Source of the DNA: Sinorhizobium sp. 8-89
GTDB taxonomy: Bacteria > Pseudomonadota > Alphaproteobacteria > Rhizobiales > Rhizobiaceae
Reading direction: 5' to 3'
DNA length: 64,000 nt
Assembly (NCBI RefSeq): GCF_030124325.1
Contig: NZ_JASKLR010000005.1
Coordinates: 186,001 to 250,000, forward strand
Positions 1-64,000 of this stretch are shown piece by piece. The notes under the pieces were generated by a model. That model was not told where the DNA came from. It made no database searches and worked only from the letters and a program-made list of their open reading frames with translations. Made by a program: the position numbers and the translations under genes. Numbering within the stretch: the first letter of the stretch is position 1; every line of letters starts with the position of its first letter.

Positions 1-286
1 GGAAGTCGCCGACAAGCGGCACGTCCATGCCGAGGCGCAGCAACCGCTCGCGGATCCTCGGCACCGCCGCGGCACTTTCGTCGCGATCGACCGTGATGCG
101 CACCAGTTCGGAACCGGCCTTGTGAAGGGCTGCCACTTGCGCCACCGTCTGATCGACGTCGGCAGTATCCGTGTTCGTCATCGACTGGACGACGACCGGC
201 GCGCCGCCGCCGACGATCACGCCGCCAACGTCGACGGCGACGGAAGCGCGGCGCGGCTGTGGCTCGAAATCGAAGGCAGAAGACAT
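1..286 (-). CDS. ispG: 4-hydroxy-3-methylbut-2-enyl diphosphate synthase, N-terminal part (runs off the window)
   Basis: Reading the minus strand from the ATG at 286 gives about 95 residues beginning [20 protein letters not shown], and continuing with [18 protein letters not shown] and GSELVRITV. This is the start of the IspG/GcpE TIM barrel. The enzyme is the iron-sulfur cluster enzyme of the MEP isoprenoid pathway that makes HMBPP. The C-terminal cysteine-containing domain lies outside the window, so intactness cannot be judged. The match to the conserved QSMTNTDT segment is direct, and the family call rests on that. Confidence 0.88.
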
Positions 287-483
287 TTAGGCCTCTTCTT
301 GGGTCCGTTTGTCGCGGCGGAATGCGGACGGAGAACCGCTTCACCGCTTTCGCCTTTCAGGTGGCGAAGGAATGCTTGCTTGTCAACGGCAACATCATGC
401 GCTGACGGCGAATTGATGGCACGGCCGCCACCTCAAACAGCATCCGGAAAGCGCACTCGGCTTTCCGCGCATCCCGCGTGGAT

Positions 484-1677
484 CTAATGTCCTTTTCCGT
501 GATCCGCATGGACGGCGTGGTGCGAGAGAAGCAGCACGACGATGAAGAGAGCCGGAACGGACATGAAGATGATCGCGAAGCCGGTATGCTCGGCCACGAA
601 GCCGATCAGCGAGGGGGCGAAGAGCATGCCGGAATAGCCCATGAACGTTGCGACTGAGAGGCCGATGCCGGGCTGCAGCCCCGGCATGTTGCCGGCGGCC
701 GAAAAAGCAATCGGCACCATGTTGGAAATGCCGATGCCGGCGACAGCGAAGCCGAGAATTGCGACCAACGCATTTGGCGCGAGACCTGCGAGGACAATTC
801 CGACAAGCGCCGTGACCGTGCAGATACGCAAGGTCCGCTTCGCGCCAAGCAGATCGCGGACATGGTCCCCCGCAAACCGCATCGCGGCCATCGTTGCCGA
901 GAAGGCGGCGAAGCCGAAGCCCGAGAGTTCGACGGAGGCGCCGAGTTCGTTGCGCAAATAGAGCGCGCCCCAGTCGAGCACCGTGCCTTCCGGCACCATA
1001 GAGAAAAGGGCCATGATGCCGATCAGCCAGGGCAGCGGCGTCAGCGGCAGGCGCAGCTTCTCCTTGGCCGCGGCCGGATGAGGCTGGTCGGCGAGGACCA
1101 TCGGCCAGGCGACGGCAAGAAACATGAGGCAAAGGACCGTGACGACAAGCACGTGCGGCAGCACGCCGAAACGCGCCATCAGGAAACCGCCGATGCCGGC
1201 GCCGATCAAGCCGCCGAGGCTCCAATAGGCGTGGCAGGAGGACATGATCGCGCGGCGCATCGACTTCTCGACCTCGACCGCATTAGCATTCATCGCCACG
1301 TCCATGGCGCCGACGAAGCCTCCGAGCAGGAACATGCCGATCGCCGCCGTCCAGACATTCGGCGCCAGCGTCAAGAGCAAGAGCAACGGCGACAGAATGA
1401 TTGCGGTGACCTTGACCACCTTCTGCGAACCGACGCGGGCGATGAACCCGCCGGCAATCGGCATAAGCACCAGCGAGCCGATGCCGAACACCAGGATCAG
1501 AAGGCCAAGCACGCTCTCGCCTATCCCGAGCCGGTCCTTGAACTCCGGAATCTTGGGGGCCCAGCTGCCGGTGACGAAGCCGTTCATCAGGAACAGGAGC
1601 GACACGGCGAGCCGGTTTTTCGACATGTAGCCTTGCCGGACGAGGCCTTGAGAGGCGGTTTGTGTGCGCTGATCCAT
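484..1677 (-). CDS. MFS transporter, YbjJ/fucose-permease-like
   Basis: The product is a 397-residue, highly hydrophobic protein with about 12 predicted membrane segments. A hydrophilic start is followed by a GSWAPKIPEFKDRLG segment typical of the YbjJ-like branch of the major facilitator superfamily. The reading frame extends upstream to a TTG at 1713. The ATG at 1677 is preferred because GGGAAGG lies about six bases before it. The gene is the last of a deoR-VOC-MFS operon on the minus strand; its start lies 33 bases past the VOC stop. The substrate is unknown. A DeoR-type regulator in the same operon makes a sugar or sugar-like molecule plausible, but that is inference. Confidence 0.8.
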   Translation of the reverse strand: MDQRTQTASQGLVRQGYMSKNRLAVSLLFLMNGFVTGSWAPKIPEFKDRLGIGESVLGLLILVFGIGSLVLMPIAGGFIARVGSQKVVKVTAIILSPLLLLLTLAPNVWTAAIGMFLLGGFVGAMDVAMNANAVEVEKSMRRAIMSSCHAYWSLGGLIGAGIGGFLMARFGVLPHVLVVTVLCLMFLAVAWPMVLADQPHPAAAKEKLRLPLTPLPWLIGIMALFSMVPEGTVLDWGALYLRNELGASVELSGFGFAAFSATMAAMRFAGDHVRDLLGAKRTLRICTVTALVGIVLAGLAPNALVAILGFAVAGIGISNMVPIAFSAAGNMPGLQPGIGLSVATFMGYSGMLFAPSLIGFVAEHTGFAIIFMSVPALFIVVLLLSHHAVHADHGKGH

Positions 1678-1709
1678 GAGTAACCTTCCCGCAGCCGGAT
1701 CCGTCCGGC

Positions 1710-2096
1710 TCAAATGGTGATTTCGATAAGATTGCCGTCGGGATCGCGGATCACGGCCTCGTAGAAGCCGTCACCGGTCCATCGGGCTTTCGAGACGAGC
1801 ATGCCCTCCCGGCCGGCCCGTTCCGCCATGTCGTCCACTGCCTCGCCGCTGCCGAGCGAAAGAGCGACATGCGCATAGCCTGCACGCTCTACCGTCGCCG
1901 CGTCATGGGGAGCAAGCCATGGCCCCTCCATCACCTCGATCGAAGGCCCGCTCCGAAGCGTCAGGAAACGAGAGCGGAAACCGGGACGGCGGCGGCTTTC
2001 ATAGATTTCGCCAGCCTCGGCGCCGAAGAGTTCGGCCCAAAAGGCGGCGAGCCGGTCGATGTCCGTCGTCCAGAGAGCGATATGCGCGACATTCAT
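1710..2096 (-). CDS. VOC (glyoxalase/bleomycin resistance) family protein
   Basis: This is a 128-residue single-domain protein starting MNVAHIALWTTDIDRLAAFW and ending RDPDGNLIEITI, both hallmarks of the vicinal-oxygen-chelate fold. The N-terminal His of VAHIAL and the late Glu of LIEI are candidate metal ligands. The ATG at 2096 overlaps the upstream deoR stop as ATGA, so the two are translationally coupled. The family covers glyoxalases, dioxygenases and resistance proteins, and the sequence alone does not fix the reaction. Context suggests a small-molecule enzyme serving the adjacent transporter. Confidence 0.82.
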   Translation of the reverse strand: MNVAHIALWTTDIDRLAAFWAELFGAEAGEIYESRRRPGFRSRFLTLRSGPSIEVMEGPWLAPHDAATVERAGYAHVALSLGSGEAVDDMAERAGREGMLVSKARWTGDGFYEAVIRDPDGNLIEITI

Positions 2097-2875
2097 CGGC
2101 CCGGCCTCTTCGCCAGGACGACGTCGGCTCCGCGCGCGCGGAGGGCGGCGATCTCGGCCTCGGGCGCATCGGCCTCGAGAACCAATGTCGTAACAGCCTC
2201 GATGCCGATGACGGCGTGCGGAGCGGCCGTTCCGAGCTTGTCGCTTGTTATGGCAGCGAGGACCGATCGGCTCCTCGACGCGATGAGACGCTTGAATGCC
2301 GCGTCCTCGAAACGGAAGGCTGTCAGTCCCGCTTCCGCGTCGGCGCCGCAAGCACCGAGAACGCAAAGATCGGGACGCAGAAGCTCGGCATCGCGTTGCG
2401 CCCGCGCGCCGACCGCTGCCCCTACCGCGCGATCGAGCGGGCCACCGACGAGGATAAGCTCCACGCCCGCCCTGTCCATCAGAGTAGCTGCGATGAGTGG
2501 AGTGTTGGTGACGATCGTTACCGGAAGGTCCGGCTCGATCGCCTCAGCGATTGCGAGATTGGCCGAACCGGCATCGAGGAAAACCGTCATGCCTGCCCGG
2601 ATGAAGCCGACTGCGGCGCGGGCAAGCGCCGCTTTGCGCTCCGGGGCGAGTGAGGCGCGCTGGTTGAGCGAGCCGGCCATCGGCGCGAGCGGCAAAGCTC
2701 CGCCATAGACGCGCTCGCAAAGGCCTGCCGCAGCCATCTCGCGCAGGTCGCGCCGGATCGTGTCTTCCGAGACTCCGAATTCGCGCGCGAGATCGGCAGC
2801 CAGCACACGGCCGTCGGCTTTCAGCCGTTCCTGGATCAGGAATTTCCTTTCGCGCAGCAGCAGGTCCGTCGCCAT
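2093..2875 (-). CDS. DeoR/GlpR-family transcriptional regulator
   Basis: The product has 260 residues. An N-terminal winged helix-turn-helix includes EFGVSEDTIRRDL at about residues 32-44, the DeoR signature. It is followed by a DeoR C-terminal sensor domain (FLDAGSANLAIAEAI, TNTPLIAATL, VGGPLDRAVGAAVG). Members usually repress sugar-phosphate or polyol operons and are released by a phosphorylated sugar. The gene heads the minus-strand operon with the VOC and MFS genes and probably regulates itself. Two CGTGCAT copies exactly 10 bp apart lie just upstream. Confidence 0.88.
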   Translation of the reverse strand: MATDLLLRERKFLIQERLKADGRVLAADLAREFGVSEDTIRRDLREMAAAGLCERVYGGALPLAPMAGSLNQRASLAPERKAALARAAVGFIRAGMTVFLDAGSANLAIAEAIEPDLPVTIVTNTPLIAATLMDRAGVELILVGGPLDRAVGAAVGARAQRDAELLRPDLCVLGACGADAEAGLTAFRFEDAAFKRLIASRSRSVLAAITSDKLGTAAPHAVIGIEAVTTLVLEADAPEAEIAALRARGADVVLAKRPGR

Positions 2876-2884
2876 ATTTCAAAT

Positions 2885-2901
2885 CGTGCATAAACGTGCA
2901 T
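2885..2901. promoter_or_regulatory. Tandem CGTGCAT motif, possible DeoR operator
   Basis: CGTGCAT occurs at 2885-2891 and again at 2895-2901, one helical turn apart, immediately before the deoR start codon at 2875. Direct repeats in phase upstream of an autoregulated DeoR gene are a reasonable operator candidate. Only the repeat is observed; binding is inferred. Confidence 0.35.
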
Positions 2902-3136
2902 GAATCGGTTGAAACGTGAGTACCAGCCTTTCGCAGAAAATTCAATTGCCTTGCGCCGGCGGAACTTCGGTTGGCCGAGCACATTTTCCGAAAGGAGTGT
3001 TTTCGGCGAGATTTCGGCCGGTCCAAGGAAAAATCTTCATCGAAAGCCGGATGAATTGGTGTTTTATGCGCTCAGATGCGCCGGATTTTATGCGAATCTC
3101 GCCACAATCCGGACGACGGGCCGGAGAACAAGAAAG

Positions 3137-3925
3137 ATGGAAAACAAGACAATGAAATTCCTCCCGACGCTTTTCGCTGCCGCCCTTCTGCAAATCGCCG
3201 CCTTCGCGCCAGCCCATGCGCAATCGAACCTCGAGCAGATCAAGTCTGCCGGCGTTCTGAAAATCGGTACCGAGGGCACCTATGCCCCCTTCACCTATCA
3301 CGATGCCAGCGGCGCGCTGGTAGGCTTTGATGTTGAGATCGGCCAGGAGATCGCCAAGCGTCTTGGCGTCAAGGCCGAATTCCTCGAAGGCAAGTGGGAT
3401 GGCCTGATCGCCGGCCTCGACGCCAACCGCTACGATGCGGTCATCAACCAGGTCGGCATCACCGAAGAGCGCAAGAAGAAGTACGATTTCTCGGAACCCT
3501 ATATCGCTTCCAAGGCCGTGCTGATCGTCAAGGGCGACAACGAGGAGATCAAAGGCTTCGCCGATCTCAAGGGCAAGAAGTCCGCCCAGTCGCTGACCAG
3601 CAACTTCGGCAAGCTCGCCCAAGCCTCGGGCGCAGAGCTCGTTGGCACCGACGGTTTCGACCAGTCGATCCAGCTCGTGCTGACCGGCCGCGCCGATGCG
3701 ACAATCAACGACAGTCTGTCCTTCCTCGACTTCAAGAAGCAGAAGCCGGACGCGAACGTGAAGATCGCCGCGGAGCAGGCCGATGCCGACTATTCCGGCA
3801 TCATCATCCGCAAGAACGAGCCGGATCTGCTTGCGGCGATCAACAAGGCGCTTGCCGAAATCAAGACCGACGGCACCTACGACAAGATCTCGCAGAAATA
3901 TTTCGGCGCCGACGTCTCGAAGTAA
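3137..3925 (+). CDS. Amino-acid ABC transporter substrate-binding protein, cystine (FliY/TcyJ)-like
   Basis: This is a periplasmic binding protein of 262 residues with a signal peptide ending APAHA-QS near residue 28. The mature part is family 3 of solute-binding proteins: GVLKIGTEGTYAPFTYHD, the KWDGLIAGLDANRYD segment and TEERKKKYDFSEPY follow E. coli FliY (cystine-binding) closely. The ATG at 3137 puts GGAG about ten bases upstream; an ATG at 3152 is an alternative. The gene is followed by a palindromic repeat and a terminator hairpin, then the permease and ATPase genes of the same importer. Cystine is the best guess for the ligand; other polar amino acids are possible. Confidence 0.85.
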   Translation: MENKTMKFLPTLFAAALLQIAAFAPAHAQSNLEQIKSAGVLKIGTEGTYAPFTYHDASGALVGFDVEIGQEIAKRLGVKAEFLEGKWDGLIAGLDANRYDAVINQVGITEERKKKYDFSEPYIASKAVLIVKGDNEEIKGFADLKGKKSAQSLTSNFGKLAQASGAELVGTDGFDQSIQLVLTGRADATINDSLSFLDFKKQKPDANVKIAAEQADADYSGIIIRKNEPDLLAAINKALAEIKTDGTYDKISQKYFGADVSK

Positions 3926-3969
3926 CGCTTGCGAAATTCGGCGGCGATCGTCTGAAACGCCGCATGGCC

Positions 3970-4079
3970 CCTCATTCGCCTGCCGGCACCTTCTCCCCGC
4001 ACGCGGGGAAAAGGGACCAGCGGCGCCCGCCCAAGTCCCCTCTCCCCGCCTGCGGGGAGAGGGCTAGGGTGAGGGGCAA
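3970..4079 (+). repeat. RIME-like palindromic repeat (copy 1)
   Basis: Two GC-rich palindromes built on CTTCTCCCCGC...GCGGGGA and CTCTCCCCGC...GCGGGGAGAG are joined by a short linker and bounded by CTCAT and GTGAGGGG. This layout matches the rhizobial intergenic mosaic elements (RIME). The copy lies between the binding-protein and permease genes and is oriented with transcription. A further palindrome (CCCCTCCC...GGGAGGGG) follows at about 4145-4190. Related copies are at 30092-30140 and, inverted, at 40883-41040. Confidence 0.75.
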
Positions 4080-4251
4080 TGCGCGCACTCATATTTGCTG
4101 CAGCCCGCGAATCAGCTTCCTGCGCGAGATCCAATTGATGCAGAGCCCCACCCCTCCCCTTGTGGCGAGGGCCTGAAGGCAGGGAGGGGTTCCGCCGGAC
4201 AGTTGCATGGAATGCGGGCTTCACACCCTTCCCCATCCTGCTTTATGAATC

Positions 4252-4289
4252 GTGATCCGTTCCGGCCCCGGAGCGGATCACGCTTTTTT
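4252..4289 (+). terminator. Rho-independent terminator/attenuator hairpin between binding-protein and permease genes
   Basis: GTGATCCGTTCCGG at 4252-4265 pairs with CCGGAGCGGATCAC at 4268-4281 with one G-U pair, followed by GC and six T residues. It stands between the abundant binding protein and the membrane components, so it probably lets only part of the transcripts proceed. It also argues against translation of the permease starting at the GTG inside the hairpin (4252). Confidence 0.8.
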
Positions 4290-4302
4290 GAAAGGCTTCC
4301 CC

Positions 4303-4992
4303 TTGCCCGACTGGCTTCATTGGCTTCCCCTGATGGCGGAATCGTTGCCGACCCTGCTTTGGGCCGGGTTGATCTTCACGATCCCGCTGACCCTGCTCTC
4401 CTTCGCCCTTGGCCTTCTGCTGGGTCTTGTCACCGCACTCGTCCGTCTGTTTGCACCGGCTCCCTTCGTCGCCGTGGCGCGGTTCTATGTCTGGGTGATC
4501 CGCGGAACGCCGCTCCTCGTCCAGCTCTTCGTCATTTTCTACGGCCTGCCGAGCATGAACATATTGCTCGATGCCTTCCCCGCCGCGTTGATCGGTTTCA
4601 CGCTTAACATCGGCGCCTATACATCCGAAATCATCCGCGCCACGATCTCCTCCGTGCCGCGCGGCCAGTGGGAAGCGGCCTATTCGATCGGCATGAGCTG
4701 GGGCCAGGTCATGCGCCGGACGATCCTGCCGCAGGCAACCCGGGTTGCAATCCCGCCTCTCTCGAACACTTTCATTTCGCTGGTGAAGGACACTTCGCTC
4801 GCCGCAGCCATTACGGTACCCGAACTCTTCCAGACGGCGCAGCGCATCGTCGCGACCACCTATGAACCGCTGATCCTTTATATCGAGGCGGCGCTGATCT
4901 ATCTTGCCATGAGCTCCGTACTGTCGGCCCTGCAGGTGAGGCTGGAGCGCCGCTTCGCCCGCTACGGCGGTTTCCTGGAGGCACGCGCATGA
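4303..4992 (+). CDS. Amino-acid ABC transporter permease, YecS/TcyL-like
   Basis: The product is an integral membrane subunit of about 229 residues with five predicted membrane segments. It carries the polar-amino-acid permease EAA loop EAAYSIGMSWGQVMRRTILPQ. The segments RGTPLLVQLFVIFYGLP and SLVKDTSLAAAITVPELF closely follow E. coli YecS, the cystine permease. The frame is open back to 4252, but that lies in a terminator stem. A TTG at 4303 with GAAAGG seven bases upstream is the likelier start. The ATG of the ATPase gene overlaps this stop as ATGA. Confidence 0.85.
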   Translation: MPDWLHWLPLMAESLPTLLWAGLIFTIPLTLLSFALGLLLGLVTALVRLFAPAPFVAVARFYVWVIRGTPLLVQLFVIFYGLPSMNILLDAFPAALIGFTLNIGAYTSEIIRATISSVPRGQWEAAYSIGMSWGQVMRRTILPQATRVAIPPLSNTFISLVKDTSLAAAITVPELFQTAQRIVATTYEPLILYIEAALIYLAMSSVLSALQVRLERRFARYGGFLEARA

Positions 4993-5750
4993 TCGAACTC
5001 ACCGACATCGAAAAGCGCTTCGGCACCAACCTGGTGCTCAAGGGAATCAGTGTGATGATGGCCGAAGGCACGGTAACGGCGCTGGTAGGCCCGTCCGGCG
5101 GCGGCAAAAGTACGCTGCTCAGATGCGTCAATCTCTTGGAGATCCCGACACACGGCGCGATCCGGCTTGGCGACGAGCGGCTGGAGTTCGTGCCTCACCG
5201 CACGGTCGGGTGGAGAGCGATCCAAAAACTGCGCCGGCAAACCGGCATGGTGTTTCAGAATTTCCAGCTCTTTCCCCATCAGACCGCGCTCGGGAACGTG
5301 ATGGAAGGTCTTGTGACCGTTCTCAAATGGCCGGCGGACCGCGCCCGTGCCCGCGCGCTCGAGCTTCTGGAGAAGGTCGGCATGGCGCACAAGGCCGACG
5401 CCTGGCCGTCGACCCTTTCCGGCGGCCAGCAGCAGCGCGTGGCGATCGCGCGTGCACTTGCACCATCCCCACGCGTGCTCCTCTGCGACGAGCCGACCTC
5501 CGCGCTCGATCCGGAACTCGCCGAGGAGGTGGTCGAAGTCCTGAGCCGCTTAGCGCGCGAAGGCACGACGATGATCATGGCGACCCACGACCTGCGCCTC
5601 GCCTCACGCGTCGCCGACCACGTCATCTTCCTCGATGGCGGTGTCGTCGTCGAAAGCGGCCCGCCGCGGAAGATCTTCTCGACGCCGGAACGGGAACGCA
5701 CGAAGAGGTTCATTGCGTCACTGAGTGCACCGATGAGCTATGATATTTGA
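4989..5750 (+). CDS. Amino-acid ABC transporter ATP-binding protein, YecC/TcyN-like
   Basis: This 253-residue ABC ATPase has Walker A GPSGGGKS at about 34-41, signature LSGGQQQR near 143, Walker B VLLCDEPTSALD and the switch histidine in MATHDLRLA. Family membership in the HisP/GlnQ/YecC group is clear. It is translationally coupled to the permease and completes the cystine-type importer. No accessory enzyme gene follows on the plus strand. Confidence 0.88.
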   Translation: MIELTDIEKRFGTNLVLKGISVMMAEGTVTALVGPSGGGKSTLLRCVNLLEIPTHGAIRLGDERLEFVPHRTVGWRAIQKLRRQTGMVFQNFQLFPHQTALGNVMEGLVTVLKWPADRARARALELLEKVGMAHKADAWPSTLSGGQQQRVAIARALAPSPRVLLCDEPTSALDPELAEEVVEVLSRLAREGTTMIMATHDLRLASRVADHVIFLDGGVVVESGPPRKIFSTPERERTKRFIASLSAPMSYDI

Positions 5751-6051
5751 GCAGCGTTTGGATCCCAATCGCACTGCTGCATCCACTATGAGCCGCCCAT
5801 TTCCCTCTCTTCTTGTCATTCTCGGGCTTGATGTTTAGCCCGGGGACATAACTGACGGGTGTTCGGGGAGATGGCCGACACTGGCATGGATTTGGCTTCC
5901 AAGGAGATAGTCCATGCCGTGGCGAGAGGCGTCGAGCATGGAGAGGAGGGAGGAGAGTGGGCTACAGCAGGCTTGGCCTGCCTTCGCCCTCCCGCTCAAA
6001 CCAGACGCCCAGGTCGCTCCCAACGATCTGCGTTTGGCGGCCTGACGAGCC
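5751..6051. other. Intergenic gap between the amino-acid importer and pyc (convergent)
   Basis: These 301 bases separate two convergent genes. The only structure I see is a short hairpin, CGGGCT at 5823-5828 with AGCCCG at 5837-5842, without a T run. No convincing reading frame with a ribosome binding site and no RNA gene is visible. Confidence 0.5.
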
Positions 6052-9000
6052 TCACCCACCAAATACGATCAACAGATCCTTGGCGTCGATCTGGTCGCCG
6101 GCCCTGACCAGGACTTCGGCGATAACACCGTCCTTCTCGGCATGCAGCGCCGTCTCCATCTTCATCGCCTCGATCGACAGCAGCACGTCGCCGGCCTTGA
6201 CCGGCTGGCCGGCTTGAACCGCGACGGTGGAGATCACGCCCGGCATCGGCGCGCCGAGCTGGGCGGCATTGCCGGCCTCGGCCTTGCGCCGGATGGCGCT
6301 CGAGGCGCCGCGGTTGCGGTCCGGCACCTTGATCGAACGCGGCTGGCCGTTCATTTCGAAGAACATCTTGACCATGCCCTTCTCGTCGATCTCGCCCTGT
6401 GCCTGGTTGAGGATGACGAGCGTCTTGCCCTTCTCGATGTCGGCGAAGAGCTCCTCGCCCGGCGCCATGCCGTAGAAATAGGCCGGCGTCGGCAGAACGC
6501 TGACCGGGCCGTAGGTCTCGGCGGCCATCGCGTAATCGGTGAAGACCTTCGGATACATCAGATAGGAGGCGAACTCGAAGTCTGTGAGTTCGCGGCCGAG
6601 CTTCTCTTCGATGCTTTTGCGCTCCGCGTCGAGATCGGCAGGCGGCAGCAGCGAGCCGGGCACGGCCGTGTATGGCTCTTCGCCCTTCAGCGCCTTCTTC
6701 TGCAGCGCCTCCGGCCAGCCACCCGGCGGCTGGCCGAGATCGCCCTTCAGCATCGAGACGACCGATTCAGGGAAGGCGATGTCCTTTGCCGGGTTTTCGA
6801 CGTCGGCCACCGTCAGGTCCTGGGAGACCATCATCAGCGCCATGTCGCCGACCACCTTGGACGACGGCGTCACCTTGACGATGTCGCCGAACATCTGGTT
6901 GGCGTCGGCATAGGCCTGCGCGACCTCGTGCCAGCGGGTTTCGAGCCCGAGCGAACGGGCCTGCTCCTTGAGGTTGGTGAACTGGCCGCCCGGCATTTCG
7001 TGCAGATAGACTTCCGAGGCCGGCCCCTTGAGGTCGCTTTCGAAGGCCGCGTACTGATGGCGCACCGCCTCCCAGTAGAAGGAGATGCGGCGAATCCATT
7101 CCGGATCGAGGCCGGGATCGCGGTCCGAGCCGGAAAGCGCCTCGACGATCGAGCCGAGGCAGGGCTGCGAGGTATTGCCGGACAGCGCATCCATCGCCGC
7201 ATCGACGATATCGACGCCAGATTCGACTGCGGCAAGCACGGTCGCCGCGGCAATGCCGGAAGTGTCATGCGTGTGGAAATGGATCGGCAGGTCGGTTGCT
7301 TCGCTCAGCGCCTTGAACAGCACGCGCGCCGCCGCCGGTTTCAGGAGGCCCGCCATGTCCTTGACGGCGATGATGTGAGCGCCGGCCTTCTGAAGTTCCG
7401 CTGCCAGGGCGGTATAGTATTTCAGATCGTATTTCGGCCGGGCGGACTTGAGAATATCGCCGGTATAGCAGATCGCCGCCTCGCAGATCCTATTCTCCTC
7501 GGCCACCGCGTCCATCGATACGCGCATGTTCTCGACCCAGTTCAGGCAGTCGAAGACGCGGAAGACGTCGATGCCGCCCTTGGCCGCCTGGCGGACAAAA
7601 TATTTGACGACATTGTCGGGATAGTTCTTGTAGCCGACGCCATTTGCACCGCGCAGAAGCATCTGCAGGAGCAGGTTCGGCGCACCCTCGCGCACCATTG
7701 CCAGCCGCTCCCACGGGTCTTCGGTCAGGAAACGCATCGACACGTCGAAGGTCGCGCCACCCCAGCATTCGAGCGAGAAGAGGTTCGGCAGTGCCCGGGC
7801 ATAGGTGCCGGCGATCCGGGCGATGTCATAGGTGCGCATGCGCGTCGCAAGCAGCGACTGGTGGCCGTCGCGCATCGTCGTGTCGGTGATCAGCGCCTGA
7901 GGCTGCGCCTTCACCCATTCTGCGAACTTCTTCGGTCCAAGCGCGTCGAGACGCTGTTTGGTCCCGGGCTGCACATTGCCGCCGATGAACGGCACCACGG
8001 GCGCGGCGATATCGTCGGACGGCCGCGGCCGGCCCTTGGCTTCCGGATGGCCGTTGACGGTGACGTCGGCAAGATAGGTCAAGAGCTTGGTGGCACGGTC
8101 CTGGCGCTTGACCTGCTGGAACAGTTCCGGCGTCGTGTCGATGAAGCGTGTCGTGTAGCTGTTGTCCTGGAATTTCGGATGGCTGATGATCGCTTCCAGG
8201 AAGGTGAGGTTGGTCGCGACACCGCGGATGCGGAATTCTCTCAGCGCGCGGATCATCCGCTTGATCGCCTCGTCCGGGTTTGGCGCCCAGGCGGTCACCT
8301 TTTCCAGCAACGGATCGTAATAGCGGGTGATCACGGCGCCGGAATAGGCCGTGCCGCCGTCGAGACGGATGCCGAAGCCCGTGGCGCCGCGATAGGCGGT
8401 GATGCGACCGTAGTCGGGAATGAAGTTCTGCTCGGGATCTTCGGTTGTGATGCGGCACTGCAGCGCATGGCCGTTCAGCCGGATATTTTCCTGCGAAGGC
8501 ACGCCTGATTCCGGCGTGCCGATGGCATGGCCGTCGAGGATGTGGATCTGCGCCTTGACGATGTCGATGCCGGTGACGACTTCGGTCACCGTGTGCTCGA
8601 CCTGGATGCGCGGATTGACCTCGATGAAGTAGAACTTGCCGGTATCGGCATCCATCAGGTACTCCACGGTGCCGGCGCCGACATAGTTTGTCGCCTCGGC
8701 GATCCGCTTCGAGTAGGCGGCAAGCTCCTCGCGCTGCGCGGCATTGAGGTAAGGCGCGGGTGCGCGCTCGACGACCTTCTGGTTGCGCCGCTGGATCGAA
8801 CAATCGCGCTCGAAGAGGTGCACGACATTGCCATGGGTGTCGCCAAGGATCTGGCTTTCGACGTGGCGGGCGCGCTCGACCAGCTTTTCCAGATAGACCT
8901 CGTCCTTGCCGAAAGCGGCCTTCGCCTCGCGCTTCGCCTCGGTCACTTCGCGGATCAGGTCCTTGGGGTCGCGGATCGCCCGCATGCCGCGGCCGCCGCC

Positions 9001-9510
9001 GCCCCAGGAGGCTTTCAGCATCACCGGATAGCCGATCTCCTCAGCGAGTTTCGCGATCTCCGTCGGGTCATCCGGCAGCGGGTCCGTCGCCGGCACGACC
9101 GGCACGCCGATCGAGATCGCCAGATTGCGCGCCGCCACCTTGTTTCCGAGCTGGCGCATCGTCTCCGGCTTCGGGCCGATGAAGGTGATGCCGTTCGCCG
9201 CGCAGGCTTCGGCGAATTCCGGGCTTTCGGAAAGCAGGCCGTAACCCGGGTGGATGGCGTCGGCGCCCGACAGCTTGGCGACGCGGATCACCTCGTCGAT
9301 CGACAGATAGCTCTCGATCGGGCCGAGATCGCGAGCAAGATGCGGTCCGCGTCCGACCTGATAGCTCTCGTCCGCCTTGAAGCGGTGCAGTGCCAGTTTG
9401 TCCTCCTCAGCCCATATCGCGACCGTTTTCAAACCCAGTTCGTTGGCCGCGCGGAAGACGCGGATGGCAATTTCGGAACGGTTGGCAACAAGGATCTTAG
9501 AGATAGGCAA
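6052..9510 (-). CDS. pyc: Pyruvate carboxylase
   Basis: This is a 1152-residue single-chain biotin enzyme that carboxylates pyruvate to oxaloacetate using ATP and bicarbonate, replenishing the TCA cycle. Domain order is complete. The N-terminal biotin carboxylase starts MPISKILVANRSEIAIRVF and contains the ATP-grasp glycine loop KASWGGGGRGMR. The carboxyltransferase barrel has TTMRDGHQSLLATRMRT at about 545-560. The C-terminal biotinyl domain has AMKM at 1115-1118, with the biotinylated Lys at about 1117. The start codon is TTG at 9510, supported by GAGGAG about six bases upstream. It lies next to expR, as in S. meliloti. Confidence 0.97.
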   Translation of the reverse strand: MPISKILVANRSEIAIRVFRAANELGLKTVAIWAEEDKLALHRFKADESYQVGRGPHLARDLGPIESYLSIDEVIRVAKLSGADAIHPGYGLLSESPEFAEACAANGITFIGPKPETMRQLGNKVAARNLAISIGVPVVPATDPLPDDPTEIAKLAEEIGYPVMLKASWGGGGRGMRAIRDPKDLIREVTEAKREAKAAFGKDEVYLEKLVERARHVESQILGDTHGNVVHLFERDCSIQRRNQKVVERAPAPYLNAAQREELAAYSKRIAEATNYVGAGTVEYLMDADTGKFYFIEVNPRIQVEHTVTEVVTGIDIVKAQIHILDGHAIGTPESGVPSQENIRLNGHALQCRITTEDPEQNFIPDYGRITAYRGATGFGIRLDGGTAYSGAVITRYYDPLLEKVTAWAPNPDEAIKRMIRALREFRIRGVATNLTFLEAIISHPKFQDNSYTTRFIDTTPELFQQVKRQDRATKLLTYLADVTVNGHPEAKGRPRPSDDIAAPVVPFIGGNVQPGTKQRLDALGPKKFAEWVKAQPQALITDTTMRDGHQSLLATRMRTYDIARIAGTYARALPNLFSLECWGGATFDVSMRFLTEDPWERLAMVREGAPNLLLQMLLRGANGVGYKNYPDNVVKYFVRQAAKGGIDVFRVFDCLNWVENMRVSMDAVAEENRICEAAICYTGDILKSARPKYDLKYYTALAAELQKAGAHIIAVKDMAGLLKPAAARVLFKALSEATDLPIHFHTHDTSGIAAATVLAAVESGVDIVDAAMDALSGNTSQPCLGSIVEALSGSDRDPGLDPEWIRRISFYWEAVRHQYAAFESDLKGPASEVYLHEMPGGQFTNLKEQARSLGLETRWHEVAQAYADANQMFGDIVKVTPSSKVVGDMALMMVSQDLTVADVENPAKDIAFPESVVSMLKGDLGQPPGGWPEALQKKALKGEEPYTAVPGSLLPPADLDAERKSIEEKLGRELTDFEFASYLMYPKVFTDYAMAAETYGPVSVLPTPAYFYGMAPGEELFADIEKGKTLVILNQAQGEIDEKGMVKMFFEMNGQPRSIKVPDRNRGASSAIRRKAEAGNAAQLGAPMPGVISTVAVQAGQPVKAGDVLLSIEAMKMETALHAEKDGVIAEVLVRAGDQIDAKDLLIVFGG

Positions 9511-9605
9511 GTCGGACTCCTCAAGACTTGAAAACGCGGGAATGCTGCACCCGCGAAATGAAGTTTTAGCGAGTCAATGAATGAAGTGCAATTTCAGATG
9601 CGACA

Positions 9606-9670
9606 CCACAGCGCCGCGCATCCAATCAGACGCGCAGAGGACGCTGCAGCACTTCTGAAGTGCTGCATGC
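9606..9670 (-). repeat. Dispersed Sinorhizobium palindrome (ACAGCGCC...GCTGCAGCA type), copy A
   Basis: This stretch between pyc and expR is the reverse-orientation relative of the element at 14191-14249. Both share the ACAGCG...GACGCG core and an adjacent TGCAGCA block. It contains two nested inverted repeats, including GCAGCACTTC/GAAGTGCTGC. A fragment (CTACAGCGCCGCGCGTC) also lies at 12684-12700. These are non-coding interspersed repeats. Confidence 0.65.
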
Positions 9671-9730
9671 TATTTAAGGGAACATGCAGTGGAGCGGAAT
9701 GAGGAAGGGTGTGAACGGACGGATTTGACC

Positions 9731-10471
9731 TCAGGAAATGAGGCCAAGGCGGAAGGCGATGGCGACGACGTGATGGCGATTCTTCGCTTTCAGCTTCTCC
9801 TGGATGCCGTTCATGTACCAGTCGACGGTGTGGCTCGAAATGTCCAGGACCTTGCCGATGTCGTTCGACGTCATGCCGTCGGCGAGGTAGTTCAGCGCCT
9901 CCATTTCGCGCCGCGTCATCTGCACTTCGACACGCGAGACGAGCTCGGCCATGATCTCCGGATCTGTGAGCTCCAGCAGCTTCCAGAAGAGCCTCTTCGC
10001 GATCGCGTCGAAGAGGCTGAGTTCGACGGGGCTGAGATCGACCACGCGCCCGCCGACGGTGAGATTGCCCATCAGCCCGCGCCGGCCGTGCACCGGGAAG
10101 ATGTAGCCGTCGAAAAGGCCGTGATTGCGCGCCTCGACCATCATGCTTTCCATGCGCTTGCGGTGGGGGTCCGAGCGGAAGGCCGCGAGCGTGTCGCGCC
10201 AGCGGAAACCGCGTTGCGCATGGCCGAGATAGCGAATCGTCGGATCTATGACGACATACTTCTTGCGGATGTAGATTTGCGGCCATCCGTCCGGCCAGCG
10301 GCCGGCGAGCAGCAGCCTCAGCGGGTTCTCGTTGGGCTTTGGTTGGCGCACGACACCGTAGAAGTCGAAACCGCAACGATCGAGCAGCCGTTCGAACTCG
10401 GGCAGGATCTCCTCGCGCGTCTTCATCTCTTCCAAGAGCGCCAGAAACTGTACGAGCAACGTGATATTCAT
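9731..10471 (-). CDS. expR: LuxR-family quorum-sensing regulator ExpR (intact)
   Basis: The product has 246 residues: an N-terminal autoinducer-binding domain (about 20-165; GFDFYGVVRQPKPNE, YVVIDPTIRYLG) and a C-terminal LuxR helix-turn-helix (about 180-240; MTRREMEALNYLADGMTSND, SSHTVDWYMNGIQEKLKAKN). Its position between pyc and ndvA is that of S. meliloti expR, the acyl-homoserine-lactone receptor controlling exopolysaccharide II and motility. In the laboratory strain Rm1021 that gene is split by ISRm2011-1; here the frame is uninterrupted. The start is ATG at 10471 with GAAGG upstream. The gene is transcribed divergently from ndvA. Confidence 0.93.
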   Translation of the reverse strand: MNITLLVQFLALLEEMKTREEILPEFERLLDRCGFDFYGVVRQPKPNENPLRLLLAGRWPDGWPQIYIRKKYVVIDPTIRYLGHAQRGFRWRDTLAAFRSDPHRKRMESMMVEARNHGLFDGYIFPVHGRRGLMGNLTVGGRVVDLSPVELSLFDAIAKRLFWKLLELTDPEIMAELVSRVEVQMTRREMEALNYLADGMTSNDIGKVLDISSHTVDWYMNGIQEKLKAKNRHHVVAIAFRLGLIS

Positions 10472-10856
10472 AGAACACCTTCAGATCGGGAATGCACGGG
10501 CGCAGCGCTTGAGAAGCCTCCATGAACGCGCCGTTCAGAAGCCATTCATGTTGCAACCGCGATAATTCTTCTTATCACGCCCGGTCTTGCACGAAACCTG
10601 CAAAATATCGGAGTGGAGGCACAAGATAGCGGACTATGGATTATCCCGCCAATCCTCCCTTGGCACCGGATGCTCCCAGAGCCCGCAGGGTTTAGCCTCC
10701 ACCTTTTCAGCAGGAATGTCGCAAGGCCGCCCAGCGGGGCCTTGAGTGCCGGCGGTGGCGAAAGTTCTGCCACCCGGGCCGCAAGGGGCACAAATGCACT
10801 CGCCGCATCGAAACGTTGCTGCGGCGCAACATCCGATGCCCAGAAGGGGTGAGACA
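10472..10856. other. Divergent promoter region expR/ndvA
   Basis: These 385 bases must hold the promoters of expR (minus) and ndvA (plus). I see one short hairpin, CAAGGCC at 10722-10728 with GGCCTTG at 10738-10744, in the ndvA leader and without a T run. No reliable lux-box-type dyad or additional gene could be assigned by eye. Confidence 0.5.
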
Positions 10857-12614
10857 GTGTCTTTGTTCCAAGTGTATGCAAGAGCCCTTCAGTATCTTGC
10901 CGTTCACAAATTCCGCGTCGGGGCGATCGTCATCGCCAACGTCGTGCTCGCCATCATCACGATTGCCGAACCGATCCTCTTTGGCCGCATCATCGATGCA
11001 ATTTCCTCCAAGGGGGAAGTCACGCCGATGCTGCTCATGTGGGCGGGGCTCGGTGTCTTCAATACGGTGGCCTTTGTCCTCGTCGCCCGTGAGGCCGACC
11101 GCCTCGCACACGGACGCCGCGCAACGCTCCTGACCGAAGCGTTCGGGCGAATCGTTTCCATGCCGCTATCCTGGCATAGCCAACGCGGCACATCCAACGC
11201 GCTGCACACGCTGCTGCGCGCCTGCGAAACTCTCTTCGGGCTTTGGCTCGAATTCATGCGGCAGCACTTGGCGACGGCCGTGGCCCTCGTCCTGCTCGTG
11301 CCGACCGCCTTCGTAATGGATATGCGCCTTTCGATCGTTCTCGTCATCCTCGGCGCGGCCTATGTATTGATCAGCAAGGCCGTGATGAACCGTACGAAGG
11401 AAGGTCAGGCTTCGGTCGAGAACCACTATCATACGGTTTTCTCCCATGTCTCCGACGCGATCAGCAACGTTTCGGTCGTTCATAGCTACAACCGCATCGA
11501 AGCGGAAACGCGCGAGCTGAAGAAATTCACCGAGCGGCTGATCTCGGCGCAGTTTCCCGTGCTCGACTGGTGGGCGCTGGCAAGCGCGCTGAACCGCATC
11601 GCTTCGACCATCTCGATGATGGCGATCCTCATCATCGGCACGGTGCTAGTGCAGCGCGGCGAGCTCGGCGTCGGCGAGGTCGTTGCCTTCATCGGCTTCG
11701 CCAACCTGCTCATCGGTCGCCTCGACCAGATGAAAGCCTTCGTGACGCAGATCTTCGAGGCACGTGCCAAGCTTGAAGACTTCTTCCAGCTCGAGGATTC
11801 GGTCCGCGAACGCGAAGAGCCGGCCGGGGCGCAGGAACTGACCGGCGTCGTCGGCGAGGTGGAATTCCGCGACGTGTCCTTCGACTTCGCCAACACGAAC
11901 CAGGGCGTGCGCAGCGTCTCGTTCAAGGCGAAGGCCGGCCAGACGGTCGCCATCGTTGGCCCGACCGGCGCCGGCAAGACGACGCTCGTCAATCTCCTGC
12001 AGCGGGTCCACGATCCGAAGCACGGCCAGATCCTGATCGACGGCGTCGATATCTCGACCGTCACGCGCAAGTCGCTGCGCCGGTCGATCGCCACCGTCTT
12101 CCAGGATGCCGGTCTCATGAACCGCTCGATCGGCGACAACATCCGCCTCGGCCGCGACGACGCCTCGCTCGAAGAGATCATGGCCGCCGCGGAAGCCGCA
12201 GCCGCAAGCGACTTCATCGAAAGCCGCATGAACGGCTACGACACCGTCGTCGGCGAACGTGGCAACCGCCTGTCGGGTGGCGAGCGCCAGCGTGTCGCCA
12301 TCGCCCGCGCCATCCTCAAGAACTCGCCGATCCTGGTGCTCGACGAGGCGACGAGCGCGCTCGACGTCGAGACCGAAGCCCGCGTCAAGGATGCGATCGA
12401 TGCACTGCGCAAGGACCGCACCACCTTCATCATCGCCCACCGCCTTTCGACGGTGCGCGAGGCCGACCTGGTGATCTTCATGGATCATGGCCGGGTCGTC
12501 GAGATGGGCGGCTTCAACGAGCTCAGCCACAGCAACGGGCGCTTCGCCGCCCTGCTGCGGGCAAGCGGTATCCTGACCGACGAGGATGTTCGCAAGAGCC
12601 ATACGGCGGCGTGA
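10857..12614 (+). CDS. ndvA: Cyclic beta-1,2-glucan ABC exporter (ATP-binding/permease)
   Basis: The product is a 585-residue half-transporter fusing an ABC type-1 membrane domain (about 1-310, six segments) to an ATPase. The ATPase has Walker A GPTGAGKTT near 367, signature LSGGERQR near 471, Walker B ILVLDEATSALD near 492 and the switch His in IIAHRLSTV. It exports cyclic beta-1,2-glucans made by NdvB, which are needed for osmoadaptation and nodule invasion. The start is GTG at 10857 with AGAAGGGGTGAG just upstream; the open frame extends further back without a better start. A strong terminator follows. Together with ndvB and the OpgC-like gene this forms a cyclic glucan locus. Confidence 0.96.
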   Translation: MSLFQVYARALQYLAVHKFRVGAIVIANVVLAIITIAEPILFGRIIDAISSKGEVTPMLLMWAGLGVFNTVAFVLVAREADRLAHGRRATLLTEAFGRIVSMPLSWHSQRGTSNALHTLLRACETLFGLWLEFMRQHLATAVALVLLVPTAFVMDMRLSIVLVILGAAYVLISKAVMNRTKEGQASVENHYHTVFSHVSDAISNVSVVHSYNRIEAETRELKKFTERLISAQFPVLDWWALASALNRIASTISMMAILIIGTVLVQRGELGVGEVVAFIGFANLLIGRLDQMKAFVTQIFEARAKLEDFFQLEDSVREREEPAGAQELTGVVGEVEFRDVSFDFANTNQGVRSVSFKAKAGQTVAIVGPTGAGKTTLVNLLQRVHDPKHGQILIDGVDISTVTRKSLRRSIATVFQDAGLMNRSIGDNIRLGRDDASLEEIMAAAEAAAASDFIESRMNGYDTVVGERGNRLSGGERQRVAIARAILKNSPILVLDEATSALDVETEARVKDAIDALRKDRTTFIIAHRLSTVREADLVIFMDHGRVVEMGGFNELSHSNGRFAALLRASGILTDEDVRKSHTAA

Positions 12615-12642
12615 GTTCGCCGCAGCGTCCTGCAATCGAGAA

Positions 12643-12673
12643 ACGCCCCGGAGCGCCTGCTCCGGGGCGTTTT
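12643..12673 (+). terminator. Rho-independent terminator of ndvA
   Basis: ACGCCCCGGA at 12643-12652 pairs with TCCGGGGCGT at 12661-12670, and the T run continues to 12673. It lies 28 bases past the ndvA stop. Confidence 0.85.
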
Positions 12674-12825
12674 GCTATTTCACCTACAGCGCCGCGCGTC
12701 AGTAGCATCTCCGAGCGCCAGGCTGATATCCCCTCTGCCCGGCAGGGCTGAGGGGGTACCCTCGATTTCCGTCATTGCAAGCCGCTCGGCTCTGCTCAAC
12801 AGGGGCAACGCATTCCAGAATTCTC

Positions 12826-14034
12826 TCACGCGGCCCTGAGCGGTTTCGCGACCGCCACTTCCTTCAGCCACTCGAGGTAGTAGGCGTAGACGAAGTGAAG
12901 CCCGATGCCGGCGATGACGAAGAGCGAGCCGATGATCGGATTCCGACCGGTGACGAAGAGTAGCACTTGGCCAGCCATCGCAAGGATGGTCCCGAAGATG
13001 AAAACCGCGAGCGAATGGCGCCCGATCATCACCAGCGGATGATTGCGCTCAAGCCTGGTCAACCGGCTGACGAGCGGGGTGATGGCGAGAAGATAGGCGA
13101 GCGCCAGCACGTGCAGAAGCCGCGTCAGCGACAGGAACGTCTTGTCGAAGCCAGTGAGCACCGCCGGCAGCCCGAAGGAGAGGTCGATGTTCCACCAGGA
13201 AAACAGGACCCAGAAGCCGGAGACGAGCACGTAGGCGGCGGAAACCCCGATCAGCAACCAGTGTCGCGGCAGGCGTCCGCCGGCGCGCACGTGGCTCATG
13301 GAGAGAACACCGATGACGAAAAGGAACTGCCAGGACCAGGGATTGAGGAACCAGTAGCCCTCGTCCAGGAAGTTGGACGGCACCAGCTTGAACCAACCGG
13401 CGGCGAGCCACAGCACGGCCGACAGGGCAAGGAGGAGCCATCGCCCCACCGCGTTCAGCCACAGGATACCGGGCAGCATTAGGAACAGCGCCGCATAGAG
13501 CGACAGGATGTTGTTGTAGCCGAGCTGATGGCCGAGCAGCACCATCGCGACGATGCCTTGCTCCGCCTGCTCGACGATCGGCCGGATGTTGATCTCGCCG
13601 ATCAGGTCCTGGCGGCCGAAATAGAGTGCGCCGCCCGCGAAGATCGCCAGCGTGACGACGCTCGTCATGATATGCGCGACATAGAGCGTCAGCGCGCGCC
13701 GCCATATCTTCAAGGTCAGAGCGAGCCTTGCGCCCGTGACGAATTTTCCGCCATAGGCCGCGCCGACCGCCAAGCCGGAAATCAGCACGAAGGCCTCGGC
13801 TGAATCGGAAAAGCCGATGTTCTTGTGTGTCAGATATTCGAGATATTGGCCCGGGACGTGGTTGATGAAGATCGTCAGCAGGCAGAGCGCGCGAAAGACG
13901 TCGAGGCGCGTATCGCGTTCGGTGATAACCGGCACAGGACGAGGAACGCTGATCCTGTGTCGATTGGAGCCCGGATCGTTGTGATCCGAGCCGGCAACCT
14001 TGATCGCGTCCTTGCCAAATGTGGTTTGCAGCAT
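12826..14034 (-). CDS. opgC: OpgC-family membrane protein, probable cyclic-glucan succinyl/acyl modification
   Basis: The product has 402 residues with about ten membrane segments. The first cytoplasmic/membrane junction, RDTRLDVFRALCLLTIFINH, is the OpgC-domain hallmark, and GRHSLAVFIFG near the C terminus is the typical last motif of this acyltransferase superfamily. OpgC proteins add succinyl groups to osmoregulated periplasmic glucans. The gene follows ndvB on the same strand, 311 bases downstream of it and beyond a terminator, so it probably has its own promoter. ATG 14034 has a weak binding site; translation could begin further in, since the conserved part starts near residue 38. The glucan substrate is inferred from context. 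Confidence 0.82.
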   Translation of the reverse strand: MLQTTFGKDAIKVAGSDHNDPGSNRHRISVPRPVPVITERDTRLDVFRALCLLTIFINHVPGQYLEYLTHKNIGFSDSAEAFVLISGLAVGAAYGGKFVTGARLALTLKIWRRALTLYVAHIMTSVVTLAIFAGGALYFGRQDLIGEINIRPIVEQAEQGIVAMVLLGHQLGYNNILSLYAALFLMLPGILWLNAVGRWLLLALSAVLWLAAGWFKLVPSNFLDEGYWFLNPWSWQFLFVIGVLSMSHVRAGGRLPRHWLLIGVSAAYVLVSGFWVLFSWWNIDLSFGLPAVLTGFDKTFLSLTRLLHVLALAYLLAITPLVSRLTRLERNHPLVMIGRHSLAVFIFGTILAMAGQVLLFVTGRNPIIGSLFVIAGIGLHFVYAYYLEWLKEVAVAKPLRAA

Positions 14035-14150
14035 GCGGTCTGGTATCCGGGTTTGGCGCCCCGCCCCACCCCTGTTGGAACAGGATGCCGAGAGCGCGAT
14101 CCGGCCATATCCGAGACGCGTCCGGCATCGTTGATGAAGCGCGATCTACG

Positions 14151-14249
14151 GCATGTTTCGTTAAATCGGAGCCGATTTAAGGACAAAACATGCAGCAATT
14201 CAAAGTGCTACAGCGTCCTCTGCCCGTCCGATAAGACGCGGCGCTGTGG
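14151..14249 (+). repeat. Dispersed Sinorhizobium palindrome, copy B
   Basis: GCATGTTT (14151-14158) with AAACATGC forms the outer arms of a first hairpin that also contains AAATCGG/CCGATTT. It runs directly into TGCAGCAATTCAAAGTGCTA and the CTACAGCG...GCGCTGTGG palindrome ending at 14249. The second half is shared with 9606-9670. It fills most of the gap between ndvB and the OpgC-like gene. Confidence 0.65.
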
Positions 14250-14283
14250 AACGTTTGGATCGCGGCTGCAACTGAGCGGCAAT

Positions 14284-14322
14284 GAAAAACCGGCCTTGTC
14301 CGTGCGGGGTACAAAGCCGGTT
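14284..14322 (-). terminator. Rho-independent terminator of ndvB
   Basis: On the minus strand AACCGGCTTTGT (14322-14311) pairs with ACAAGGCCGGTT (14299-14288), one mismatch/wobble, followed by a T run (14289-14285). It is about 24 bases past the ndvB stop. Confidence 0.82.
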
Positions 14323-14345
14323 CCTCTCATGCTCAATTCCGGCAG

Positions 14346-17300
14346 TTACAGCAAAATGCCTTCATGCGCGTTTTTTGTGACACTATTATTTACACTGACG
14401 ATTGGTTCACCGGTTTTTTCATCTCGACGGACGGAAATCCGGTGTGTTGCGCCGTTCACCTTGACCTCGGCGGAATAGCCAGTCCATTCCGCCGGCAGCA
14501 CGGGCCGAATCACCAGCTTCTTACCCTTCTGGCGAATGCCGAGTATGCCCTCGACGCCGGCACGATAGAGCCAGCCGGCCGAGCCCGTGTACCAGGTCCA
14601 GCCGCCCCGTCCCGCGAGTTCGCCCTCGCCATAGACGTCGGCGGCGACGACATAGGGCTCGACCCTGTAGTGCTCGGCATCGTCGCGGCTGAGCGCATGC
14701 GATACGGGGTTGAGCATCTGGAAGGTCCGCCACGCCTCTTCCGCCCGCCCCTGAGCGGCAAAGGCCAGCACGACCCAGGTGGCCGCATGGGTATACTGGC
14801 CGCCGTTTTCGCGCACGCCCGGGGGATAGGCCTTGATGTAGCCCGGGTCCTGCTTGGTCTTTTCAAGCGGCGGCGTGAAGAGCCGCACGATCCGTTTTTC
14901 CGGATCGACGAGCTCCGCCATCACCGCGTCCATCGCGTACTTGGAGCGGTCCGCCTCGCCCTCGCCTGAGAGCGCACTCCACGACTGGGCGATGGAATCG
15001 ATCCGGCACTCGCCATTTCTGGCGGACCCGAGCGGCGTGCCGTCATCGTAGTAGCCGCGGCGATAGTAATCGCCGTCCCAGCCGGCACCGTCGAGCGCCT
15101 CTTTCAGCATCTCGAGATGCGCCTCCCAAAGCGTGGCGCGCGGCTTATCCTTCCGCTCGCGGGCATGGGGCAGGAAAGCACGCAGCGCGCCGGCAAGGAA
15201 CCAGCCGAGCCAGACGCTCGTGCCCTCGCCGGCGATTCCGACACGGTTCATGCCGTCGTTCCAGTCGCCGCCGAGGATGAGCGGCAGACCGTTCGCCCCC
15301 GTCCGCCGGATCGCGAGGTCGAGTGCACGCGCACAATGCTCGTATATGTCGGCGGTCTCGTCGGCGATCTCCGGCGTGTAGAAGCTGTCATGCTCGCCCT
15401 CCTCGAGAGCGGGGCCGACAATGAAGGGAGCCTTCTCCGCAAGGATATCGGACGAGCCGGTGACCGCGCAGTAGTGCGCAACCGCATAGGCGAGCCAGAC
15501 GACGTCGTCGGAAATCATCGTGCGAACACCGGCACCGGTGCCGGGCAGCCACCAATGCTGCACGTCGCCCTCGACGAACTGCCGAGAGGCCGCATTGAGG
15601 ATCTGCCCCCGCGCAAGCTCCGGCCGATGCACGAGGAAGGCAAGCGTATCCTGCAGCTGGTCGCGGAAACCGTAGGCGCCGCTTGCCTGATAGAAGGCCG
15701 AACGCGCCATGATCCGGCACCCGAGGCTCTGATAAGGCAGCCAATGGTTGACCATGTGGTTGAAGGCCCTGTCGGGCGTTTCGACCTTCACGACGCCCGT
15801 GAATTCGCTCCAGAATGCCTTCGCCGCCTTGAGCGTGGTGTCGAAGGCAGTCGCTCGCAATTCGGTGACCATCGACTGCACCTGTTCGCCGTTGTCGGCG
15901 TCTCCGAGGTACAAGGTGACTTGCCGCTCGGCACCCGGTTCGATGACGAGATCGGTCGAAAGCGCCGCGCATGCGTCGCCATCGGCCTCCGTGAAACCGG
16001 TCAATGCAGCGCCCGCGATGACCGCTCGCGGCGCCAGGATCCCGCCCGCTTGGCCAAGGAATTCCCGCCGGCTCACCGTGAAGGAGTCGACCCGCGCGTC
16101 GATCGCGAGGAACGCCGAACGGCCGGCATAGTCGATGCTGTACGGATTGGTCGCGACGAGCGCCTGCGCGCCGTCATGCCATTCGGACAGGACGAACGGG
16201 GCCGTGCGGCCGCGATTGTTGCCGAGGACCCATTCGGCATAGCCGTAGATCCGCAACTGCCGCGCGGACGCACCGCGGTTGCGAATCGAGAGCCGCACCA
16301 GCCTTGCCGGCAAGGTCGCGTGCACGGTGTGCACCGCCTCGATTTCGAGTTCGTCCTGTGTGCTTGCGAAGCTCGAATATCCAAGCCCGTGGCGGGCTTC
16401 GAACACGACCGACTTGCGCCGCGAGAGCGCGGCATAAGGCGTCAGAATCGAGCCGCTCTCCATATCGCGGACGAAGATCGCCTCGCCCGGGCGGTTGACC
16501 ACGGCATCGTTCGTCCACGGCGTGAGCTGGTAGTCGCGCGAATTGCGACTCCAGGAGAACGCCGCGCCCTCGGCTGAGACATGGAAGCCGAACTGTTGGT
16601 TGGAAATGACATTGATCCACGGATGCGGTGTGGCCTCGCCGCCGCGCAGCCGAACCACATATTCACGCCCCTCATCCGCGAAGCCGCCGAAGCCATTCCA
16701 AAACTCGAGGCCGTCGCCGCTGATCTCGGCGGCGGCGGGCTCGCCCGCCTCCTCAATCACCGGCAGCAACCTCTGCTTGCCCTCGACGGTTTTTGCCGCA
16801 GGTTTCGCGTAAAGCGCGGTGGCGCGCGCGATCTGATCGGAGATCGTGCCGTTTCGGGCATGGAAGACGGCGCGCGAAGCAGAAAGCAGCGTCGACCACG
16901 TCTCGGTCTCCATCAAATCGCGGCGCACTGCGAAGATATGCTGCCGCGGGCCGTCGGAAAGTCCGCGCAGCCGCAAGTTTTCGCACATCGAATCGAGCGT
17001 GTGCTGCAGATCCTGGGCATAGGAGGACGCCCGCTCGTTGATGACCACGAGATCCGCGGTAATGCCGCGCGCTCTCAGATATTCCTGCGCGCGCAGCGCC
17101 TCGCGGGCGATGCCGAGGTCGCCGTCGTCGTTGATCCTCAGGCAGAAGATCGGAAAATCGCCCGAGATTGCCAACGGCCACAGCGCCGACTGGGAGGCAA
17201 GTCCCGCCTTGAGCGTCGCCGTGTCGGAGCGAAGGTGCATGTCGGGATAGACCAGATAGCGGCCGAGCATCTGGAAGCTTGCCGCCTCCTGGGATGTCAC

Positions 17301-20300
17301 GCCGACATGGCGCATCTGCACCTGGCTGCGCGTCCAGGCATGGATCAGTTCGTGATTGAATGTTTCCGGGTGGCGATAGCGGTCGATTGCGCGATCGACT
17401 GCTTCGCGGTTCGGCGCTGCGATCGTCCAGAAGATGACGCTCACTTTCTTGCCGGCCGGGACGCGCACGACGCGGCGAAGCGCCATCACCGGATCGAGCG
17501 TGAAGCCGTCGGTTCCCGAAAGCGCCACGCCGGGATCGAAGGCGGCGGCTTCCGCAAGCGTGCGCCCTTGGCCGATGAAGCGGCGGCGGTCTGTTTCCGC
17601 CTGGGTGTGGCGCTCGCTGCCGGCATTGTCGGTGATGAGGTGTGCGACCTCCATGTCCGGATCGCCGGGGCTGCGCTTGTTGCGCGACACGCGGATAACG
17701 TCGCCCTGGCGGCTGATCTCGGTCCGCAGGAACATCTTCGAGAAGGCGAGATGCGCGCTGTCGGCCTCGTCCGTGGCGAGCACCGGCTCGGCATAGGAGG
17801 TCACTTCGATGAAGCGATCTTCCGTACCGGTGTTGAGCAGGACTACCCGGCGGCCTTCCGCATCATGCTCGGTCGCGACGATGCACTCGACTTCGCTCAT
17901 GAGATCGCCGACGGTCTTGACGAACTCCGCCTTGTCGTCGCCGAAGCGGGTCATGGTCTTTTCGCCTGGCGCGCGGCGCGGTTCGGCCGTCGCCGACCAC
18001 CAGTCGCCGGTGACGGTGTCGCGCAGGAAGATGAACGTGCCCGTCCTGTCTTCGACCGGGTCCGGGTTCCATCGCGTGACTGCTTGGCCGTTCCACCGCG
18101 CATAGCCGGCGCCGGTCGCGGTCAGCATGATCGAATAATGCCCGTTCGACAGGAGGACCGTTTCGCGGTCCTGCGTCAGCGGATCCTCGATGACGCGGAC
18201 TTCCGGTCTGAGGAGATCAGCCTGGCCCTTGCCGAGCGATTCCGGCTCACGCTTGGCGGTCATCACCGGAATGTCGCGCGGCGCCTTCTCCTGCAGCAGC
18301 AGTTCGGCCGCTTCGATCACGGGGTCGGCATGGAACCACTCGCGCAGACGCCCGTTGAACACGACGTTCGCGACGGCCGCGACCGACATGCCGTGATGGT
18401 GCGCATAGTAGTTGCGCACCACGGCGCATTTCTGCCCTTCGGGGACACGCGTCGGCGTGAAATCGACAGCATCGTGGAAACCGTAGGCACCGAGAGCGCC
18501 GACCTCTCTCAGCCGCGCCAGGTTGGCGAGCGCCGACTTCGGATCGTACATGCAGGCGAGAATCGACGCATAGGGCGCAATCACCGCATTCTGGCCAAGG
18601 CCGCGCTTCAGTCCGAGGGTCGGCACTCCGAAGTTCGTGTACTGATAGGTCAGTTCATGGTCGCGCGCGTTGAATGCCGCTTCGGAGATGCCCCACGGTG
18701 TTCCGAGACGGCGGCCGTGGTTGATCTGCTCCTGCACTACCAGATTGTTCGTCTGGTTGAGAATGCCGCCCTGCCGCTCCTGCATGACCAGCGGCGGCAT
18801 CAGATACTCGAACATCGAACCGGACCAGGAGACAAGCGCGCCGCGCGCGCCGATCGGCACGATCGGACGCCCGAGCTTGTACCAGTGCTCCGTCGGCAGA
18901 TCGCCCTTGGCGATCGCAAAAAGGCTCGTCAGGCGCGCTTCGGAGGCGAGAAGATCGTAGCAGGCCTCGTCGAGCTCGTTGGCGTTGACGCGGTAGCCGA
19001 TCGAAAGCAGCCGCCGTTCCGGCCGGAAAAGGAAGCCAAAATCCATCGAGAAGGCGATATCGCGTGCGCGCTCCTTGAGCACGAGGAGACGCTGGCGCAG
19101 CGACTCGATCGCGCCAAGGTCGAAGACGCCGTCGGCGATATGCGCCTCGCAGGTGGACACGAGTGAACCCGCCCACTTCGCCACCTCGGCGCTCTGGCTG
19201 GTGCGGACTTCGTGATCGAGGTTGGCGGCGAGCTTGTGCATGTCGCGTGCAAGCACCGCCAGATTGATCACGCGAATCGACGCGAATTCACGCTCGCGCT
19301 TGATGGCGGCCAATGCGTTCTGGAAGCCGACGATGCGCTCTTCGATCAGGCGGCGCAACGGCCGCACGGTCTTGCGGTCATCGGGCAGCTCCTTCAGCGT
19401 CTCCGAAAGTATGGCGGCAACGTCGCCGATACCGTCGAGACTGCCCTGGACATGGGCGGAAGGTGCCTCGGCCCATTCCCGGCACATGGACGACACCGCG
19501 ATCAGATGGCCGGCAAGATTGCCGCTGTCGACCGACGAGACATAGCGCGGCTCCATCGTTTCGAGCGATCTCGTCCGGTACCAGTTGAAGAGATGGCCGC
19601 GGAATTTCGGCATTCGGTCGATTGTGGCGATCGTCTGCTCGAGCCGCGTGATCGTGTCTTCGAAACCGATCCAGCCAAAATCGCGGGCCGACATCACCGA
19701 CAGGAGATAGACGCCGATATTGGTGGGCGAGGTGCGCTCCGCCAGCACCGGCTGCGGCGTTTCCTGGAAATTGTCCGGCGGCAGGAAGTTCTGCTCGGCC
19801 GTCACGAAGGTCTCGAAATAGCGCCAGGTGCGCCGGGCGATCTTGCGCATCTCATCGATCGCTTCATCCGAAACGACCAGCTGGTCCTCGGTTTCGGCCG
19901 ACTGGCTGACAAACCAGGCAACGGCGGGCGAAACCGCCCAAAGGAGCGCGAAGGGGATGCCGATGAAGGGCAGTCCGGTATCGGATACCGCGGCGAGTGC
20001 CAACGAAACGACGGACAGAGCCGGCGCGGTCCACATCGCGCGGAAATAATCTCCGATCGAGCCGTGCCCGGCGCTCTGAACCTGCGCGGCGGTGCGCCAC
20101 TCAAGCATCAGCTTGCGGCTGACGAAGGTGCGATAAACCGAACGAACGATTGCATCCGCCATCATCGCCGCGTTGTGGGCGATGAAGACGATGCGCAGCG
20201 CGACCTGGGCGTTGGCGGCGCGAATTTCCGAGAGCACCGTATGCAGATGCGCCCGTGCGACGATGTCGTTGCGCCGCGGCATCAGGCCAGAGATCAGTGA

Positions 20301-22958
20301 GAGCGTCGGCGCCACGAACAAGCTGAAGATCAGCACGATCTGCCAGATCAGCGCCTCGGTCGGCTCCATGTAGTACCAGCCCATGACCGAGGCGACGAGC
20401 CACGCAACGGGAATGAGCGACCGGCGCAGGTTGTCGTACATCTTCCAGCGGCCGAGCATCGACAGGCCGTTCGCCGGATTGAAGATATAAGGCAGGAGCT
20501 GCCAGTCGCCGCGCGCCCAGCGATGCTGGCGCGACATTTCCACCTCGTAGCGGGTCGGGAAATCCTCGACGAGCTCAACGTCGGTGACGAGCGCGCAGCG
20601 CGCATAGGAGCCTTCGAGCAGGTCGTGGCTGAGCACGGCGTTTTCTTCGATCCTGCCCTTGAGGGCCGCCTCGAAGGCGTCGACATGGTAGAGACCCTTC
20701 CCGGTGAAACTGCCTTCGCCGACGATATCCTGATAGACGTCGGAGACCGTGAAGACGTAGGGATCGATGCCGCGATTGATCGTGAAGATGCGCTGGAAGG
20801 CGGATGCCTCGCTGCCGGTGGTGAGCGAGGGCGTCACACGCGGCTGCAGCAGGCTGTAGCCGGTGAGCACTTCCTGCTTCACGGTGTTCACGACCGGCCG
20901 GTTGATCGGGTGATAGAGCTTGCCGACCAGCTTCGTCACCGCGTCGCGCATCAGGCGCGTGTCGGAATCGAGCGTCATCACGTACTGGACGCCGTCCGGA
21001 ACCATGTTGGCGCCCTGGAGGAACGAGGTGTCGCGATCCCCGCGCAGAAGAAGGTTGAGCTCGTGGAGCTTGCCGCGCTTGCGCTCCCAGCCCATCCAGA
21101 CACCCTCGGCCTCGTTCAAGAGCCGGCGGCGGTGCAGCAGGAAGAAGCGGGTCTTGCCGTCATAGGCGTAGCGGGCCGAAAGCGAGGCGATTTCGCGCTT
21201 CGCATATTCGAGGACATCCATATCCGCGGGCGTTTCCTCGAATTTGCTGTCGGCCCAGTCGCTGAGCAGAGCGAAATAGATTTCACCGCGCGGGTTGGCG
21301 AGATAGTGGACCTCCAGATTGCGCACCAGTTCATCGACATGGTCACGCTTGGCGATCAGACAGGGGACGACGACGAGCGTGCGCGCATCTTCCGGGATGC
21401 CGTTGATGAACTCGTAGCCGACGAGCCGCGACGGCCGGATAACGAGCGTGACGAGCGTGTTGAACAGCCCCATCGCGCCTTCCGAAGCGGGCAGCGCGAA
21501 GAGCAGCAACATGATCAGTTTGGCACCGCTCGGGATCTCCATCGGGCTGACGAAGGCGTAGACGGCGACCATCGCCAGAATGGTCAGGAGAATGTTTGGT
21601 CCGGCAATCGCGAACCAATCCAGCCTGCGGCCGAAACGGATGATGCGCTGAAGCGGCGACGGCGAATAGCCGATCCTCTTCTCCAGCTCCAGGTGCTGCT
21701 TGCCAACCAGGAAAGAGCCGACATTCGGTTCCTGCAGAGGCGCTTCGACAGCCGCTGCCGCCCTTGATTCCTCGACCATCGCGATCGCGATCTGCGTCAC
21801 TTCATGCTCGCTGTGACCGGAGCGGCGCGCCAGCTTCTCGATTGTGTCGCGGTATTTGTTGCGCGAGCCGAAATCGAGGGCGGCATAATCGGAGCCGTCG
21901 CGAAGCGTCGCGTCGATCTTGCTGACGCTCTCGAACCAGACGGCCCAGTCGGTGTCGTCGATTTCGCGCAGGCTGCGAATGATGTTGCTCATCGTCGCGT
22001 TGCCGGACGAGAGGCGATTCTGTTCGGCGACGAGCGCCTCCTCGACGTCGGTGCCGCGCCTTTCGAGCCTTTCCTCGATCCAGCCGATCACCACGCCAGA
22101 GGTCTGGGAACCGTCGCGCATGCGATAGAGAAGCTGCGCGATGAACGTGTTGTCTGCGGCAAGCGCCTCGGATTCCGCGAGCAGCGTCCGACACCTCTCC
22201 GGATCGTTGAGGCGCACGATCTGGTCAGCGACCTCGTTCGCCTTCTGCCGCATGCCGCGCGAGCGCTCCACGCGGATTGCGATCCGGCGCAGATTTTCGA
22301 TGAGCACGAAACGCAGGATCGACGGCAGCGCCCACAGCTCGCCGATCTTGAAGGTGTCATGCTGCTGAAAGCCCTCGACCATCGCGGTGATGTTTTCCCG
22401 CGACACGGTGCTGTGGGTGTGGGCGACATAGAGCCAGGCCAGCGCCATCGTGCGCGGGATGACGACATCCGACACGGAAAGCGTCGGCAACTGCCGATAG
22501 AATCTGCGCGGAAAATCGCGCCGGACCTCCTGAATCGCCTCCTCGACGACATGGTGGTTGTCGAGCAGCCACTCCGCCGCCGGCGTGATCGACGCGCCGG
22601 CCTCGACGTCGGCCGCCGTCGCGCGATAGACACGGAGGATTTCCTTCTCGTTTTCGCGATGCCGGGCGCGGAAATCGAACGAAAAGAAACCGGGCAGCGA
22701 GGAGGCGCCGTTCAGGGCGAGGTCCTCACCGCATTGCCGAAGGTCTTCGATCGAAAAGTAGGTCGAGCGGATCGAATCGTTATAATCGATTTGTTTCGCT
22801 TCCGGGTCGCGCGGTAAAGTGGACGGCTTGTTCTGAAGGAGCATGGCTGCGGTTTCTGATTCCAACCGGGGTTGAGCGGCCCGGCTTTCGTTGTTCGGCC
22901 GGGTCGATTGCGGCCCTGATGGTTCAAGCTTCGCCGGCGCGTTTTTAGACACGGTCAT
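14346..22958 (-). CDS. ndvB: Cyclic beta-1,2-glucan synthase
   Basis: This giant inner-membrane enzyme has 2870 residues. It starts on UDP-glucose, elongates and cyclises beta-1,2-glucan. The N-terminal half carries membrane segments around 475-530 and a GT84 glycosyltransferase domain with MTLDSDTRL (DxD-type) near 660 and RQHRWARGDW (QxxRW) near 810. The second membrane cluster spans about 850-1040. The C-terminal part resembles GH94 phosphorylases, with GGDWNDGMNRVG near 2565, and is thought to control ring size. The ATG at 22958 is chosen over 22970 because GGGAGGAC sits just before it. No break is seen over 8.6 kb. Confidence 0.97.
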   Translation of the reverse strand: MTVSKNAPAKLEPSGPQSTRPNNESRAAQPRLESETAAMLLQNKPSTLPRDPEAKQIDYNDSIRSTYFSIEDLRQCGEDLALNGASSLPGFFSFDFRARHRENEKEILRVYRATAADVEAGASITPAAEWLLDNHHVVEEAIQEVRRDFPRRFYRQLPTLSVSDVVIPRTMALAWLYVAHTHSTVSRENITAMVEGFQQHDTFKIGELWALPSILRFVLIENLRRIAIRVERSRGMRQKANEVADQIVRLNDPERCRTLLAESEALAADNTFIAQLLYRMRDGSQTSGVVIGWIEERLERRGTDVEEALVAEQNRLSSGNATMSNIIRSLREIDDTDWAVWFESVSKIDATLRDGSDYAALDFGSRNKYRDTIEKLARRSGHSEHEVTQIAIAMVEESRAAAAVEAPLQEPNVGSFLVGKQHLELEKRIGYSPSPLQRIIRFGRRLDWFAIAGPNILLTILAMVAVYAFVSPMEIPSGAKLIMLLLFALPASEGAMGLFNTLVTLVIRPSRLVGYEFINGIPEDARTLVVVPCLIAKRDHVDELVRNLEVHYLANPRGEIYFALLSDWADSKFEETPADMDVLEYAKREIASLSARYAYDGKTRFFLLHRRRLLNEAEGVWMGWERKRGKLHELNLLLRGDRDTSFLQGANMVPDGVQYVMTLDSDTRLMRDAVTKLVGKLYHPINRPVVNTVKQEVLTGYSLLQPRVTPSLTTGSEASAFQRIFTINRGIDPYVFTVSDVYQDIVGEGSFTGKGLYHVDAFEAALKGRIEENAVLSHDLLEGSYARCALVTDVELVEDFPTRYEVEMSRQHRWARGDWQLLPYIFNPANGLSMLGRWKMYDNLRRSLIPVAWLVASVMGWYYMEPTEALIWQIVLIFSLFVAPTLSLISGLMPRRNDIVARAHLHTVLSEIRAANAQVALRIVFIAHNAAMMADAIVRSVYRTFVSRKLMLEWRTAAQVQSAGHGSIGDYFRAMWTAPALSVVSLALAAVSDTGLPFIGIPFALLWAVSPAVAWFVSQSAETEDQLVVSDEAIDEMRKIARRTWRYFETFVTAEQNFLPPDNFQETPQPVLAERTSPTNIGVYLLSVMSARDFGWIGFEDTITRLEQTIATIDRMPKFRGHLFNWYRTRSLETMEPRYVSSVDSGNLAGHLIAVSSMCREWAEAPSAHVQGSLDGIGDVAAILSETLKELPDDRKTVRPLRRLIEERIVGFQNALAAIKREREFASIRVINLAVLARDMHKLAANLDHEVRTSQSAEVAKWAGSLVSTCEAHIADGVFDLGAIESLRQRLLVLKERARDIAFSMDFGFLFRPERRLLSIGYRVNANELDEACYDLLASEARLTSLFAIAKGDLPTEHWYKLGRPIVPIGARGALVSWSGSMFEYLMPPLVMQERQGGILNQTNNLVVQEQINHGRRLGTPWGISEAAFNARDHELTYQYTNFGVPTLGLKRGLGQNAVIAPYASILACMYDPKSALANLARLREVGALGAYGFHDAVDFTPTRVPEGQKCAVVRNYYAHHHGMSVAAVANVVFNGRLREWFHADPVIEAAELLLQEKAPRDIPVMTAKREPESLGKGQADLLRPEVRVIEDPLTQDRETVLLSNGHYSIMLTATGAGYARWNGQAVTRWNPDPVEDRTGTFIFLRDTVTGDWWSATAEPRRAPGEKTMTRFGDDKAEFVKTVGDLMSEVECIVATEHDAEGRRVVLLNTGTEDRFIEVTSYAEPVLATDEADSAHLAFSKMFLRTEISRQGDVIRVSRNKRSPGDPDMEVAHLITDNAGSERHTQAETDRRRFIGQGRTLAEAAAFDPGVALSGTDGFTLDPVMALRRVVRVPAGKKVSVIFWTIAAPNREAVDRAIDRYRHPETFNHELIHAWTRSQVQMRHVGVTSQEAASFQMLGRYLVYPDMHLRSDTATLKAGLASQSALWPLAISGDFPIFCLRINDDGDLGIAREALRAQEYLRARGITADLVVINERASSYAQDLQHTLDSMCENLRLRGLSDGPRQHIFAVRRDLMETETWSTLLSASRAVFHARNGTISDQIARATALYAKPAAKTVEGKQRLLPVIEEAGEPAAAEISGDGLEFWNGFGGFADEGREYVVRLRGGEATPHPWINVISNQQFGFHVSAEGAAFSWSRNSRDYQLTPWTNDAVVNRPGEAIFVRDMESGSILTPYAALSRRKSVVFEARHGLGYSSFASTQDELEIEAVHTVHATLPARLVRLSIRNRGASARQLRIYGYAEWVLGNNRGRTAPFVLSEWHDGAQALVATNPYSIDYAGRSAFLAIDARVDSFTVSRREFLGQAGGILAPRAVIAGAALTGFTEADGDACAALSTDLVIEPGAERQVTLYLGDADNGEQVQSMVTELRATAFDTTLKAAKAFWSEFTGVVKVETPDRAFNHMVNHWLPYQSLGCRIMARSAFYQASGAYGFRDQLQDTLAFLVHRPELARGQILNAASRQFVEGDVQHWWLPGTGAGVRTMISDDVVWLAYAVAHYCAVTGSSDILAEKAPFIVGPALEEGEHDSFYTPEIADETADIYEHCARALDLAIRRTGANGLPLILGGDWNDGMNRVGIAGEGTSVWLGWFLAGALRAFLPHARERKDKPRATLWEAHLEMLKEALDGAGWDGDYYRRGYYDDGTPLGSARNGECRIDSIAQSWSALSGEGEADRSKYAMDAVMAELVDPEKRIVRLFTPPLEKTKQDPGYIKAYPPGVRENGGQYTHAATWVVLAFAAQGRAEEAWRTFQMLNPVSHALSRDDAEHYRVEPYVVAADVYGEGELAGRGGWTWYTGSAGWLYRAGVEGILGIRQKGKKLVIRPVLPAEWTGYSAEVKVNGATHRISVRRDEKTGEPIVSVNNSVTKNAHEGILL

Positions 22959-23332
22959 GTGTCCTCCCATCCGCCGTCATCCTCCCGAAGCCGGGAAAGC
23001 GCCGGAAACAGGCGCCGCCTGGGATTTGGGCATCGGAGATCGCAAAGCCGGCGGCGCGTTGGATTTCACGGCCGCGTGATGCATGAAAGTGGCATTTTTT
23101 AGCCGCAGTGTCAGCAGCTTGCAAGGATTGCGAGCGCAGCTTCGGACGAATTGAGCAAGTCCGGAACGGAAGAAAGCGGGCCATTGCGCGCACTCCCGCC
23201 GGTTCGTTGAACGTTCGTGTCAAATCAGCCCCTTCCTGGTGTGTTGCAGCATGACATGTGTTGCAGCATGGCGGCACGAAACATGGCGCAGTGGCCAAAG
23301 GTCTGCTTCAGGCGGTCCGCAGCGGCTCGAAC
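22959..23332. other. ndvB upstream region with a 13-bp tandem repeat
   Basis: This 374-base gap lies between the ndvB start and the 3' end of the LysR gene, both on the minus strand, so the ndvB promoter must be here. GTGTTGCAGCATG occurs twice, at 23241-23253 and 23258-23270 (period 17). I find no convincing small gene. Confidence 0.5.
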
Positions 23333-24226
23333 TCAACCGACCTGTTCGGTGATCCATTCCCTGAAGGCGAGGCTGATCGGGTTCTCACGCTTGCCCTCCG
23401 GAATGGCGAGATAATAGCTGTTTTCGGTCTGCATAGGTCGGTCGAGAACGATCCGCAGCGTGCCTGCGGCGAGTTCCTGCTCGATCAGATAGCGAGGCAA
23501 AAGGGCAAAACCGAGACCTGCGGTTGCCGCCTCGATGACCATCGAGAACTGGTCGAACCGGTTGCCCCGATAGGCGCCATGCCCGTCCATCCCGTTCGCC
23601 TCAAACCACTGCGCCCAGAGCTTGGGACGCGTGGCGAGGTGGAGAAGCGGTCCACCGCCGATATCCTCCGGCGTTTCGACCGGATTGGCCTTGAGCAGCG
23701 TTGGACTGGCGGCCGGAACGATGACTTCGCTGCAGAGATAGCTGCAGGTTGCCCGCGCCCAGACGGGCTGGCCGTAGTGGATCGCCAGATCGAAATTCTG
23801 CTCGTCGAAATCGAACGGCGCCGAGCGAGAGGCAATATTGAGAACGGTGCCCGGATGGCGCCTCAGGAAATCGGGAAGCCGCGGCACCAGCCAGCGGCTG
23901 CCGAAGGTCGGCAGCGATGCGATGGAGAGAGTGGAGTCGGCGCGCGCCGAAGCCATAGCGCGCACCATAAGCTCCTCGGTCTGGTGCAGCAGCCGGCGGA
24001 CTTCCGGCAGAAACTTCTGCCCGGCTTCGGAAAGGATGACCCGCTGGCGTACTCGCTCGAAAAGCAGGACGCCGAGTTGGGTTTCGAGATCCTTGATCTG
24101 CCTGCTGACGGCGCTTTGCGTGAGGTTGAGCTCGGCTGCGGCCTGAGTGAAGCTGCCGTGCCGCGCGGCGCATTCGAAGGCCTGCAGCGTCGTCACGTCA
24201 GGAACCAGTCGTCGGCTTAACTTCAT
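23333..24226 (-). CDS. LysR-family transcriptional regulator (GcvA-like)
   Basis: The product has 297 residues with an N-terminal HTH (AFECAARHGSFTQAAAELNL, TQSAVSRQIKDLE at about 18-51). A LysR substrate-binding domain follows, with segments such as STLSIASLPTFGSRWLVPRL typical of the GcvA subgroup. It is transcribed divergently from hglS with 113 bases between start codons, the classical layout for a LysR activator of the neighbouring operon. I infer that it controls the aminoadipate/lysine genes, perhaps in response to 2-oxoadipate or aminoadipate; the sequence does not show the ligand. Confidence 0.9.
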   Translation of the reverse strand: MKLSRRLVPDVTTLQAFECAARHGSFTQAAAELNLTQSAVSRQIKDLETQLGVLLFERVRQRVILSEAGQKFLPEVRRLLHQTEELMVRAMASARADSTLSIASLPTFGSRWLVPRLPDFLRRHPGTVLNIASRSAPFDFDEQNFDLAIHYGQPVWARATCSYLCSEVIVPAASPTLLKANPVETPEDIGGGPLLHLATRPKLWAQWFEANGMDGHGAYRGNRFDQFSMVIEAATAGLGFALLPRYLIEQELAAGTLRIVLDRPMQTENSYYLAIPEGKRENPISLAFREWITEQVG

Positions 24227-24339
24227 TCCAGCCTCGCATCAACATAGTCAGAAGCAGCGCGATCCAAGGCTGCGTTGCTCGGATATGATCAGAAATAAGA
24301 ATGACCTTGTCCTTCACCCTTAGCGCGAGGCGAGCCACA

Positions 24340-25740
24340 GTGAAAGAGAATAGTTTCGTATCCGCCGACGAGATCCGTTCGGCCTTCTCCGCTGCCATGT
24401 CGGTCATGTACCGTGAAGAGGTTCCTGCCTACGGCACGCTGATGGAACTGGTGGCCAAGGTCAATGCCAACACGCTGGCGGCGGACGCGACCTTGAAGGA
24501 TCGCCTCGAAGCGACCGACTCGCTTGACCGCATCTCGGAGGAACGCCACGGGGCGATCCGTCTCGGCACCCCGGCCGAGCTCTCGATGATGCGCCGCGTC
24601 TTTGCCGTCATGGGCATGTATCCGGTCGGCTACTACGATCTTTCGACCGCCGGCGTGCCGGTGCATTCCACCGCGTTCCGGCCGGTCGGCGACGCGGCGC
24701 TGAAGCGCAATCCCTTCCGCGTCTTCACCTCGCTCCTGAGGCTGGACCTGATCGCCGACGAGGCCCTTCGCGCCGAGGCGGAAGCGATCCTCCGCGAACG
24801 CCGGATCTTCACGGCAGGCGCGATCGAGCTCACCGAGAAGGCGGAGCGCGACGGCGGACTCGACAAGGCGGATGCGGAACGCTTCGTCGCCGAAGTGCTC
24901 GAGACCTTCCGCTGGCATGACAGGGCCAATGTCAGCGCCGACATGTACAAGCGACTGCATGACGCGCACCGGCTGATCGCTGATGTCGTCTCCTTCAAGG
25001 GGCCGCACATCAACCACCTGACGCCGCGCACGCTCGACATCGACAAGGTCCAGGCGCTGATGCCCGAATACGGCATCGCCCCCAAGGCCGTCGTCGAAGG
25101 TCCGCCGACACGCAAATGCCCGATCCTGCTACGCCAGACGTCGTTCAAGGCCCTGGAAGAGCCCGTCTCCTTCCGCAACGCCGACGGTAGCTGGAAGCCG
25201 GGCTCGCACACGGCCCGTTTCGGCGAGATCGAACAGCGCGGCATAGCGCTGACACCGAAGGGACGAGGCCTTTACGACCGGCTGCTCGATGAATCACGCA
25301 GGATCGTGCGGCCCGCCGCCGACGGCTCCAATGCGAAGCAGTACGAAGCGGCCCTCGCCCAGGCATTCGAAGCCTTCCCGGACGGCTGGGCTGAGATCCG
25401 TGAGGCGGGGCTCGGCTATTTCAGCTATTCTTTGACGGAAAGGGGCCGACGGACAAAACTCACCGGCAGGCGTGACCTGGATTCGCTGATCACCGACGGC
25501 CTCGTTGAGTTCGATCCGATCGTCTACGAGGACTTCCTTCCGGTCAGCGCCGCCGGTATCTTCCAGTCGAACCTCGGCGACGGCGCCCAGCAGGAGTTTG
25601 TCGCAAGCCCGAACCAGAAGCGCTTCGAGACCGATCTGGGTGTCGCCGTTCTCAACGAATTCGACCACTATGCCGGTATCGAACAGGCATCGATCGAAAA
25701 CTGCCTTCGGACCCTGAGCGCGGCAATGGCAGCGGAATGA
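24340..25740 (+). CDS. hglS: 2-oxoadipate dioxygenase/decarboxylase (DUF1338, HglS-like)
   Basis: The product has 466 residues from the GTG at 24340, with GAGGCGAG upstream. The open frame also has an ATG at 24301 with a weak site. The whole protein is a DUF1338 (VOC-fold) enzyme. HglS, characterised in Pseudomonas putida lysine catabolism, converts 2-oxoadipate to D-2-hydroxyglutarate with Fe(II). With the GTG start, His70, Arg74 and His226 fall at the positions I recall for the HglS metal and substrate ligands, and Glu296 is a near match, which also supports this start. The next gene encodes a D-2-hydroxyglutarate dehydrogenase-like protein, the following pathway step. Confidence 0.88.
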   Translation: MKENSFVSADEIRSAFSAAMSVMYREEVPAYGTLMELVAKVNANTLAADATLKDRLEATDSLDRISEERHGAIRLGTPAELSMMRRVFAVMGMYPVGYYDLSTAGVPVHSTAFRPVGDAALKRNPFRVFTSLLRLDLIADEALRAEAEAILRERRIFTAGAIELTEKAERDGGLDKADAERFVAEVLETFRWHDRANVSADMYKRLHDAHRLIADVVSFKGPHINHLTPRTLDIDKVQALMPEYGIAPKAVVEGPPTRKCPILLRQTSFKALEEPVSFRNADGSWKPGSHTARFGEIEQRGIALTPKGRGLYDRLLDESRRIVRPAADGSNAKQYEAALAQAFEAFPDGWAEIREAGLGYFSYSLTERGRRTKLTGRRDLDSLITDGLVEFDPIVYEDFLPVSAAGIFQSNLGDGAQQEFVASPNQKRFETDLGVAVLNEFDHYAGIEQASIENCLRTLSAAMAAE

Positions 25741-25750
25741 TACGCCAGCA

Positions 25751-27172
25751 ATGATTGGACAGGAACATATCGACGCGCTGACGAAAATCCTTGGCGACAA
25801 GGGTGTCGTCACGCGCCAGGAAGACATGCAAGCATACGCGATCGGCGCACGCTACGATAAGGGCCATGCGGCAGCCGTGCTGCGCCCGGCGACGACGGCG
25901 GAAGTCTCCGCTGCGGTCGCCTATTGCGTCCGCAACGGTCTCGCAGTCATCCCGCAGTCCGGCAATACCGGCCTTGTTTCCGGCTCGACGCCGGACGGTA
26001 CCGGCAGCGAGGTCGTTCTCAGTCTCGATCGGCTTAACAGGCAGTTCGAGCTCGATAGCGACAACCGCTCGGTCCGCGTCGATGCCGGCTTTCGGCTCTC
26101 CGATCTCAACCGGCGATTGGAGGAATACGACCTGTTCTTTCCGATCGATCTTGGCGCCGATCCGCGGCTCGGCGGCATGATCGCGACCAATACCGGCGGT
26201 TCGCGCTTCCTGAAATACGGCGACGTGCGCCGTAACACTTTGGGCTTGAAGGTCGTGCTCGCCGACGAGGATGGCACCGTTCTCGACCTCGACTGCGACC
26301 TGCGCAAGAACAATACCGGCGTCGACTGGAAGCAGATCTTCGTCGGCACCTCCGGCGCCTTCGGCATCGTTACCGAATGCGTGCTCAATCTCGAGCGGGT
26401 GCCGAAACAGACCGCGACGGCTTTCCTCGTTCCGGCAAGCGGCGCCCATGTGGTGCCGCTGCTGAATGCGATGGAAGAAAGGCTCGGCGCCTATCTTTCC
26501 GCCTTCGAGGGCATGTCGAAGAACGCGATCGCCGCGGCTCTGGCCCATGTGCCGTCGCTGAGAAATCCCTTCCAGGGCGGCAACGTGCCGGATTACCTGA
26601 TCCTCGCGGAAATCTCCCGCACCTGGGAGCCGCGCGAGGGCGAACAGTCGCTTGACGCCGTTCTCGAAAGCGTGCTTGCCGAAATATGGGAAGCGGAAGA
26701 GGCGCCGCTCGCCGACGGCTTCGTCGGTCCGCCGCACGAGATCTGGGCACTTCGCCACGCGCTTTCGGAAGGCGTGAAGCACCTCGGCAAGCTGATCGCC
26801 TTCGATCTTTCCTTCCGCAGAGGTGATATCATGGCTTTCTGCGACCATATGAAGGCCGAGATGCCGGAGAAGTTTCCGGGAGTCATCGTCTGCGATTTCG
26901 GCCACATCGGCGACGGTGGCGTGCATTTCAATCTTGTCGTGGCAAGGGATAGTCCGCTGTTGACCGACGCCGCCTTCGAACAGCGGTTGCGCGATTGGGT
27001 CTTCGCGGTGGCAGTCGAGCAATATGGCGGCAGCTTCAGCGCCGAGCATGCGATCGGCCGGCGGAACCAGAGCTACTACGATTTCTACACGCCGGAAAAA
27101 TTGAAAGAGCTGGCCGGCGGCCTGAAAACACTTACATCGCCGGGAAAACTCGGCAGCGTGCGTTTCGGTTGA
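25751..27172 (+). CDS. FAD-linked oxidoreductase, probable D-2-hydroxyglutarate dehydrogenase
   Basis: The product has 473 residues: an N-terminal PCMH FAD-binding domain (about 35-215; IPQSGNTGLVSGSTPDG, GGMIATNTGGSRFLKYGDVR, GTSGAFGIVTECVL) and a C-terminal FAD-oxidase domain with the metal-site segment FGHIGDGGVHFN and SAEHAIGR. This architecture is shared by D-2-hydroxyglutarate, D-lactate and glycolate dehydrogenases. The start lies ten bases after the hglS stop. Because hglS yields D-2-hydroxyglutarate, oxidation to 2-oxoglutarate is the most likely role; specificity is inferred from context. Confidence 0.86.
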   Translation: MIGQEHIDALTKILGDKGVVTRQEDMQAYAIGARYDKGHAAAVLRPATTAEVSAAVAYCVRNGLAVIPQSGNTGLVSGSTPDGTGSEVVLSLDRLNRQFELDSDNRSVRVDAGFRLSDLNRRLEEYDLFFPIDLGADPRLGGMIATNTGGSRFLKYGDVRRNTLGLKVVLADEDGTVLDLDCDLRKNNTGVDWKQIFVGTSGAFGIVTECVLNLERVPKQTATAFLVPASGAHVVPLLNAMEERLGAYLSAFEGMSKNAIAAALAHVPSLRNPFQGGNVPDYLILAEISRTWEPREGEQSLDAVLESVLAEIWEAEEAPLADGFVGPPHEIWALRHALSEGVKHLGKLIAFDLSFRRGDIMAFCDHMKAEMPEKFPGVIVCDFGHIGDGGVHFNLVVARDSPLLTDAAFEQRLRDWVFAVAVEQYGGSFSAEHAIGRRNQSYYDFYTPEKLKELAGGLKTLTSPGKLGSVRFG

Positions 27173-27176
27173 GCCC

Positions 27177-27223
27177 GCGGTATGAGGAAAGGTGTGAAGC
27201 GGTTTTCCGCCCGCATCCCGCGC
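27177..27223 (+). repeat. Short copy of the TGAGGAAAAGTGTG...CGCATCCCGC interspersed repeat
   Basis: TATGAGGAAAGGTGTGAAGC followed by GGTTTTCCGCCCGCATCCCG matches the first half of the longer element at 51231-51343 and the copy at 56339-56381. Its inner GCGGTTTTCCGC is a small hairpin. It sits between the dehydrogenase gene and amaB. Confidence 0.6.
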
Positions 27224-27258
27224 AACCAATAAATGAGACAAAACGGGAGTCAGTTGAG

Positions 27259-28791
27259 ATGAACATTGCAACAAAAAAAGTCGACGTCGCCAAGGAGGCC
27301 GCCGCCCTCCTCGACAAGATGGGCGTCGCCCGCGAACTCTATGCGGGCGGCGACATGCCGTCCTACAGCCCGGTCACCGGCGAACAGATCGCGAACCTCA
27401 AGACCGTTTCGGCCGCCGAAGCGGCGGCCCGGATCGAACGGGCCGACGAAGCCTTCCGCGCTTGGCGGCTCGTGCCGGCGCCGAAGCGCGGCGAACTCGT
27501 CCGCCTGCTCGGCGAAGAGCTGCGCGCCTTCAAGGCGGACCTCGGCCGCCTCGTCTCGATCGAAGCCGGCAAGATTCCGTCCGAAGGCCTCGGCGAAGTG
27601 CAGGAGATGATCGACATCTGCGATTTCGCCGTCGGTCTCTCCCGCCAGCTCTACGGCCTGACGATCGCCACCGAACGCCCAGGCCACCGCATGATGGAAA
27701 CCTGGCACCCCCTCGGCGTCGTCGGCATCATTTCCGCCTTCAACTTCCCGGTCGCCGTCTGGTCCTGGAACGCGGCGCTGGCGCTCGTCTGCGGCAACGC
27801 CGTGGTCTGGAAGCCATCGGAAAAGACACCGCTCACCGCGCTTGCATCGCAGGCTATCCTTGAGCGCGCCCTCGCCCGCTTCGGCGATGCGCCGGAAGGC
27901 CTGTCGCAGGTGTTGATCGGCGACCGCGCAATCGGCGAAGTCCTCGTCGATCACCCGAAGGTTCCGCTCGTTTCAGCCACTGGCTCGACCCGCATGGGCC
28001 GCGAAGTCGGCCCGCGTCTTGCCAAGCGCTTCGCCCGCGCCATCCTCGAACTCGGCGGTAACAATGCCGGAATCGTCTGCCCGTCGGCCGATCTCGACAT
28101 GGCGCTCCGCGCCATCGCCTTCGGCGCCATGGGCACCGCCGGCCAGCGCTGCACGACGCTGCGCCGCCTCTTCGTCCATGAAAGCGTCTACGATCAGCTC
28201 GTTCCGCGCCTGAAGAAGGCCTACCAGTCGGTTTCCGTCGGCAACCCGCTCGAAAGCACGGCGCTGGTTGGCCCGCTCGTCGACAAGGCCGCCTTCGACA
28301 ACATGCAGAAGGCGATCGCCGACGCCAAGGCGCATGGCGGCGCCGTCACCGGCGGCGAGCGCGTCGAACTCGGCCATGAGAACGGCTATTACGTGAAGCC
28401 CGCGCTCGTCGAAATGCCGAAGCAGGAGGGTCCGGTCCTCGAAGAAACCTTCGCGCCGATCCTCTACGTCATCAAGTACAGCGACTTCGACGCGGTACTC
28501 GCGGAGCACAACGCCGTCGCTGCCGGCCTTTCGTCCTCGATCTTCACCCGCGACATGCAGGAATCGGAACGCTTCCTCGCGGCCGACGGCTCGGACTGCG
28601 GCATCGCCAACGTCAACATCGGCACGTCGGGTGCGGAAATCGGCGGCGCGTTCGGTGGCGAGAAGGAAACCGGCGGCGGCCGTGAATCGGGCTCGGACGC
28701 CTGGAGGGCCTATATGCGCCGGGCAACCAACACGATCAACTACTCGAAGGCTCTGCCGCTGGCGCAGGGCGTCTCGTTCGATATCGAATGA
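27259..28791 (+). CDS. amaB: ALDH7-family L-aminoadipate-semialdehyde (piperidine-6-carboxylate) dehydrogenase
   Basis: The product is a 510-residue aldehyde dehydrogenase of the antiquitin/AmaB branch: GIISAFNFPVAVWSWNAALA, ELGGNN with the general-base Glu, and GTAGQRCTTLRR with catalytic Cys near 298. ALDH7 enzymes oxidise alpha-aminoadipate semialdehyde, in equilibrium with piperidine-6-carboxylate, to 2-aminoadipate using NAD(P)+. The start is ATG 27259. It is followed after 42 bases by an aminotransferase that could convert aminoadipate to 2-oxoadipate, the HglS substrate. The cluster therefore covers semialdehyde to 2-oxoglutarate. Confidence 0.9.
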   Translation: MNIATKKVDVAKEAAALLDKMGVARELYAGGDMPSYSPVTGEQIANLKTVSAAEAAARIERADEAFRAWRLVPAPKRGELVRLLGEELRAFKADLGRLVSIEAGKIPSEGLGEVQEMIDICDFAVGLSRQLYGLTIATERPGHRMMETWHPLGVVGIISAFNFPVAVWSWNAALALVCGNAVVWKPSEKTPLTALASQAILERALARFGDAPEGLSQVLIGDRAIGEVLVDHPKVPLVSATGSTRMGREVGPRLAKRFARAILELGGNNAGIVCPSADLDMALRAIAFGAMGTAGQRCTTLRRLFVHESVYDQLVPRLKKAYQSVSVGNPLESTALVGPLVDKAAFDNMQKAIADAKAHGGAVTGGERVELGHENGYYVKPALVEMPKQEGPVLEETFAPILYVIKYSDFDAVLAEHNAVAAGLSSSIFTRDMQESERFLAADGSDCGIANVNIGTSGAEIGGAFGGEKETGGGRESGSDAWRAYMRRATNTINYSKALPLAQGVSFDIE

Positions 28792-28833
28792 TTGGCGACA
28801 TCGAATAATCGACAGGCTCGAATAGGATCGGCC

Positions 28834-30066
28834 ATGACCATCAATGCAACGATGAAGGAGGCGGGCTTTCTGCCCGCCTCGCGGATCGCCTCGATCGGCG
28901 TTTCCGAAATCCTGAAGATCGGCGCGCGCGCCAACGCCATGAAGCGCGAAGGCAAGCCGGTGATCATCCTCGGCGCCGGCGAGCCGGACTTCGACACGCC
29001 GGACCACGTCAAGCAAGCGGCCTCGGAAGCGATCCAGCGCGGCGAGACGAAATACACCGCGCTCGACGGCACGCCGGAGCTGAAGAAGGCGATCCGCGAA
29101 AAGTTCCAGCGCGAGAACGGTCTCGCCTACGAGATGGACGAGATCACGGTCGCCACCGGCGCCAAGCAGATCCTCTTCAACGCCATGATGGCGACGATCA
29201 ATCCAGGCGACGAGGTGATCATCCCGACGCCCTACTGGACCTCCTATTCGGACATCGTTCAGATCTGCGAAGGTAAGCCGGTCTTGATCGCATGCGATGC
29301 ATCGTCCGGCTTCCGCCTCACCGCCGACAAGCTCGAAGCGGCGATCACGCCGCGGACGCGCTGGGTGTTGCTCAACTCGCCCTCGAACCCGTCCGGCGCC
29401 GCCTACAGCGCGGCCGACTACCGCCCGCTGCTCGACGTTCTTCTCAAGCATCCGCATGTCTGGCTGCTCGTCGACGACATGTACGAGCACATCGTCTATG
29501 ACAGTTTCCGCTTCGTCACCCCGGCACAGCTCGAGCCTCGCCTCAAGGAGCGTACGCTCACCGTCAACGGCGTGTCGAAGGCCTATGCCATGACCGGCTG
29601 GCGCATCGGCTATGCCGGCGGCCCGCGCGAATTGATCAAGGCGATGGCCGTCGTTCAGAGCCAGGCGACCTCCTGCCCGTCCTCGGTGAGCCAGGCAGCC
29701 TCGGTGGCGGCGCTGACCGGTCCGCAGGACTTCCTGAAAGGGCGCACCGCGAGCTTTCAGCGCCGCCGCGATCTCGTCGTCACCGGCCTCAACGCGATCG
29801 ACGGTCTCGATTGCCGCGTCCCGGAAGGTGCCTTCTACACCTACTCCGGCTGCGCCGGCATGCTCGGCAAGGTGACGCCGTCGGGCAAGACGATCGAAAC
29901 CGACACGGACTTCTGCGCCTATCTCCTCGACGACGCCCATGTCGCCGTCGTTCCGGGCTCGGCCTTCGGCCTTTCGCCCTTCTTCCGCATCTCCTATGCG
30001 ACCTCGGAAGCGGAACTGAAGGAAGCGCTCACCCGCATCGCCGCCGCCTGCGCGCGGCTGTCGTGA
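28834..30066 (+). CDS. aatB: Class I/II PLP aminotransferase (aspartate aminotransferase B type)
   Basis: The product is a 410-residue fold-type I aminotransferase with GAGEPDFDTPDHVKQAA, TGAKQILFNAMMA, the SPSNPSGAAYS loop, and the PLP lysine in NGVSKAYAMTGWRIGYAGG (about residue 249). S. meliloti carries aatB at the equivalent position, to my recollection. Linked to hglS and amaB, it may act here as a 2-aminoadipate aminotransferase; aspartate activity is equally consistent with the fold. The ATG at 28834 has AGGA about seven bases upstream. Confidence 0.87.
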   Translation: MTINATMKEAGFLPASRIASIGVSEILKIGARANAMKREGKPVIILGAGEPDFDTPDHVKQAASEAIQRGETKYTALDGTPELKKAIREKFQRENGLAYEMDEITVATGAKQILFNAMMATINPGDEVIIPTPYWTSYSDIVQICEGKPVLIACDASSGFRLTADKLEAAITPRTRWVLLNSPSNPSGAAYSAADYRPLLDVLLKHPHVWLLVDDMYEHIVYDSFRFVTPAQLEPRLKERTLTVNGVSKAYAMTGWRIGYAGGPRELIKAMAVVQSQATSCPSSVSQAASVAALTGPQDFLKGRTASFQRRRDLVVTGLNAIDGLDCRVPEGAFYTYSGCAGMLGKVTPSGKTIETDTDFCAYLLDDAHVAVVPGSAFGLSPFFRISYATSEAELKEALTRIAAACARLS

Positions 30067-30091
30067 GCTCGAGACATGGTGCTGCGGCATA

Positions 30092-30140
30092 ACCCTTCTC
30101 CCGCCTGCGGGGAGAAGGTCGCGGCAGCGGGATGAGGGGG
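30092..30140 (+). repeat. RIME-like palindrome, truncated (copy 2)
   Basis: CCTTCTCCCGCCTGCGGGGAGAAGG is a near-perfect palindrome, followed by CAGCGGGATGAGGGG, the boundary sequence of the RIME-like copies at 3970 and 40883. Only one of the two palindromes is present. It lies between convergent genes and could help end transcription. Confidence 0.65.
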
Positions 30141-30194
30141 CCTTCCCGAGCTTTACAGAACACCACCTGCGGCCCCCGGCAACACTGCCCTCCA

Positions 30195-30743
30195 TCAAAA
30201 TGTCGGCGGCGTACAGGCGCTGATCACCTCGCAAGGTACCGGCCCGACGCAGCGGAAGCGATGCGGCCGGCGGCTCTCGAAGTAATAGGCGTCACCCGGC
30301 CCGAGGATGCGCCGCTCGTCATCGACGGTCACCTCCAGCCGCCCACTAAGCACGATCCCGCCCTCCTCGCCTTCATGCACCAGCGGCACCTTGCCGGTGT
30401 CCGCCCCCGGCTGATAACACTCCTTCAGGATCTGCAGGCTGCGGCCGAAAAGATTGTCGCCGATCTGGCGGTAGGAAATCGGTCCCTTGCCGATCTCCAC
30501 CAGTTCCTCCGCTGCATAGAACGCCTTGCGCGGCTTTTCCGGTTCGAAGGAAAAAAACTCCGCAAGCCCGATCGGAATGCCATCGAGAATGCGCTTCAAC
30601 GCGCCGACTGAGGGATTCGAGGCGTTCGATTCGATCAGCGAGATGGTGGAGTTGGTGACGCCCGCCCGTTTCGCCAGTTCGCGCTGCGAGAGATTGTGCA
30701 TCAGCCGCACATGGCGCAGGCGGTTGCCGATATCGACGGTCAT
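30195..30743 (-). CDS. XRE-family regulator with C-terminal cupin (PuuR-like)
   Basis: The product has about 182 residues: an N-terminal helix-turn-helix (LRHVRLMHNLSQRELAKRAG, TNSTISLIESN) and a C-terminal cupin (HEGEEGGIVLSGRLEVTVDD, LGPGDAYYFESRRPHRF). This is the architecture of PuuR, which represses putrescine/GABA catabolism. The frame also offers an ATG at 30761. The gene is divergent from an omega-amino-acid aminotransferase 145 bases away, its likely target. Confidence 0.87.
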   Translation of the reverse strand: MTVDIGNRLRHVRLMHNLSQRELAKRAGVTNSTISLIESNASNPSVGALKRILDGIPIGLAEFFSFEPEKPRKAFYAAEELVEIGKGPISYRQIGDNLFGRSLQILKECYQPGADTGKVPLVHEGEEGGIVLSGRLEVTVDDERRILGPGDAYYFESRRPHRFRCVGPVPCEVISACTPPTF

Positions 30744-30888
30744 CGCAGATCCCGTGTTCATGTTGTTCGGAATATCGAAACTTTAGCAAGTCTGAGCTAT
30801 GAAATACAGCGCTTTAGCTGAGCGAAGAAAAGGACTTGTTCGGCAATCCAAATCATGGCGTCAATCGCGAACACGACAGGAGGATGCC

Positions 30889-32226
30889 ATGGACGCCCAC
30901 AACAAGCCCAATGCCCCGGTACTCGATAGCTACTGGATGCCCTTTACGGCCAACCGCCAGTTCAAGGCCGCGCCCCGCCTGCTCGCCGCGGCCGAGGGCA
31001 TGCACTACACCAGCGTCGACGGCCGCACGATCCTAGACGGCACCGCCGGCCTCTGGTGCGTCAATGCCGGCCACGGCCGCCGCCAGATCGCCGCCGCGGT
31101 CGAGCGCCAGCTTTCGACGATGGATTTTGCCCCATCCTTCCAGATGGGCCATCCGATCGCCTTCGATTTCGCCGAACGGCTCGCGGAAATCGCCCCCGGC
31201 CCGGCCGGCGCCAAGCTCGATCGGGTGTTCTTCACCGGCTCGGGTTCTGAATCCGTCGACACGGCGCTGAAGATCGCGCTCGCCTACCAACGCTCGATCG
31301 GCCAAGGCGCGCGCACGCGCCTCATCGGCCGCGAGCGCGGCTATCACGGCGTCGGCTTCGGCGGCATCTCCGTCGGCGGCATCGTCAACAACCGCCGCGT
31401 CTTCCCGCAACTCCCGGGCTCCGACCATCTCCGCCATACCCATGACCCGGTGAAAAACGCCTTCGTCAAGGGCCAGCCGGAACACGGCGTCGAGCTTGCC
31501 GACGATCTCGAGAGGCTCGTCGCATTGCACGGTGCCGAAACCATCGCCGCCTGCATCGTCGAGCCCGTTGCCGGCTCGACCGGCGTGCTGATCCCGCCGA
31601 AGGGTTATCTCGAGCGGCTCCGCGCCATTTGCGAGAAGCACGGCATTCTCCTGATCTTCGACGAGGTGATCACCGGCTTCGGCCGCCTCGGCGCCGCCTT
31701 CGCGACCGACTATTTCGGCGTCACCCCCGATCTCGTCACCACCGCCAAGGGCCTCACGAACGGTGCCATTCCGATGGGCGCGGTGTTTGCGAGCCGCAAG
31801 GTGCACGACGCGCTGATGCACGGACCTGAGGGCCAGATCGAGCTCTTCCACGGCTACACCTATTCCGGCCATCCGGCCGCCTGCGCCGCCGGCATCGCCA
31901 CGCTCGACATCTATCGCGACGAGGGCCTGATGACGCGTGCCGCCGAGTTGCAGGAGGACTGGCATGAGGCGATGCATTCGCTGAGGGGCCTGCGGCACGT
32001 CATCGACATCCGTACCATCGGCCTCATCGCCGGTATCGAACTGCAATCGCGAGACGGCGCCCCCGGCGCCCGCGCCTATGACGTCTTCGTCGACTGCTTC
32101 GAGAGAGGTCTGTTGATCCGCGTTACCGGCGATATCATCGCCTTCTCGCCTCCACTGATCGCCGAAAAGAGGCATTTCGGCGAGATCGCCTCGACCCTCG
32201 CCGATGCGCTGAAGCGGGTGAAATAA
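30889..32226 (+). CDS. Class III omega-amino-acid (beta-alanine):pyruvate aminotransferase
   Basis: The product is a 445-residue PLP enzyme with YWMPFTANRQFK at the N terminus, the PLP-aspartate segment LIFDEVITGFGRLG, and the Schiff-base lysine in TTAKGLTNGAIPMGAV (about residue 287). It aligns over its whole length with Pseudomonas omega-amino acid:pyruvate transaminase (about 445 residues). It would convert beta-alanine or similar amino acids to semialdehydes with pyruvate as acceptor. The start at 30889 lies downstream of CAGGAGG. The PuuR-like cupin gene upstream suggests induction by a polyamine-derived amino acid. Confidence 0.9.
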   Translation: MDAHNKPNAPVLDSYWMPFTANRQFKAAPRLLAAAEGMHYTSVDGRTILDGTAGLWCVNAGHGRRQIAAAVERQLSTMDFAPSFQMGHPIAFDFAERLAEIAPGPAGAKLDRVFFTGSGSESVDTALKIALAYQRSIGQGARTRLIGRERGYHGVGFGGISVGGIVNNRRVFPQLPGSDHLRHTHDPVKNAFVKGQPEHGVELADDLERLVALHGAETIAACIVEPVAGSTGVLIPPKGYLERLRAICEKHGILLIFDEVITGFGRLGAAFATDYFGVTPDLVTTAKGLTNGAIPMGAVFASRKVHDALMHGPEGQIELFHGYTYSGHPAACAAGIATLDIYRDEGLMTRAAELQEDWHEAMHSLRGLRHVIDIRTIGLIAGIELQSRDGAPGARAYDVFVDCFERGLLIRVTGDIIAFSPPLIAEKRHFGEIASTLADALKRVK

Positions 32227-32283
32227 CCGATACGGCGCTTTATCCTCGGCGGCCGGGTTGATGCGCCAGGCCGCCAAAGCGAC

Positions 32284-33555
32284 TCAGCGTATCAATATCG
32301 CCCTGAAATCATTGACATTCGTCCCGGTCGGGCCAGGTACGAAAAGGTCGCCGCTCGCCGCAAAGGCCGACCAGGCGTCGTGGCGAGCGAGATGCGCCCG
32401 CGGATCGGCGCCTGCCGCGCGCATGCGGCGGACACTCGCGCCGTCGGCAAAGGCGCCGGCATTTTCCTCGGAACCATCGATGCCGTCCGTATCGGCGGCC
32501 AACGCATCGATGCCGGTTATCCCGTCGATGTCGAGCGCCAGCGACAAGAGGAACTCGCTGTTACGCCCACCCTTGCCGTAGTTGTCGCCGGAAATCGTCA
32601 CGGTCGTCTCGCCGCCGGAGAGCAGCACGACGGGTTTGGCGAAGGGCCGGTCGCGCAGGGCAACCTCGCGGGCGAGCGCCGCATGCATGCGACCAATGTC
32701 GCCCGCCTCGCCCTCGATCGCGTCCGACAGGATTGCGGCCTCGACGCCAATTTCCCGCGCGCGAGCAGCCGCGGCCTCCAATGAGACGCTCGCCGAGGCG
32801 ATCACGTGAACTTCGTTGCCGGCAAAGGCGGGATCGTGGGGCTCAGGTGCTCGGGCGGCCTCGGATGAGAGATGCGCCGCCACCCGCTCGGGCAACGTCA
32901 TGCCATAGCGCGCGACGATCTCCCGCGCCTCCTCAAGGCTCGACCGATCCGGCACCGTCGGGCCAGAGGCGACGAAGGCGGGATTGTCGCCCGGCACGTC
33001 GGAGACGACGAGGCTAACGACGCGCGCCGGCGACGCGGCGAGCGCAAGCCGGCCGCCCTTGATGCGCGACACATGTTTTCTGACGACATTCATCGCCGAG
33101 ATCGGCGCGCCGGAAGCAAGCAGCGCCCGATTGACGGCGATCTCGTCTTCGAGCGTTACCCCCGTGGGCGGCGCGGGCAACAGCGCCGAGCCGCCACCGG
33201 AAACCAGCGCCACAATGAGATCGTCCGCAGTCAGCCCCTCGACCAGCTTGAGAAGCGCGGAGGATGCCGCAAGCCCGGCCTCGTCCGGCACCGGATGGGC
33301 CGATTGCAGCACCTTTATGCGCTCGCATTTTTCGACCGGCCCATGGCGGGCGACGACGACACCATCAAGCGGACCATCCCAAAGCCGCTCGAAGGCAGCC
33401 GCCATCTGACTTGCGGCCTTGCCGGCGCCGACGACGATCGTACGCCCCTTCGGTTTCTCCGGCAGGTTAGCGCGAATGGCGGCTTCAGGATCGGCCGCGA
33501 CGACGGCGGCCTCGAAAAGGGAGGTCAGGAAGGAGCGCGGCTCGATCGATGCCAT
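32284..33555 (-). CDS. Glycerate 2-kinase, MOFRL/DUF4147 family (TtuD-like)
   Basis: The product has 423 residues. The N-terminal DUF4147 domain has RTIVVGAGKAASQMAAAFE, VLQSAHPVPDEAGLAAS and VSGGGSALLPAPP. The C-terminal MOFRL domain has LLSGGETTVTI, GGRNSEFLLSLAL and ALAADTDGIDGS. These proteins phosphorylate D-glycerate at C2. The gene starts four bases after the Dabb gene stop and probably shares its operon with the GMC oxidoreductase gene further upstream. If so, glycerate or hydroxypyruvate would be an end product of the pathway served by this cluster. Confidence 0.88.
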   Translation of the reverse strand: MASIEPRSFLTSLFEAAVVAADPEAAIRANLPEKPKGRTIVVGAGKAASQMAAAFERLWDGPLDGVVVARHGPVEKCERIKVLQSAHPVPDEAGLAASSALLKLVEGLTADDLIVALVSGGGSALLPAPPTGVTLEDEIAVNRALLASGAPISAMNVVRKHVSRIKGGRLALAASPARVVSLVVSDVPGDNPAFVASGPTVPDRSSLEEAREIVARYGMTLPERVAAHLSSEAARAPEPHDPAFAGNEVHVIASASVSLEAAAARAREIGVEAAILSDAIEGEAGDIGRMHAALAREVALRDRPFAKPVVLLSGGETTVTISGDNYGKGGRNSEFLLSLALDIDGITGIDALAADTDGIDGSEENAGAFADGASVRRMRAAGADPRAHLARHDAWSAFAASGDLFVPGPTGTNVNDFRAILIR

Positions 33556-33559
33556 GGAA

Positions 33560-33877
33560 TCAGTCCGGTATCTCTAGATCATAGACGAACACACCTTGGA
33601 CGCCGCCTTCCGCCGCCGCAACGATTTTTCCGCCGGTCTTGCGATGTTCCGGATCGTCGAGATAGGTGTCGCGCGCGGCCGCATCGACGAAATCGACGAT
33701 GAAGCCTTCACCGTAACCTTTGTCCATGCCGATCTCCGGGCTGACATTGACGCCGATGTGCACGGCCAGCAGATCCGGAAGGCGGTCTTTCAGCGCGGCA
33801 ATCGCGGCGAAGAGCGCCGTCTTTTCGGCATTCGTCACCGCCGGGCGGAAGCGGATGAAGACACAGTGTCGGATCAT
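33560..33877 (-). CDS. Dabb (stress-responsive A/B barrel) family protein
   Basis: The product is a 105-residue single-domain protein with MIRHCVFIRFRP at the start, VHIGVNVSPEIG in the middle and VVYDLE-like FVYDLEIPD at the end, the Dabb pattern of a dimeric ferredoxin-like barrel. The biochemical role of most Dabb proteins is unknown; some are cyclases or binding proteins. It sits between the GMC oxidoreductase (51-base gap) and the glycerate kinase (4-base gap), so it is probably co-expressed with both. Confidence 0.83.
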   Translation of the reverse strand: MIRHCVFIRFRPAVTNAEKTALFAAIAALKDRLPDLLAVHIGVNVSPEIGMDKGYGEGFIVDFVDAAARDTYLDDPEHRKTGGKIVAAAEGGVQGVFVYDLEIPD

Positions 33878-33928
33878 GTTTCCTCCCGACGTGAGCGATT
33901 GCAGGAATGTAGCTGGTTCCGTCCGCCT

Positions 33929-35584
33929 CTAGCGAACCTCGGCTCGCGCCCGCCGGCGCGTGTCGTTGCGCTCGTGTTGGAAAATCACAGGCGGCAGCGC
34001 CGGCAGGCCGCGGATGATGTCCGCCCCCTTCTCGCCCACCATGATCGTCGGCCCGTTGGTGTTGCAGGAGGGCACGCGCGGCATGACCGAGCTGTCGCAG
34101 ACCCGCAAACCGTCGAGCCCGCGCACCTTGAGCTCCAGATCGACCACCGCCGTCGCATCCGTACCCATCTTGCAAGTGCCGACCGGATGGTGATCGGTCT
34201 TGGCGTTGGCGCAGCCATATTCGAAAAGCTGCTCTTCGGTCCGGATATCGTTACCCGGCAGACGTTCAGCGAGCACATAGGGCTTCAGCGCGGCCTGCTG
34301 CATGATTTCGCGGGCGATCCGCAGGCCTTCGAGCGACATCTTGCGATCGTGCGGATCCTCCCAATAGTTCGGGTCGATGAGCGGAGCGGCCGCCGCATCG
34401 GCGGAGGAAAGCCGGACAGTGCCGCGCGAGCGCGGATGCAGATAGGCGGAATTCAGCGTCACCCCTGCATTCTTGAGGCGCGCGACGCCAGCCTCGATGC
34501 CGGAGCCGAGACCGAGATGGAACTGGATATCCGGCGAGCGCGCGTCGGGATCGGCATACCAGAAGCCGCCGGTCTCGAAGAGCGACGAGGCGACGGGGCC
34601 GGTGCGGAAGAGCACGTATTGCAGGCCCGCCCAGAGCGTGCGGTGCAGCTTGGCGACGTTGTCATAGGTGTGATCGCCGGTGCATTCCGATATGACGAAG
34701 AGGTCGAGGTGGTCCTGAAGATTGCCGCCGACGCCCGGGAGATCGTGGCGAACCTCGACGCCGACCGCGCGCAGGTGGTCGGCCGGGCCGATACCCGATT
34801 GCAGCAGCAGCTTCGGCGATCCGATCGCGCCCGAAGAGATGAGCACTTCGCGATCCGCCCGGATCGTTTCGCTGCCCCTGGACGTCACCACCTCCACACC
34901 GACCGCACGCCTGCCTTCGAGCACGATGCGGGCGACGCGCGCGCCGGCGCGCACCGTCAGGTTTTTTCGGCCCTTGATCGGCGAGAGATAGGCAAGCGAC
35001 GCGGAAGAGCGCCGACGGTTTCGTTGCGTCAGTTGATAGAAGCCGACGCCCGCTTGCTGCCTGCCATTGAAATCGTGATTGTAAGGAATGCCGAGCTCCT
35101 GGCCCGCGCGGATATAGGCGTCACAGATCGGCAGCGCCGAGACCGGCATCGACACCCCGAGCGGTCCGCCATAGGAATGATAGTCGTCGGCAAAGCGCTG
35201 GTTGTCTTCGGCCCGCTTGAAATAGGGCAGCACGCTTCGGTAGTCCCAGCCGGTGCAACCGTCTTCGCGCGCCCAAAGGTCATAGTCGACGGCATTGCCG
35301 CGGGTATAGAGCTGCGCATTGATCGACGAACCGCCACCAATCACCTTCGCCTGGGTGTAGCGCAGCACCCTGCCCTTCATGTGCTTCTGCGGCACCGTCT
35401 GCCAGCCCCAGCTCGCGACGCCTTTGGTCATCTTGGCGAAGCCGGCCGGCATATGGAACAGCGGATTCCAGTCGCCGCCACCGGCTTCGAGCAGCAGCAC
35501 CTTGACCGTCGGGTCCTCACTCAAGCGGTTGGCAAGAACACAGCCCGCGGGGCCGGCGCCGGTGATTATGTAGTCGTATGTCAT
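33929..35584 (-). CDS. GMC-family FAD oxidoreductase (choline-dehydrogenase-like)
   Basis: The product has 551 residues: an N-terminal FAD-binding motif [17 protein letters not shown] with the dinucleotide Glu in LLLEAGG, the GMC signature [18 protein letters not shown], and C-terminal catalytic residues in [10 protein letters not shown] (His) and [15 protein letters not shown] (Asn). GMC flavoproteins oxidise alcohols or sugar hydroxyls. A LacI-type palindrome lies 26 bases before the ATG (35610-35627), the same motif as at lacI-2 and the DUF993 gene. I therefore place this gene in the LacI-2 regulon; a sugar or polyol substrate is more likely than choline. Confidence 0.88.
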
Positions 35585-35609
35585 TCGCTATTTTCCTCCA
35601 GAGTTTGCA

Positions 35610-35627
35610 ATTTGGATCGTTCCAAAT
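35610..35627. promoter_or_regulatory. LacI-2 operator candidate before the GMC oxidoreductase gene
   Basis: ATTTGGATCGTTCCAAAT is an 18-bp palindrome with a central CG and a single mismatched pair. It matches the sites at 49773-49790 and 50001-50020 in arms and spacing and lies just upstream of the minus-strand start at 35584. Confidence 0.75.
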
Positions 35628-35671
35628 CACAAACACAAAACGTCTCCGATGCGCATCTCTCGCCTACTCCT

Positions 35672-36445
35672 TCAAAGACGGCTGATGGAAAGCCCGCCAT
35701 CGGCCTGGATGACCGAGCCCGTGGCGAAGCCGAACTGCCCGCCGGCGAGCCCGGCGACGATCCTGCCGATGTCGTCGGGCTCTCCCCATCGCCGCATCGG
35801 CACCAGGCCATCTGCAATCAGGGCATCGTATTTGCCGGAAACCGTTGCGGTCATGTCCGAACGGATGATGCCGGGACGGACTTCGAAGACTGAGACACCG
35901 GTCTCCGCCAGTCTCAGTGCCAGACCCTGGCTGAAGGCGGCAAGTCCCGCCTTGCTCATGCAGTAATCGAGCCGTTCCGGCGATGTCATCGCCGCCGAGA
36001 CCGAGGTGATGTTGATGATCGAGCGCGGGCCGACCGCCTTTGTCCCGAGCATCGCCTTCAACACCGCCTGCGTGAAGAAAACCGTGCCGCGCAGGTTGAT
36101 GCCGACGATGGTGTCGAAATTCTCTGGCTTCAGATCGAGGAAATCACCGCGGACGACGGAAGCGATCCCGGCATTGTTGACGAGGCAATCGATCCTGCCG
36201 AACGCGTCAATTACCGCGTCCACGGTCGCCTGATGGGTGGAAAGATCGGCGAGATCGGCCTGGAGAAAGATCGCACGCACGCCGTACGTCCCGAGTTCCG
36301 CGAGCACGGATGCTACACCATCGGCATCGCCGATGCCTGTGATGGCGATGTCAAAGCCGCTTGCCGCGAGCGCCCGGGCGATGCCGAGGCCGATGCCACG
36401 TCGGCCACCGGTGACGATCGCGACGGGACGTGCTTTCTCCGTCAT
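35672..36445 (-). CDS. Short-chain dehydrogenase/reductase
   Basis: The product is a 257-residue Rossmann-fold SDR with cofactor motif TGGRRGIGLGIA near residue 12, NNAG near 90, and catalytic Ser/Tyr/Lys (INITSVSA; YCMSK). The arginine pair in the glycine loop is often seen in NADP-preferring members, but this is weak evidence. It is translationally coupled (ATGA) to the upstream GMC gene in the LacI-1 ABC operon. It may reduce or oxidise a keto-sugar produced by that flavoprotein; this is inference. Confidence 0.85.
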   Translation of the reverse strand: MTEKARPVAIVTGGRRGIGLGIARALAASGFDIAITGIGDADGVASVLAELGTYGVRAIFLQADLADLSTHQATVDAVIDAFGRIDCLVNNAGIASVVRGDFLDLKPENFDTIVGINLRGTVFFTQAVLKAMLGTKAVGPRSIINITSVSAAMTSPERLDYCMSKAGLAAFSQGLALRLAETGVSVFEVRPGIIRSDMTATVSGKYDALIADGLVPMRRWGEPDDIGRIVAGLAGGQFGFATGSVIQADGGLSISRL

Positions 36446-37956
36446 GGCCGAAGGTCCTCTTTAATGATGTGATCCGCGACGCGCAGCGCCTGCGCCGCGA
36501 CCGTCAGCGCCGGGTTCACCGCTGCGGAAGTCGGCAGGAAGCCGGCGTCGACGACGAAAAGGTTCGGGTGATCGAATGCGCGGCAATAGACGTCGAGTGG
36601 CGCCTCACCCGGATTCTTGCCGATCCTGACGGTGCCGCACTGATGCGACGGCGTGCGCTTGTCGAAGGCCCGCGCGAGAACGACCGGGAAGCCGGCTTTT
36701 CTCAGCACCGCCTTCAACTTGGCGACGAGATCGAGATGCGCCTGCCAATTGGTGCGCACCCATTTCAGTACCACGCGGTCGCCTTCGACCATGACCCGGC
36801 TGTCCGGCGACGGCAGGTCCTCGCTCATGGCGTAAAAGTCGATGCCGCGGGCCGAGATCTGGTTCAGCAGCCATTCAGGAACGGCCGGCATGTTCGCCTT
36901 CAGGATCGCGCCCGAGACCCGGCCGAGAAGCTGGATATTGCCGAGCGGCGGCCCCCCTGCCCCATCCGAAAGATAGAAGTCGTTGAGACCGAAGGTCTTC
37001 TGATAGATGGAATCGTTGCGGTACCAGGGGCTGAGCGCAATCACCGCACTCGAATTGTGATTCATGAAATTGCGCCCCACCTGGTCGGATCGGTTTGCAA
37101 GCCCCGCCGGATTGCCGTCATCGGCGGAGCGCAATAGCAGGACAGCCGATTGCACGGCCCCGGCCGACAGGATGACGAGCTTCGGCCAAACGCTGTGCTC
37201 TACCCCTTCCTTGACGTAGTAAACGGTCTCGATCGCCTTGCCGTCCGGCGCGGTCGCAAGCCGCGTCACGCGCGAACCGGTTTGCAGCCGGACGTTCGGA
37301 TATTCGAGTGCTGCGGTTAGCGCCGCCGTCTCCGCATCCATCTTGCCGTCGAAGCTGTTCGGATGCGCATCCCAAGGGGTCTTGCCCTTGGCGAGCCAGC
37401 GCTCGATGTCGATGCCGAGCGGCAGCGAATAGGGATGCAGGCCGATTTCCTCCAAGCGCTTGCGAACCTTGGCGATAGCCGGTTCATCCGCCACGGGCCC
37501 ATGAGGATAATCGTGCGAGTGCGCCGGCTCGGTCGGATCTTCACCGAGCCTCCCGCGCACCTGATAGAGCGCCTCCGCCCTGGAGTACCACGGCTCGAGC
37601 TCCTCGTAGGGAAACGGCCAGGCGGGCGAAACCCCGTCCCGATGCGGCATCTCCTCGAAATCCTCGCGGCGATAGCGGGTCAGCACCGCGCCGTAGAATT
37701 TCGAGTTGCCGCCGACATTGTAGTAATTGCCGGGATTGAAGCCGACGCCGCCGGCCTCGTACCAGGTTTCCTTCGGCCGGAAATGGCCGCGCTGGAAGAT
37801 CGCCCTCTGGTCACGGTTTTCCGGACGGTCCTCGATGTGACCGCCCGCCTCGAGGATCAGGATCTCGGCGCCCGACGGGGCGAGTCCCGTCGCCACGGTC
37901 GCGCCGCCGATCCCCGATCCTATGATGACGATATCCGGCTCAGTCCGCATCGCCAT
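36442..37956 (-). CDS. GMC-family FAD oxidoreductase, glucoside 3-dehydrogenase-like
   Basis: The product has 504 residues: an N-terminal FAD motif (IVIIGSGIGGATVATGLA, LILEAGG), a GNYYNVGGNSKFYGAVLTRY segment, and a C-terminal GMC domain with PSHQCGTVRIG and AAVNPALTVAAQALRVADHI. The last segments resemble bacterial glucoside 3-dehydrogenase large subunits, which make 3-keto-glycosides. The start at 37956 lies two bases past the ATPase stop; a GTG at 37962 overlapping that stop is an alternative. Encoded inside a sugar ABC operon, it probably oxidises the imported sugar. No hitchhiker (cytochrome) or small-subunit gene is adjacent. Confidence 0.83.
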   Translation of the reverse strand: MAMRTEPDIVIIGSGIGGATVATGLAPSGAEILILEAGGHIEDRPENRDQRAIFQRGHFRPKETWYEAGGVGFNPGNYYNVGGNSKFYGAVLTRYRREDFEEMPHRDGVSPAWPFPYEELEPWYSRAEALYQVRGRLGEDPTEPAHSHDYPHGPVADEPAIAKVRKRLEEIGLHPYSLPLGIDIERWLAKGKTPWDAHPNSFDGKMDAETAALTAALEYPNVRLQTGSRVTRLATAPDGKAIETVYYVKEGVEHSVWPKLVILSAGAVQSAVLLLRSADDGNPAGLANRSDQVGRNFMNHNSSAVIALSPWYRNDSIYQKTFGLNDFYLSDGAGGPPLGNIQLLGRVSGAILKANMPAVPEWLLNQISARGIDFYAMSEDLPSPDSRVMVEGDRVVLKWVRTNWQAHLDLVAKLKAVLRKAGFPVVLARAFDKRTPSHQCGTVRIGKNPGEAPLDVYCRAFDHPNLFVVDAGFLPTSAAVNPALTVAAQALRVADHIIKEDLRP

Positions 37957-37958
37957 GC

Positions 37959-39071
37959 TCACGCGATCCGCATCTGGCTCTGCGGATCGAAGAACACCGC
38001 CTTGTCGAGGTTGAAGGCGAGCCGCGACGTTTGACCGGGTGCAATGCGCGCGTCGGCGCGCAGCCGGGCGACGATTTCCTTGCCGCCGAGACGCGTGACC
38101 GCAAAGGTGTCGGAGCCGGCCGGCTCGACCACCTCGATCAGGCACTCGCCTTCCGCGACATATTTCGCGTTGCGGTCGGCACCATCGGGATCCGTCAGCG
38201 CCTCTGGCCGGATGCCGAACACGACATCCTTGCCGGCATAGGCGGACAGGGCGCCGTTATGCGGCACGGCAAGCTTCAATGGCTCGGCGTTCGGCCGTGC
38301 CAGCGTGACTGCGACGTCGGCGCCGGTCTTTTCGATGCGGGCGGTCAGCAGGTTCATCGCCGGCGACCCCATGAAATCGGCGACGAACATGTTGGCAGGG
38401 TTGTTGTAGATCTCGGCCGGCGAGCCGAACTGCTGCAGCACCCCGTCCTTCAAGACGGCGATCTTGGTGGCGAGCGTCATCGCCTCGATCTGGTCGTGCG
38501 TCACGTAGACGATCGTCGTCTTCATCCGGTGATGCAGGCGCTTGATCTCGGTGCGCATATCGACGCGCAGTTTCGCATCGAGGTTCGACAGCGGTTCGTC
38601 GAAGAGGAAGACCTGCGGATTGCGCACTAGCGCGCGGCCCATGGCGACGCGCTGGCGCTGGCCACCGGAAAGCTGGCTCGGCTTGCGATCGAGCAGATGG
38701 CCGATCTGCAGCATGTCGGCGACCTGCTTGATCGCCTTCTCGCGCTCCTCCTTCGGCACGCCGCGGATTTCCATGCCGAAGGCGATGTTTCCGGCGACCG
38801 TCATGTTCGGGTAGAGCGCGTAGGACTGGAACACCATGGCGATATCGCGCTTCGACGGGTGGAGCCCCGAGACCGACCGGCCGTTGATCGCAATGTCCCC
38901 CGAGGTGATCGGTTCCAGGCCCGCGATGGTGTTCAGGAGGGTCGACTTGCCGCAGCCCGACGGACCGACGAGGACGAGGAAACCGCCCTTCTCGATCTCC
39001 AGATTGATGTCCTTGAGGATTTCAAGAGAGCCGTAGGACTTGCGCAGGTTGCTGATTTTCAAGAAAGACAT
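37959..39071 (-). CDS. Sugar ABC transporter ATP-binding protein (UgpC/MalK-type)
   Basis: The product has 370 residues with Walker A GPSGCGKST near 38, signature LSGGQRQRVAMGRAL, Walker B VFLFDEPLSNLDAKLRVDMR, and a C-terminal TOBE/regulatory region (residues about 240-370; FGIRPEALTD). This domain layout is that of CUT1-type carbohydrate importers. It lies four bases after the MalG-type permease gene and completes the importer encoded at 37959-42292. Confidence 0.92.
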   Translation of the reverse strand: MSFLKISNLRKSYGSLEILKDINLEIEKGGFLVLVGPSGCGKSTLLNTIAGLEPITSGDIAINGRSVSGLHPSKRDIAMVFQSYALYPNMTVAGNIAFGMEIRGVPKEEREKAIKQVADMLQIGHLLDRKPSQLSGGQRQRVAMGRALVRNPQVFLFDEPLSNLDAKLRVDMRTEIKRLHHRMKTTIVYVTHDQIEAMTLATKIAVLKDGVLQQFGSPAEIYNNPANMFVADFMGSPAMNLLTARIEKTGADVAVTLARPNAEPLKLAVPHNGALSAYAGKDVVFGIRPEALTDPDGADRNAKYVAEGECLIEVVEPAGSDTFAVTRLGGKEIVARLRADARIAPGQTSRLAFNLDKAVFFDPQSQMRIA

Positions 39072-39075
39072 GAGC

Positions 39076-39957
39076 TTATCCTTTCACGGCGCCGGACATC
39101 AGCCCGCGGACGAAGTAGCGGCCGGACACGATATAGACGATGAGCGTTGGCAGGGCGGCGAGGATCGCGCCCGCGAAGTGGACGTTGTATTCCTTGACCC
39201 CCGTGGACGACGAAACCAGGTTGTTGAGCGCGACCGTCATCGGCGTCGAAAAGGGTCCCGAGAAAGAGGCACCGAACAGGAAGTCGTTCCAGATATTGGT
39301 GAACTGCCAGATGACCGAGACGACGATGATCGGCCCGGAAGACGGCAGCATGATGCGCCGGAAGATCTGGAAGAAGCTCGCGCCGTCGATCTGCGCCGCG
39401 CGCACCAGTTCGGTCGGGAAGGCCTCGTAGTAGTTGCGGAAATAAAGCGTCGTGAAGCCGATGCCATAGACCACATGCACGAGGATCAGCCCCCAGATCG
39501 ACCCGGCAATGCCTAGCACGCCGAGAATGCGCGCCATCGGGATCAGCACGATCTGGAACGGGATGAAGCAGGAGAGCAGCAGCATTCCGAAGAAGATGTT
39601 TGCTCCCGGAAAGCGCCACTTCGTCAGCACGTAGCCATTGAGCGCGCCGATGATCGTCGAGATGGCGACCGCCGGGACCACCATCAGGATCGAGTTGATG
39701 AAGAAGGGACGAAGGCCCGTCGGCTGAACGCCGATCTGCGCGGTCGACCAGGCGGAAAGCCAGGGCTCGACCGTCCAGGTCTCAGGCAGGTTCAGCATGC
39801 CGCCCTGGCGGATTTCATCGAGCGGCTTCAGCGAATTCACCACCATCACGTAGAGCGGCAGCAGGGAGTAGAGCGCAAAGAGGATCAGCGCCGTGTAGAT
39901 CAGTGCCCGCGCCAGGCGGTTGTGCGAGATGACATTGTCTGGGCTGGGAGCTCTCAT
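39076..39957 (-). CDS. Sugar ABC transporter permease, MalG-type
   Basis: The product is a 293-residue protein with six predicted membrane segments and the EAA loop EAFPTELVRAAQIDGASFFQ. The sequence IYTALILFALYSLLPLYVMV is the usual first segment of the second CUT1 permease. Its start overlaps the end of the preceding permease gene by four bases (ATGA). It pairs with the MalF-type protein to form the membrane channel. Confidence 0.92.
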   Translation of the reverse strand: MRAPSPDNVISHNRLARALIYTALILFALYSLLPLYVMVVNSLKPLDEIRQGGMLNLPETWTVEPWLSAWSTAQIGVQPTGLRPFFINSILMVVPAVAISTIIGALNGYVLTKWRFPGANIFFGMLLLSCFIPFQIVLIPMARILGVLGIAGSIWGLILVHVVYGIGFTTLYFRNYYEAFPTELVRAAQIDGASFFQIFRRIMLPSSGPIIVVSVIWQFTNIWNDFLFGASFSGPFSTPMTVALNNLVSSSTGVKEYNVHFAGAILAALPTLIVYIVSGRYFVRGLMSGAVKG

Positions 39958-40835
39958 TGGCGTTTTCCTCCCCGGATTTCGGAATAGAGGTAGGGAATGA
40001 TGATCGAGAAGATCATCACCAGCATGATGATCGCCGAGGATGCGCCGATGCCCATCTGGTTGCGGGTGAAGGTATAGGAATACATGAAGGTCGCCGGCAG
40101 TTCGGTCGCCTGGCCCGGCCCGCCGCCGGTCAGGGCGATGATCAGGTCGTAAGCCTTGATCGCAAGATGGGCGAGGACGACGAAGGCCGAGAGGAAGACG
40201 GGCCGCATCAGCGGAATGATGATGCGCCGGTAGATGGTCGACGTCTTCGCTCCGTCAATCTGGGCGGCCTTGATGATTTCATTGTCGACGCCGCGCAGGC
40301 CAGCCAGGAACATCGCCATGATGAAGCCGGTCGATTGCCAGACGGCGGCGATGACGACGCAGTAGATCGCGAAGTTGCGGTCCTTGATCCAGTTGAAGGA
40401 GAAGCTCTCCCATCCCCAGAGATGCATGGTGTTCTCAAGCCCGATGCCCGGATCGAGGAACCACTTCCACGCCGTTCCGGTGACGATGAAGGAAAGCGCC
40501 ATCGGGTAGAGATAGATCGGCCGAAGGAACCCCTCGGCCCTGATCTTCTGGTCGAGCAGGATGGCCAGCGCCAGGCCCAGCACCGAGCAGATGGCGATAT
40601 AAAGCGTCGCGAAGATCGCGAGGTTGCTGACCGCCCGCCACCAGTGCGGCAGGGCCCAAAGCCGGCTGTAATTCAGCAGGCCGACGAAATTGTAGGACGG
40701 CAGCATCTTGCTGTCCGTCATCGAGAGGAAGCCGGTATAGGCTATGAAGCCGTAGACGAACACCAGAACTATGAGAAAGCTGGGGGCGAGCACGAGCTTG
40801 GGCAAAAGCTCCTGCAGCCGGGTGCGGCTATCCAT
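39954..40835 (-). CDS. Sugar ABC transporter permease, MalF-type
   Basis: The product has 293 residues, six membrane segments, and the EAA-type loop RGVDNEIIKAAQIDGAKTST. The open frame extends to 41021 through the palindromic repeat, which is not protein-like. The ATG at 40835 with GGTGG about eight bases upstream gives a normal-length permease beginning MDSRTRLQELLPKLVLAPSF. It is separated from the binding-protein gene by a RIME-like element. Confidence 0.9.
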   Translation of the reverse strand: MDSRTRLQELLPKLVLAPSFLIVLVFVYGFIAYTGFLSMTDSKMLPSYNFVGLLNYSRLWALPHWWRAVSNLAIFATLYIAICSVLGLALAILLDQKIRAEGFLRPIYLYPMALSFIVTGTAWKWFLDPGIGLENTMHLWGWESFSFNWIKDRNFAIYCVVIAAVWQSTGFIMAMFLAGLRGVDNEIIKAAQIDGAKTSTIYRRIIIPLMRPVFLSAFVVLAHLAIKAYDLIIALTGGGPGQATELPATFMYSYTFTRNQMGIGASSAIIMLVMIFSIIIPYLYSEIRGGKRQ

Positions 40836-40882
40836 GATCGTTACCACCGTTGACGTATCGTTTCGTTCGTTCCGCGCGTCTG

Positions 40883-41040
40883 CCCCCTCAACCAGGCCCT
40901 CTCCCCGCGAGCAGGGAGAGGGACAGAGGTGCGCCAGCTCGCCCCAAAAGGGGCAAAGGGGAGCGCCGGAGCGGGCCGCCCTCGTCCCTTCTCCCCGTGA
41001 GCGGGGAGAAGGTGCCGGCAAGCGGATGAGGCAAATCCCT
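40883..41040 (-). repeat. RIME-like palindromic repeat (copy 3)
   Basis: Two palindromes, CCTTCTCCCCGTGAGCGGGG and CCCTCTCCCCGCGAGCAGGG, are separated by about 60 bases that contain a GCCCC...GGGGC stem. The outer edges (TGCCGGCA, GGATGAGG) match copy 1, and the orientation is with the minus-strand operon. It sits between the binding-protein gene and the first permease gene, the same relative place as copy 1. Confidence 0.75.
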
Positions 41041-41047
41041 CGTCCGC

Positions 41048-42292
41048 TTACTTCGCGGCCTCGACCGCCGCGGCGAGTTCCTTCACAGCGTCTTCCGAGC
41101 TGAGCTCGCCGTTGAACTGACGCGTCACAACGTCGTAGATCGCGTTTTTGACGGACGCCGGGTTGGCGTGGCCATGGGCCATGGAGCCGTAAAGCGTGCC
41201 CTTGGCATTGGCTTCGGCAAGGTCCTTGATGCCCTTCTTACCGCAGGCGTCGAAGTCGGTATCCGGAACGTCGGTACGGGCCGGAACGGACCCCTTGACG
41301 ACGTTGAAGGCCGACTGGAAGGTCGGGCTTTCGATGGCCGAAGCCATCTGCAGCTGAGCCGGAACCTTGTCTTCCGAGACCTTGAACATGGCGAACTGGT
41401 CGGAGTTGAAGGTGACGGACCCTTGCGTTCCCGGGAAGCGTATGCAGACGAAATCGGTACCCGGCACCTTCTTCGCCTTCAGGAACTCGCCCTTCGCCCA
41501 GTCACCCATGAACTGCAGGCCGGCCTTGTCTTCGATGACCATGGCCGATGCGAGGTTCCAATCGCGGCCGGAGAAGTTGTCGTCGACATAGGAACGGAGC
41601 TTCGTCATGCGATCGAAGGCTTCCTTCATCTTGTCGCCGCCGAGGGCCGCCGGATCGAGGTCGATGAAGGCCTGCTTGTAGAAGTCGTTGCCGAGCGAGA
41701 GCACGACCGCGTCGAAGATCGTCGCGTCCTGCCAGGGCTGGCCACCATGGGCGACCGGCGTGATGCCCTGCTCCTTGAACTTGTCGAGCAGCGCGATCAG
41801 TTCATCCCAGCTAGTCGGCTCCTTGCCGCCGGCCTTGTCGAGTGCAGCCTTGTTGATCCAGACCCAGTTCGTCGAATGGACGTTGACCGGAGCGGCGATC
41901 CAGTGGCCGTCATATTTCGAGAATTGCTGCAGCGCGGTTGGAACCACCTTGTCCCAGCCTTCCTTGGCGGCAATCTCGTCGAGGTTGCCGAGCGCGCCTT
42001 CCTTTGCCCAGTCGAGAATGTCGAAGCCGAGCATCTGCACCGCGGTCGGAGCATTACCGGAGGTGACGCGGGCGCGAAGCACGGTCATCGCTTCGGTGCC
42101 GCCGCCGCCGGCGACCGGCATGTCGGTCCAGCCGATGCCCTTGCCCTCCAGATCCTTTTTGAGAACATCGAGTGCCGCAGCCTCGCCACCGGACGTCCAC
42201 CAGTGCAACACTTCCACGTTCTCTGCTGCGCGCGCGGCTGTCGCCGCCAACATCAGTGCTGCAACAGCTGTCGTCGTCATCAACTTGCGCAT
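41048..42292 (-). CDS. Sugar ABC transporter substrate-binding protein (GtsA/glucose-binding-like)
   Basis: The product is a 414-residue periplasmic protein with a signal peptide ending ATAARA near residue 22. The mature sequence begins [20 protein letters not shown] and includes [20 protein letters not shown] and [18 protein letters not shown]. These segments are typical of the CUT1 family 1 binding proteins related to glucose/mannose binders such as GtsA. The ATG at 42292 has GGGAGG upstream. It is first in the operon with permeases, ATPase, GMC oxidoreductase and SDR. The sugar bound is unknown; glucose-like sugars or glycosides are plausible. Confidence 0.88.
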
Positions 42293-42405
42293 CGTTATCC
42301 TCCCGTTTGCAAGTTACCGAAGCGGAATCTCCTCCGCCTTTTTTGGATGCCGCCCGTCTTCACCGGACGGCAATGGGCCTGCGGCATGCGCCGCCCGGCC
42401 AATTT

Positions 42406-42415
42406 AAAACGTTAC
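42406..42415. promoter_or_regulatory. LacI-1 operator candidate, SBP side
   Basis: TTTAAAACGTTAC here shares TTTAAAACGTT with the perfect palindrome at 42543-42552. It lies 114 bases before the binding-protein start on the minus strand. A central CG in an A/T-rich dyad is characteristic of LacI/GalR operators. Confidence 0.55.
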
Positions 42416-42542
42416 AAATACCGCCAAGTCAAGCGCTCGGGACCGTTGCGCAGTCTTGGCACCTAAACCGACTGAATTTGCTGGATTATACGGCATCACA
42501 GGTATAGTGCAGCGCAACAAAATCGGCTCCGTTCGTCCATTT

Positions 42543-42552
42543 AAAACGTTTT
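42543..42552. promoter_or_regulatory. LacI-1 operator candidate, regulator side
   Basis: AAAACGTTTT is a perfect palindrome, embedded in TTTAAAACGTTTTC, about 70 bases before the lacI-1 start. Its centre is 137 bp from that of the site at 42406-42415, a distance compatible with repression by looping. Confidence 0.6.
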
Positions 42553-42622
42553 CATCATACGATTGCCTAATGGGTCGCGTCACGTTACAAAACCGCTCTT
42601 GATCGTTCGCAGGAAAGAACCA

Positions 42623-43693
42623 TTGGCCGCTCGCTCCAAATCCGTCAGGTCCGGCAACGGCCCGGCAAACAGCCGCGGCAAGCCGACGCTGCGCACCATT
42701 GCGGACATCACCGGTCTTGCCGTCACCACCGTGTCGCGGGCACTGGCCAACGCCCCGCAGATATCGCTCGAGACGCGCAACCGTGTTCGCCAGGTGGCGC
42801 TCGATATCGGTTACTCGCCCGACCGCGCCGCCCAGCGCCTGAAAACCGGTCGCACCAACGTCATCGCGGTCCTGCTCGAGCCGCACGAGGAAATCCTGGG
42901 TTACGGAACATCCGTGATGGCCGGCATCGCCAAGGCGCTGCAAGGCACGTCGTACCACCTGATCGTCATGCCGAATTTCCTGAACGCCGCGAATATCGAT
43001 GCGATCAACTACATCATCCGCAACAGCATGGCGGACGGCTTGATCTTCTCGCGCACCGAACCACTCGATCCGCGGGTCATGCTGCTCTCCGAAAACGGCT
43101 TCCCTTTCGTCACGCATGGCCGCACGGAACTCGCGACGGCGCATGCCTTCGTCGACTACGACAATTTCACTTTCGCCTACGAGGCGACGCGCCGGCTGAT
43201 CGCAAAAGGACGGCGCAAGCTGGCGCTCATCAGCGGCCCCGCGGGCTACACCTTCGCCGGCCACATCCAGCACGGCTTCATGACCGCGGTGCGCGAGGCC
43301 GGCTGCGCCTATGAAATTCTTTCCGACATCGATCTGGACAGCCCGGCGGGCGCCATCCGCGACCGCATTCGGCGACGTTACGCGGAAAAGGACCCTCCGG
43401 ACGGTTTCGCCTGCGGCGGCGAGGTCTGCGCGCTCGCAACGATCACCGGCATGACCGACTGCGGCCTGACGCTTGGGCTCGAATACGACATCGTCGCCAA
43501 GCAGACGTCGCAGCTGCTGGGCGCGATCCAGCCGCAGGTCGACACGATCTACGAGGATCTGACCGCAACCGGCGAGCATATGGGCCGCATCCTCCTGCGC
43601 CGTATCGCCGGCAGCACGGACGTCAATGAACTGCAATTGCTGCTGAGTCCCGAGCTTCCCTTCGAGACGCAAGCCGCGGGCGCGGCGGGCTGA
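42623..43693 (+). CDS. LacI-family transcriptional regulator (LacI-1)
   Basis: The product has about 356 residues. The N-terminal LacI HTH reads LRTIADITGLAVTTVSRALA with the hinge-linked RNRVRQVALDIGYSPDRAAQ (about 23-65). The C-terminal periplasmic-binding-like domain is of ordinary length (NVIAVLLEPHEEILGYGTS onward). The frame is open from 42563, but a TTG at 42623 with AGGAAAG about six bases upstream is the better start. The gene is divergent from the sugar ABC operon, and AAAACGTTTT-type palindromes lie in the shared region, so it most likely represses that operon and itself. Confidence 0.88.
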   Translation: MAARSKSVRSGNGPANSRGKPTLRTIADITGLAVTTVSRALANAPQISLETRNRVRQVALDIGYSPDRAAQRLKTGRTNVIAVLLEPHEEILGYGTSVMAGIAKALQGTSYHLIVMPNFLNAANIDAINYIIRNSMADGLIFSRTEPLDPRVMLLSENGFPFVTHGRTELATAHAFVDYDNFTFAYEATRRLIAKGRRKLALISGPAGYTFAGHIQHGFMTAVREAGCAYEILSDIDLDSPAGAIRDRIRRRYAEKDPPDGFACGGEVCALATITGMTDCGLTLGLEYDIVAKQTSQLLGAIQPQVDTIYEDLTATGEHMGRILLRRIAGSTDVNELQLLLSPELPFETQAAGAAG

Positions 43694-43797
43694 AGACGGC
43701 AAGAAGGGCCGGCGCGCACGGGCGTTCGGATATCGCCTCTCGATCTTTTCCGCGCGTGCCGTCAGCCTCTCCATCTTCAGCTCCTCCGGATCCGATC

Positions 43798-45306
43798 TCA
43801 GCGCGGCATCCACCAGCTGGTGCGCTGGCCGATATGCATGTTGAGCGTCTTGGTCTCCGTGTAGTCCTCGACCGCATGACGTCCGAGCTCGCGGCCAAGG
43901 CCGGATTGCCGGTAGCCGCCGAAGGGCAGCTCCGATGCACCGTCCATGAAAGTGTTCATCCAGATCGTGCCGGCGCGCACGCGGCGGCCGATGGTGAGAC
44001 AGGTATCGAAATCGCGGCTCCAGACGCCGGCCGAAAGCCCATAGTCGATGGAGTTGGCGATGCGGATCGCCTCCTCCGTCGTCTCGAAGGTGAGGACGGA
44101 GAGGACCGGACCGAACACCTCTTCCCGGGCGACCGCCATTTCCGGCCGGACGGCCGAGAGGATCGTCGGCGCCATGAACTGCCCCATGCCGAGATCGAGC
44201 GCCGCGCCGCCGTGGGCAACGGTCGCGCCATCGCCCGACGCGGCGGAAACATAGCCGGCGATCTTTTCGAGATGCTGGGGCGTGATGATTGCACCAACCT
44301 GCGTTTCGGGATCAAGCGGATCGCCGACCTTCACTTTTGCCGAGAGTGCCGCGACGCGCGCGGTGACCTCGTCGGCGATGTCGCGGTGGAGGATCAGCCG
44401 CGAGCCGGCATTGCAGCATTCGCCAGCATTGAAATAGGCACCGAAGACGGCGGCATCGATGAACTCATCGAGACTGGCATCGGGAAAGACGATCTGCGGG
44501 TTCTTGCCGCCGAGTTCGAGCGAGACCTTTTTCAAGGTCTGCGCGGCATTCGCCATGGTGAGCCGGCCGACGCCGGTCGAACCGGTGAAGGAAACCATGT
44601 CGACGTCCGGATGGCTCGTCAGCGGCGCACCAGCCTCCGACCCCGTGCCGACGATGATGTTGACGACACCGGCCGGCACGCCCGCCGCCTCGAGAATTTC
44701 ACCGAGAACGAGCGTAGACGCGGAGGTGAGCTCCGACGGTTTCACCACCGTCGTGCAGCCCGCGGCGAGCGCGAACGGCAGCTTCTGGCTAACGATCAGG
44801 AACGGAAAATTCCACGGCGTGATGATCGACACGACGCCGATCGCCTCGCGCAGCACGACGCCGAGCGTGCCGTCCCCAAGCGTATTGTAGCTTTCCCCGG
44901 AGAGATCACGCGCAAGTGCTGCGGCATAGCGCCAGATATCGGCGGCACCCGCCATTTCGCCCTTGGCCTGGCTGATCGGCTTGCCCGATTCGATCGCATC
45001 GAGAAAGGCGAGTTCATCGGCGCGCGCGGCGATCATGTCGGCGGCGCGCAGCAGGATCAGCGACCGCTCCGACGCGGTCATGCGCGGCCAGGGACCATCG
45101 TCGAACGCACGCCTTGCCGCCGCGATCGCGCGTTCGGCATCGACCTTCGTCGCCGCCTGATAGCGGCTGACGGTCACGCCATGGCCAGGCGCCACCCGCT
45201 CGATCGTGCGGCCTTCGGCGCCATCGACCCACTTGCCGTCGATCAGCATTCGGAATTCGCGGATCTTGTAATCGCCGAGTGCCTTGGGTCTCACCGGAAC
45301 CGTCAT
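43798..45306 (-). CDS. NAD(P)-dependent aldehyde dehydrogenase (betaine-aldehyde-dehydrogenase-like)
   Basis: The product has 502 residues with TPWNFPFLIVSQKLPFALA, FTGSTGVGRLTM (cofactor loop), the general base in SLELGGKNPQIVF, and the catalytic cysteine in NAGECCNAGSR (Cys297/298). The ATG at 45306 overlaps the enoyl-CoA hydratase stop as TGATG, and GGGAGA lies in front; an ATG at 45312 is in frame. It is the last gene of the LacI-2 operon. The aldehyde is unknown; context points to a sugar-derived aldehyde. Confidence 0.88.
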   Translation of the reverse strand: MTVPVRPKALGDYKIREFRMLIDGKWVDGAEGRTIERVAPGHGVTVSRYQAATKVDAERAIAAARRAFDDGPWPRMTASERSLILLRAADMIAARADELAFLDAIESGKPISQAKGEMAGAADIWRYAAALARDLSGESYNTLGDGTLGVVLREAIGVVSIITPWNFPFLIVSQKLPFALAAGCTTVVKPSELTSASTLVLGEILEAAGVPAGVVNIIVGTGSEAGAPLTSHPDVDMVSFTGSTGVGRLTMANAAQTLKKVSLELGGKNPQIVFPDASLDEFIDAAVFGAYFNAGECCNAGSRLILHRDIADEVTARVAALSAKVKVGDPLDPETQVGAIITPQHLEKIAGYVSAASGDGATVAHGGAALDLGMGQFMAPTILSAVRPEMAVAREEVFGPVLSVLTFETTEEAIRIANSIDYGLSAGVWSRDFDTCLTIGRRVRAGTIWMNTFMDGASELPFGGYRQSGLGRELGRHAVEDYTETKTLNMHIGQRTSWWMPR

Positions 45307-46085
45307 CACCATTCTCCCTTGAAGCGCGCTTCGCGCTTTTCACTGAAGGCTGCGACGCCCTCCTTGAGATCGCCGGTCTTGGCAACAAGGATCGAGCCCA
45401 GCGCCTCGACCGCCGCGCCGTTGTCCTCGCCGTTCGCCGAGGCGATCATCAGTTTCGATATTTCCAGTGCCGCCGGCCCGCGGCTTGCGATGCGGGCGGC
45501 ATAGTCCCGCGCTGCCTGCATTACCGTGCCGGTCTCGACCACGGCATCGACCAGCCCCTCGGCCCTCGCCTCCTCTGCGGAGAACATCTCGCCACCGAGC
45601 ACCATGCGCCGCACGATCTGCGCACCGAAGCGGGAGACCAGGCGCTGCGTGCCGGACCAGCCAGGCACCATGCCGAGGCTTGTTTCCGGCAGGCCGATCT
45701 TCACCTGTCTTTCGGCGATGCGGATGTCGGCCGTCGCGGCCAGTTCCAAGCCGCCGCCAAGCGCATGACCGTTGAGCGCCGCGATCACCGGCATGCGCAA
45801 GGTGGCGAGTCGCTCGAAAACGCGGTGGCCGAAGCGCACCCAGTCATGGCCGAATTCGGCCGCATCCATGCCGCCCCAAGCCTTGATATCGCCGCCGGCG
45901 GAGAAGGCCTTGCCCTCGCCGGTAAGGATCGCGACGCGCACATTGCGGTCCGCCTCGACCGCGTCGCAGGCGGCAGCGAGCGCCTTCAACATATCGATGT
46001 CGAAGGCGTTGAGCTTTTCAGGCCTCGACGCGGTCATGATGGCGACCGCGCCTTCGACCTCGATCCGGATGCGTTCGTCAGCCAT
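45306..46085 (-). CDS. Enoyl-CoA hydratase/isomerase family protein
   Basis: The product is a 259-residue crotonase-fold protein with SRPEKLNAFD near 20, the oxyanion-hole segment FSAGGDIKAWGG near 62, ALNGHALGGGLELAATADIR near 100-120, and GLPETSLGMVPGWSGTQRL with the candidate catalytic Glu. Crotonases hydrate, isomerise or cleave acyl-CoA esters. It overlaps the CoA-transferase gene by eight bases and the aldehyde dehydrogenase gene by one base, so all three are tightly coupled. Confidence 0.9.
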   Translation of the reverse strand: MADERIRIEVEGAVAIMTASRPEKLNAFDIDMLKALAAACDAVEADRNVRVAILTGEGKAFSAGGDIKAWGGMDAAEFGHDWVRFGHRVFERLATLRMPVIAALNGHALGGGLELAATADIRIAERQVKIGLPETSLGMVPGWSGTQRLVSRFGAQIVRRMVLGGEMFSAEEARAEGLVDAVVETGTVMQAARDYAARIASRGPAALEISKLMIASANGEDNGAAVEALGSILVAKTGDLKEGVAAFSEKREARFKGEW

Positions 46086-47691
46086 GGGCGCCTCCCGCGA
46101 TGCTCCGCGCGGCCTTGGCCGGCAAAGTCAGACCGAGGGGCGCCTCGTTGAACAGGGCGCCATCCATCACTTTCAAGCTGTCGGAGACGATCAGCGGAAA
46201 TTCCGATTGGTCGAGAATGTGTACCTGCAGATCCGCACCCGGCGCGATTTCCGTCAGAACGATGCCCTCGGGCGTCAGCTTCATCACGCAACGCTCGGTG
46301 ACATAGGTGACGTCCTGCCCCTGCTCGACCGCCCGGCGACCGGAGAAAGTGACGTGCTCGACCTGATCGACAAGCTTTTTCAGCTTGCCTTCCCTCTCGA
46401 TCACGAGCCGGCCGTCGGCGACCGAGAGTTTCGCGCCGGCATTGAACATGCCGGAGAAGACGATCTTCTTCGCCCGCGCGGTGATGTCGACGAAGCCGCC
46501 GGCGCCGGCCGTCACATGCGGCCGGAAACTGAGCTTCGAGACGTTAACCGAGCCGGTACGATCGATTTCCAGGAAGGAAAGCAGCGACGCATCAAAGCCC
46601 GCGCCCTGGAAATAGGTGAACTGGTAGGGCGACGGCATGAAGGCGTCCGCATTCGATGCGCAACCGAAGGCGAAATCGAGGAGCGGCACGCCGCCGACGG
46701 CCCCCTGCTCGATCACCCAGGTGACCGCCCCATGCAGGCCTTCTTCCAGCAGGATGCGCGGCACATTCGCGGAAATTCCGAAACCGAGATTGACCGCACT
46801 GCCCGCTTCGAGCTCTTGCGCGACGCGGCGGGCGATCACCTTCTGAATGTTGAATTCGGGAACGCGGAAACTATCGAGCGGGCGGAAGATCTCGCCGGAA
46901 ATGGCGGGATCGTAAAGCGTCTGCGTCGTCTGCTTCTGGTCCGGATCGACGACCACATAGTCGATCAGCACGCCCGGCACGCGGACGTCATGGGGTTTCA
47001 GCGAGCCTTCCTTGGTGATGCGCTTGACCTGGGCAATGACGATGCCGCCGTTGTTGCGTGCGGCAAGCGCCTGGTCCAGCCCGCCGAGATAGGCGCCCTC
47101 ATGCTCGTAGGTCAGGTTGCCGCGCTCGTCCGCCGTCGTCGCCCGGATGATCGCCACCTGAGGCGCGATCGCCTTGAAATAAAGCCAGTCCTCGCCCTCG
47201 AAGGCGATCTTCTTCACCACCGGCTCCGCCGCGGCGGACGCGTTCATGGCACAGCCTTCGCGTGACGGATCGACGAACGTATCGAGCCCGATCTTGGTCA
47301 TGACGCCCGGGCGTTTCGCCGCCGCCTCGCGGTGCATGTCGAAGAGAATGCCGGAAGGAATGTTGTAGGCGGCCACTTCGTCGGCACCGATCATCTGCCA
47401 GATCAGCGGCGGTTCGGCGCTGGACGGACCGGAGGGATAGGATCCGCCGATGATCTTCTTCAGGAGGCCTCTCTTGGCGATGTAATCGACACCCTTGATC
47501 CCACTCATGTCACCGGCCGCGATCGGATGCAGGGTCGTAAGGTCGCGCGGATGGCCGGTCGCGTCGAAGCGCTCGCCGATAGCCTTCAGCATCAGGTCCG
47601 GGCAGCCGAGGCCGCTCGAGGAGGAGACTGAAACGACCGCGCCGTCTGGTATCAGGGCCGCCGCTTCCGCCGGTGAAATGTGCTTGCTCAT
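46078..47691 (-). CDS. Family I CoA transferase (acetate/propionate CoA-transferase-like)
   Basis: The product is a 537-residue fused alpha-beta CoA transferase. The N-terminal half has GAVVSVSSSSGLGCPDLML and the C-terminal half has VNLGFGISANVPRIL and VIEQGAVGGVPLL. The Glu at about 328 corresponds to the residue that forms the glutamyl-CoA thioester. These enzymes activate short carboxylic acids by exchange with acetyl- or succinyl-CoA. The start at 47691 lies five bases after the afr stop. Together with the hydratase and aldehyde dehydrogenase it suggests that a carbon skeleton is processed as a CoA ester. Confidence 0.88.
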   Translation of the reverse strand: MSKHISPAEAAALIPDGAVVSVSSSSGLGCPDLMLKAIGERFDATGHPRDLTTLHPIAAGDMSGIKGVDYIAKRGLLKKIIGGSYPSGPSSAEPPLIWQMIGADEVAAYNIPSGILFDMHREAAAKRPGVMTKIGLDTFVDPSREGCAMNASAAAEPVVKKIAFEGEDWLYFKAIAPQVAIIRATTADERGNLTYEHEGAYLGGLDQALAARNNGGIVIAQVKRITKEGSLKPHDVRVPGVLIDYVVVDPDQKQTTQTLYDPAISGEIFRPLDSFRVPEFNIQKVIARRVAQELEAGSAVNLGFGISANVPRILLEEGLHGAVTWVIEQGAVGGVPLLDFAFGCASNADAFMPSPYQFTYFQGAGFDASLLSFLEIDRTGSVNVSKLSFRPHVTAGAGGFVDITARAKKIVFSGMFNAGAKLSVADGRLVIEREGKLKKLVDQVEHVTFSGRRAVEQGQDVTYVTERCVMKLTPEGIVLTEIAPGADLQVHILDQSEFPLIVSDSLKVMDGALFNEAPLGLTLPAKAARSIAGGAHG

Positions 47692-47696
47692 GGAGT

Positions 47697-49738
<2,042 letters not shown>

Positions 49739-49772
49739 GATGACCTCCCAATTCACGTCTTACCTTCTTAGT

Positions 49773-49790
49773 AATTGGAACGTTCCAATT
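49773..49790. promoter_or_regulatory. LacI-2 operator (perfect 18-bp palindrome)
   Basis: AATTGGAACGTTCCAATT is a perfect inverted repeat with central CG, typical of LacI/GalR operators, located directly upstream of the lacI-2 start. Related sites are at 50001-50020 and 35610-35627. Confidence 0.8.
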
Positions 49791-50000
49791 CCGTCAAGTA
49801 CTTTCTATTCACTTTTTTCATGCGCGTCGGCATGGAGTAACGGAAATCCGGATCGTACGAGTTCCTGCAAAATTGATAAGCCGTGCAGAGAATTAGCTGA
49901 GAAACCATGCGGGTTGGCGCTTACACGACGACTGGACGGATGATCGACTCTGGGCCGCTAATTGATCAAACGCCGAGCAGCTCGCCGATTTTGATCTTGA

Positions 50001-50020
50001 AATTTGGAACGATCTAAATT
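50001..50020. promoter_or_regulatory. LacI-2 operator candidate before the DUF993 gene
   Basis: AATTTGGAACGATCTAAATT is an imperfect 20-bp palindrome (8 of 10 pairs) with the same central CG as the site at 49773. It lies 32 bases before the plus-strand ATG at 50052. The two sites in this divergent region are about 229 bp apart centre to centre. Confidence 0.7.
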
Positions 50021-50051
50021 ATCCAGTGACCGCAACATAAGTGGAGGATCC

Positions 50052-51230
50052 ATGCCGATGACCAGCCTGACGCTACCGCGCCAAGACGGCTCGCTCGAAC
50101 ATTACCGGCTGCAGGGGACGCCCATCGCCCGGCCCGCCCAGGTTCCGACCTTCAACCGCATCGCCTACGCGGCCGCCCATGTCGTCTCCGATCCGCTGCG
50201 CGATAGTGATCCGTGGGGAAGGCCGGCGATCGACTGGGACGCGACAATGGCCTTTCGCCATCACCTCTGGAGCCTCGGCTTCAAGATCGCCGAGGCGATG
50301 GACACCGCCCAACGCGGCATGGGGCTTGCCTGGCCGGACGCGCAGGAACTGATCCGCCGTTCGCTTGCCGAGGCGAAGAGCGTTCCGGAAGCCGATCTCG
50401 CCTGCGGCGCCGGCACCGACCATCTTTCTCCCGACGCGGCGCGTTCGATCGAGGATGTCATCGCCGCCTACGAGGAGCAGATCGGCTTCGTCGAGGCCGA
50501 GGGCGGCCGGGCGATCATGATGGCGAGCCGTGCTCTGGCCCGTATTGCACGATCGGCCGACGACTACCGCCGTGTCTACGGCCATATCCTGCGCCAGGCC
50601 AAGGACAAGGTGGTGCTGCACTGGCTCGGCGACATGTTCGACCCGCAGCTAGGGGGTTACTGGGGCTCGGAGAATTTCGAGGAAGCGCTGGAATCGGTGC
50701 TGTCGATCATCTCCGAGAACAGTACCAAGGTCGAAGGCATCAAGATTTCTCTCCTCGACAACGCCAAGGAAGTGGCGCTGCGCAATGGCCTTCCGGAGGG
50801 CGTGCTCTGCTTCACCGGCGACGATTTCAACTACGCGAAACTGATCGAGGGGGAGGGCCAGAAATACAGCCATGCGCTGCTCGGTATTTTCGACGCCGTG
50901 GCGCCTTCCGCTTCGAAGGCGCTTGCCGCCTTGGCAGAAGGCGATGTCACCACCTTCCGCGGCGTGATCGAGCCGACCGTACCCTTGTCGCGCAAGATCT
51001 TTGAGGCGCCGACGCAATACTACAAGGCCGGCGTCGTCTTCCTCGCCTGGCTGAACGGCCACCAGCGTCACTTCACCCTGCCGGCCGGCCTGCAATCCGC
51101 CCGCGGGCTCCTGCACTATGCCGACATCTTTCGCCTGGCCGACCGGGCCAATGTGCTCGACAAACCAGAGCTCGCGGCGGCGCGGATGCGCAATTTTCTC
51201 GCCGTCCTCGGTGTCGAACAGGCGGACTAA
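50052..51230 (+). CDS. DUF993 / dihydrodipicolinate-synthase-like aldolase-family protein
   Basis: The product is a 392-residue protein of the DUF993 family. Its C-terminal half fits the class I aldolase TIM barrel: VEGIKISLLDNAKE places Lys231 where DHDPS/N-acetylneuraminate lyases have the Schiff-base lysine (GIKDSSGD-type). Tyr candidates and CFTGDDFNYAKLI follow. No reaction is established for the family to my knowledge. GTGGAGGATCC precedes the ATG. A LacI-2-type palindrome lies 32 bases upstream, tying it to the afr operon. I infer aldol cleavage of a keto-acid intermediate. Confidence 0.85.
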   Translation: MPMTSLTLPRQDGSLEHYRLQGTPIARPAQVPTFNRIAYAAAHVVSDPLRDSDPWGRPAIDWDATMAFRHHLWSLGFKIAEAMDTAQRGMGLAWPDAQELIRRSLAEAKSVPEADLACGAGTDHLSPDAARSIEDVIAAYEEQIGFVEAEGGRAIMMASRALARIARSADDYRRVYGHILRQAKDKVVLHWLGDMFDPQLGGYWGSENFEEALESVLSIISENSTKVEGIKISLLDNAKEVALRNGLPEGVLCFTGDDFNYAKLIEGEGQKYSHALLGIFDAVAPSASKALAALAEGDVTTFRGVIEPTVPLSRKIFEAPTQYYKAGVVFLAWLNGHQRHFTLPAGLQSARGLLHYADIFRLADRANVLDKPELAAARMRNFLAVLGVEQAD

Positions 51231-51343
51231 GAGCGAGATGAGGAAAAGTGTGAGCGGTTTTCCGCGCGCATCCCGCTCTAACTTATTAGAATCAATCACG
51301 TTTATGATTTCAGGTCGATTCGACCTAAAATCATCGTGATCTA
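51231..51343. repeat. Full-length interspersed palindromic repeat between convergent genes
   Basis: The element begins directly after the DUF993 stop with GAGCGAGATGAGGAAAAGTG, pairs GAGCGAGATG with CATCCCGCTC, and contains GCGGTTTTCCGC. It then runs into the large dyad ATGATTTCAGGTCGATTCG/ACCTAAAATCAT (51304-51334) and ends CGTGATCTA. The last three bases are the stop codon of the M3 peptidase gene on the other strand. Shorter copies of the first half are at 27177-27223 and 56339-56381. It may act as a bidirectional transcription end. Confidence 0.75.
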
Positions 51344-53428
51344 AGAAGCGGGCGAGGGCGGCGCTAGGGCCGCCAGCCCCTTCTTCTTCAGCATCGCATC
51401 CGGGCTCGGCAGCTTGCCGCGGAAAGCCTTGTAGGCGTCCTCCGGATCGACGGCACCGCCGACCGAATAGATGTTGTCCTTGAGCTTCTGCGCGGTCTGC
51501 GGATCGAACGGATTGCCTGTTTCCTCGAAGGCGGCGAAGGCGTCGGCGTCGAGCACCTCCGACCACATGTAGGAATAGTAGCCTGCGGAATAGCCATCGC
51601 CGGAAAAGACGTGCAGGAAATGCGGACTGCGGTGGCGCATGACGATCGATTTCGGCATGCTGATCCTTTCGAGCGTCGCCGCTTCCAGTGCCATGGGTTC
51701 GGCGATGGTCTCCGCCGTGTGATAGGCCATGTCGACCAGCGCCGAGGAGGTGAATTCGACCGTGGCGAAACCGGAATTAAAGGTCCTCGCCGCCAGCACC
51801 TTTTCGAGCAGGGCCTGAGGCATCGGTTCGCCCGTCTGGTAATGCACCGCATAGGTCTTCAGGATATCCGGAACGGTCAGCCAATGCTCATAGAGCTGCG
51901 ACGGCAGCTCGACAAAATCGCGCGAAACGCCGGTGCCGGCTACGGAAGGATAGGTGACGTTGGAGAGCATGCCGTGGAGCGCATGGCCGAACTCGTGGAA
52001 CAGTGTTCGGGCATCGTCGATCGAAAGCAGGGCCGGCTTGCCGTCGGCCGGTTTCGCGAAGTTGCAGACATTGTAGACGATCGGGATTTCACCTTCCTCG
52101 CCATTCTTCAGCTTCAGCTTATGCTGGGCCTGGAATGAACTCATCCATGCGCCGGAGCGCTTGGAGGAACGGGCGAAGTAATCGCCCAGGAAGAGCGCGA
52201 CCAGCTTGCCGGAGGCGTCGCGGATCTCGAAGACGCGGACATCTGGATGATAGGCAGGAATGCCCTTCTTCTCCGTGGCCGTTACGCCGAAGAGACGCTG
52301 GGCGACATCGAAGCAGGCGTCTATGATCTTCTCGAGCTGGAGATAGGGCTTCAGCTCGCTTTCGGAGAAGTTGAATTTTTCCGCCCTGAGCTTTTCGGCA
52401 TAATGGCGCCAATCCCACGGCATGACCTCGTGATTGCGCCCTTCCGCGGCAATCAGTTTGGCGAGATCCGCCTCTTCCTCGCGGGCGCGCACGACTGCCT
52501 TCTCCCAGACCTGCATCAAGAGGCCGTTCACGGCCTCGGGCGTCTTCGCCATGGTGTCGTCGAGCTTCAGTGACGCGAAATTCTCGTATCCGAGCAGTAT
52601 TGCCTTCTCCGCCCGGAGCGCCAGCGTCTCGGCGATAATGCCGAGATTGTCGGTCTCGCCGCCGTTTTCGCCGCGGGCGGTCCAGGCCCTGAATGCCTGT
52701 TCGCGAAGCTCGCGGTTGTCGGAGAAGGTCAGGAACGGCTCGATGATCGAGCGAGACAGGGTGACCGCGTATTTGCCCTCTTCACCTCTGTCGCGGGCCG
52801 CCGCCGCCATCGCATCCTTGAGGAATTCCGGAAGGCCGGCGAGTTCCTCTTCGCTCGCCAGCAACAGCGCCCAGTTCTTCTCGTCGGCAAGCACGTTCTG
52901 GCCGAACTTGGCGCCGAGGCCGGCAAGCTTCTCATTGATGGCGGCAAGCCGCTCCTGCTCCGGCTTGTCGAGCTTGGCGCCGGACTTGACGAAGCCCTTC
53001 CAGTGGCGTTCGAGGACACGCGTCGCCTCAAGGTCGAGGCCGAACTCTTCGCGCTTCTCCCACAATGTGTCGATGCGCCTGAACAGGGCCGGATTCATGC
53101 CGATCTTCGAATAATGCCGCGACATCTTCGGCGCAATCTCGCGCTCGAGCGCCTGGATCACGTCGTTGGCATGGGCGCCGGCCTTGTTCCAGAAGAGCGC
53201 CGAGACACGCGAAAGCTCGTCTCCGGCGATTTCGAGGGCGACGACCGTGTTTTCGAAGGTCGGCGGTTCCGGATTATGGGCGATCGCATCGATCTCCGCT
53301 TCGTGGGCTGCGAGCGCCGCATCGAAGGCAGGTGCGAAATCTTCGTCCTTCACCGCATCGAAGCGCGGCAGCCCCTCGTGTCCGGTCCAGTTCACAAGAG
53401 CGGGGTTGAGCGAAGCGCTTGCAGTCAT
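51341..53428 (-). CDS. dcp: M3-family metallopeptidase, peptidyl-dipeptidase Dcp-like
   Basis: The product is a 695-residue zinc peptidase. The active-site HEFGHALHGMLSNVTYPSVA begins at residue 478 (HExxH 478-482), and the downstream SRDFVELPSQLYEHW region supplies the third ligand region typical of Dcp/oligopeptidase A. There is no signal peptide, so it is cytoplasmic and degrades oligopeptides. Length is normal for the family. The stop codon lies in the adjoining repeat element. It is transcribed convergently with the DUF993 gene and has no functional link to it that I can see. Confidence 0.92.
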   Translation of the reverse strand: MTASASLNPALVNWTGHEGLPRFDAVKDEDFAPAFDAALAAHEAEIDAIAHNPEPPTFENTVVALEIAGDELSRVSALFWNKAGAHANDVIQALEREIAPKMSRHYSKIGMNPALFRRIDTLWEKREEFGLDLEATRVLERHWKGFVKSGAKLDKPEQERLAAINEKLAGLGAKFGQNVLADEKNWALLLASEEELAGLPEFLKDAMAAAARDRGEEGKYAVTLSRSIIEPFLTFSDNRELREQAFRAWTARGENGGETDNLGIIAETLALRAEKAILLGYENFASLKLDDTMAKTPEAVNGLLMQVWEKAVVRAREEEADLAKLIAAEGRNHEVMPWDWRHYAEKLRAEKFNFSESELKPYLQLEKIIDACFDVAQRLFGVTATEKKGIPAYHPDVRVFEIRDASGKLVALFLGDYFARSSKRSGAWMSSFQAQHKLKLKNGEEGEIPIVYNVCNFAKPADGKPALLSIDDARTLFHEFGHALHGMLSNVTYPSVAGTGVSRDFVELPSQLYEHWLTVPDILKTYAVHYQTGEPMPQALLEKVLAARTFNSGFATVEFTSSALVDMAYHTAETIAEPMALEAATLERISMPKSIVMRHRSPHFLHVFSGDGYSAGYYSYMWSEVLDADAFAAFEETGNPFDPQTAQKLKDNIYSVGGAVDPEDAYKAFRGKLPSPDAMLKKKGLAALAPPSPAS

Positions 53429-53511
53429 GGGGATTCCTTTCGCATGCTGGGCCGGCGGATGCGGGCGCTAGCCGGCGGAGATGTTTGAAGTGGTTGGCAA
53501 TCTGACCAACG

Positions 53512-54153
53512 TCAAGGCTTGCGCACGCCGAAAAGGCCGGGCGCCGCATGCCAGACCGCCTGTGCGGCAAAGCCGATGAACAGAAGACCGGAGAGCCGGA
53601 CAATGGCCAGCTCGTGACGGCGATAGAATCGGCGAACGACGGAAGCGCCGATGATCGCGATCAGAATTACATCGGCGACGAGGAAACCGATCAGCGACAC
53701 TGCGAGCAGCATCGGCAGGGCGTTGAACTCGAGCGCGTTGGCTGAACCGGCGAGCAACGCCGTGAACGTCGCCAGCGCCACCGGATAGCCTTTGGGATTG
53801 GTGAGCCCGAAAATCAGGCCGCGGCGCAGCGGCCGTTCCACGGTCAGCAGAACGCGGTTCTCGCCCTTCGGCCGGGCGCGGAGCGCGGTCCAGCCGATCC
53901 AGGCAAGATAGGCGCCGCAGAAGAGGCCGAGAATATCGAAGATCGCCGTTCCGATCGACCGCGCCCCGACGATCGCGACGAGCGCCAGCGTCGACCAGAC
54001 AATGTCGCCGGCGAGATGCCCGCCCATGAAGAGCGCGCCGGCCTTGCGGCCCTGGCCGGCGCCGATGCCGAGGAGCGCCAGAAAAGCGGGGCCGGGGATC
54101 AGCGTATAGGAAAGTGCTGCGAGAAAGGCACCGACAAGAAGCGTCTCGGACAT
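53512..54153 (-). CDS. LysE/RhtB-family amino-acid exporter
   Basis: The product is a 213-residue protein with five or six membrane segments. The N-terminal [20 protein letters not shown] and [19 protein letters not shown] carry the conserved PGP and G-x-x-x-G features of the LysE superfamily. The central [14 protein letters not shown] and [20 protein letters not shown] are also typical. These proteins export amino acids or homoserine lactones; the substrate here cannot be told. The gene is divergent from leuB, 174 bases away. Confidence 0.88.
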
Positions 54154-54327
54154 CTGGAAAATCTCCGGTTGAGTGCGGCCATTCGAGCCGCAGCGCGCGA
54201 TTCCGTCAAGCGGAAACGGAGAGGGCCGGGCGAGCCGGCGCGCACAAATCTTTCGTCGACGCGATTTCCCTCGATACGAAGTTGCGCTAGAACGCGCCCG
54301 AGTTTTTTCCCGCGAGAAGGACTATCC

Positions 54328-55440
54328 ATGACTGTGCGCAATCTCTTCCTTCTGCCCGGCGACGGCATCGGCCCGGAAGCCATGGCGGAAGTCCGCAAAA
54401 TCATCGCCTACATGAACGCCGAACTCGGTGCCGGCTTCGTGACGGATGAAGGCCTCGTGGGCGGCTCCGCCTATGACGCCCATGGCGTGGCGATCTCGGA
54501 AGGGGACATGGCGAAGGCGCTCGCCGCCGATGCCGTGCTCTTCGGCGCCGTCGGCGGACCGAACTGGGATGCGGTTCCCTACGAGGTGCGGCCGGAAGCC
54601 GGCCTGCTGCGCCTGCGCAAGGATCTGGAGCTCTTCGCCAATCTGAGGCCCGCCATCTGCTATCCGGCGCTTGCCAACGCCTCGTCGTTGAAGCCGGAGC
54701 TGGTCGAAGGACTCGATATCCTCATCGTTCGCGAACTGACCGGCGGCGTTTATTTCGGCGAGCCGAAGGAGATCATCGATCTCGGCAACGGCCAGAAGCG
54801 CGGCATCGACACGCAGGTCTACGACACCTACGAGATCGAGCGCATCTCGGGTGTCGCCTTCGAGCTGGCGCGCACGCGAAAGAACCGCGTCTGCTCGATG
54901 GAAAAGCGCAACGTGATGAAATCCGGCGTGCTCTGGAACCAGGTGGTTACCGAGACGCACAAGACGAAATACTCCGATGTCCAACTCGAGCATATGCTGG
55001 CGGATGCCGGCGGCATGCAGCTCGTGCGCCAGCCGAAGCAGTTCGATGTGATCGTCACCGACAATCTCTTCGGCGACATGCTTTCCGACGTCGCCGCCAT
55101 GCTGACCGGTTCCCTCGGCATGCTGCCGTCGGCTTCGCTCGGCGCGCCTGATCCGAAGACCCGCAAGCGCAAGGCACTCTACGAGCCCGTGCACGGCTCG
55201 GCGCCGGACATTGCCGGCAAGGGCATTGCCAACCCGATCGCCATGATCGCTTCCTTCGCCATGTGCCTGCGCTATTCCTTCAGCCTCGTGAAGGAAGCCG
55301 ACAATCTGGAAAAGGCGATCGCCAACGTGCTCGACAAGGGCATCCGAACCGGCGACATCATGGCCGACGGTTGCCGCCAGGTCGGCACCACCGAGATGGG
55401 CGACGCGATCCTTGCCGAGTTCAAGGCGCTTACCGTCTGA
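54328..55440 (+). CDS. leuB: 3-isopropylmalate dehydrogenase
   Basis: The product is a 370-residue NAD-dependent beta-decarboxylating dehydrogenase of leucine biosynthesis. The start [34 protein letters not shown] (substrate Arg), the Tyr in [33 protein letters not shown] (metal Asp) and the NAD-binding [20 protein letters not shown] are all present. Length equals S. meliloti LeuB as I recall it. The ATG at 54328 has GAGAAGGA upstream. It is followed by a strong terminator. Confidence 0.96.
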
Positions 55441-55499
55441 CCGGCGCACCGGCATCTGACGTTTCTTTCGGCTCATGCCGATGTGGTCCGATGAACAAG

Positions 55500-55528
55500 C
55501 ACCTCCGGAGACGTTCCGGAGGTGTTTT
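55500..55528 (+). terminator. Rho-independent terminator of leuB
   Basis: CACCTCCGGA (55500-55509) pairs with TCCGGAGGTG (55515-55524), followed by TTTT. It is 60 bases after the leuB stop. Confidence 0.87.
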
Positions 55529-55594
55529 ATATTTGGGTCTTGATTTCGTTGCATCCGGTTTCACATGCAGGAGGATGCAAAGGAAAGACGAGAT

Positions 55595-56293
55595 ATGAAT
55601 CAACCGCTTGCTTCCACGGCCTGGATATTCCTGACGACTCTGGTGCTCGTGCTTGCCCTCGTTCCCTTCGATCCGCAACTGTCGCAATGGGCGCAGGACC
55701 TGCCGGAAGAAATCGTCGCCTTCAACCGGACGATTACCGATTTCGGCACATTTGCCTGGATGATCTATACTTCTGCCTTCCTGCTGCTGGTCGCCTACAT
55801 TGCCCGGCGCGCCTCGCGTCACGACACGGTTCGGCACCGAGCGAGAAGCGCGCGCAATCTGTCCGCCTATTTTCTTCTGACGATCGGCACCGCAAGCGTG
55901 CTGGTGCACGGGCTGAAATTTCTGATCGGCCGGGCGCGGCCGGAACTTTTCGCCGACTACGGCGCCTACAGCCTGACGCCGTTTACCGGTGAACGATTGT
56001 TTGAAAGCTTCCCGTCGGGCCATTCGATGGCGGCCGGCGCCCTTTTCGGCGCCTTCGCGATGCTGATGCCGCAGTTGAGACCCGTGTTTCTGATACTGGC
56101 ATTGGCAATCGGCGTTTCGCGCGTAATCGTCGGCGCACACTATCCGAGCGATGTTGCCGCCGGCCTGCTGCTCGGCCTCTGGGTCGCGATGATGATCGCG
56201 TTCGTTTTTGCCCGGCAAGGCTGGCTCTTCCGCCTGGACGCGAGCGGCTGGCCGGCACCGAAAAACGCGACCTCCCAGCAAGTGGACAAATAA
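55595..56293 (+). CDS. PAP2-family membrane phosphatase
   Basis: The product is a 232-residue protein with about six membrane segments and all three PAP2 motifs: KFLIGRARP (KX6RP), FPSGHSMAAG (PSGH) and SRVIVGAHYPSD (SRX5HX3D). Such enzymes dephosphorylate lipid phosphates such as phosphatidate or undecaprenyl diphosphate on the periplasmic face. An upstream in-frame ATG exists at 55565; the one at 55595 has AAGGA upstream and is preferred. Its stop codon overlaps the terminator of the convergent transporter gene. Confidence 0.88.
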   Translation: MNQPLASTAWIFLTTLVLVLALVPFDPQLSQWAQDLPEEIVAFNRTITDFGTFAWMIYTSAFLLLVAYIARRASRHDTVRHRARSARNLSAYFLLTIGTASVLVHGLKFLIGRARPELFADYGAYSLTPFTGERLFESFPSGHSMAAGALFGAFAMLMPQLRPVFLILALAIGVSRVIVGAHYPSDVAAGLLLGLWVAMMIAFVFARQGWLFRLDASGWPAPKNATSQQVDK

Positions 56294-56319
56294 AAAGCCG
56301 GCGCGGAAGGCCGCGCCGG
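56292..56319 (-). terminator. Rho-independent terminator of the MHS transporter gene
   Basis: Read on the minus strand, CCGGCGCGG (56319-56311) pairs with CCGCGCCGG (56306-56298), then C and TTTTT (56296-56292). It is 77 bases past the transporter stop and touches the PAP2 stop codon. Confidence 0.82.
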
Positions 56320-56338
56320 AGTCAGGAGAGGTCGTTCG

Positions 56339-56381
56339 GCGAGATGAGGAACGGGGTCTCCGCCCGCATCCCGCGTCGTGA
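56339..56381 (+). repeat. Short copy of the TGAGGAA...CGCATCCCGC interspersed repeat
   Basis: GCGAGATGAGGAACGGGGTC followed by TCCGCCCGCATCCCGCGTC matches the first half of the element at 51231-51343 and the copy at 27177-27223. It lies between the convergent PAP2 and MHS transporter genes. Confidence 0.55.
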
Positions 56382-56396
56382 TTTTGGTTGCCCCAC

Positions 56397-58286
56397 TCAG
56401 TCCATTACGTGGATATCGCGATCCTTGGTTTCCGGCAGGAACAAGAGGCCGATGACCAGCGTGATGCCGGCGAAGACAATCGGGTACCAGAGGCCATAAT
56501 AGATATCGCCCTGCGCCGCGCTCATCGCGAAGGCCGTTGCCGGGAGCAGACCGCCGAACCAGCCGTTGCCGATGTGGTAGGGCAGCGACATGCCGGTATA
56601 GCGGATGCGGGTCGGGAAGAGTTCGACCAGGAGCGCGGCGATCGGCCCGTAGACCATCGTCACATAGATGACGAGAACGGTCAGCACGGCGATGATCGTC
56701 GTCCAGTTGACGCGGTCCGGATCGGCCACCATCGAGAAGGCCCCGCCCTTGTCGATCGAATAGACCGCCATTTCCGTGGCGCCGCCGACTTCTTCCTTGG
56801 TCAGCAGCTTGTCGGCAACCAGCTTGTCGGCCGGTACCGTGGCCTTTTCGCCGGCGCGGACAGCAGCCGCGTCAAGCGCCAGTTCCGGATTGGCCGCGAC
56901 GAAGGCGTCGAGCTTGGATTCCGGAACCTTCGCCGCCGCACGCACCAGCGGATAGCCGGAAGCCTGAAGCGCCATGTTGACCTGCTTGCTGAAGGCCGCA
57001 TCCTCTGCCTTGGCCTTGTCCCCCGCGGCGACCGCATCGTAGCTGGCAATCGTCGTTTCACCGATCTTGACGGTCGCCGGCGTTCCGGCAGCAGCCGTCG
57101 TCACGACGTCATAGGGAACGGAGTTCTTCGTCAGGAACGCGGTAGCAATGTCGCACGAGGTCGTGAATTTTGCCGTTCCGGTCGGGTTGAACTGGAATTT
57201 GCAGTCGCCCGGCGCCGCGGTAACCGTTGCGCGGACACTTTCCTGTGCTTCGGCAAGGGCAGGGTTGCCGGCCCAGGTCAGCGCCTTGAACAGCGGGAAA
57301 TAGGTGAGCATGGCGAGCAGCAGGCCGGCCATGATGATCGGCTTGCGGCCGATCTTGTCGGAAAGCCAACCGAAGAAGACGAAGAAACCGGTACCGAGGA
57401 GCAGCGAGGCGGCAACCATCAGGTTCGCCGACTGACCGTCAACCTTGAGAACGCCCGTCAGGAAGAACAGCGCGTAGAATTGACCGGAATACCAGACGAC
57501 GGCCTGGCCGACCACGGCGCCGAAAAGAGCGAGAAGCGCGATCTTGGCGTTCCTCCACTGGCCGAAGGCCTCCGACAGCGGCGCCTTCGAGCCCTTGCCT
57601 TCTTCCTTCATCTTCTTGAAGGCCGGCGATTCGTTCATCTTCAGGCGGATCCAGACGGAAACACCAAGAAGCGCGACGGAGACCAGGAACGGAATGCGCC
57701 AGCCCCAGGCCGCGAAGGCTTCCTTGCCGACGAGGAACTGCACGAACAGGATGACCACCAGCGAGAGGAACAGGCCAAGCGTTGCGGTGGTCTGGATCCA
57801 CGAGGTGAAATAGCCGCGGCGTCCATGCGGCGCGTGTTCGGCGACGTAGGTCGCTGCACCGCCGTATTCGCCACCGAGGGCGAGGCCCTGAAGCATGCGC
57901 AGCACGAGCAGCAGGATCGGAGCAGCGATGCCGATCGAAGCGGCTCCCGGCAGGATACCGACCAGGAAGGTCGACAGACCCATGATCAGAATCGTCACGA
58001 GGAACGTATACTTGCGGCCGACGAGATCGCCGAGACGACCGAAAACGAGCGCGCCGAACGGGCGCACCAGGAAGCCCGCAGCGAACGCAAGCAGGGCGAA
58101 GATGTTTCGCGTCGTTTCGGGGTACGAGCTGAAGAAGGTCGCGCCGATATAAACAGCAAGCGAGCCATAAAGATAGAAATCGTACCATTCGAAGACGGTA
58201 CCGAGCGATGAAGCGAAGATGACCTTCTTCTCCTCGCCGGTCATAGGACGGGCTTTTGCGCCATCCACGGTTGCGACATTCGCCAT
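56397..58286 (-). CDS. MFS transporter, metabolite:H+ symporter (MHS) family, with long periplasmic loop
   Basis: The product has 629 residues. SLGTVFEWYDFYLYGSLA at about 27-44 is the MHS (ProP/ShiA/KgtP) signature, followed by GRLGDLVGRKYTF and LRMLQGLALGGEYGGAATYV. MHS proteins are usually 430-550 residues long; the excess is a hydrophilic stretch at about 336-526 between two late membrane segments. The periplasmic side is predicted, and the stretch includes two cysteines about 16 residues apart. The ATG at 58286 has GTGGAGGATC upstream. The substrate could be a dicarboxylate, osmolyte or shikimate-like acid; it cannot be fixed. Confidence 0.88.
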   Translation of the reverse strand: MANVATVDGAKARPMTGEEKKVIFASSLGTVFEWYDFYLYGSLAVYIGATFFSSYPETTRNIFALLAFAAGFLVRPFGALVFGRLGDLVGRKYTFLVTILIMGLSTFLVGILPGAASIGIAAPILLLVLRMLQGLALGGEYGGAATYVAEHAPHGRRGYFTSWIQTTATLGLFLSLVVILFVQFLVGKEAFAAWGWRIPFLVSVALLGVSVWIRLKMNESPAFKKMKEEGKGSKAPLSEAFGQWRNAKIALLALFGAVVGQAVVWYSGQFYALFFLTGVLKVDGQSANLMVAASLLLGTGFFVFFGWLSDKIGRKPIIMAGLLLAMLTYFPLFKALTWAGNPALAEAQESVRATVTAAPGDCKFQFNPTGTAKFTTSCDIATAFLTKNSVPYDVVTTAAAGTPATVKIGETTIASYDAVAAGDKAKAEDAAFSKQVNMALQASGYPLVRAAAKVPESKLDAFVAANPELALDAAAVRAGEKATVPADKLVADKLLTKEEVGGATEMAVYSIDKGGAFSMVADPDRVNWTTIIAVLTVLVIYVTMVYGPIAALLVELFPTRIRYTGMSLPYHIGNGWFGGLLPATAFAMSAAQGDIYYGLWYPIVFAGITLVIGLLFLPETKDRDIHVMD

Positions 58287-58839
58287 TTTGATGATCCTCC
58301 ACTCCAAAATTGGCATATATTGGAGCGCCCATTCCCAGGCCCGGCCATTCCTCCCTGAACGTCCGGGCGTGGTGCGCCTCGCAAGAAGATGTCAGAAAAG
58401 CGCGGACCGAGGCAGAGATGCTTTGGGCTTATGACTTTCGTCTAATGCGGCGATCGGGCGCGATCCCGAAGCTGGGATCACGCAATAGTGTGGCGCGGTT
58501 TCCGTTCTTTCCAGCGCTGGCGAATAGCCAGCGATGGCGGCAAACGCCGGCGGCGGCTTGACTCTTGCCGAAAACCGCGTAAGAGCAGCGGCGAACGAGG
58601 AAACCGCAATGCGACCGAACGGTCCGTCCATCGCTGCGTCGATCTTGCCGGCAGTCGCCGGGCAGGCTCGCTATTTCTCGCTCGCTAGCAAAACAACGGC
58701 CAAAACGACGACGAAAACCGTCTGACGTCTCTGGCCCTCCGCTCTCTCCCCGGTAAGGCCGGGGACAGGAAACCTCGCGGACTTCCCGCGCGGCTTCCCC
58801 CTCCACCAGACGAGGAGAGACAGAAAGAGAGCTTAGATC
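58287..58839. other. Divergent region MHS transporter / asd
   Basis: These 553 bases hold the promoters of the transporter (minus) and asd (plus). A frame at 58534-58725 could encode 63 residues, but it has low-complexity K/T-rich ends, no good binding site and no recognisable domain, so I do not call it. CGGTAAGGCCGGGG-type short palindromes occur near 58755. Nothing else is visible. Confidence 0.45.
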
Positions 58840-59874
58840 ATGGGTTTCAAGATTGCAGTCGCAGGCGCCACCGGCAATGTCGGCCGGGAGATGCTGAACA
58901 TCCTTTCGGAACGCGGATTTCCCGCCGATGAAGTTGTGGCGCTCGCCTCGTCGCGCTCCATCGGCACCGAAGTTTCCTATGGCGACAAGACGCTGAAGGT
59001 TTCCAACCTCGAAACTTATGATTTCTCCGATACGGACATCTGCCTGATGTCGGCCGGCGGCGCGGTTTCGCAGAAGTATTCGCCAAAGATCGGCCAGCAG
59101 GGCTGCGTCGTCATCGACAATTCTTCCGCTTGGCGCTACGACGCCGACGTACCGCTGATTGTTCCGGAAGTGAACCCGGATGCGATCGCCCTTTTCTCCA
59201 AGAAGAACATCATCGCCAACCCGAATTGCTCGACGGCCCAACTCGTCGTAGCGCTGAAGCCGCTGCATGACCACGCCAAGATCAAGCGCGTCGTCGTTTC
59301 GACCTATCAGTCGGTCTCTGGCGCCGGCAAGGACGGCATGGACGAGCTTTTCAACCAGACCCGCGCCGTCTTCGTTGCCGATCCGATCGAGAGCAAGAAG
59401 TTCACCAAGCGGATCGCCTTCAACGTCATCCCGCACATCGACGTGTTCATGGAAGACGGTTACACCAAGGAAGAGTGGAAGGTTCTGGCAGAAACCAAGA
59501 AGATGCTCGATCCGAAGATCAAGGTGACCTGCACGGCCGTGCGCGTACCGGTCTTCATCGGTCATTCGGAATCGGTCAATATCGAATTCGAGAATGAAAT
59601 CACCGCCGACGAGGCGCGCGAGATCCTGCGCGAAGCGCCGGGTTGCCTGGTCGTCGACAAGCATGAGAACGGCGGCTATGTGACGCCTTACGAATGCGCT
59701 GGCGAAGACGCGACCTATATTTCGCGCATCCGCGAGGACGCCACGGTCGAGAACGGCCTTAACATGTGGGTTGTCTCCGACAACCTGCGCAAGGGCGCCG
59801 CGCTCAACGCCATCCAGATCGCCGAGCTGCTTGTCAATCGCGGTCTGGTCAAGCCCCGCAAGCAGGCCGCCTGA
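58840..59874 (+). CDS. asd: Aspartate-semialdehyde dehydrogenase
   Basis: The product has 344 residues and catalyses reduction of aspartyl phosphate, the branch point to lysine, diaminopimelate, threonine and methionine. The N-terminal MGFKIAVAGATGNVGREMLN binds NADP; NPNCSTAQLVVALKPLHD has catalytic Cys130; VSTYQSVSGAGKDGMDELF and the His in FIGHSE are conserved. Length is normal. A weak GC-rich dyad (AAGGGCCCGCGGGCCTT, near 59920) follows but lacks a T run. Confidence 0.96.
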   Translation: MGFKIAVAGATGNVGREMLNILSERGFPADEVVALASSRSIGTEVSYGDKTLKVSNLETYDFSDTDICLMSAGGAVSQKYSPKIGQQGCVVIDNSSAWRYDADVPLIVPEVNPDAIALFSKKNIIANPNCSTAQLVVALKPLHDHAKIKRVVVSTYQSVSGAGKDGMDELFNQTRAVFVADPIESKKFTKRIAFNVIPHIDVFMEDGYTKEEWKVLAETKKMLDPKIKVTCTAVRVPVFIGHSESVNIEFENEITADEAREILREAPGCLVVDKHENGGYVTPYECAGEDATYISRIREDATVENGLNMWVVSDNLRKGAALNAIQIAELLVNRGLVKPRKQAA

Positions 59875-60035
59875 CCGGCCCCGCTCGGGACTGAAGTAAG
59901 GCCCCGCCCGGTCCGCCAAGGGCCCGCGGGCCTTCGCATCGGGTTCTTCCGCCGGTGTTGGGCGGATTCACGTGAAACATGACTTAGCATCCCGCGACGC
60001 GGGACCAGTAATGAAGACAAGCGATTGTTCGGGCA

Positions 60036-60872
60036 ATGACGGGGTATTTCATGCACAGGGCAAAGTGCGTAGCGGCGGGGCTTGCGGCCCTGGTTTCGAC
60101 GGCAATCCTTCCCACGGCCGCCGCGGCGGCTCAATGCGGCAATGATGGGAGCGGCTTTGCGGCCTGGGTAGCTGAGTTCAAGCAGGAAGCCGCCGGCAAC
60201 GGCATCAGCCGGTCGGTGCTCGACCAGGTACTCTCCAACGTTTCCTATAACAGGGCGACCATCCGCGCGGACCGCGGCCAGAAGAGCTTCAAGCTCTCGC
60301 TTGACCAGTTCATGCAGAAGCGCGGCGGTCAGGTGATTATCTCGCGCGGCAAGAAGATGCGGGCGCAGAACGCCAAGCTGTTCGCCAGCATCGAACAGCG
60401 CTTCGGCGTCCCGGCGGGGCCGCTGATTGCGATCTGGGGGATGGAAACCGGCTTCGGTTCCTTCATGGGCAAGGAACACACGCTCTCGGCCGTTTCGACG
60501 CTTGCCTATGACTGCCGGCGCTCCGACTATTTCACCAACCAGCTTTATGCGGCGCTGCAACTCGTCGAGCGCGGCGACCTGAACCCGGCTGCTCGGGGTG
60601 CTGCCCATGGTGAGATCGGACAGACCCAGTTCCTGCCGGCAAACGTCTTGAAATATGGCGTCGACGGGGATGGCAACGGCCATATCGACATGGTACGCTC
60701 CAAGGCGGACGCGCTCGCCTCGACGGCAAACTTCCTGCGCGGCCATGGTTGGCAGCCGGGCGCCGGCTATCAACCCGGGGAAGTCAACTACGGTGCGATC
60801 CAGGGATGGAACGCCGCCAGCGTGTACCAGCAAGCGATCGCCATCATCGGCGCCGAGATTGACGGCGACTGA
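60036..60872 (+). CDS. Lytic murein transglycosylase (MltB/SLT_2-type)
   Basis: The product is a 278-residue exported peptidoglycan-cleaving enzyme. A signal peptide (MTGYFMHRAKCVAAGLAALV to about residue 33, ending in a run of Ala) precedes an SLT_2 domain. The catalytic Glu is at 137 in IWGMETGFGSFMG, and GEIGQTQFLPANVLKYGVDG and ANFLRGHGWQPGAGY follow. Exolytic cleavage yields 1,6-anhydromuramyl products. An ATG at 60051 is an alternative start. There is no lipobox, so it is periplasmic rather than lipid-anchored. A terminator follows the gene. Confidence 0.9.
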   Translation: MTGYFMHRAKCVAAGLAALVSTAILPTAAAAAQCGNDGSGFAAWVAEFKQEAAGNGISRSVLDQVLSNVSYNRATIRADRGQKSFKLSLDQFMQKRGGQVIISRGKKMRAQNAKLFASIEQRFGVPAGPLIAIWGMETGFGSFMGKEHTLSAVSTLAYDCRRSDYFTNQLYAALQLVERGDLNPAARGAAHGEIGQTQFLPANVLKYGVDGDGNGHIDMVRSKADALASTANFLRGHGWQPGAGYQPGEVNYGAIQGWNAASVYQQAIAIIGAEIDGD

Positions 60873-60898
60873 TCGCGACCAACAGAAAGTGGATTTCG

Positions 60899-60928
60899 AG
60901 CCCGGTTCGGAAGGACCGGGCTTTTTTG
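60899..60928 (+). terminator. Rho-independent terminator of the transglycosylase gene
   Basis: AGCCCGGT (60899-60906) pairs with ACCGGGCT (60915-60922), followed by TTTTT. It is 27 bases past the stop and lies between convergent genes. Confidence 0.85.
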
Positions 60929-60941
60929 CAACGGCGGACGA

Positions 60942-61583
60942 TTATATCCCGGGGCGGGCGAAATCGCCTGTCTTGGCGTCCATCAGCCAAAGTTCGCCGG
61001 TCGAGATGTCGAACCAGGCGCCATGAAGCTGCAGCTTGCCCTTCGCTTCGAGAATCTGGACACAGGGGAAGGTGCGCAGGTTGGCAAGCGAGTTCCGGAT
61101 CGACACCCGTTCAAGCGCCCTTTGGCGTTCCGCCTGTGTCATGAATTCGTTGCTCTGGATCTGTTCCGCGGCCGGCTTCAGCAGGTTCATCCAGCGGCCG
61201 ATGAAATCGCCGGGGGACAGGGGCTCGGCGTCCGGATCGAGTGCCGCCTTGATGCCACCGCAGCGCCCATGCCCCATGACGACGATGTCGCTGACGCGGA
61301 GCGACTGGACGGCGAATTCGAGAGCGGCCGACGTTGAGTGATAGTGCCCGTCCGGCTCATAAGGCGGCATCATGTTGGCGACGTTGCGAACGACGAAGAG
61401 TTCTCCGGGGCCGCTATCGAAGATAGTTTCCGGCGCGGCCCGCGAGTCGCAACAGGCAATGACCATCGTCCTCGGCTTCTGGCCGCTTTCGGCGAGTGTC
61501 CGATAGCGCTGTTGCTGTTCGTTGAAACGACCGCTCATGAAGTTGCGGTAGCCGTTCAGAAGGTGATCCGGAAAGCGCTGCAT
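60942..61583 (-). CDS. Beta-class carbonic anhydrase
   Basis: The product is a 213-residue zinc enzyme for CO2/bicarbonate interconversion. Zinc ligands are seen as Cys44 with the Asp46-Arg48 dyad (IACCDSRAAPE), and His105/Cys108 (VMGHGRCGGI). The GPGELFVVRNVANMMPPYE segment is typical of the family. No signal peptide is present. Bicarbonate supply would serve carboxylases such as Pyc; this link is general knowledge, not visible linkage. Confidence 0.93.
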   Translation of the reverse strand: MQRFPDHLLNGYRNFMSGRFNEQQQRYRTLAESGQKPRTMVIACCDSRAAPETIFDSGPGELFVVRNVANMMPPYEPDGHYHSTSAALEFAVQSLRVSDIVVMGHGRCGGIKAALDPDAEPLSPGDFIGRWMNLLKPAAEQIQSNEFMTQAERQRALERVSIRNSLANLRTFPCVQILEAKGKLQLHGAWFDISTGELWLMDAKTGDFARPGI

Positions 61584-61655
61584 ATCGATCGGTTACCCCA
61601 ATGCTGCTGACACATCAATCCACGATGCCATGCAATGGCTGCTCGTGAATACTCT

Positions 61656-62536
61656 TTATCTCCGCCGCACCTGGCCTGGATGCAAGAGGCGCCGCATCTG
61701 CACCATGGCCATGGGCGTTGCGAGGCTCGAGGCATCCTGCTCGAGCGTCAGCTCGTCGGCGCCACGCTTCGCCGTGCGCGCGATGATCTCGAATACGCTG
61801 GCGGTCGCCATCTGCAGCGCCCGCTCTTCCGAAAGCCCCTGAAGCAGCCGCGCCAGAAAAACGGCGGCGAGCAGATCGCCGGTGCCGTTCGGCGGATTGT
61901 CGATCAACCGGTGTTCGGCGAGCAGCGCATGGTTGCCCGACAGATAGAGATTGCCGGTGCCACCGCTCATCATCGGGATCGCCGAGGTCACCAGCACGCG
62001 AGACGGTCCAAGACCGAGTGCCGCATCGAGAATCGCCGTATTCGTTTCAAGCGCGGCCCCGGCAAGCCACGAGAGCTCGAAGCGGTTGGGCGTCGCCAGT
62101 GTCGCCAGCGGCAGCAGCCGGTCGCGAACGGCGGCGGCAATCTCGGCGGAGACATAAAGGCCGTTGCCATCGCCGATGATTGGGTCGCAGGCGTATACAA
62201 GATCTGGATTACGCTGACGTAATGCCGTCACGAGGTCAGCAACGCCTTCGACGTGGCCCGGCGAACCCAGATACCCGGAGAGAACCGCCTGCACCTCGCC
62301 GGTCCAACGCGCATTGGCGAGATCCTCGATGATCGACTGGAACTGCTGATCGGCGATCGTCACCGTGTCGAAGGGCCGTGGCCGGGATGCCACGGCAGAA
62401 TCACCGTCGGCACAGCCCAGACGCGGTGCCCGAGCGTCTCCAGCGCGAAGACCGCGGCCCGGTTGCCGACGGTGCCGCGAACCACATGGCTTGAAATAAC
62501 GATGACGGCGCCGGGTGCGGCATGCATTTCGGGCAT
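61656..62536 (-). pseudogene. pdxY: Pyridoxal kinase gene interrupted by an apparent single-base frameshift
   Basis: From ATG 62536 the minus strand encodes PGAVIVISSHVVRGTVGNRA and AVPTVILPWHPGHGPSTR, the start of PdxY, then stops at TGA 62362-62360. In the neighbouring frame the protein continues as VTIADQQFQSIIEDLA, AVLSGYLGSPGHVEG, VYACDPIIGDGNGLYV and the anion-hole/catalytic NPPNGTGDLLAAVFLA to 61656. Adding one G near 62361-62365 would join the two parts into a normal product of about 293 residues. Either the gene is truly broken or the base is an assembly error. PdxY phosphorylates pyridoxal in B6 salvage. Confidence 0.85.
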
Positions 62537-62818
62537 CGGGCAATCCCATTCCTTCGAATCGAGGTGTGATCGCCCGACTGTCACCGGCCTGTCAACAGCG
62601 GATGCCAGACATGCCCGGAACTAGCCTTCGGCGTTTTCGTGCGTTTCCACCGTTTTTCGAGCAATTTTTGCAAAATCGCCTTCGATTTAAATGGATTTAG
62701 GTCGAAATCGCGCGAATTTCTCCAAAATTCAGCTCGATTTTGCCGAAAACGGACATAAAACGGTCGCCATTGGCCATGGTTCTGATAGGTTCATCTATCA
62801 CGTACGGGGAGACAGTTC

Positions 62819-64000
62819 ATGGGCGTGAAATACAATCCGAAGCGGGACAGGCATATCGACGCGGCCAAGGCGGCTGCTGAGAAGATCGGCGCGGAGGCGC
62901 TGGCGCCGGAGATCCTTTTCGGTGGGGCAAGCAACGACGACCTCGACCTCTACACCGCCGACATGCTGGCATTGACCGCCGCACATGCACGCAACGAACT
63001 CGCACGCTGGGACGGAGGCAAGCCGCAGGTTTCGGTCGAAACCGTGCCGGGCGTTGCGCCCGGCGGCACGGACGTCTCGATCATCGCCATCACCGAACGC
63101 AACATGCCCTTCCTTTACGACTCGATCATGGGCGAGGTGACGAGCACGCACCGCGACATCCATCTCGCAATCCATCCCATTCTCGTCAGGGAACCCGGCA
63201 AGCCCATCAAGGCGTACGATCCGGATGAGGAAAGCGATCCGACGCACCGGGTGAGCCATATCCAGATTCACCTGGACAAGCTCGCACCGCTCGAAGCGCG
63301 CCAGCTCAGCAAGCGCATCGCCGACGTGCTGGACCAGGTCCATCAAGCCGTTCACGACTGGCCGGCGATGACGACATTGCTCAACCAGGCCATGCAGGAA
63401 CTGGAAGAGTACAATGCTTCGCGCAAGAAGAGCGACCGTGATGAGGCGCTCGCTTTCCTTCGCTGGCTAAGAGACAGCAATTTCACGTTCCTCGGAATGC
63501 GGGAATACACCTATTCCGGCAAGGGCGAGAAGGCGACGGTCGAACGCGGCAAGGGCAGGGGCCTTGGCCTTCTCTCCAATCCCGATGTCCGGGTATTGCG
63601 CCAGGGCACGGACGCCGTGCTGACGACGCCGGAGATCCTCGCCTTCCTCGAAGGGCCGGAGTTCCTGATCGTCACCAAGGCCAATGTGAAATCCCTTGTC
63701 CACCGCCGCGCCTATATGGACTACATCGGCGTCAAACGCTTCGACACCTCCGGCAACGTGATCGGGGAACTGCGCATCGTCGGCCTCTTCACGTCGACGG
63801 CCTATACGCGTCAGGCGTCCGAAATACCGTTGCTGAGACATAAGATCGAAAAGATCATCGATCATTTCGGTTACGATCCGCAGAGCCATTCGGGCAAGAT
63901 GCTGGCGAACACGCTGGAATCCTATCCGCGTGACGATCTTTTCCAGATCGACGTCGGGCTGCTGGCTGCGTTCTGCGAACAGATCAACGAACTCAGCGAC
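62819..64000 (+). CDS. gdhA: NAD-specific glutamate dehydrogenase, large (GDH-180) class, N-terminal part
   Basis: From ATG 62819, with GGGGAGACA upstream, the frame stays open for 394 residues to the window end. The sequence (VSIIAITERNMPFLYDSIMG, HRDIHLAIHPILV, LAFLRWLRDSNFTFLGMREY, EFLIVTKANVKSLVHRRAYMDY) is the N-terminal ACT-like regulatory region of the ~1600-residue bacterial NAD-GDH. The enzyme deaminates glutamate to 2-oxoglutarate. The catalytic domain lies outside the window. The 282-base A/T-richer stretch upstream (62537-62818) probably contains its promoter. Confidence 0.93.
   Translation, partial: MGVKYNPKRDRHIDAAKAAAEKIGAEALAPEILFGGASNDDLDLYTADMLALTAAHARNELARWDGGKPQVSVETVPGVAPGGTDVSIIAITERNMPFLYDSIMGEVTSTHRDIHLAIHPILVREPGKPIKAYDPDEESDPTHRVSHIQIHLDKLAPLEARQLSKRIADVLDQVHQAVHDWPAMTTLLNQAMQELEEYNASRKKSDRDEALAFLRWLRDSNFTFLGMREYTYSGKGEKATVERGKGRGLGLLSNPDVRVLRQGTDAVLTTPEILAFLEGPEFLIVTKANVKSLVHRRAYMDYIGVKRFDTSGNVIGELRIVGLFTSTAYTRQASEIPLLRHKIEKIIDHFGYDPQSHSGKMLANTLESYPRDDLFQIDVGLLAAFCEQINELSD

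Follow-up and report, generated by a model that had tools for sequence, protein, structure and literature searches.

Described routes for anhydro-sugars

1,5-Anhydro-D-fructose (AF) arises from alpha-glucans through glucan lyase. Elsewhere in sugar metabolism, the lower half of the non-phosphorylative Entner-Doudoroff pathway combines a DHDPS-fold enzyme, an aldehyde dehydrogenase and a MOFRL glycerate 2-kinase, and the levoglucosan dehydrogenase pathway deals with a 1,6-anhydro bond by C3 oxidation and elimination, with no involvement of CoA.

For AF itself, the excerpted text of a 2025 review (PMC12441222, citing Kuhn et al., 2006) describes an aerobic route in Rhizobiaceae: S. morelense was isolated with AF as sole carbon source, and AF is converted via 1,5-anhydromannitol (AM) to mannose, the P450-like enzyme that follows AF reductase (AFR) being unidentified. 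The sequence-only reading of the present locus, which knew of no described route beyond AM, had thus missed one already in print. The same excerpts give anaerobic routes for 1,5-anhydroglucitol and AM in gut bacteria (YbiW, PflD; Ma et al.), and consider a probiotic against two human neutropenias unlikely to work unless a 1,5-anhydroglucitol enzyme active in air is found (PMC12441222).

A conserved cluster around AFR

About 15 neighboring genes, at 32284-51230 of the window (the whole 64,000-nt stretch of DNA analyzed), form a conserved cluster, which probably imports and catabolizes 1,5-anhydro-hexitols and AF by an oxygen-tolerant route. It contains genes for AFR, a CoA transferase (CoAT), a crotonase (enoyl-CoA hydratase, ECH), an aldehyde dehydrogenase (ALDH), a DUF993 protein, a sugar ABC transporter, two GMC flavoproteins, an SDR, a Dabb protein and a glycerate 2-kinase (GK), with the following features:

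32284-33555, minus strand: GK, MOFRL type (DUF4147 and MOFRL Pfam matches)
33560-33877, minus strand: 105-aa Dabb protein, a stress-responsive A/B barrel (PF07876, 60 bits)
33929-35584, minus strand: GMC2, choline-dehydrogenase-like GMC oxidoreductase (Pfam GMC_oxred_N and C)
35611-35626, no strand: LacI1 operator upstream of GMC2-Dabb-GK, sequence TTTGGAACGATCCAAA
35672-36445, minus strand: SDR, named 3-ketoacyl-ACP reductase (NCBIfam NF009386, 375.5 bits, exceeding the cut-off of 250)
36442-37962, minus strand: GMC1, of the FAD glucose/fructose dehydrogenase kind (PDB 6a2u, glucose dehydrogenase, 142.6 bits)
37959-39071, minus strand: MalK-like sugar ABC transporter ATPase (ABC_tran and OB_MalK)
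39076-39957, minus strand: ABC permease B (BPD_transp_1)
39954-40823, minus strand: ABC permease A, start approximate (BPD_transp_1)
41048-42292, minus strand: sugar-binding protein (SBP_bac_1; gene order)
42403-42418, no strand: weaker LacI-type palindrome, 3 mismatches from the LacI1 consensus, lying upstream of the transporter genes' operon
42563-43693, plus strand: LacI2, second LacI-family regulator (Pfam)
43798-45312, minus strand: ALDH (PF00171, 559 bits)
45306-46085, minus strand: ECH (PF00378, 184 bits)
46078-47691, minus strand: CoAT, family I (PF01144, 98.5 bits; PDB 2ahu, YdiF, 376.5 bits)
47697-48698, minus strand: afr, 1,5-anhydro-D-fructose reductase (PDB 4koa, 686.7 bits; 2glx, 628 bits)
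48695-49756, minus strand: LacI1 regulator (PF00356 and PF13377)
49774-49789, no strand: LacI1 operator upstream of lacI-afr-CoAT-ECH-ALDH (pattern scan)
50003-50018, no strand: LacI1 operator upstream of DUF993 (pattern scan)
50052-51230, plus strand: DUF993 protein (PF06187, 617.8 bits)

The gene positions and the order lacI-afr-CoAT-ECH-ALDH given by the sequence-only reading agree with the ORFs and Pfam matches, which put these five on the minus strand; so do its overlapping or near-abutting junctions (4-bp overlap for lacI/afr, 5-bp gap for afr/CoAT, overlaps of 8 bp for CoAT/ECH and 7 bp for ECH/ALDH). The genes within its span of 43798-51230 stand, but the cluster was cut short: 32284-42292, with the transporter, both GMC genes, the SDR, Dabb and GK, also belongs. 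That AFR, CoAT, ECH, ALDH, DUF993 and the GMC flavoproteins are one conserved set with a common operator has held up; the earlier interpretation overall is partly supported.

Three transcription units share one LacI-type operator that is almost absent elsewhere in the genome. A scan with TTTGGAACGWTCCAAA (at most 2 mismatches) found six places in the 7.06-Mb genome, three inside the cluster and the others on contigs C3, C20 and C30, and the reversed control pattern found none; the site at 35611 is the top match in the whole genome. The operator proposed earlier as common to the afr operon and DUF993 is therefore present at 49774 and 50003, and additionally at 35611. Among relatives, 40 of 56 loci scanned have at least one site, and 13 of the other 16 a variant; in Oryzibacter, where LacI-AFR-ECH and CoAT/DUF993 lie on contigs of 155184 and 299940 bases, the operator is found on both. 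The weaker palindrome at 42403-42418 is perhaps a LacI2 site; LacI2 is present in relatives L004-L006 and missing from L003, L007 and L008.

Enzymes and transporter

The match of afr to the solved AFRs is full-length and well above that to other Gfo/Idh/MocA members: PDB entries 4koa and 2glx are both named 1,5-anhydro-D-fructose reductase, and the next entry reaches only 125.5 bits. Presumably 2glx is the S. morelense enzyme, and the gene is 93% identical to that of S. meliloti Ak57. The residues cited for AFR function in the earlier reading are all present, at numbers one higher (Ser11, Ala14, Ser34, Lys95, Asp177, His181); we take the Lys, Asp and His to be catalytic and Ser10/Ala13/Ser33 to be cofactor residues. 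They are kept in 52/52 loci (Ser34 in 51/52), the base being those of 56 loci examined whose AFR match exceeds 40% identity. On these matches, the afr product is assigned as 1,5-anhydro-D-fructose reductase. Its reaction (AF to AM, with NADPH) is the only one in the cluster known for its enzyme family, those of the other proteins being predicted.

The CoAT has a Glu-Gln-Gly motif whose Glu332 (in a 541-aa reading of a longer ORF), presumably the catalytic Glu, is kept in 54/54 loci. In the crotonase, Glu114 is conserved in 53/53 loci and Glu134 in 52/53, the remaining one lacking coverage there; we assume both to be catalytic. GK scores 234 bits against NCBIfam glycerate 2-kinase, under the cut-off of 550, and 288.7 bits against the glycerate kinase PDB 2b8n; GMC2 reaches 584 bits against NCBIfam choline dehydrogenase, under the cut-off of 605. 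The start of GMC1 was taken from a 1521-bp homologue in L003; no signal peptide is apparent by eye, and the protein is probably cytoplasmic.

By gene order, the sugar-binding protein is the counterpart of S. meliloti SMc04396, a transporter gene induced by dextrin according to excerpts of PMC4960864; this induction may reflect another dextrin component. The genome has no GH31 match, so AF would need to be imported.

The DUF993 model (pLDDT 93.2) matches the fold of PDB 4dnh (SMc04132; 57% identical, Z 59) over 383 residues. That entry is titled hypothetical protein, with no function assigned, and a search for a role of DUF993 found none. The model predicts a (beta/alpha)8 barrel with C-terminal helices, of the DHDPS/NAL superfamily (Foldseek E 4e-10; against DHDPS entries, VIA Z about 31, with an rmsd of 2.2 for some 285 residues). 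Lys231, which does not vary among 52 sequences, aligns with the DHDPS Schiff-base lysine (hhalign E 6.7e-6, probability 84.7), in an alignment that begins at residue 92 or 93, short of the region of the GxxG carboxylate-binding motif. The "aldolase-like" label given earlier is borne out as to fold and lysine but not as to the catalytic Tyr: where eight DHDPS-family proteins have an invariant Tyr after strand 5, DUF993 has His190, which argues against a classical DHDPS/NAL aldolase. Loss of this Tyr accompanies a dehydratase in PMC9795676, making cleavage by DUF993 uncertain.

Distribution in other genomes

AFR occurs in 64 of 247 Rhizobiaceae genomes; CoAT is present in all 64, in 62 of them on the same strand within 300 bp of AFR, and DUF993 in 63. 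In 12 genomes AFR and DUF993 are 11-14 kb apart, and all five of these that were read have AFR-CoAT-ECH-(ALDH in four)-ABC-GMC1-SDR-GMC2-DUF993 on one strand. The string of genes from AFR to DUF993 is the same in Aquabacterium (L132 and L070). Dabb adjoins GMC2 or GK in several relatives. A pairing of AFR with GMC1 is supported by pairs in Bradyrhizobium and Caballeronia; in L009 the two stand alone, and in L051 they are on the opposite strand to the remaining cluster.

The core is not specific to AFR, since sister clusters keep LacI, CoAT, ECH and ALDH, with the operator unchanged, without AFR or DUF993 (7 of 17 CoAT-only genomes were read); transporter and GMC1 are present in five of the seven, and the contig ends in the other two. 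Departures from the full set include L007 (AFR and core, no DUF993 or SDR), L134 from another family (AFR 66% identical; 19.9 kb read, with no CoAT, GMC1 or DUF993), Polaromonas (DUF993-LacI-CoAT-ECH-SDR, with only a 46% AFR-like gene elsewhere) and the Mesorhizobium genome L047 (cluster present, no AFR at E 1e-60). The distribution of DUF993 follows AFR, not CoAT; this would not be expected if DUF993 acted solely in the last part of the route.

A possible pathway

One possible sequence of reactions, consistent in its formula and stereochemical bookkeeping, is as follows. The ABC transporter would import the compound and GMC1 would oxidize 1,5-anhydroglucitol to AF, which AFR would reduce to AM with NADPH; oxidation at C6 by GMC2 and ALDH would then give 1,5-anhydro-mannuronate (C6H10O6). 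CoAT would form its thioester, acidifying H5, so that the crotonase could take out water across C5/C4 to leave an enol ether, whose hydration and ring opening would yield 2-keto-3-deoxy-D-gluconate. Because both acids are C6H10O6, these CoA-dependent steps would amount to a net isomerization, with CoA recyclable by the transferase. DUF993, as a DHDPS-fold protein with a Schiff-base lysine, might then split the product into pyruvate and D-glyceraldehyde, the latter passing through an aldehyde dehydrogenase and GK to 2-phosphoglycerate. The proposal offers a reason for inverting C2: the manno isomer alone would yield the D-configured product. Against it, enol ether hydration at C5 departs from the usual crotonase regiochemistry, and the SDR and Dabb protein take no part.

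The cluster is likely to encode a pathway dedicated to anhydro-sugars that does not depend on the P450 step, and the exact order of reactions is doubtful; for the two combined we would put the probability at roughly 0.5. A more far-reaching version, an aerobic, P450-free route for 1,5-anhydroglucitol, AF and AM whose ring opening uses CoA and crotonase chemistry, with AFR setting the stereochemistry and DUF993 a new class of DHDPS-fold lyase, is on the unlikely side.

Alternative explanations

Another possibility, itself unlikely, is that the true substrate is some other ring compound of plant origin (a C-glycoside fragment, inositol derivative, levoglucosan or other rare sugar), the action of AFR on AF being incidental. 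AFR acts on other 2-keto sugars too, and the same genome has a second DUF993 operon, in which different Gfo/Idh/MocA genes and a TIM barrel resembling isomerases accompany DUF993. In two AFR-less sister clusters that were scanned, moreover, the core genes lie beside an FAD flavoprotein and a Gfo/Idh/MocA enzyme whose top NCBIfam match is levoglucosan dehydrogenase (300 and 307 bits, under the cut-off of 650); the top PDB match of one is 6a3f. Against this stand the strict conservation of the AFR residues, the co-inheritance of AFR, CoAT and DUF993, and the isolation of S. morelense on AF.

Also unlikely is that the published route operates here: AFR would make AM, an unlinked P450-like enzyme would hydroxylate C1 to give mannose, and the CoAT, crotonase and DUF993 genes would serve something else that uses the transporter too. 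Besides being in print, this fits the presence of P450 in 64/64 AFR genomes versus 163/183 without AFR (p = 0.003), 11 of the 20 P450-less genomes being smaller than 3 Mb. The cluster, however, has no P450, and neither do the contigs that carry the operator-like places outside it (the P450 places found are on C17, C1, C27 and, some 110 kb from the cluster, at C38:348544); no mannose-use gene was recognized among the cluster Pfam matches, and CoAT adjoins AFR almost throughout. The lack of a P450 in the cluster suggests a second route.

That a sugar transporter and unrelated oxidoreductases are together by chance, as might be thought since large and widespread families account for most of the proteins, is now very unlikely given the rare common operator, the collinear operons extending to Aquabacterium and the near-perfect co-occurrence.

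Comparison with known systems

The dedicated pathway favored here comes with a short list of candidate genes, regulator and operator included, in relatives of a species in standard laboratory use. Should the CoA route be true, sugar metabolism would gain another means of opening cyclic ethers, and DUF993, whose family has one structure solved (4dnh), would gain a function.

The closest system, AF use in S. morelense (Kuhn, Yu and Giffhorn, 2006, as excerpted in PMC12441222), shares the enzyme family, the bacterial family and the aerobic conversion of AF to AM, but its second step is a P450-like C1 hydroxylation to mannose, where the cluster offers CoAT, crotonase, DUF993 and GK. The anaerobic gut routes (YbiW, PflD), in the same excerpts, have the same substrates but rely on phosphorylation by a PTS and on glycyl-radical enzymes that are sensitive to oxygen; the cluster has neither, and the genome's single PFL-like gene is on contig C25. 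The levoglucosan dehydrogenase pathway likewise employs a Gfo/Idh/MocA oxidoreductase on an anhydro-sugar, and the two scanned sister clusters carry a relative of it, but its 1,6-anhydro bond and CoA-free C3 oxidation and elimination set it apart. With the lower half of the non-phosphorylative Entner-Doudoroff pathway the cluster shares the DHDPS-fold, ALDH and MOFRL kinase families; it would differ in starting at an anhydro-polyol and proceeding via a CoA thioester, with a DUF993 protein that lacks the usual catalytic Tyr.

Extent of the cluster and its shared operator

The observation is confirmed, and the genes around afr, which encodes 1,5-anhydro-D-fructose reductase (AFR), form a convincing functional unit that can be put to the test. 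The five genes named in the sequence-only reading (lacI, afr, CoA transferase or CoAT, enoyl-CoA hydratase/crotonase or ECH, and aldehyde dehydrogenase or ALDH), together with the opposite-strand DUF993 gene, were borne out by ORF and Pfam analysis, with tight junctions. The genes had been named correctly, but the cluster (32284-51230) is larger than described: on the minus strand, beyond the five genes, lie a sugar ABC transporter, a GMC flavoprotein (GMC1), an SDR, a second GMC flavoprotein (GMC2), a Dabb protein and a MOFRL glycerate 2-kinase (GK). The afr product is 93% identical to that of an S. meliloti Ak57 gene, and two solved 1,5-anhydro-D-fructose reductases (4koa and 2glx) match it far above every other PDB entry. 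The genome (G000) is 7.06 Mb in size, the window belonging to its contig C38; judged by the cluster proteins, the nearest named relatives among the matches listed are Sinorhizobium/Ensifer.

The palindrome TTTGGAACGWTCCAAA, a LacI-type operator, lies upstream of three units: GMC2-Dabb-GK, lacI-afr and DUF993. Allowing up to three mismatches, there are 8 strand-wise matches in the window versus 0.67 expected. Across the whole genome, two places match with at most one mismatch, both in the cluster, and six with at most two mismatches, three of them in the cluster; a reversed control pattern has none. At least one site (two mismatches or fewer) is found in 40 of 56 loci scanned, window counted. 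Among the 16 loci without a site, 13 from Mesorhizobium carry a variant, and a Caballeronia locus shows sites after extension (L135); neither a Bradyrhizobium plasmid (L009) nor the locus from Aquabacterium (L070, extended as L132) has any. In Oryzibacter the genes are split: one locus (L048) reads GK-Dabb-GMC2-SDR-GMC1-ALDH-CoAT|DUF993, and LacI-AFR-ECH lies in another (L130), whose contig has a different length, with the operator in both. No other single observation argues as strongly for joint action of AFR, ECH, CoAT and DUF993.

Co-inheritance in other genomes

Length-based ORF calling is unreliable at the GC content of the cluster, and gene order in relatives was therefore taken from tblastn with the window proteins, over limited stretches. 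Of 247 Rhizobiaceae genomes, 64 have AFR at E 1e-120 or better, 92 have DUF993 (E 1e-80) and 63 have both; G496 is the sole AFR genome in which no DUF993 was found at that threshold. Relative to AFR, DUF993 lies less than 3 kb away on the other strand in 48 of the 64, on the same strand 11-14 kb off in 12, and on a separate contig in three. CoAT (E 1e-200) is present in 81 genomes, among them every one of the 64 with AFR, and is on the same strand within 300 bp of it in 62; in one of the two exceptions the contig begins 773 bp from AFR, and the other is a gap of 2.2 kb. A thinner class-level sample has AFR (E 1e-80) in 3 of 289 genomes, counting this one: L133 reads LacI-AFR-CoAT-ECH-ALDH-ABC-GMC1, and L134 has AFR, with those neighbours absent from the 19.9 kb read. 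Loci from the contig scan are biased towards the type of cluster in the window, as only the best 80 of 578 relatives were kept.

Single-operon arrangements are also found. Five loci (L100-L104) were read from the 12 genomes with 11-14 kb spacing, and in all of them AFR-CoAT-ECH-ABC-GMC1-SDR-GMC2-DUF993 share a strand; four include ALDH, and a glycerate kinase is visible in two. The betaproteobacterium Aquabacterium humicola has the complete string through Dabb and glycerate kinase (L132 with L070). Seven plasmid-collection records were opened among 20 listed, and six (L003-L008) were re-read by tblastn: LacI, AFR, CoAT, ECH, ALDH, the sugar-binding protein, GMC1 and GMC2 are present in all six, DUF993 and SDR in five (both missing from L007), and glycerate kinase or Dabb is visible in four. 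The L006 stretch ends within an annotated glycerate kinase, and tblastn of the L007 stretch gave neither. The seventh record, L009, has AFR and GMC1 only, standing alone, the latter 62% identical; in Caballeronia (L051, L135) the string is present, with AFR and GMC1 paired on the opposite strand. These pairs make GMC1 the likely partner of AFR. Chance proximity of the genes is rejected by the collinear operons, the rare operator and the near-constant co-occurrence.

A core with exchangeable parts

CoAT occurs without AFR in 17 of the 247 genomes. All seven such loci read (L136-L142) have LacI, CoAT, ECH, ALDH and an operator site, and none has AFR or DUF993 beside these core genes; DUF993 is elsewhere in the genome in four. 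The transporter and GMC1 follow the core in five, the contig ending in the other two. When five of these sister clusters were extended, four showed a Gfo/Idh/MocA match downstream of GMC2, 26-30% identical to AFR, and the two of these scanned with profiles resemble levoglucosan dehydrogenase, below the curated cut-off; the fifth (G355, L139/L147) retains SDR, GMC2 and Dabb. Pfam also identified FAD flavoproteins of about 700 aa in three of these genomes; further profile comparison of two of them, with PDB for one, gave a resemblance to fumarate reductase, L-aspartate oxidase and SdhA at scores far under the cut-offs. Close to one of the AFR-less clusters there is an AIPR (abortive infection) gene (L139:13261-15348).

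In L007, AFR is joined by a sister-type Gfo gene and a protein annotated as FAD-binding, and both DUF993 and SDR are missing; Polaromonas has DUF993-LacI-CoAT-ECH-SDR, with only a 46% AFR-like gene elsewhere; and in Mesorhizobium L047 the cluster is present and AFR absent (E 1e-60). The core is thus a chassis with exchangeable parts, AFR being one option. DUF993 travels with AFR, a pairing that the reaction order proposed below leaves unexplained. Raoultella and Dryocola, where DUF993 has a different context, have no AFR at E 1e-60.

The DUF993 protein

The predicted structure (pLDDT 93.2, 52 sequences) best matches PDB entry 4dnh, the S. meliloti protein SMc04132, which is titled hypothetical, followed by dihydrodipicolinate synthases (DHDPS; Z about 31, rmsd 2.2). 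In a profile comparison with eight DHDPS-family proteins of the same genome, its invariant Lys231 aligns with the Schiff-base lysine, and His190 takes the position of the tyrosine that is invariant in them. A family member lacking the catalytic tyrosine is described in PMC9795676 as a dehydratase without aldol cleavage, so that cleavage by the DUF993 protein is plausible, not certain. Open-licence literature yielded nothing for DUF993; a subscription paper on the cluster genes could exist.

A second DUF993 gene (G000:C8:75301-76461; L010:10299-11462) is flanked on both sides by Gfo/Idh/MocA genes, in a run that also encodes an enolase-like protein and a TIM barrel of xylose-isomerase type and adjoins genes for a TetR regulator and a sugar ABC transporter. 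In 32 of 80 loci fetched, spanning Proteobacteria to Paenibacillus, DUF993 is found together with a relative of this operon's Gfo gene. In a third context (L113, G504:C3; L071, Raoultella planticola), acyl-CoA dehydrogenase, ETF subunits and ETF-quinone oxidoreductase are nearby, with CoA transferase, crotonase and glycerate kinase also in L113; the edge of L071 shows just a fragment resembling a CoA transferase, which gives no Pfam match. It looks as if a sugar acid is processed there by a beta-oxidation-like sequence.

Possible substrate

Dextrin is a precursor of anhydrofructose. Mauchline et al. (2006) is reportedly the source of the dextrin-induction report for SMc04396, and Kuhn et al. 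(2006) is said to name Smc04400. There is evidence that the substrate is an anhydro-sugar, the pointers being AFR itself, the isolation of a relative on anhydrofructose (PMC12441222, in excerpt), the reported dextrin induction of SMc04396 (PMC4960864, in excerpt), whose counterpart by gene order is the cluster's binding protein, and the absence of any GH31 match in the genome, by which a glucan lyase made by the same cell is rejected. Excerpts of one metabolomic study report 1,5-anhydroglucitol in alfalfa roots, up with rhizobial inoculation in the unstressed control and down under alkali stress, the column order being our inference (PMC5504246).

Counterparts of SMc04390-SMc04396 were assigned from the L003 gene order and annotations quoted in papers. 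According to excerpts of PMC12542648, SMc04390-SMc04392, the probable counterparts of GMC2, SDR and GMC1, fall into a single protein module that depends on PhaR; the same is reported of SMc04132 and SMc04133, which belong to the second DUF993 operon. Open-licence literature returned nothing for SMc04400, and titles and abstracts on anhydrofructose with gene cluster do not treat this one.

Proposed chemistry and alternative routes

Oxidation of 1,5-anhydromannitol at C6 would give C6H10O6, by formula bookkeeping that of 2-keto-3-deoxygluconate and the sum of pyruvate and glyceraldehyde. The remaining conversion could be a redox-neutral dehydration-rehydration, which would call for a CoA transferase together with a crotonase. 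In Fischer bookkeeping the manno isomer leads to a D-erythro product and the gluco isomer to L-threo, which would explain the inversion from 1,5-anhydroglucitol through anhydrofructose to anhydromannitol. H5 and O4 share one face, and the ring holds the chain carbon trans to the thioester, two features that crotonases prefer. The weak point is that adding water to the enol ether at C5 is not normal crotonase chemistry; the Dabb protein might carry out this step, or it might proceed spontaneously.

Another possibility is the published route, in which anhydromannitol may be converted to mannose via a P450-like step. Every one of the 64 AFR genomes has a P450 gene, as do 227 of the 247 overall, making their co-occurrence uninformative as a test. 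An anaerobic route is rejected, the lone glycyl-radical gene lying on another contig, unlinked to the cluster; this PFL-like gene (G000:C25:5948-7516, 277.5 bits) is in a presumably aerobic rhizobial genome.

The sequence-only reading had called the pathway undescribed, which is only partly right, because the mannose route, with a putative P450-like enzyme at its second step, is in print. The dehydration-rehydration chemistry proposed here, drawn from gene anatomy, would be new within the literature searched.
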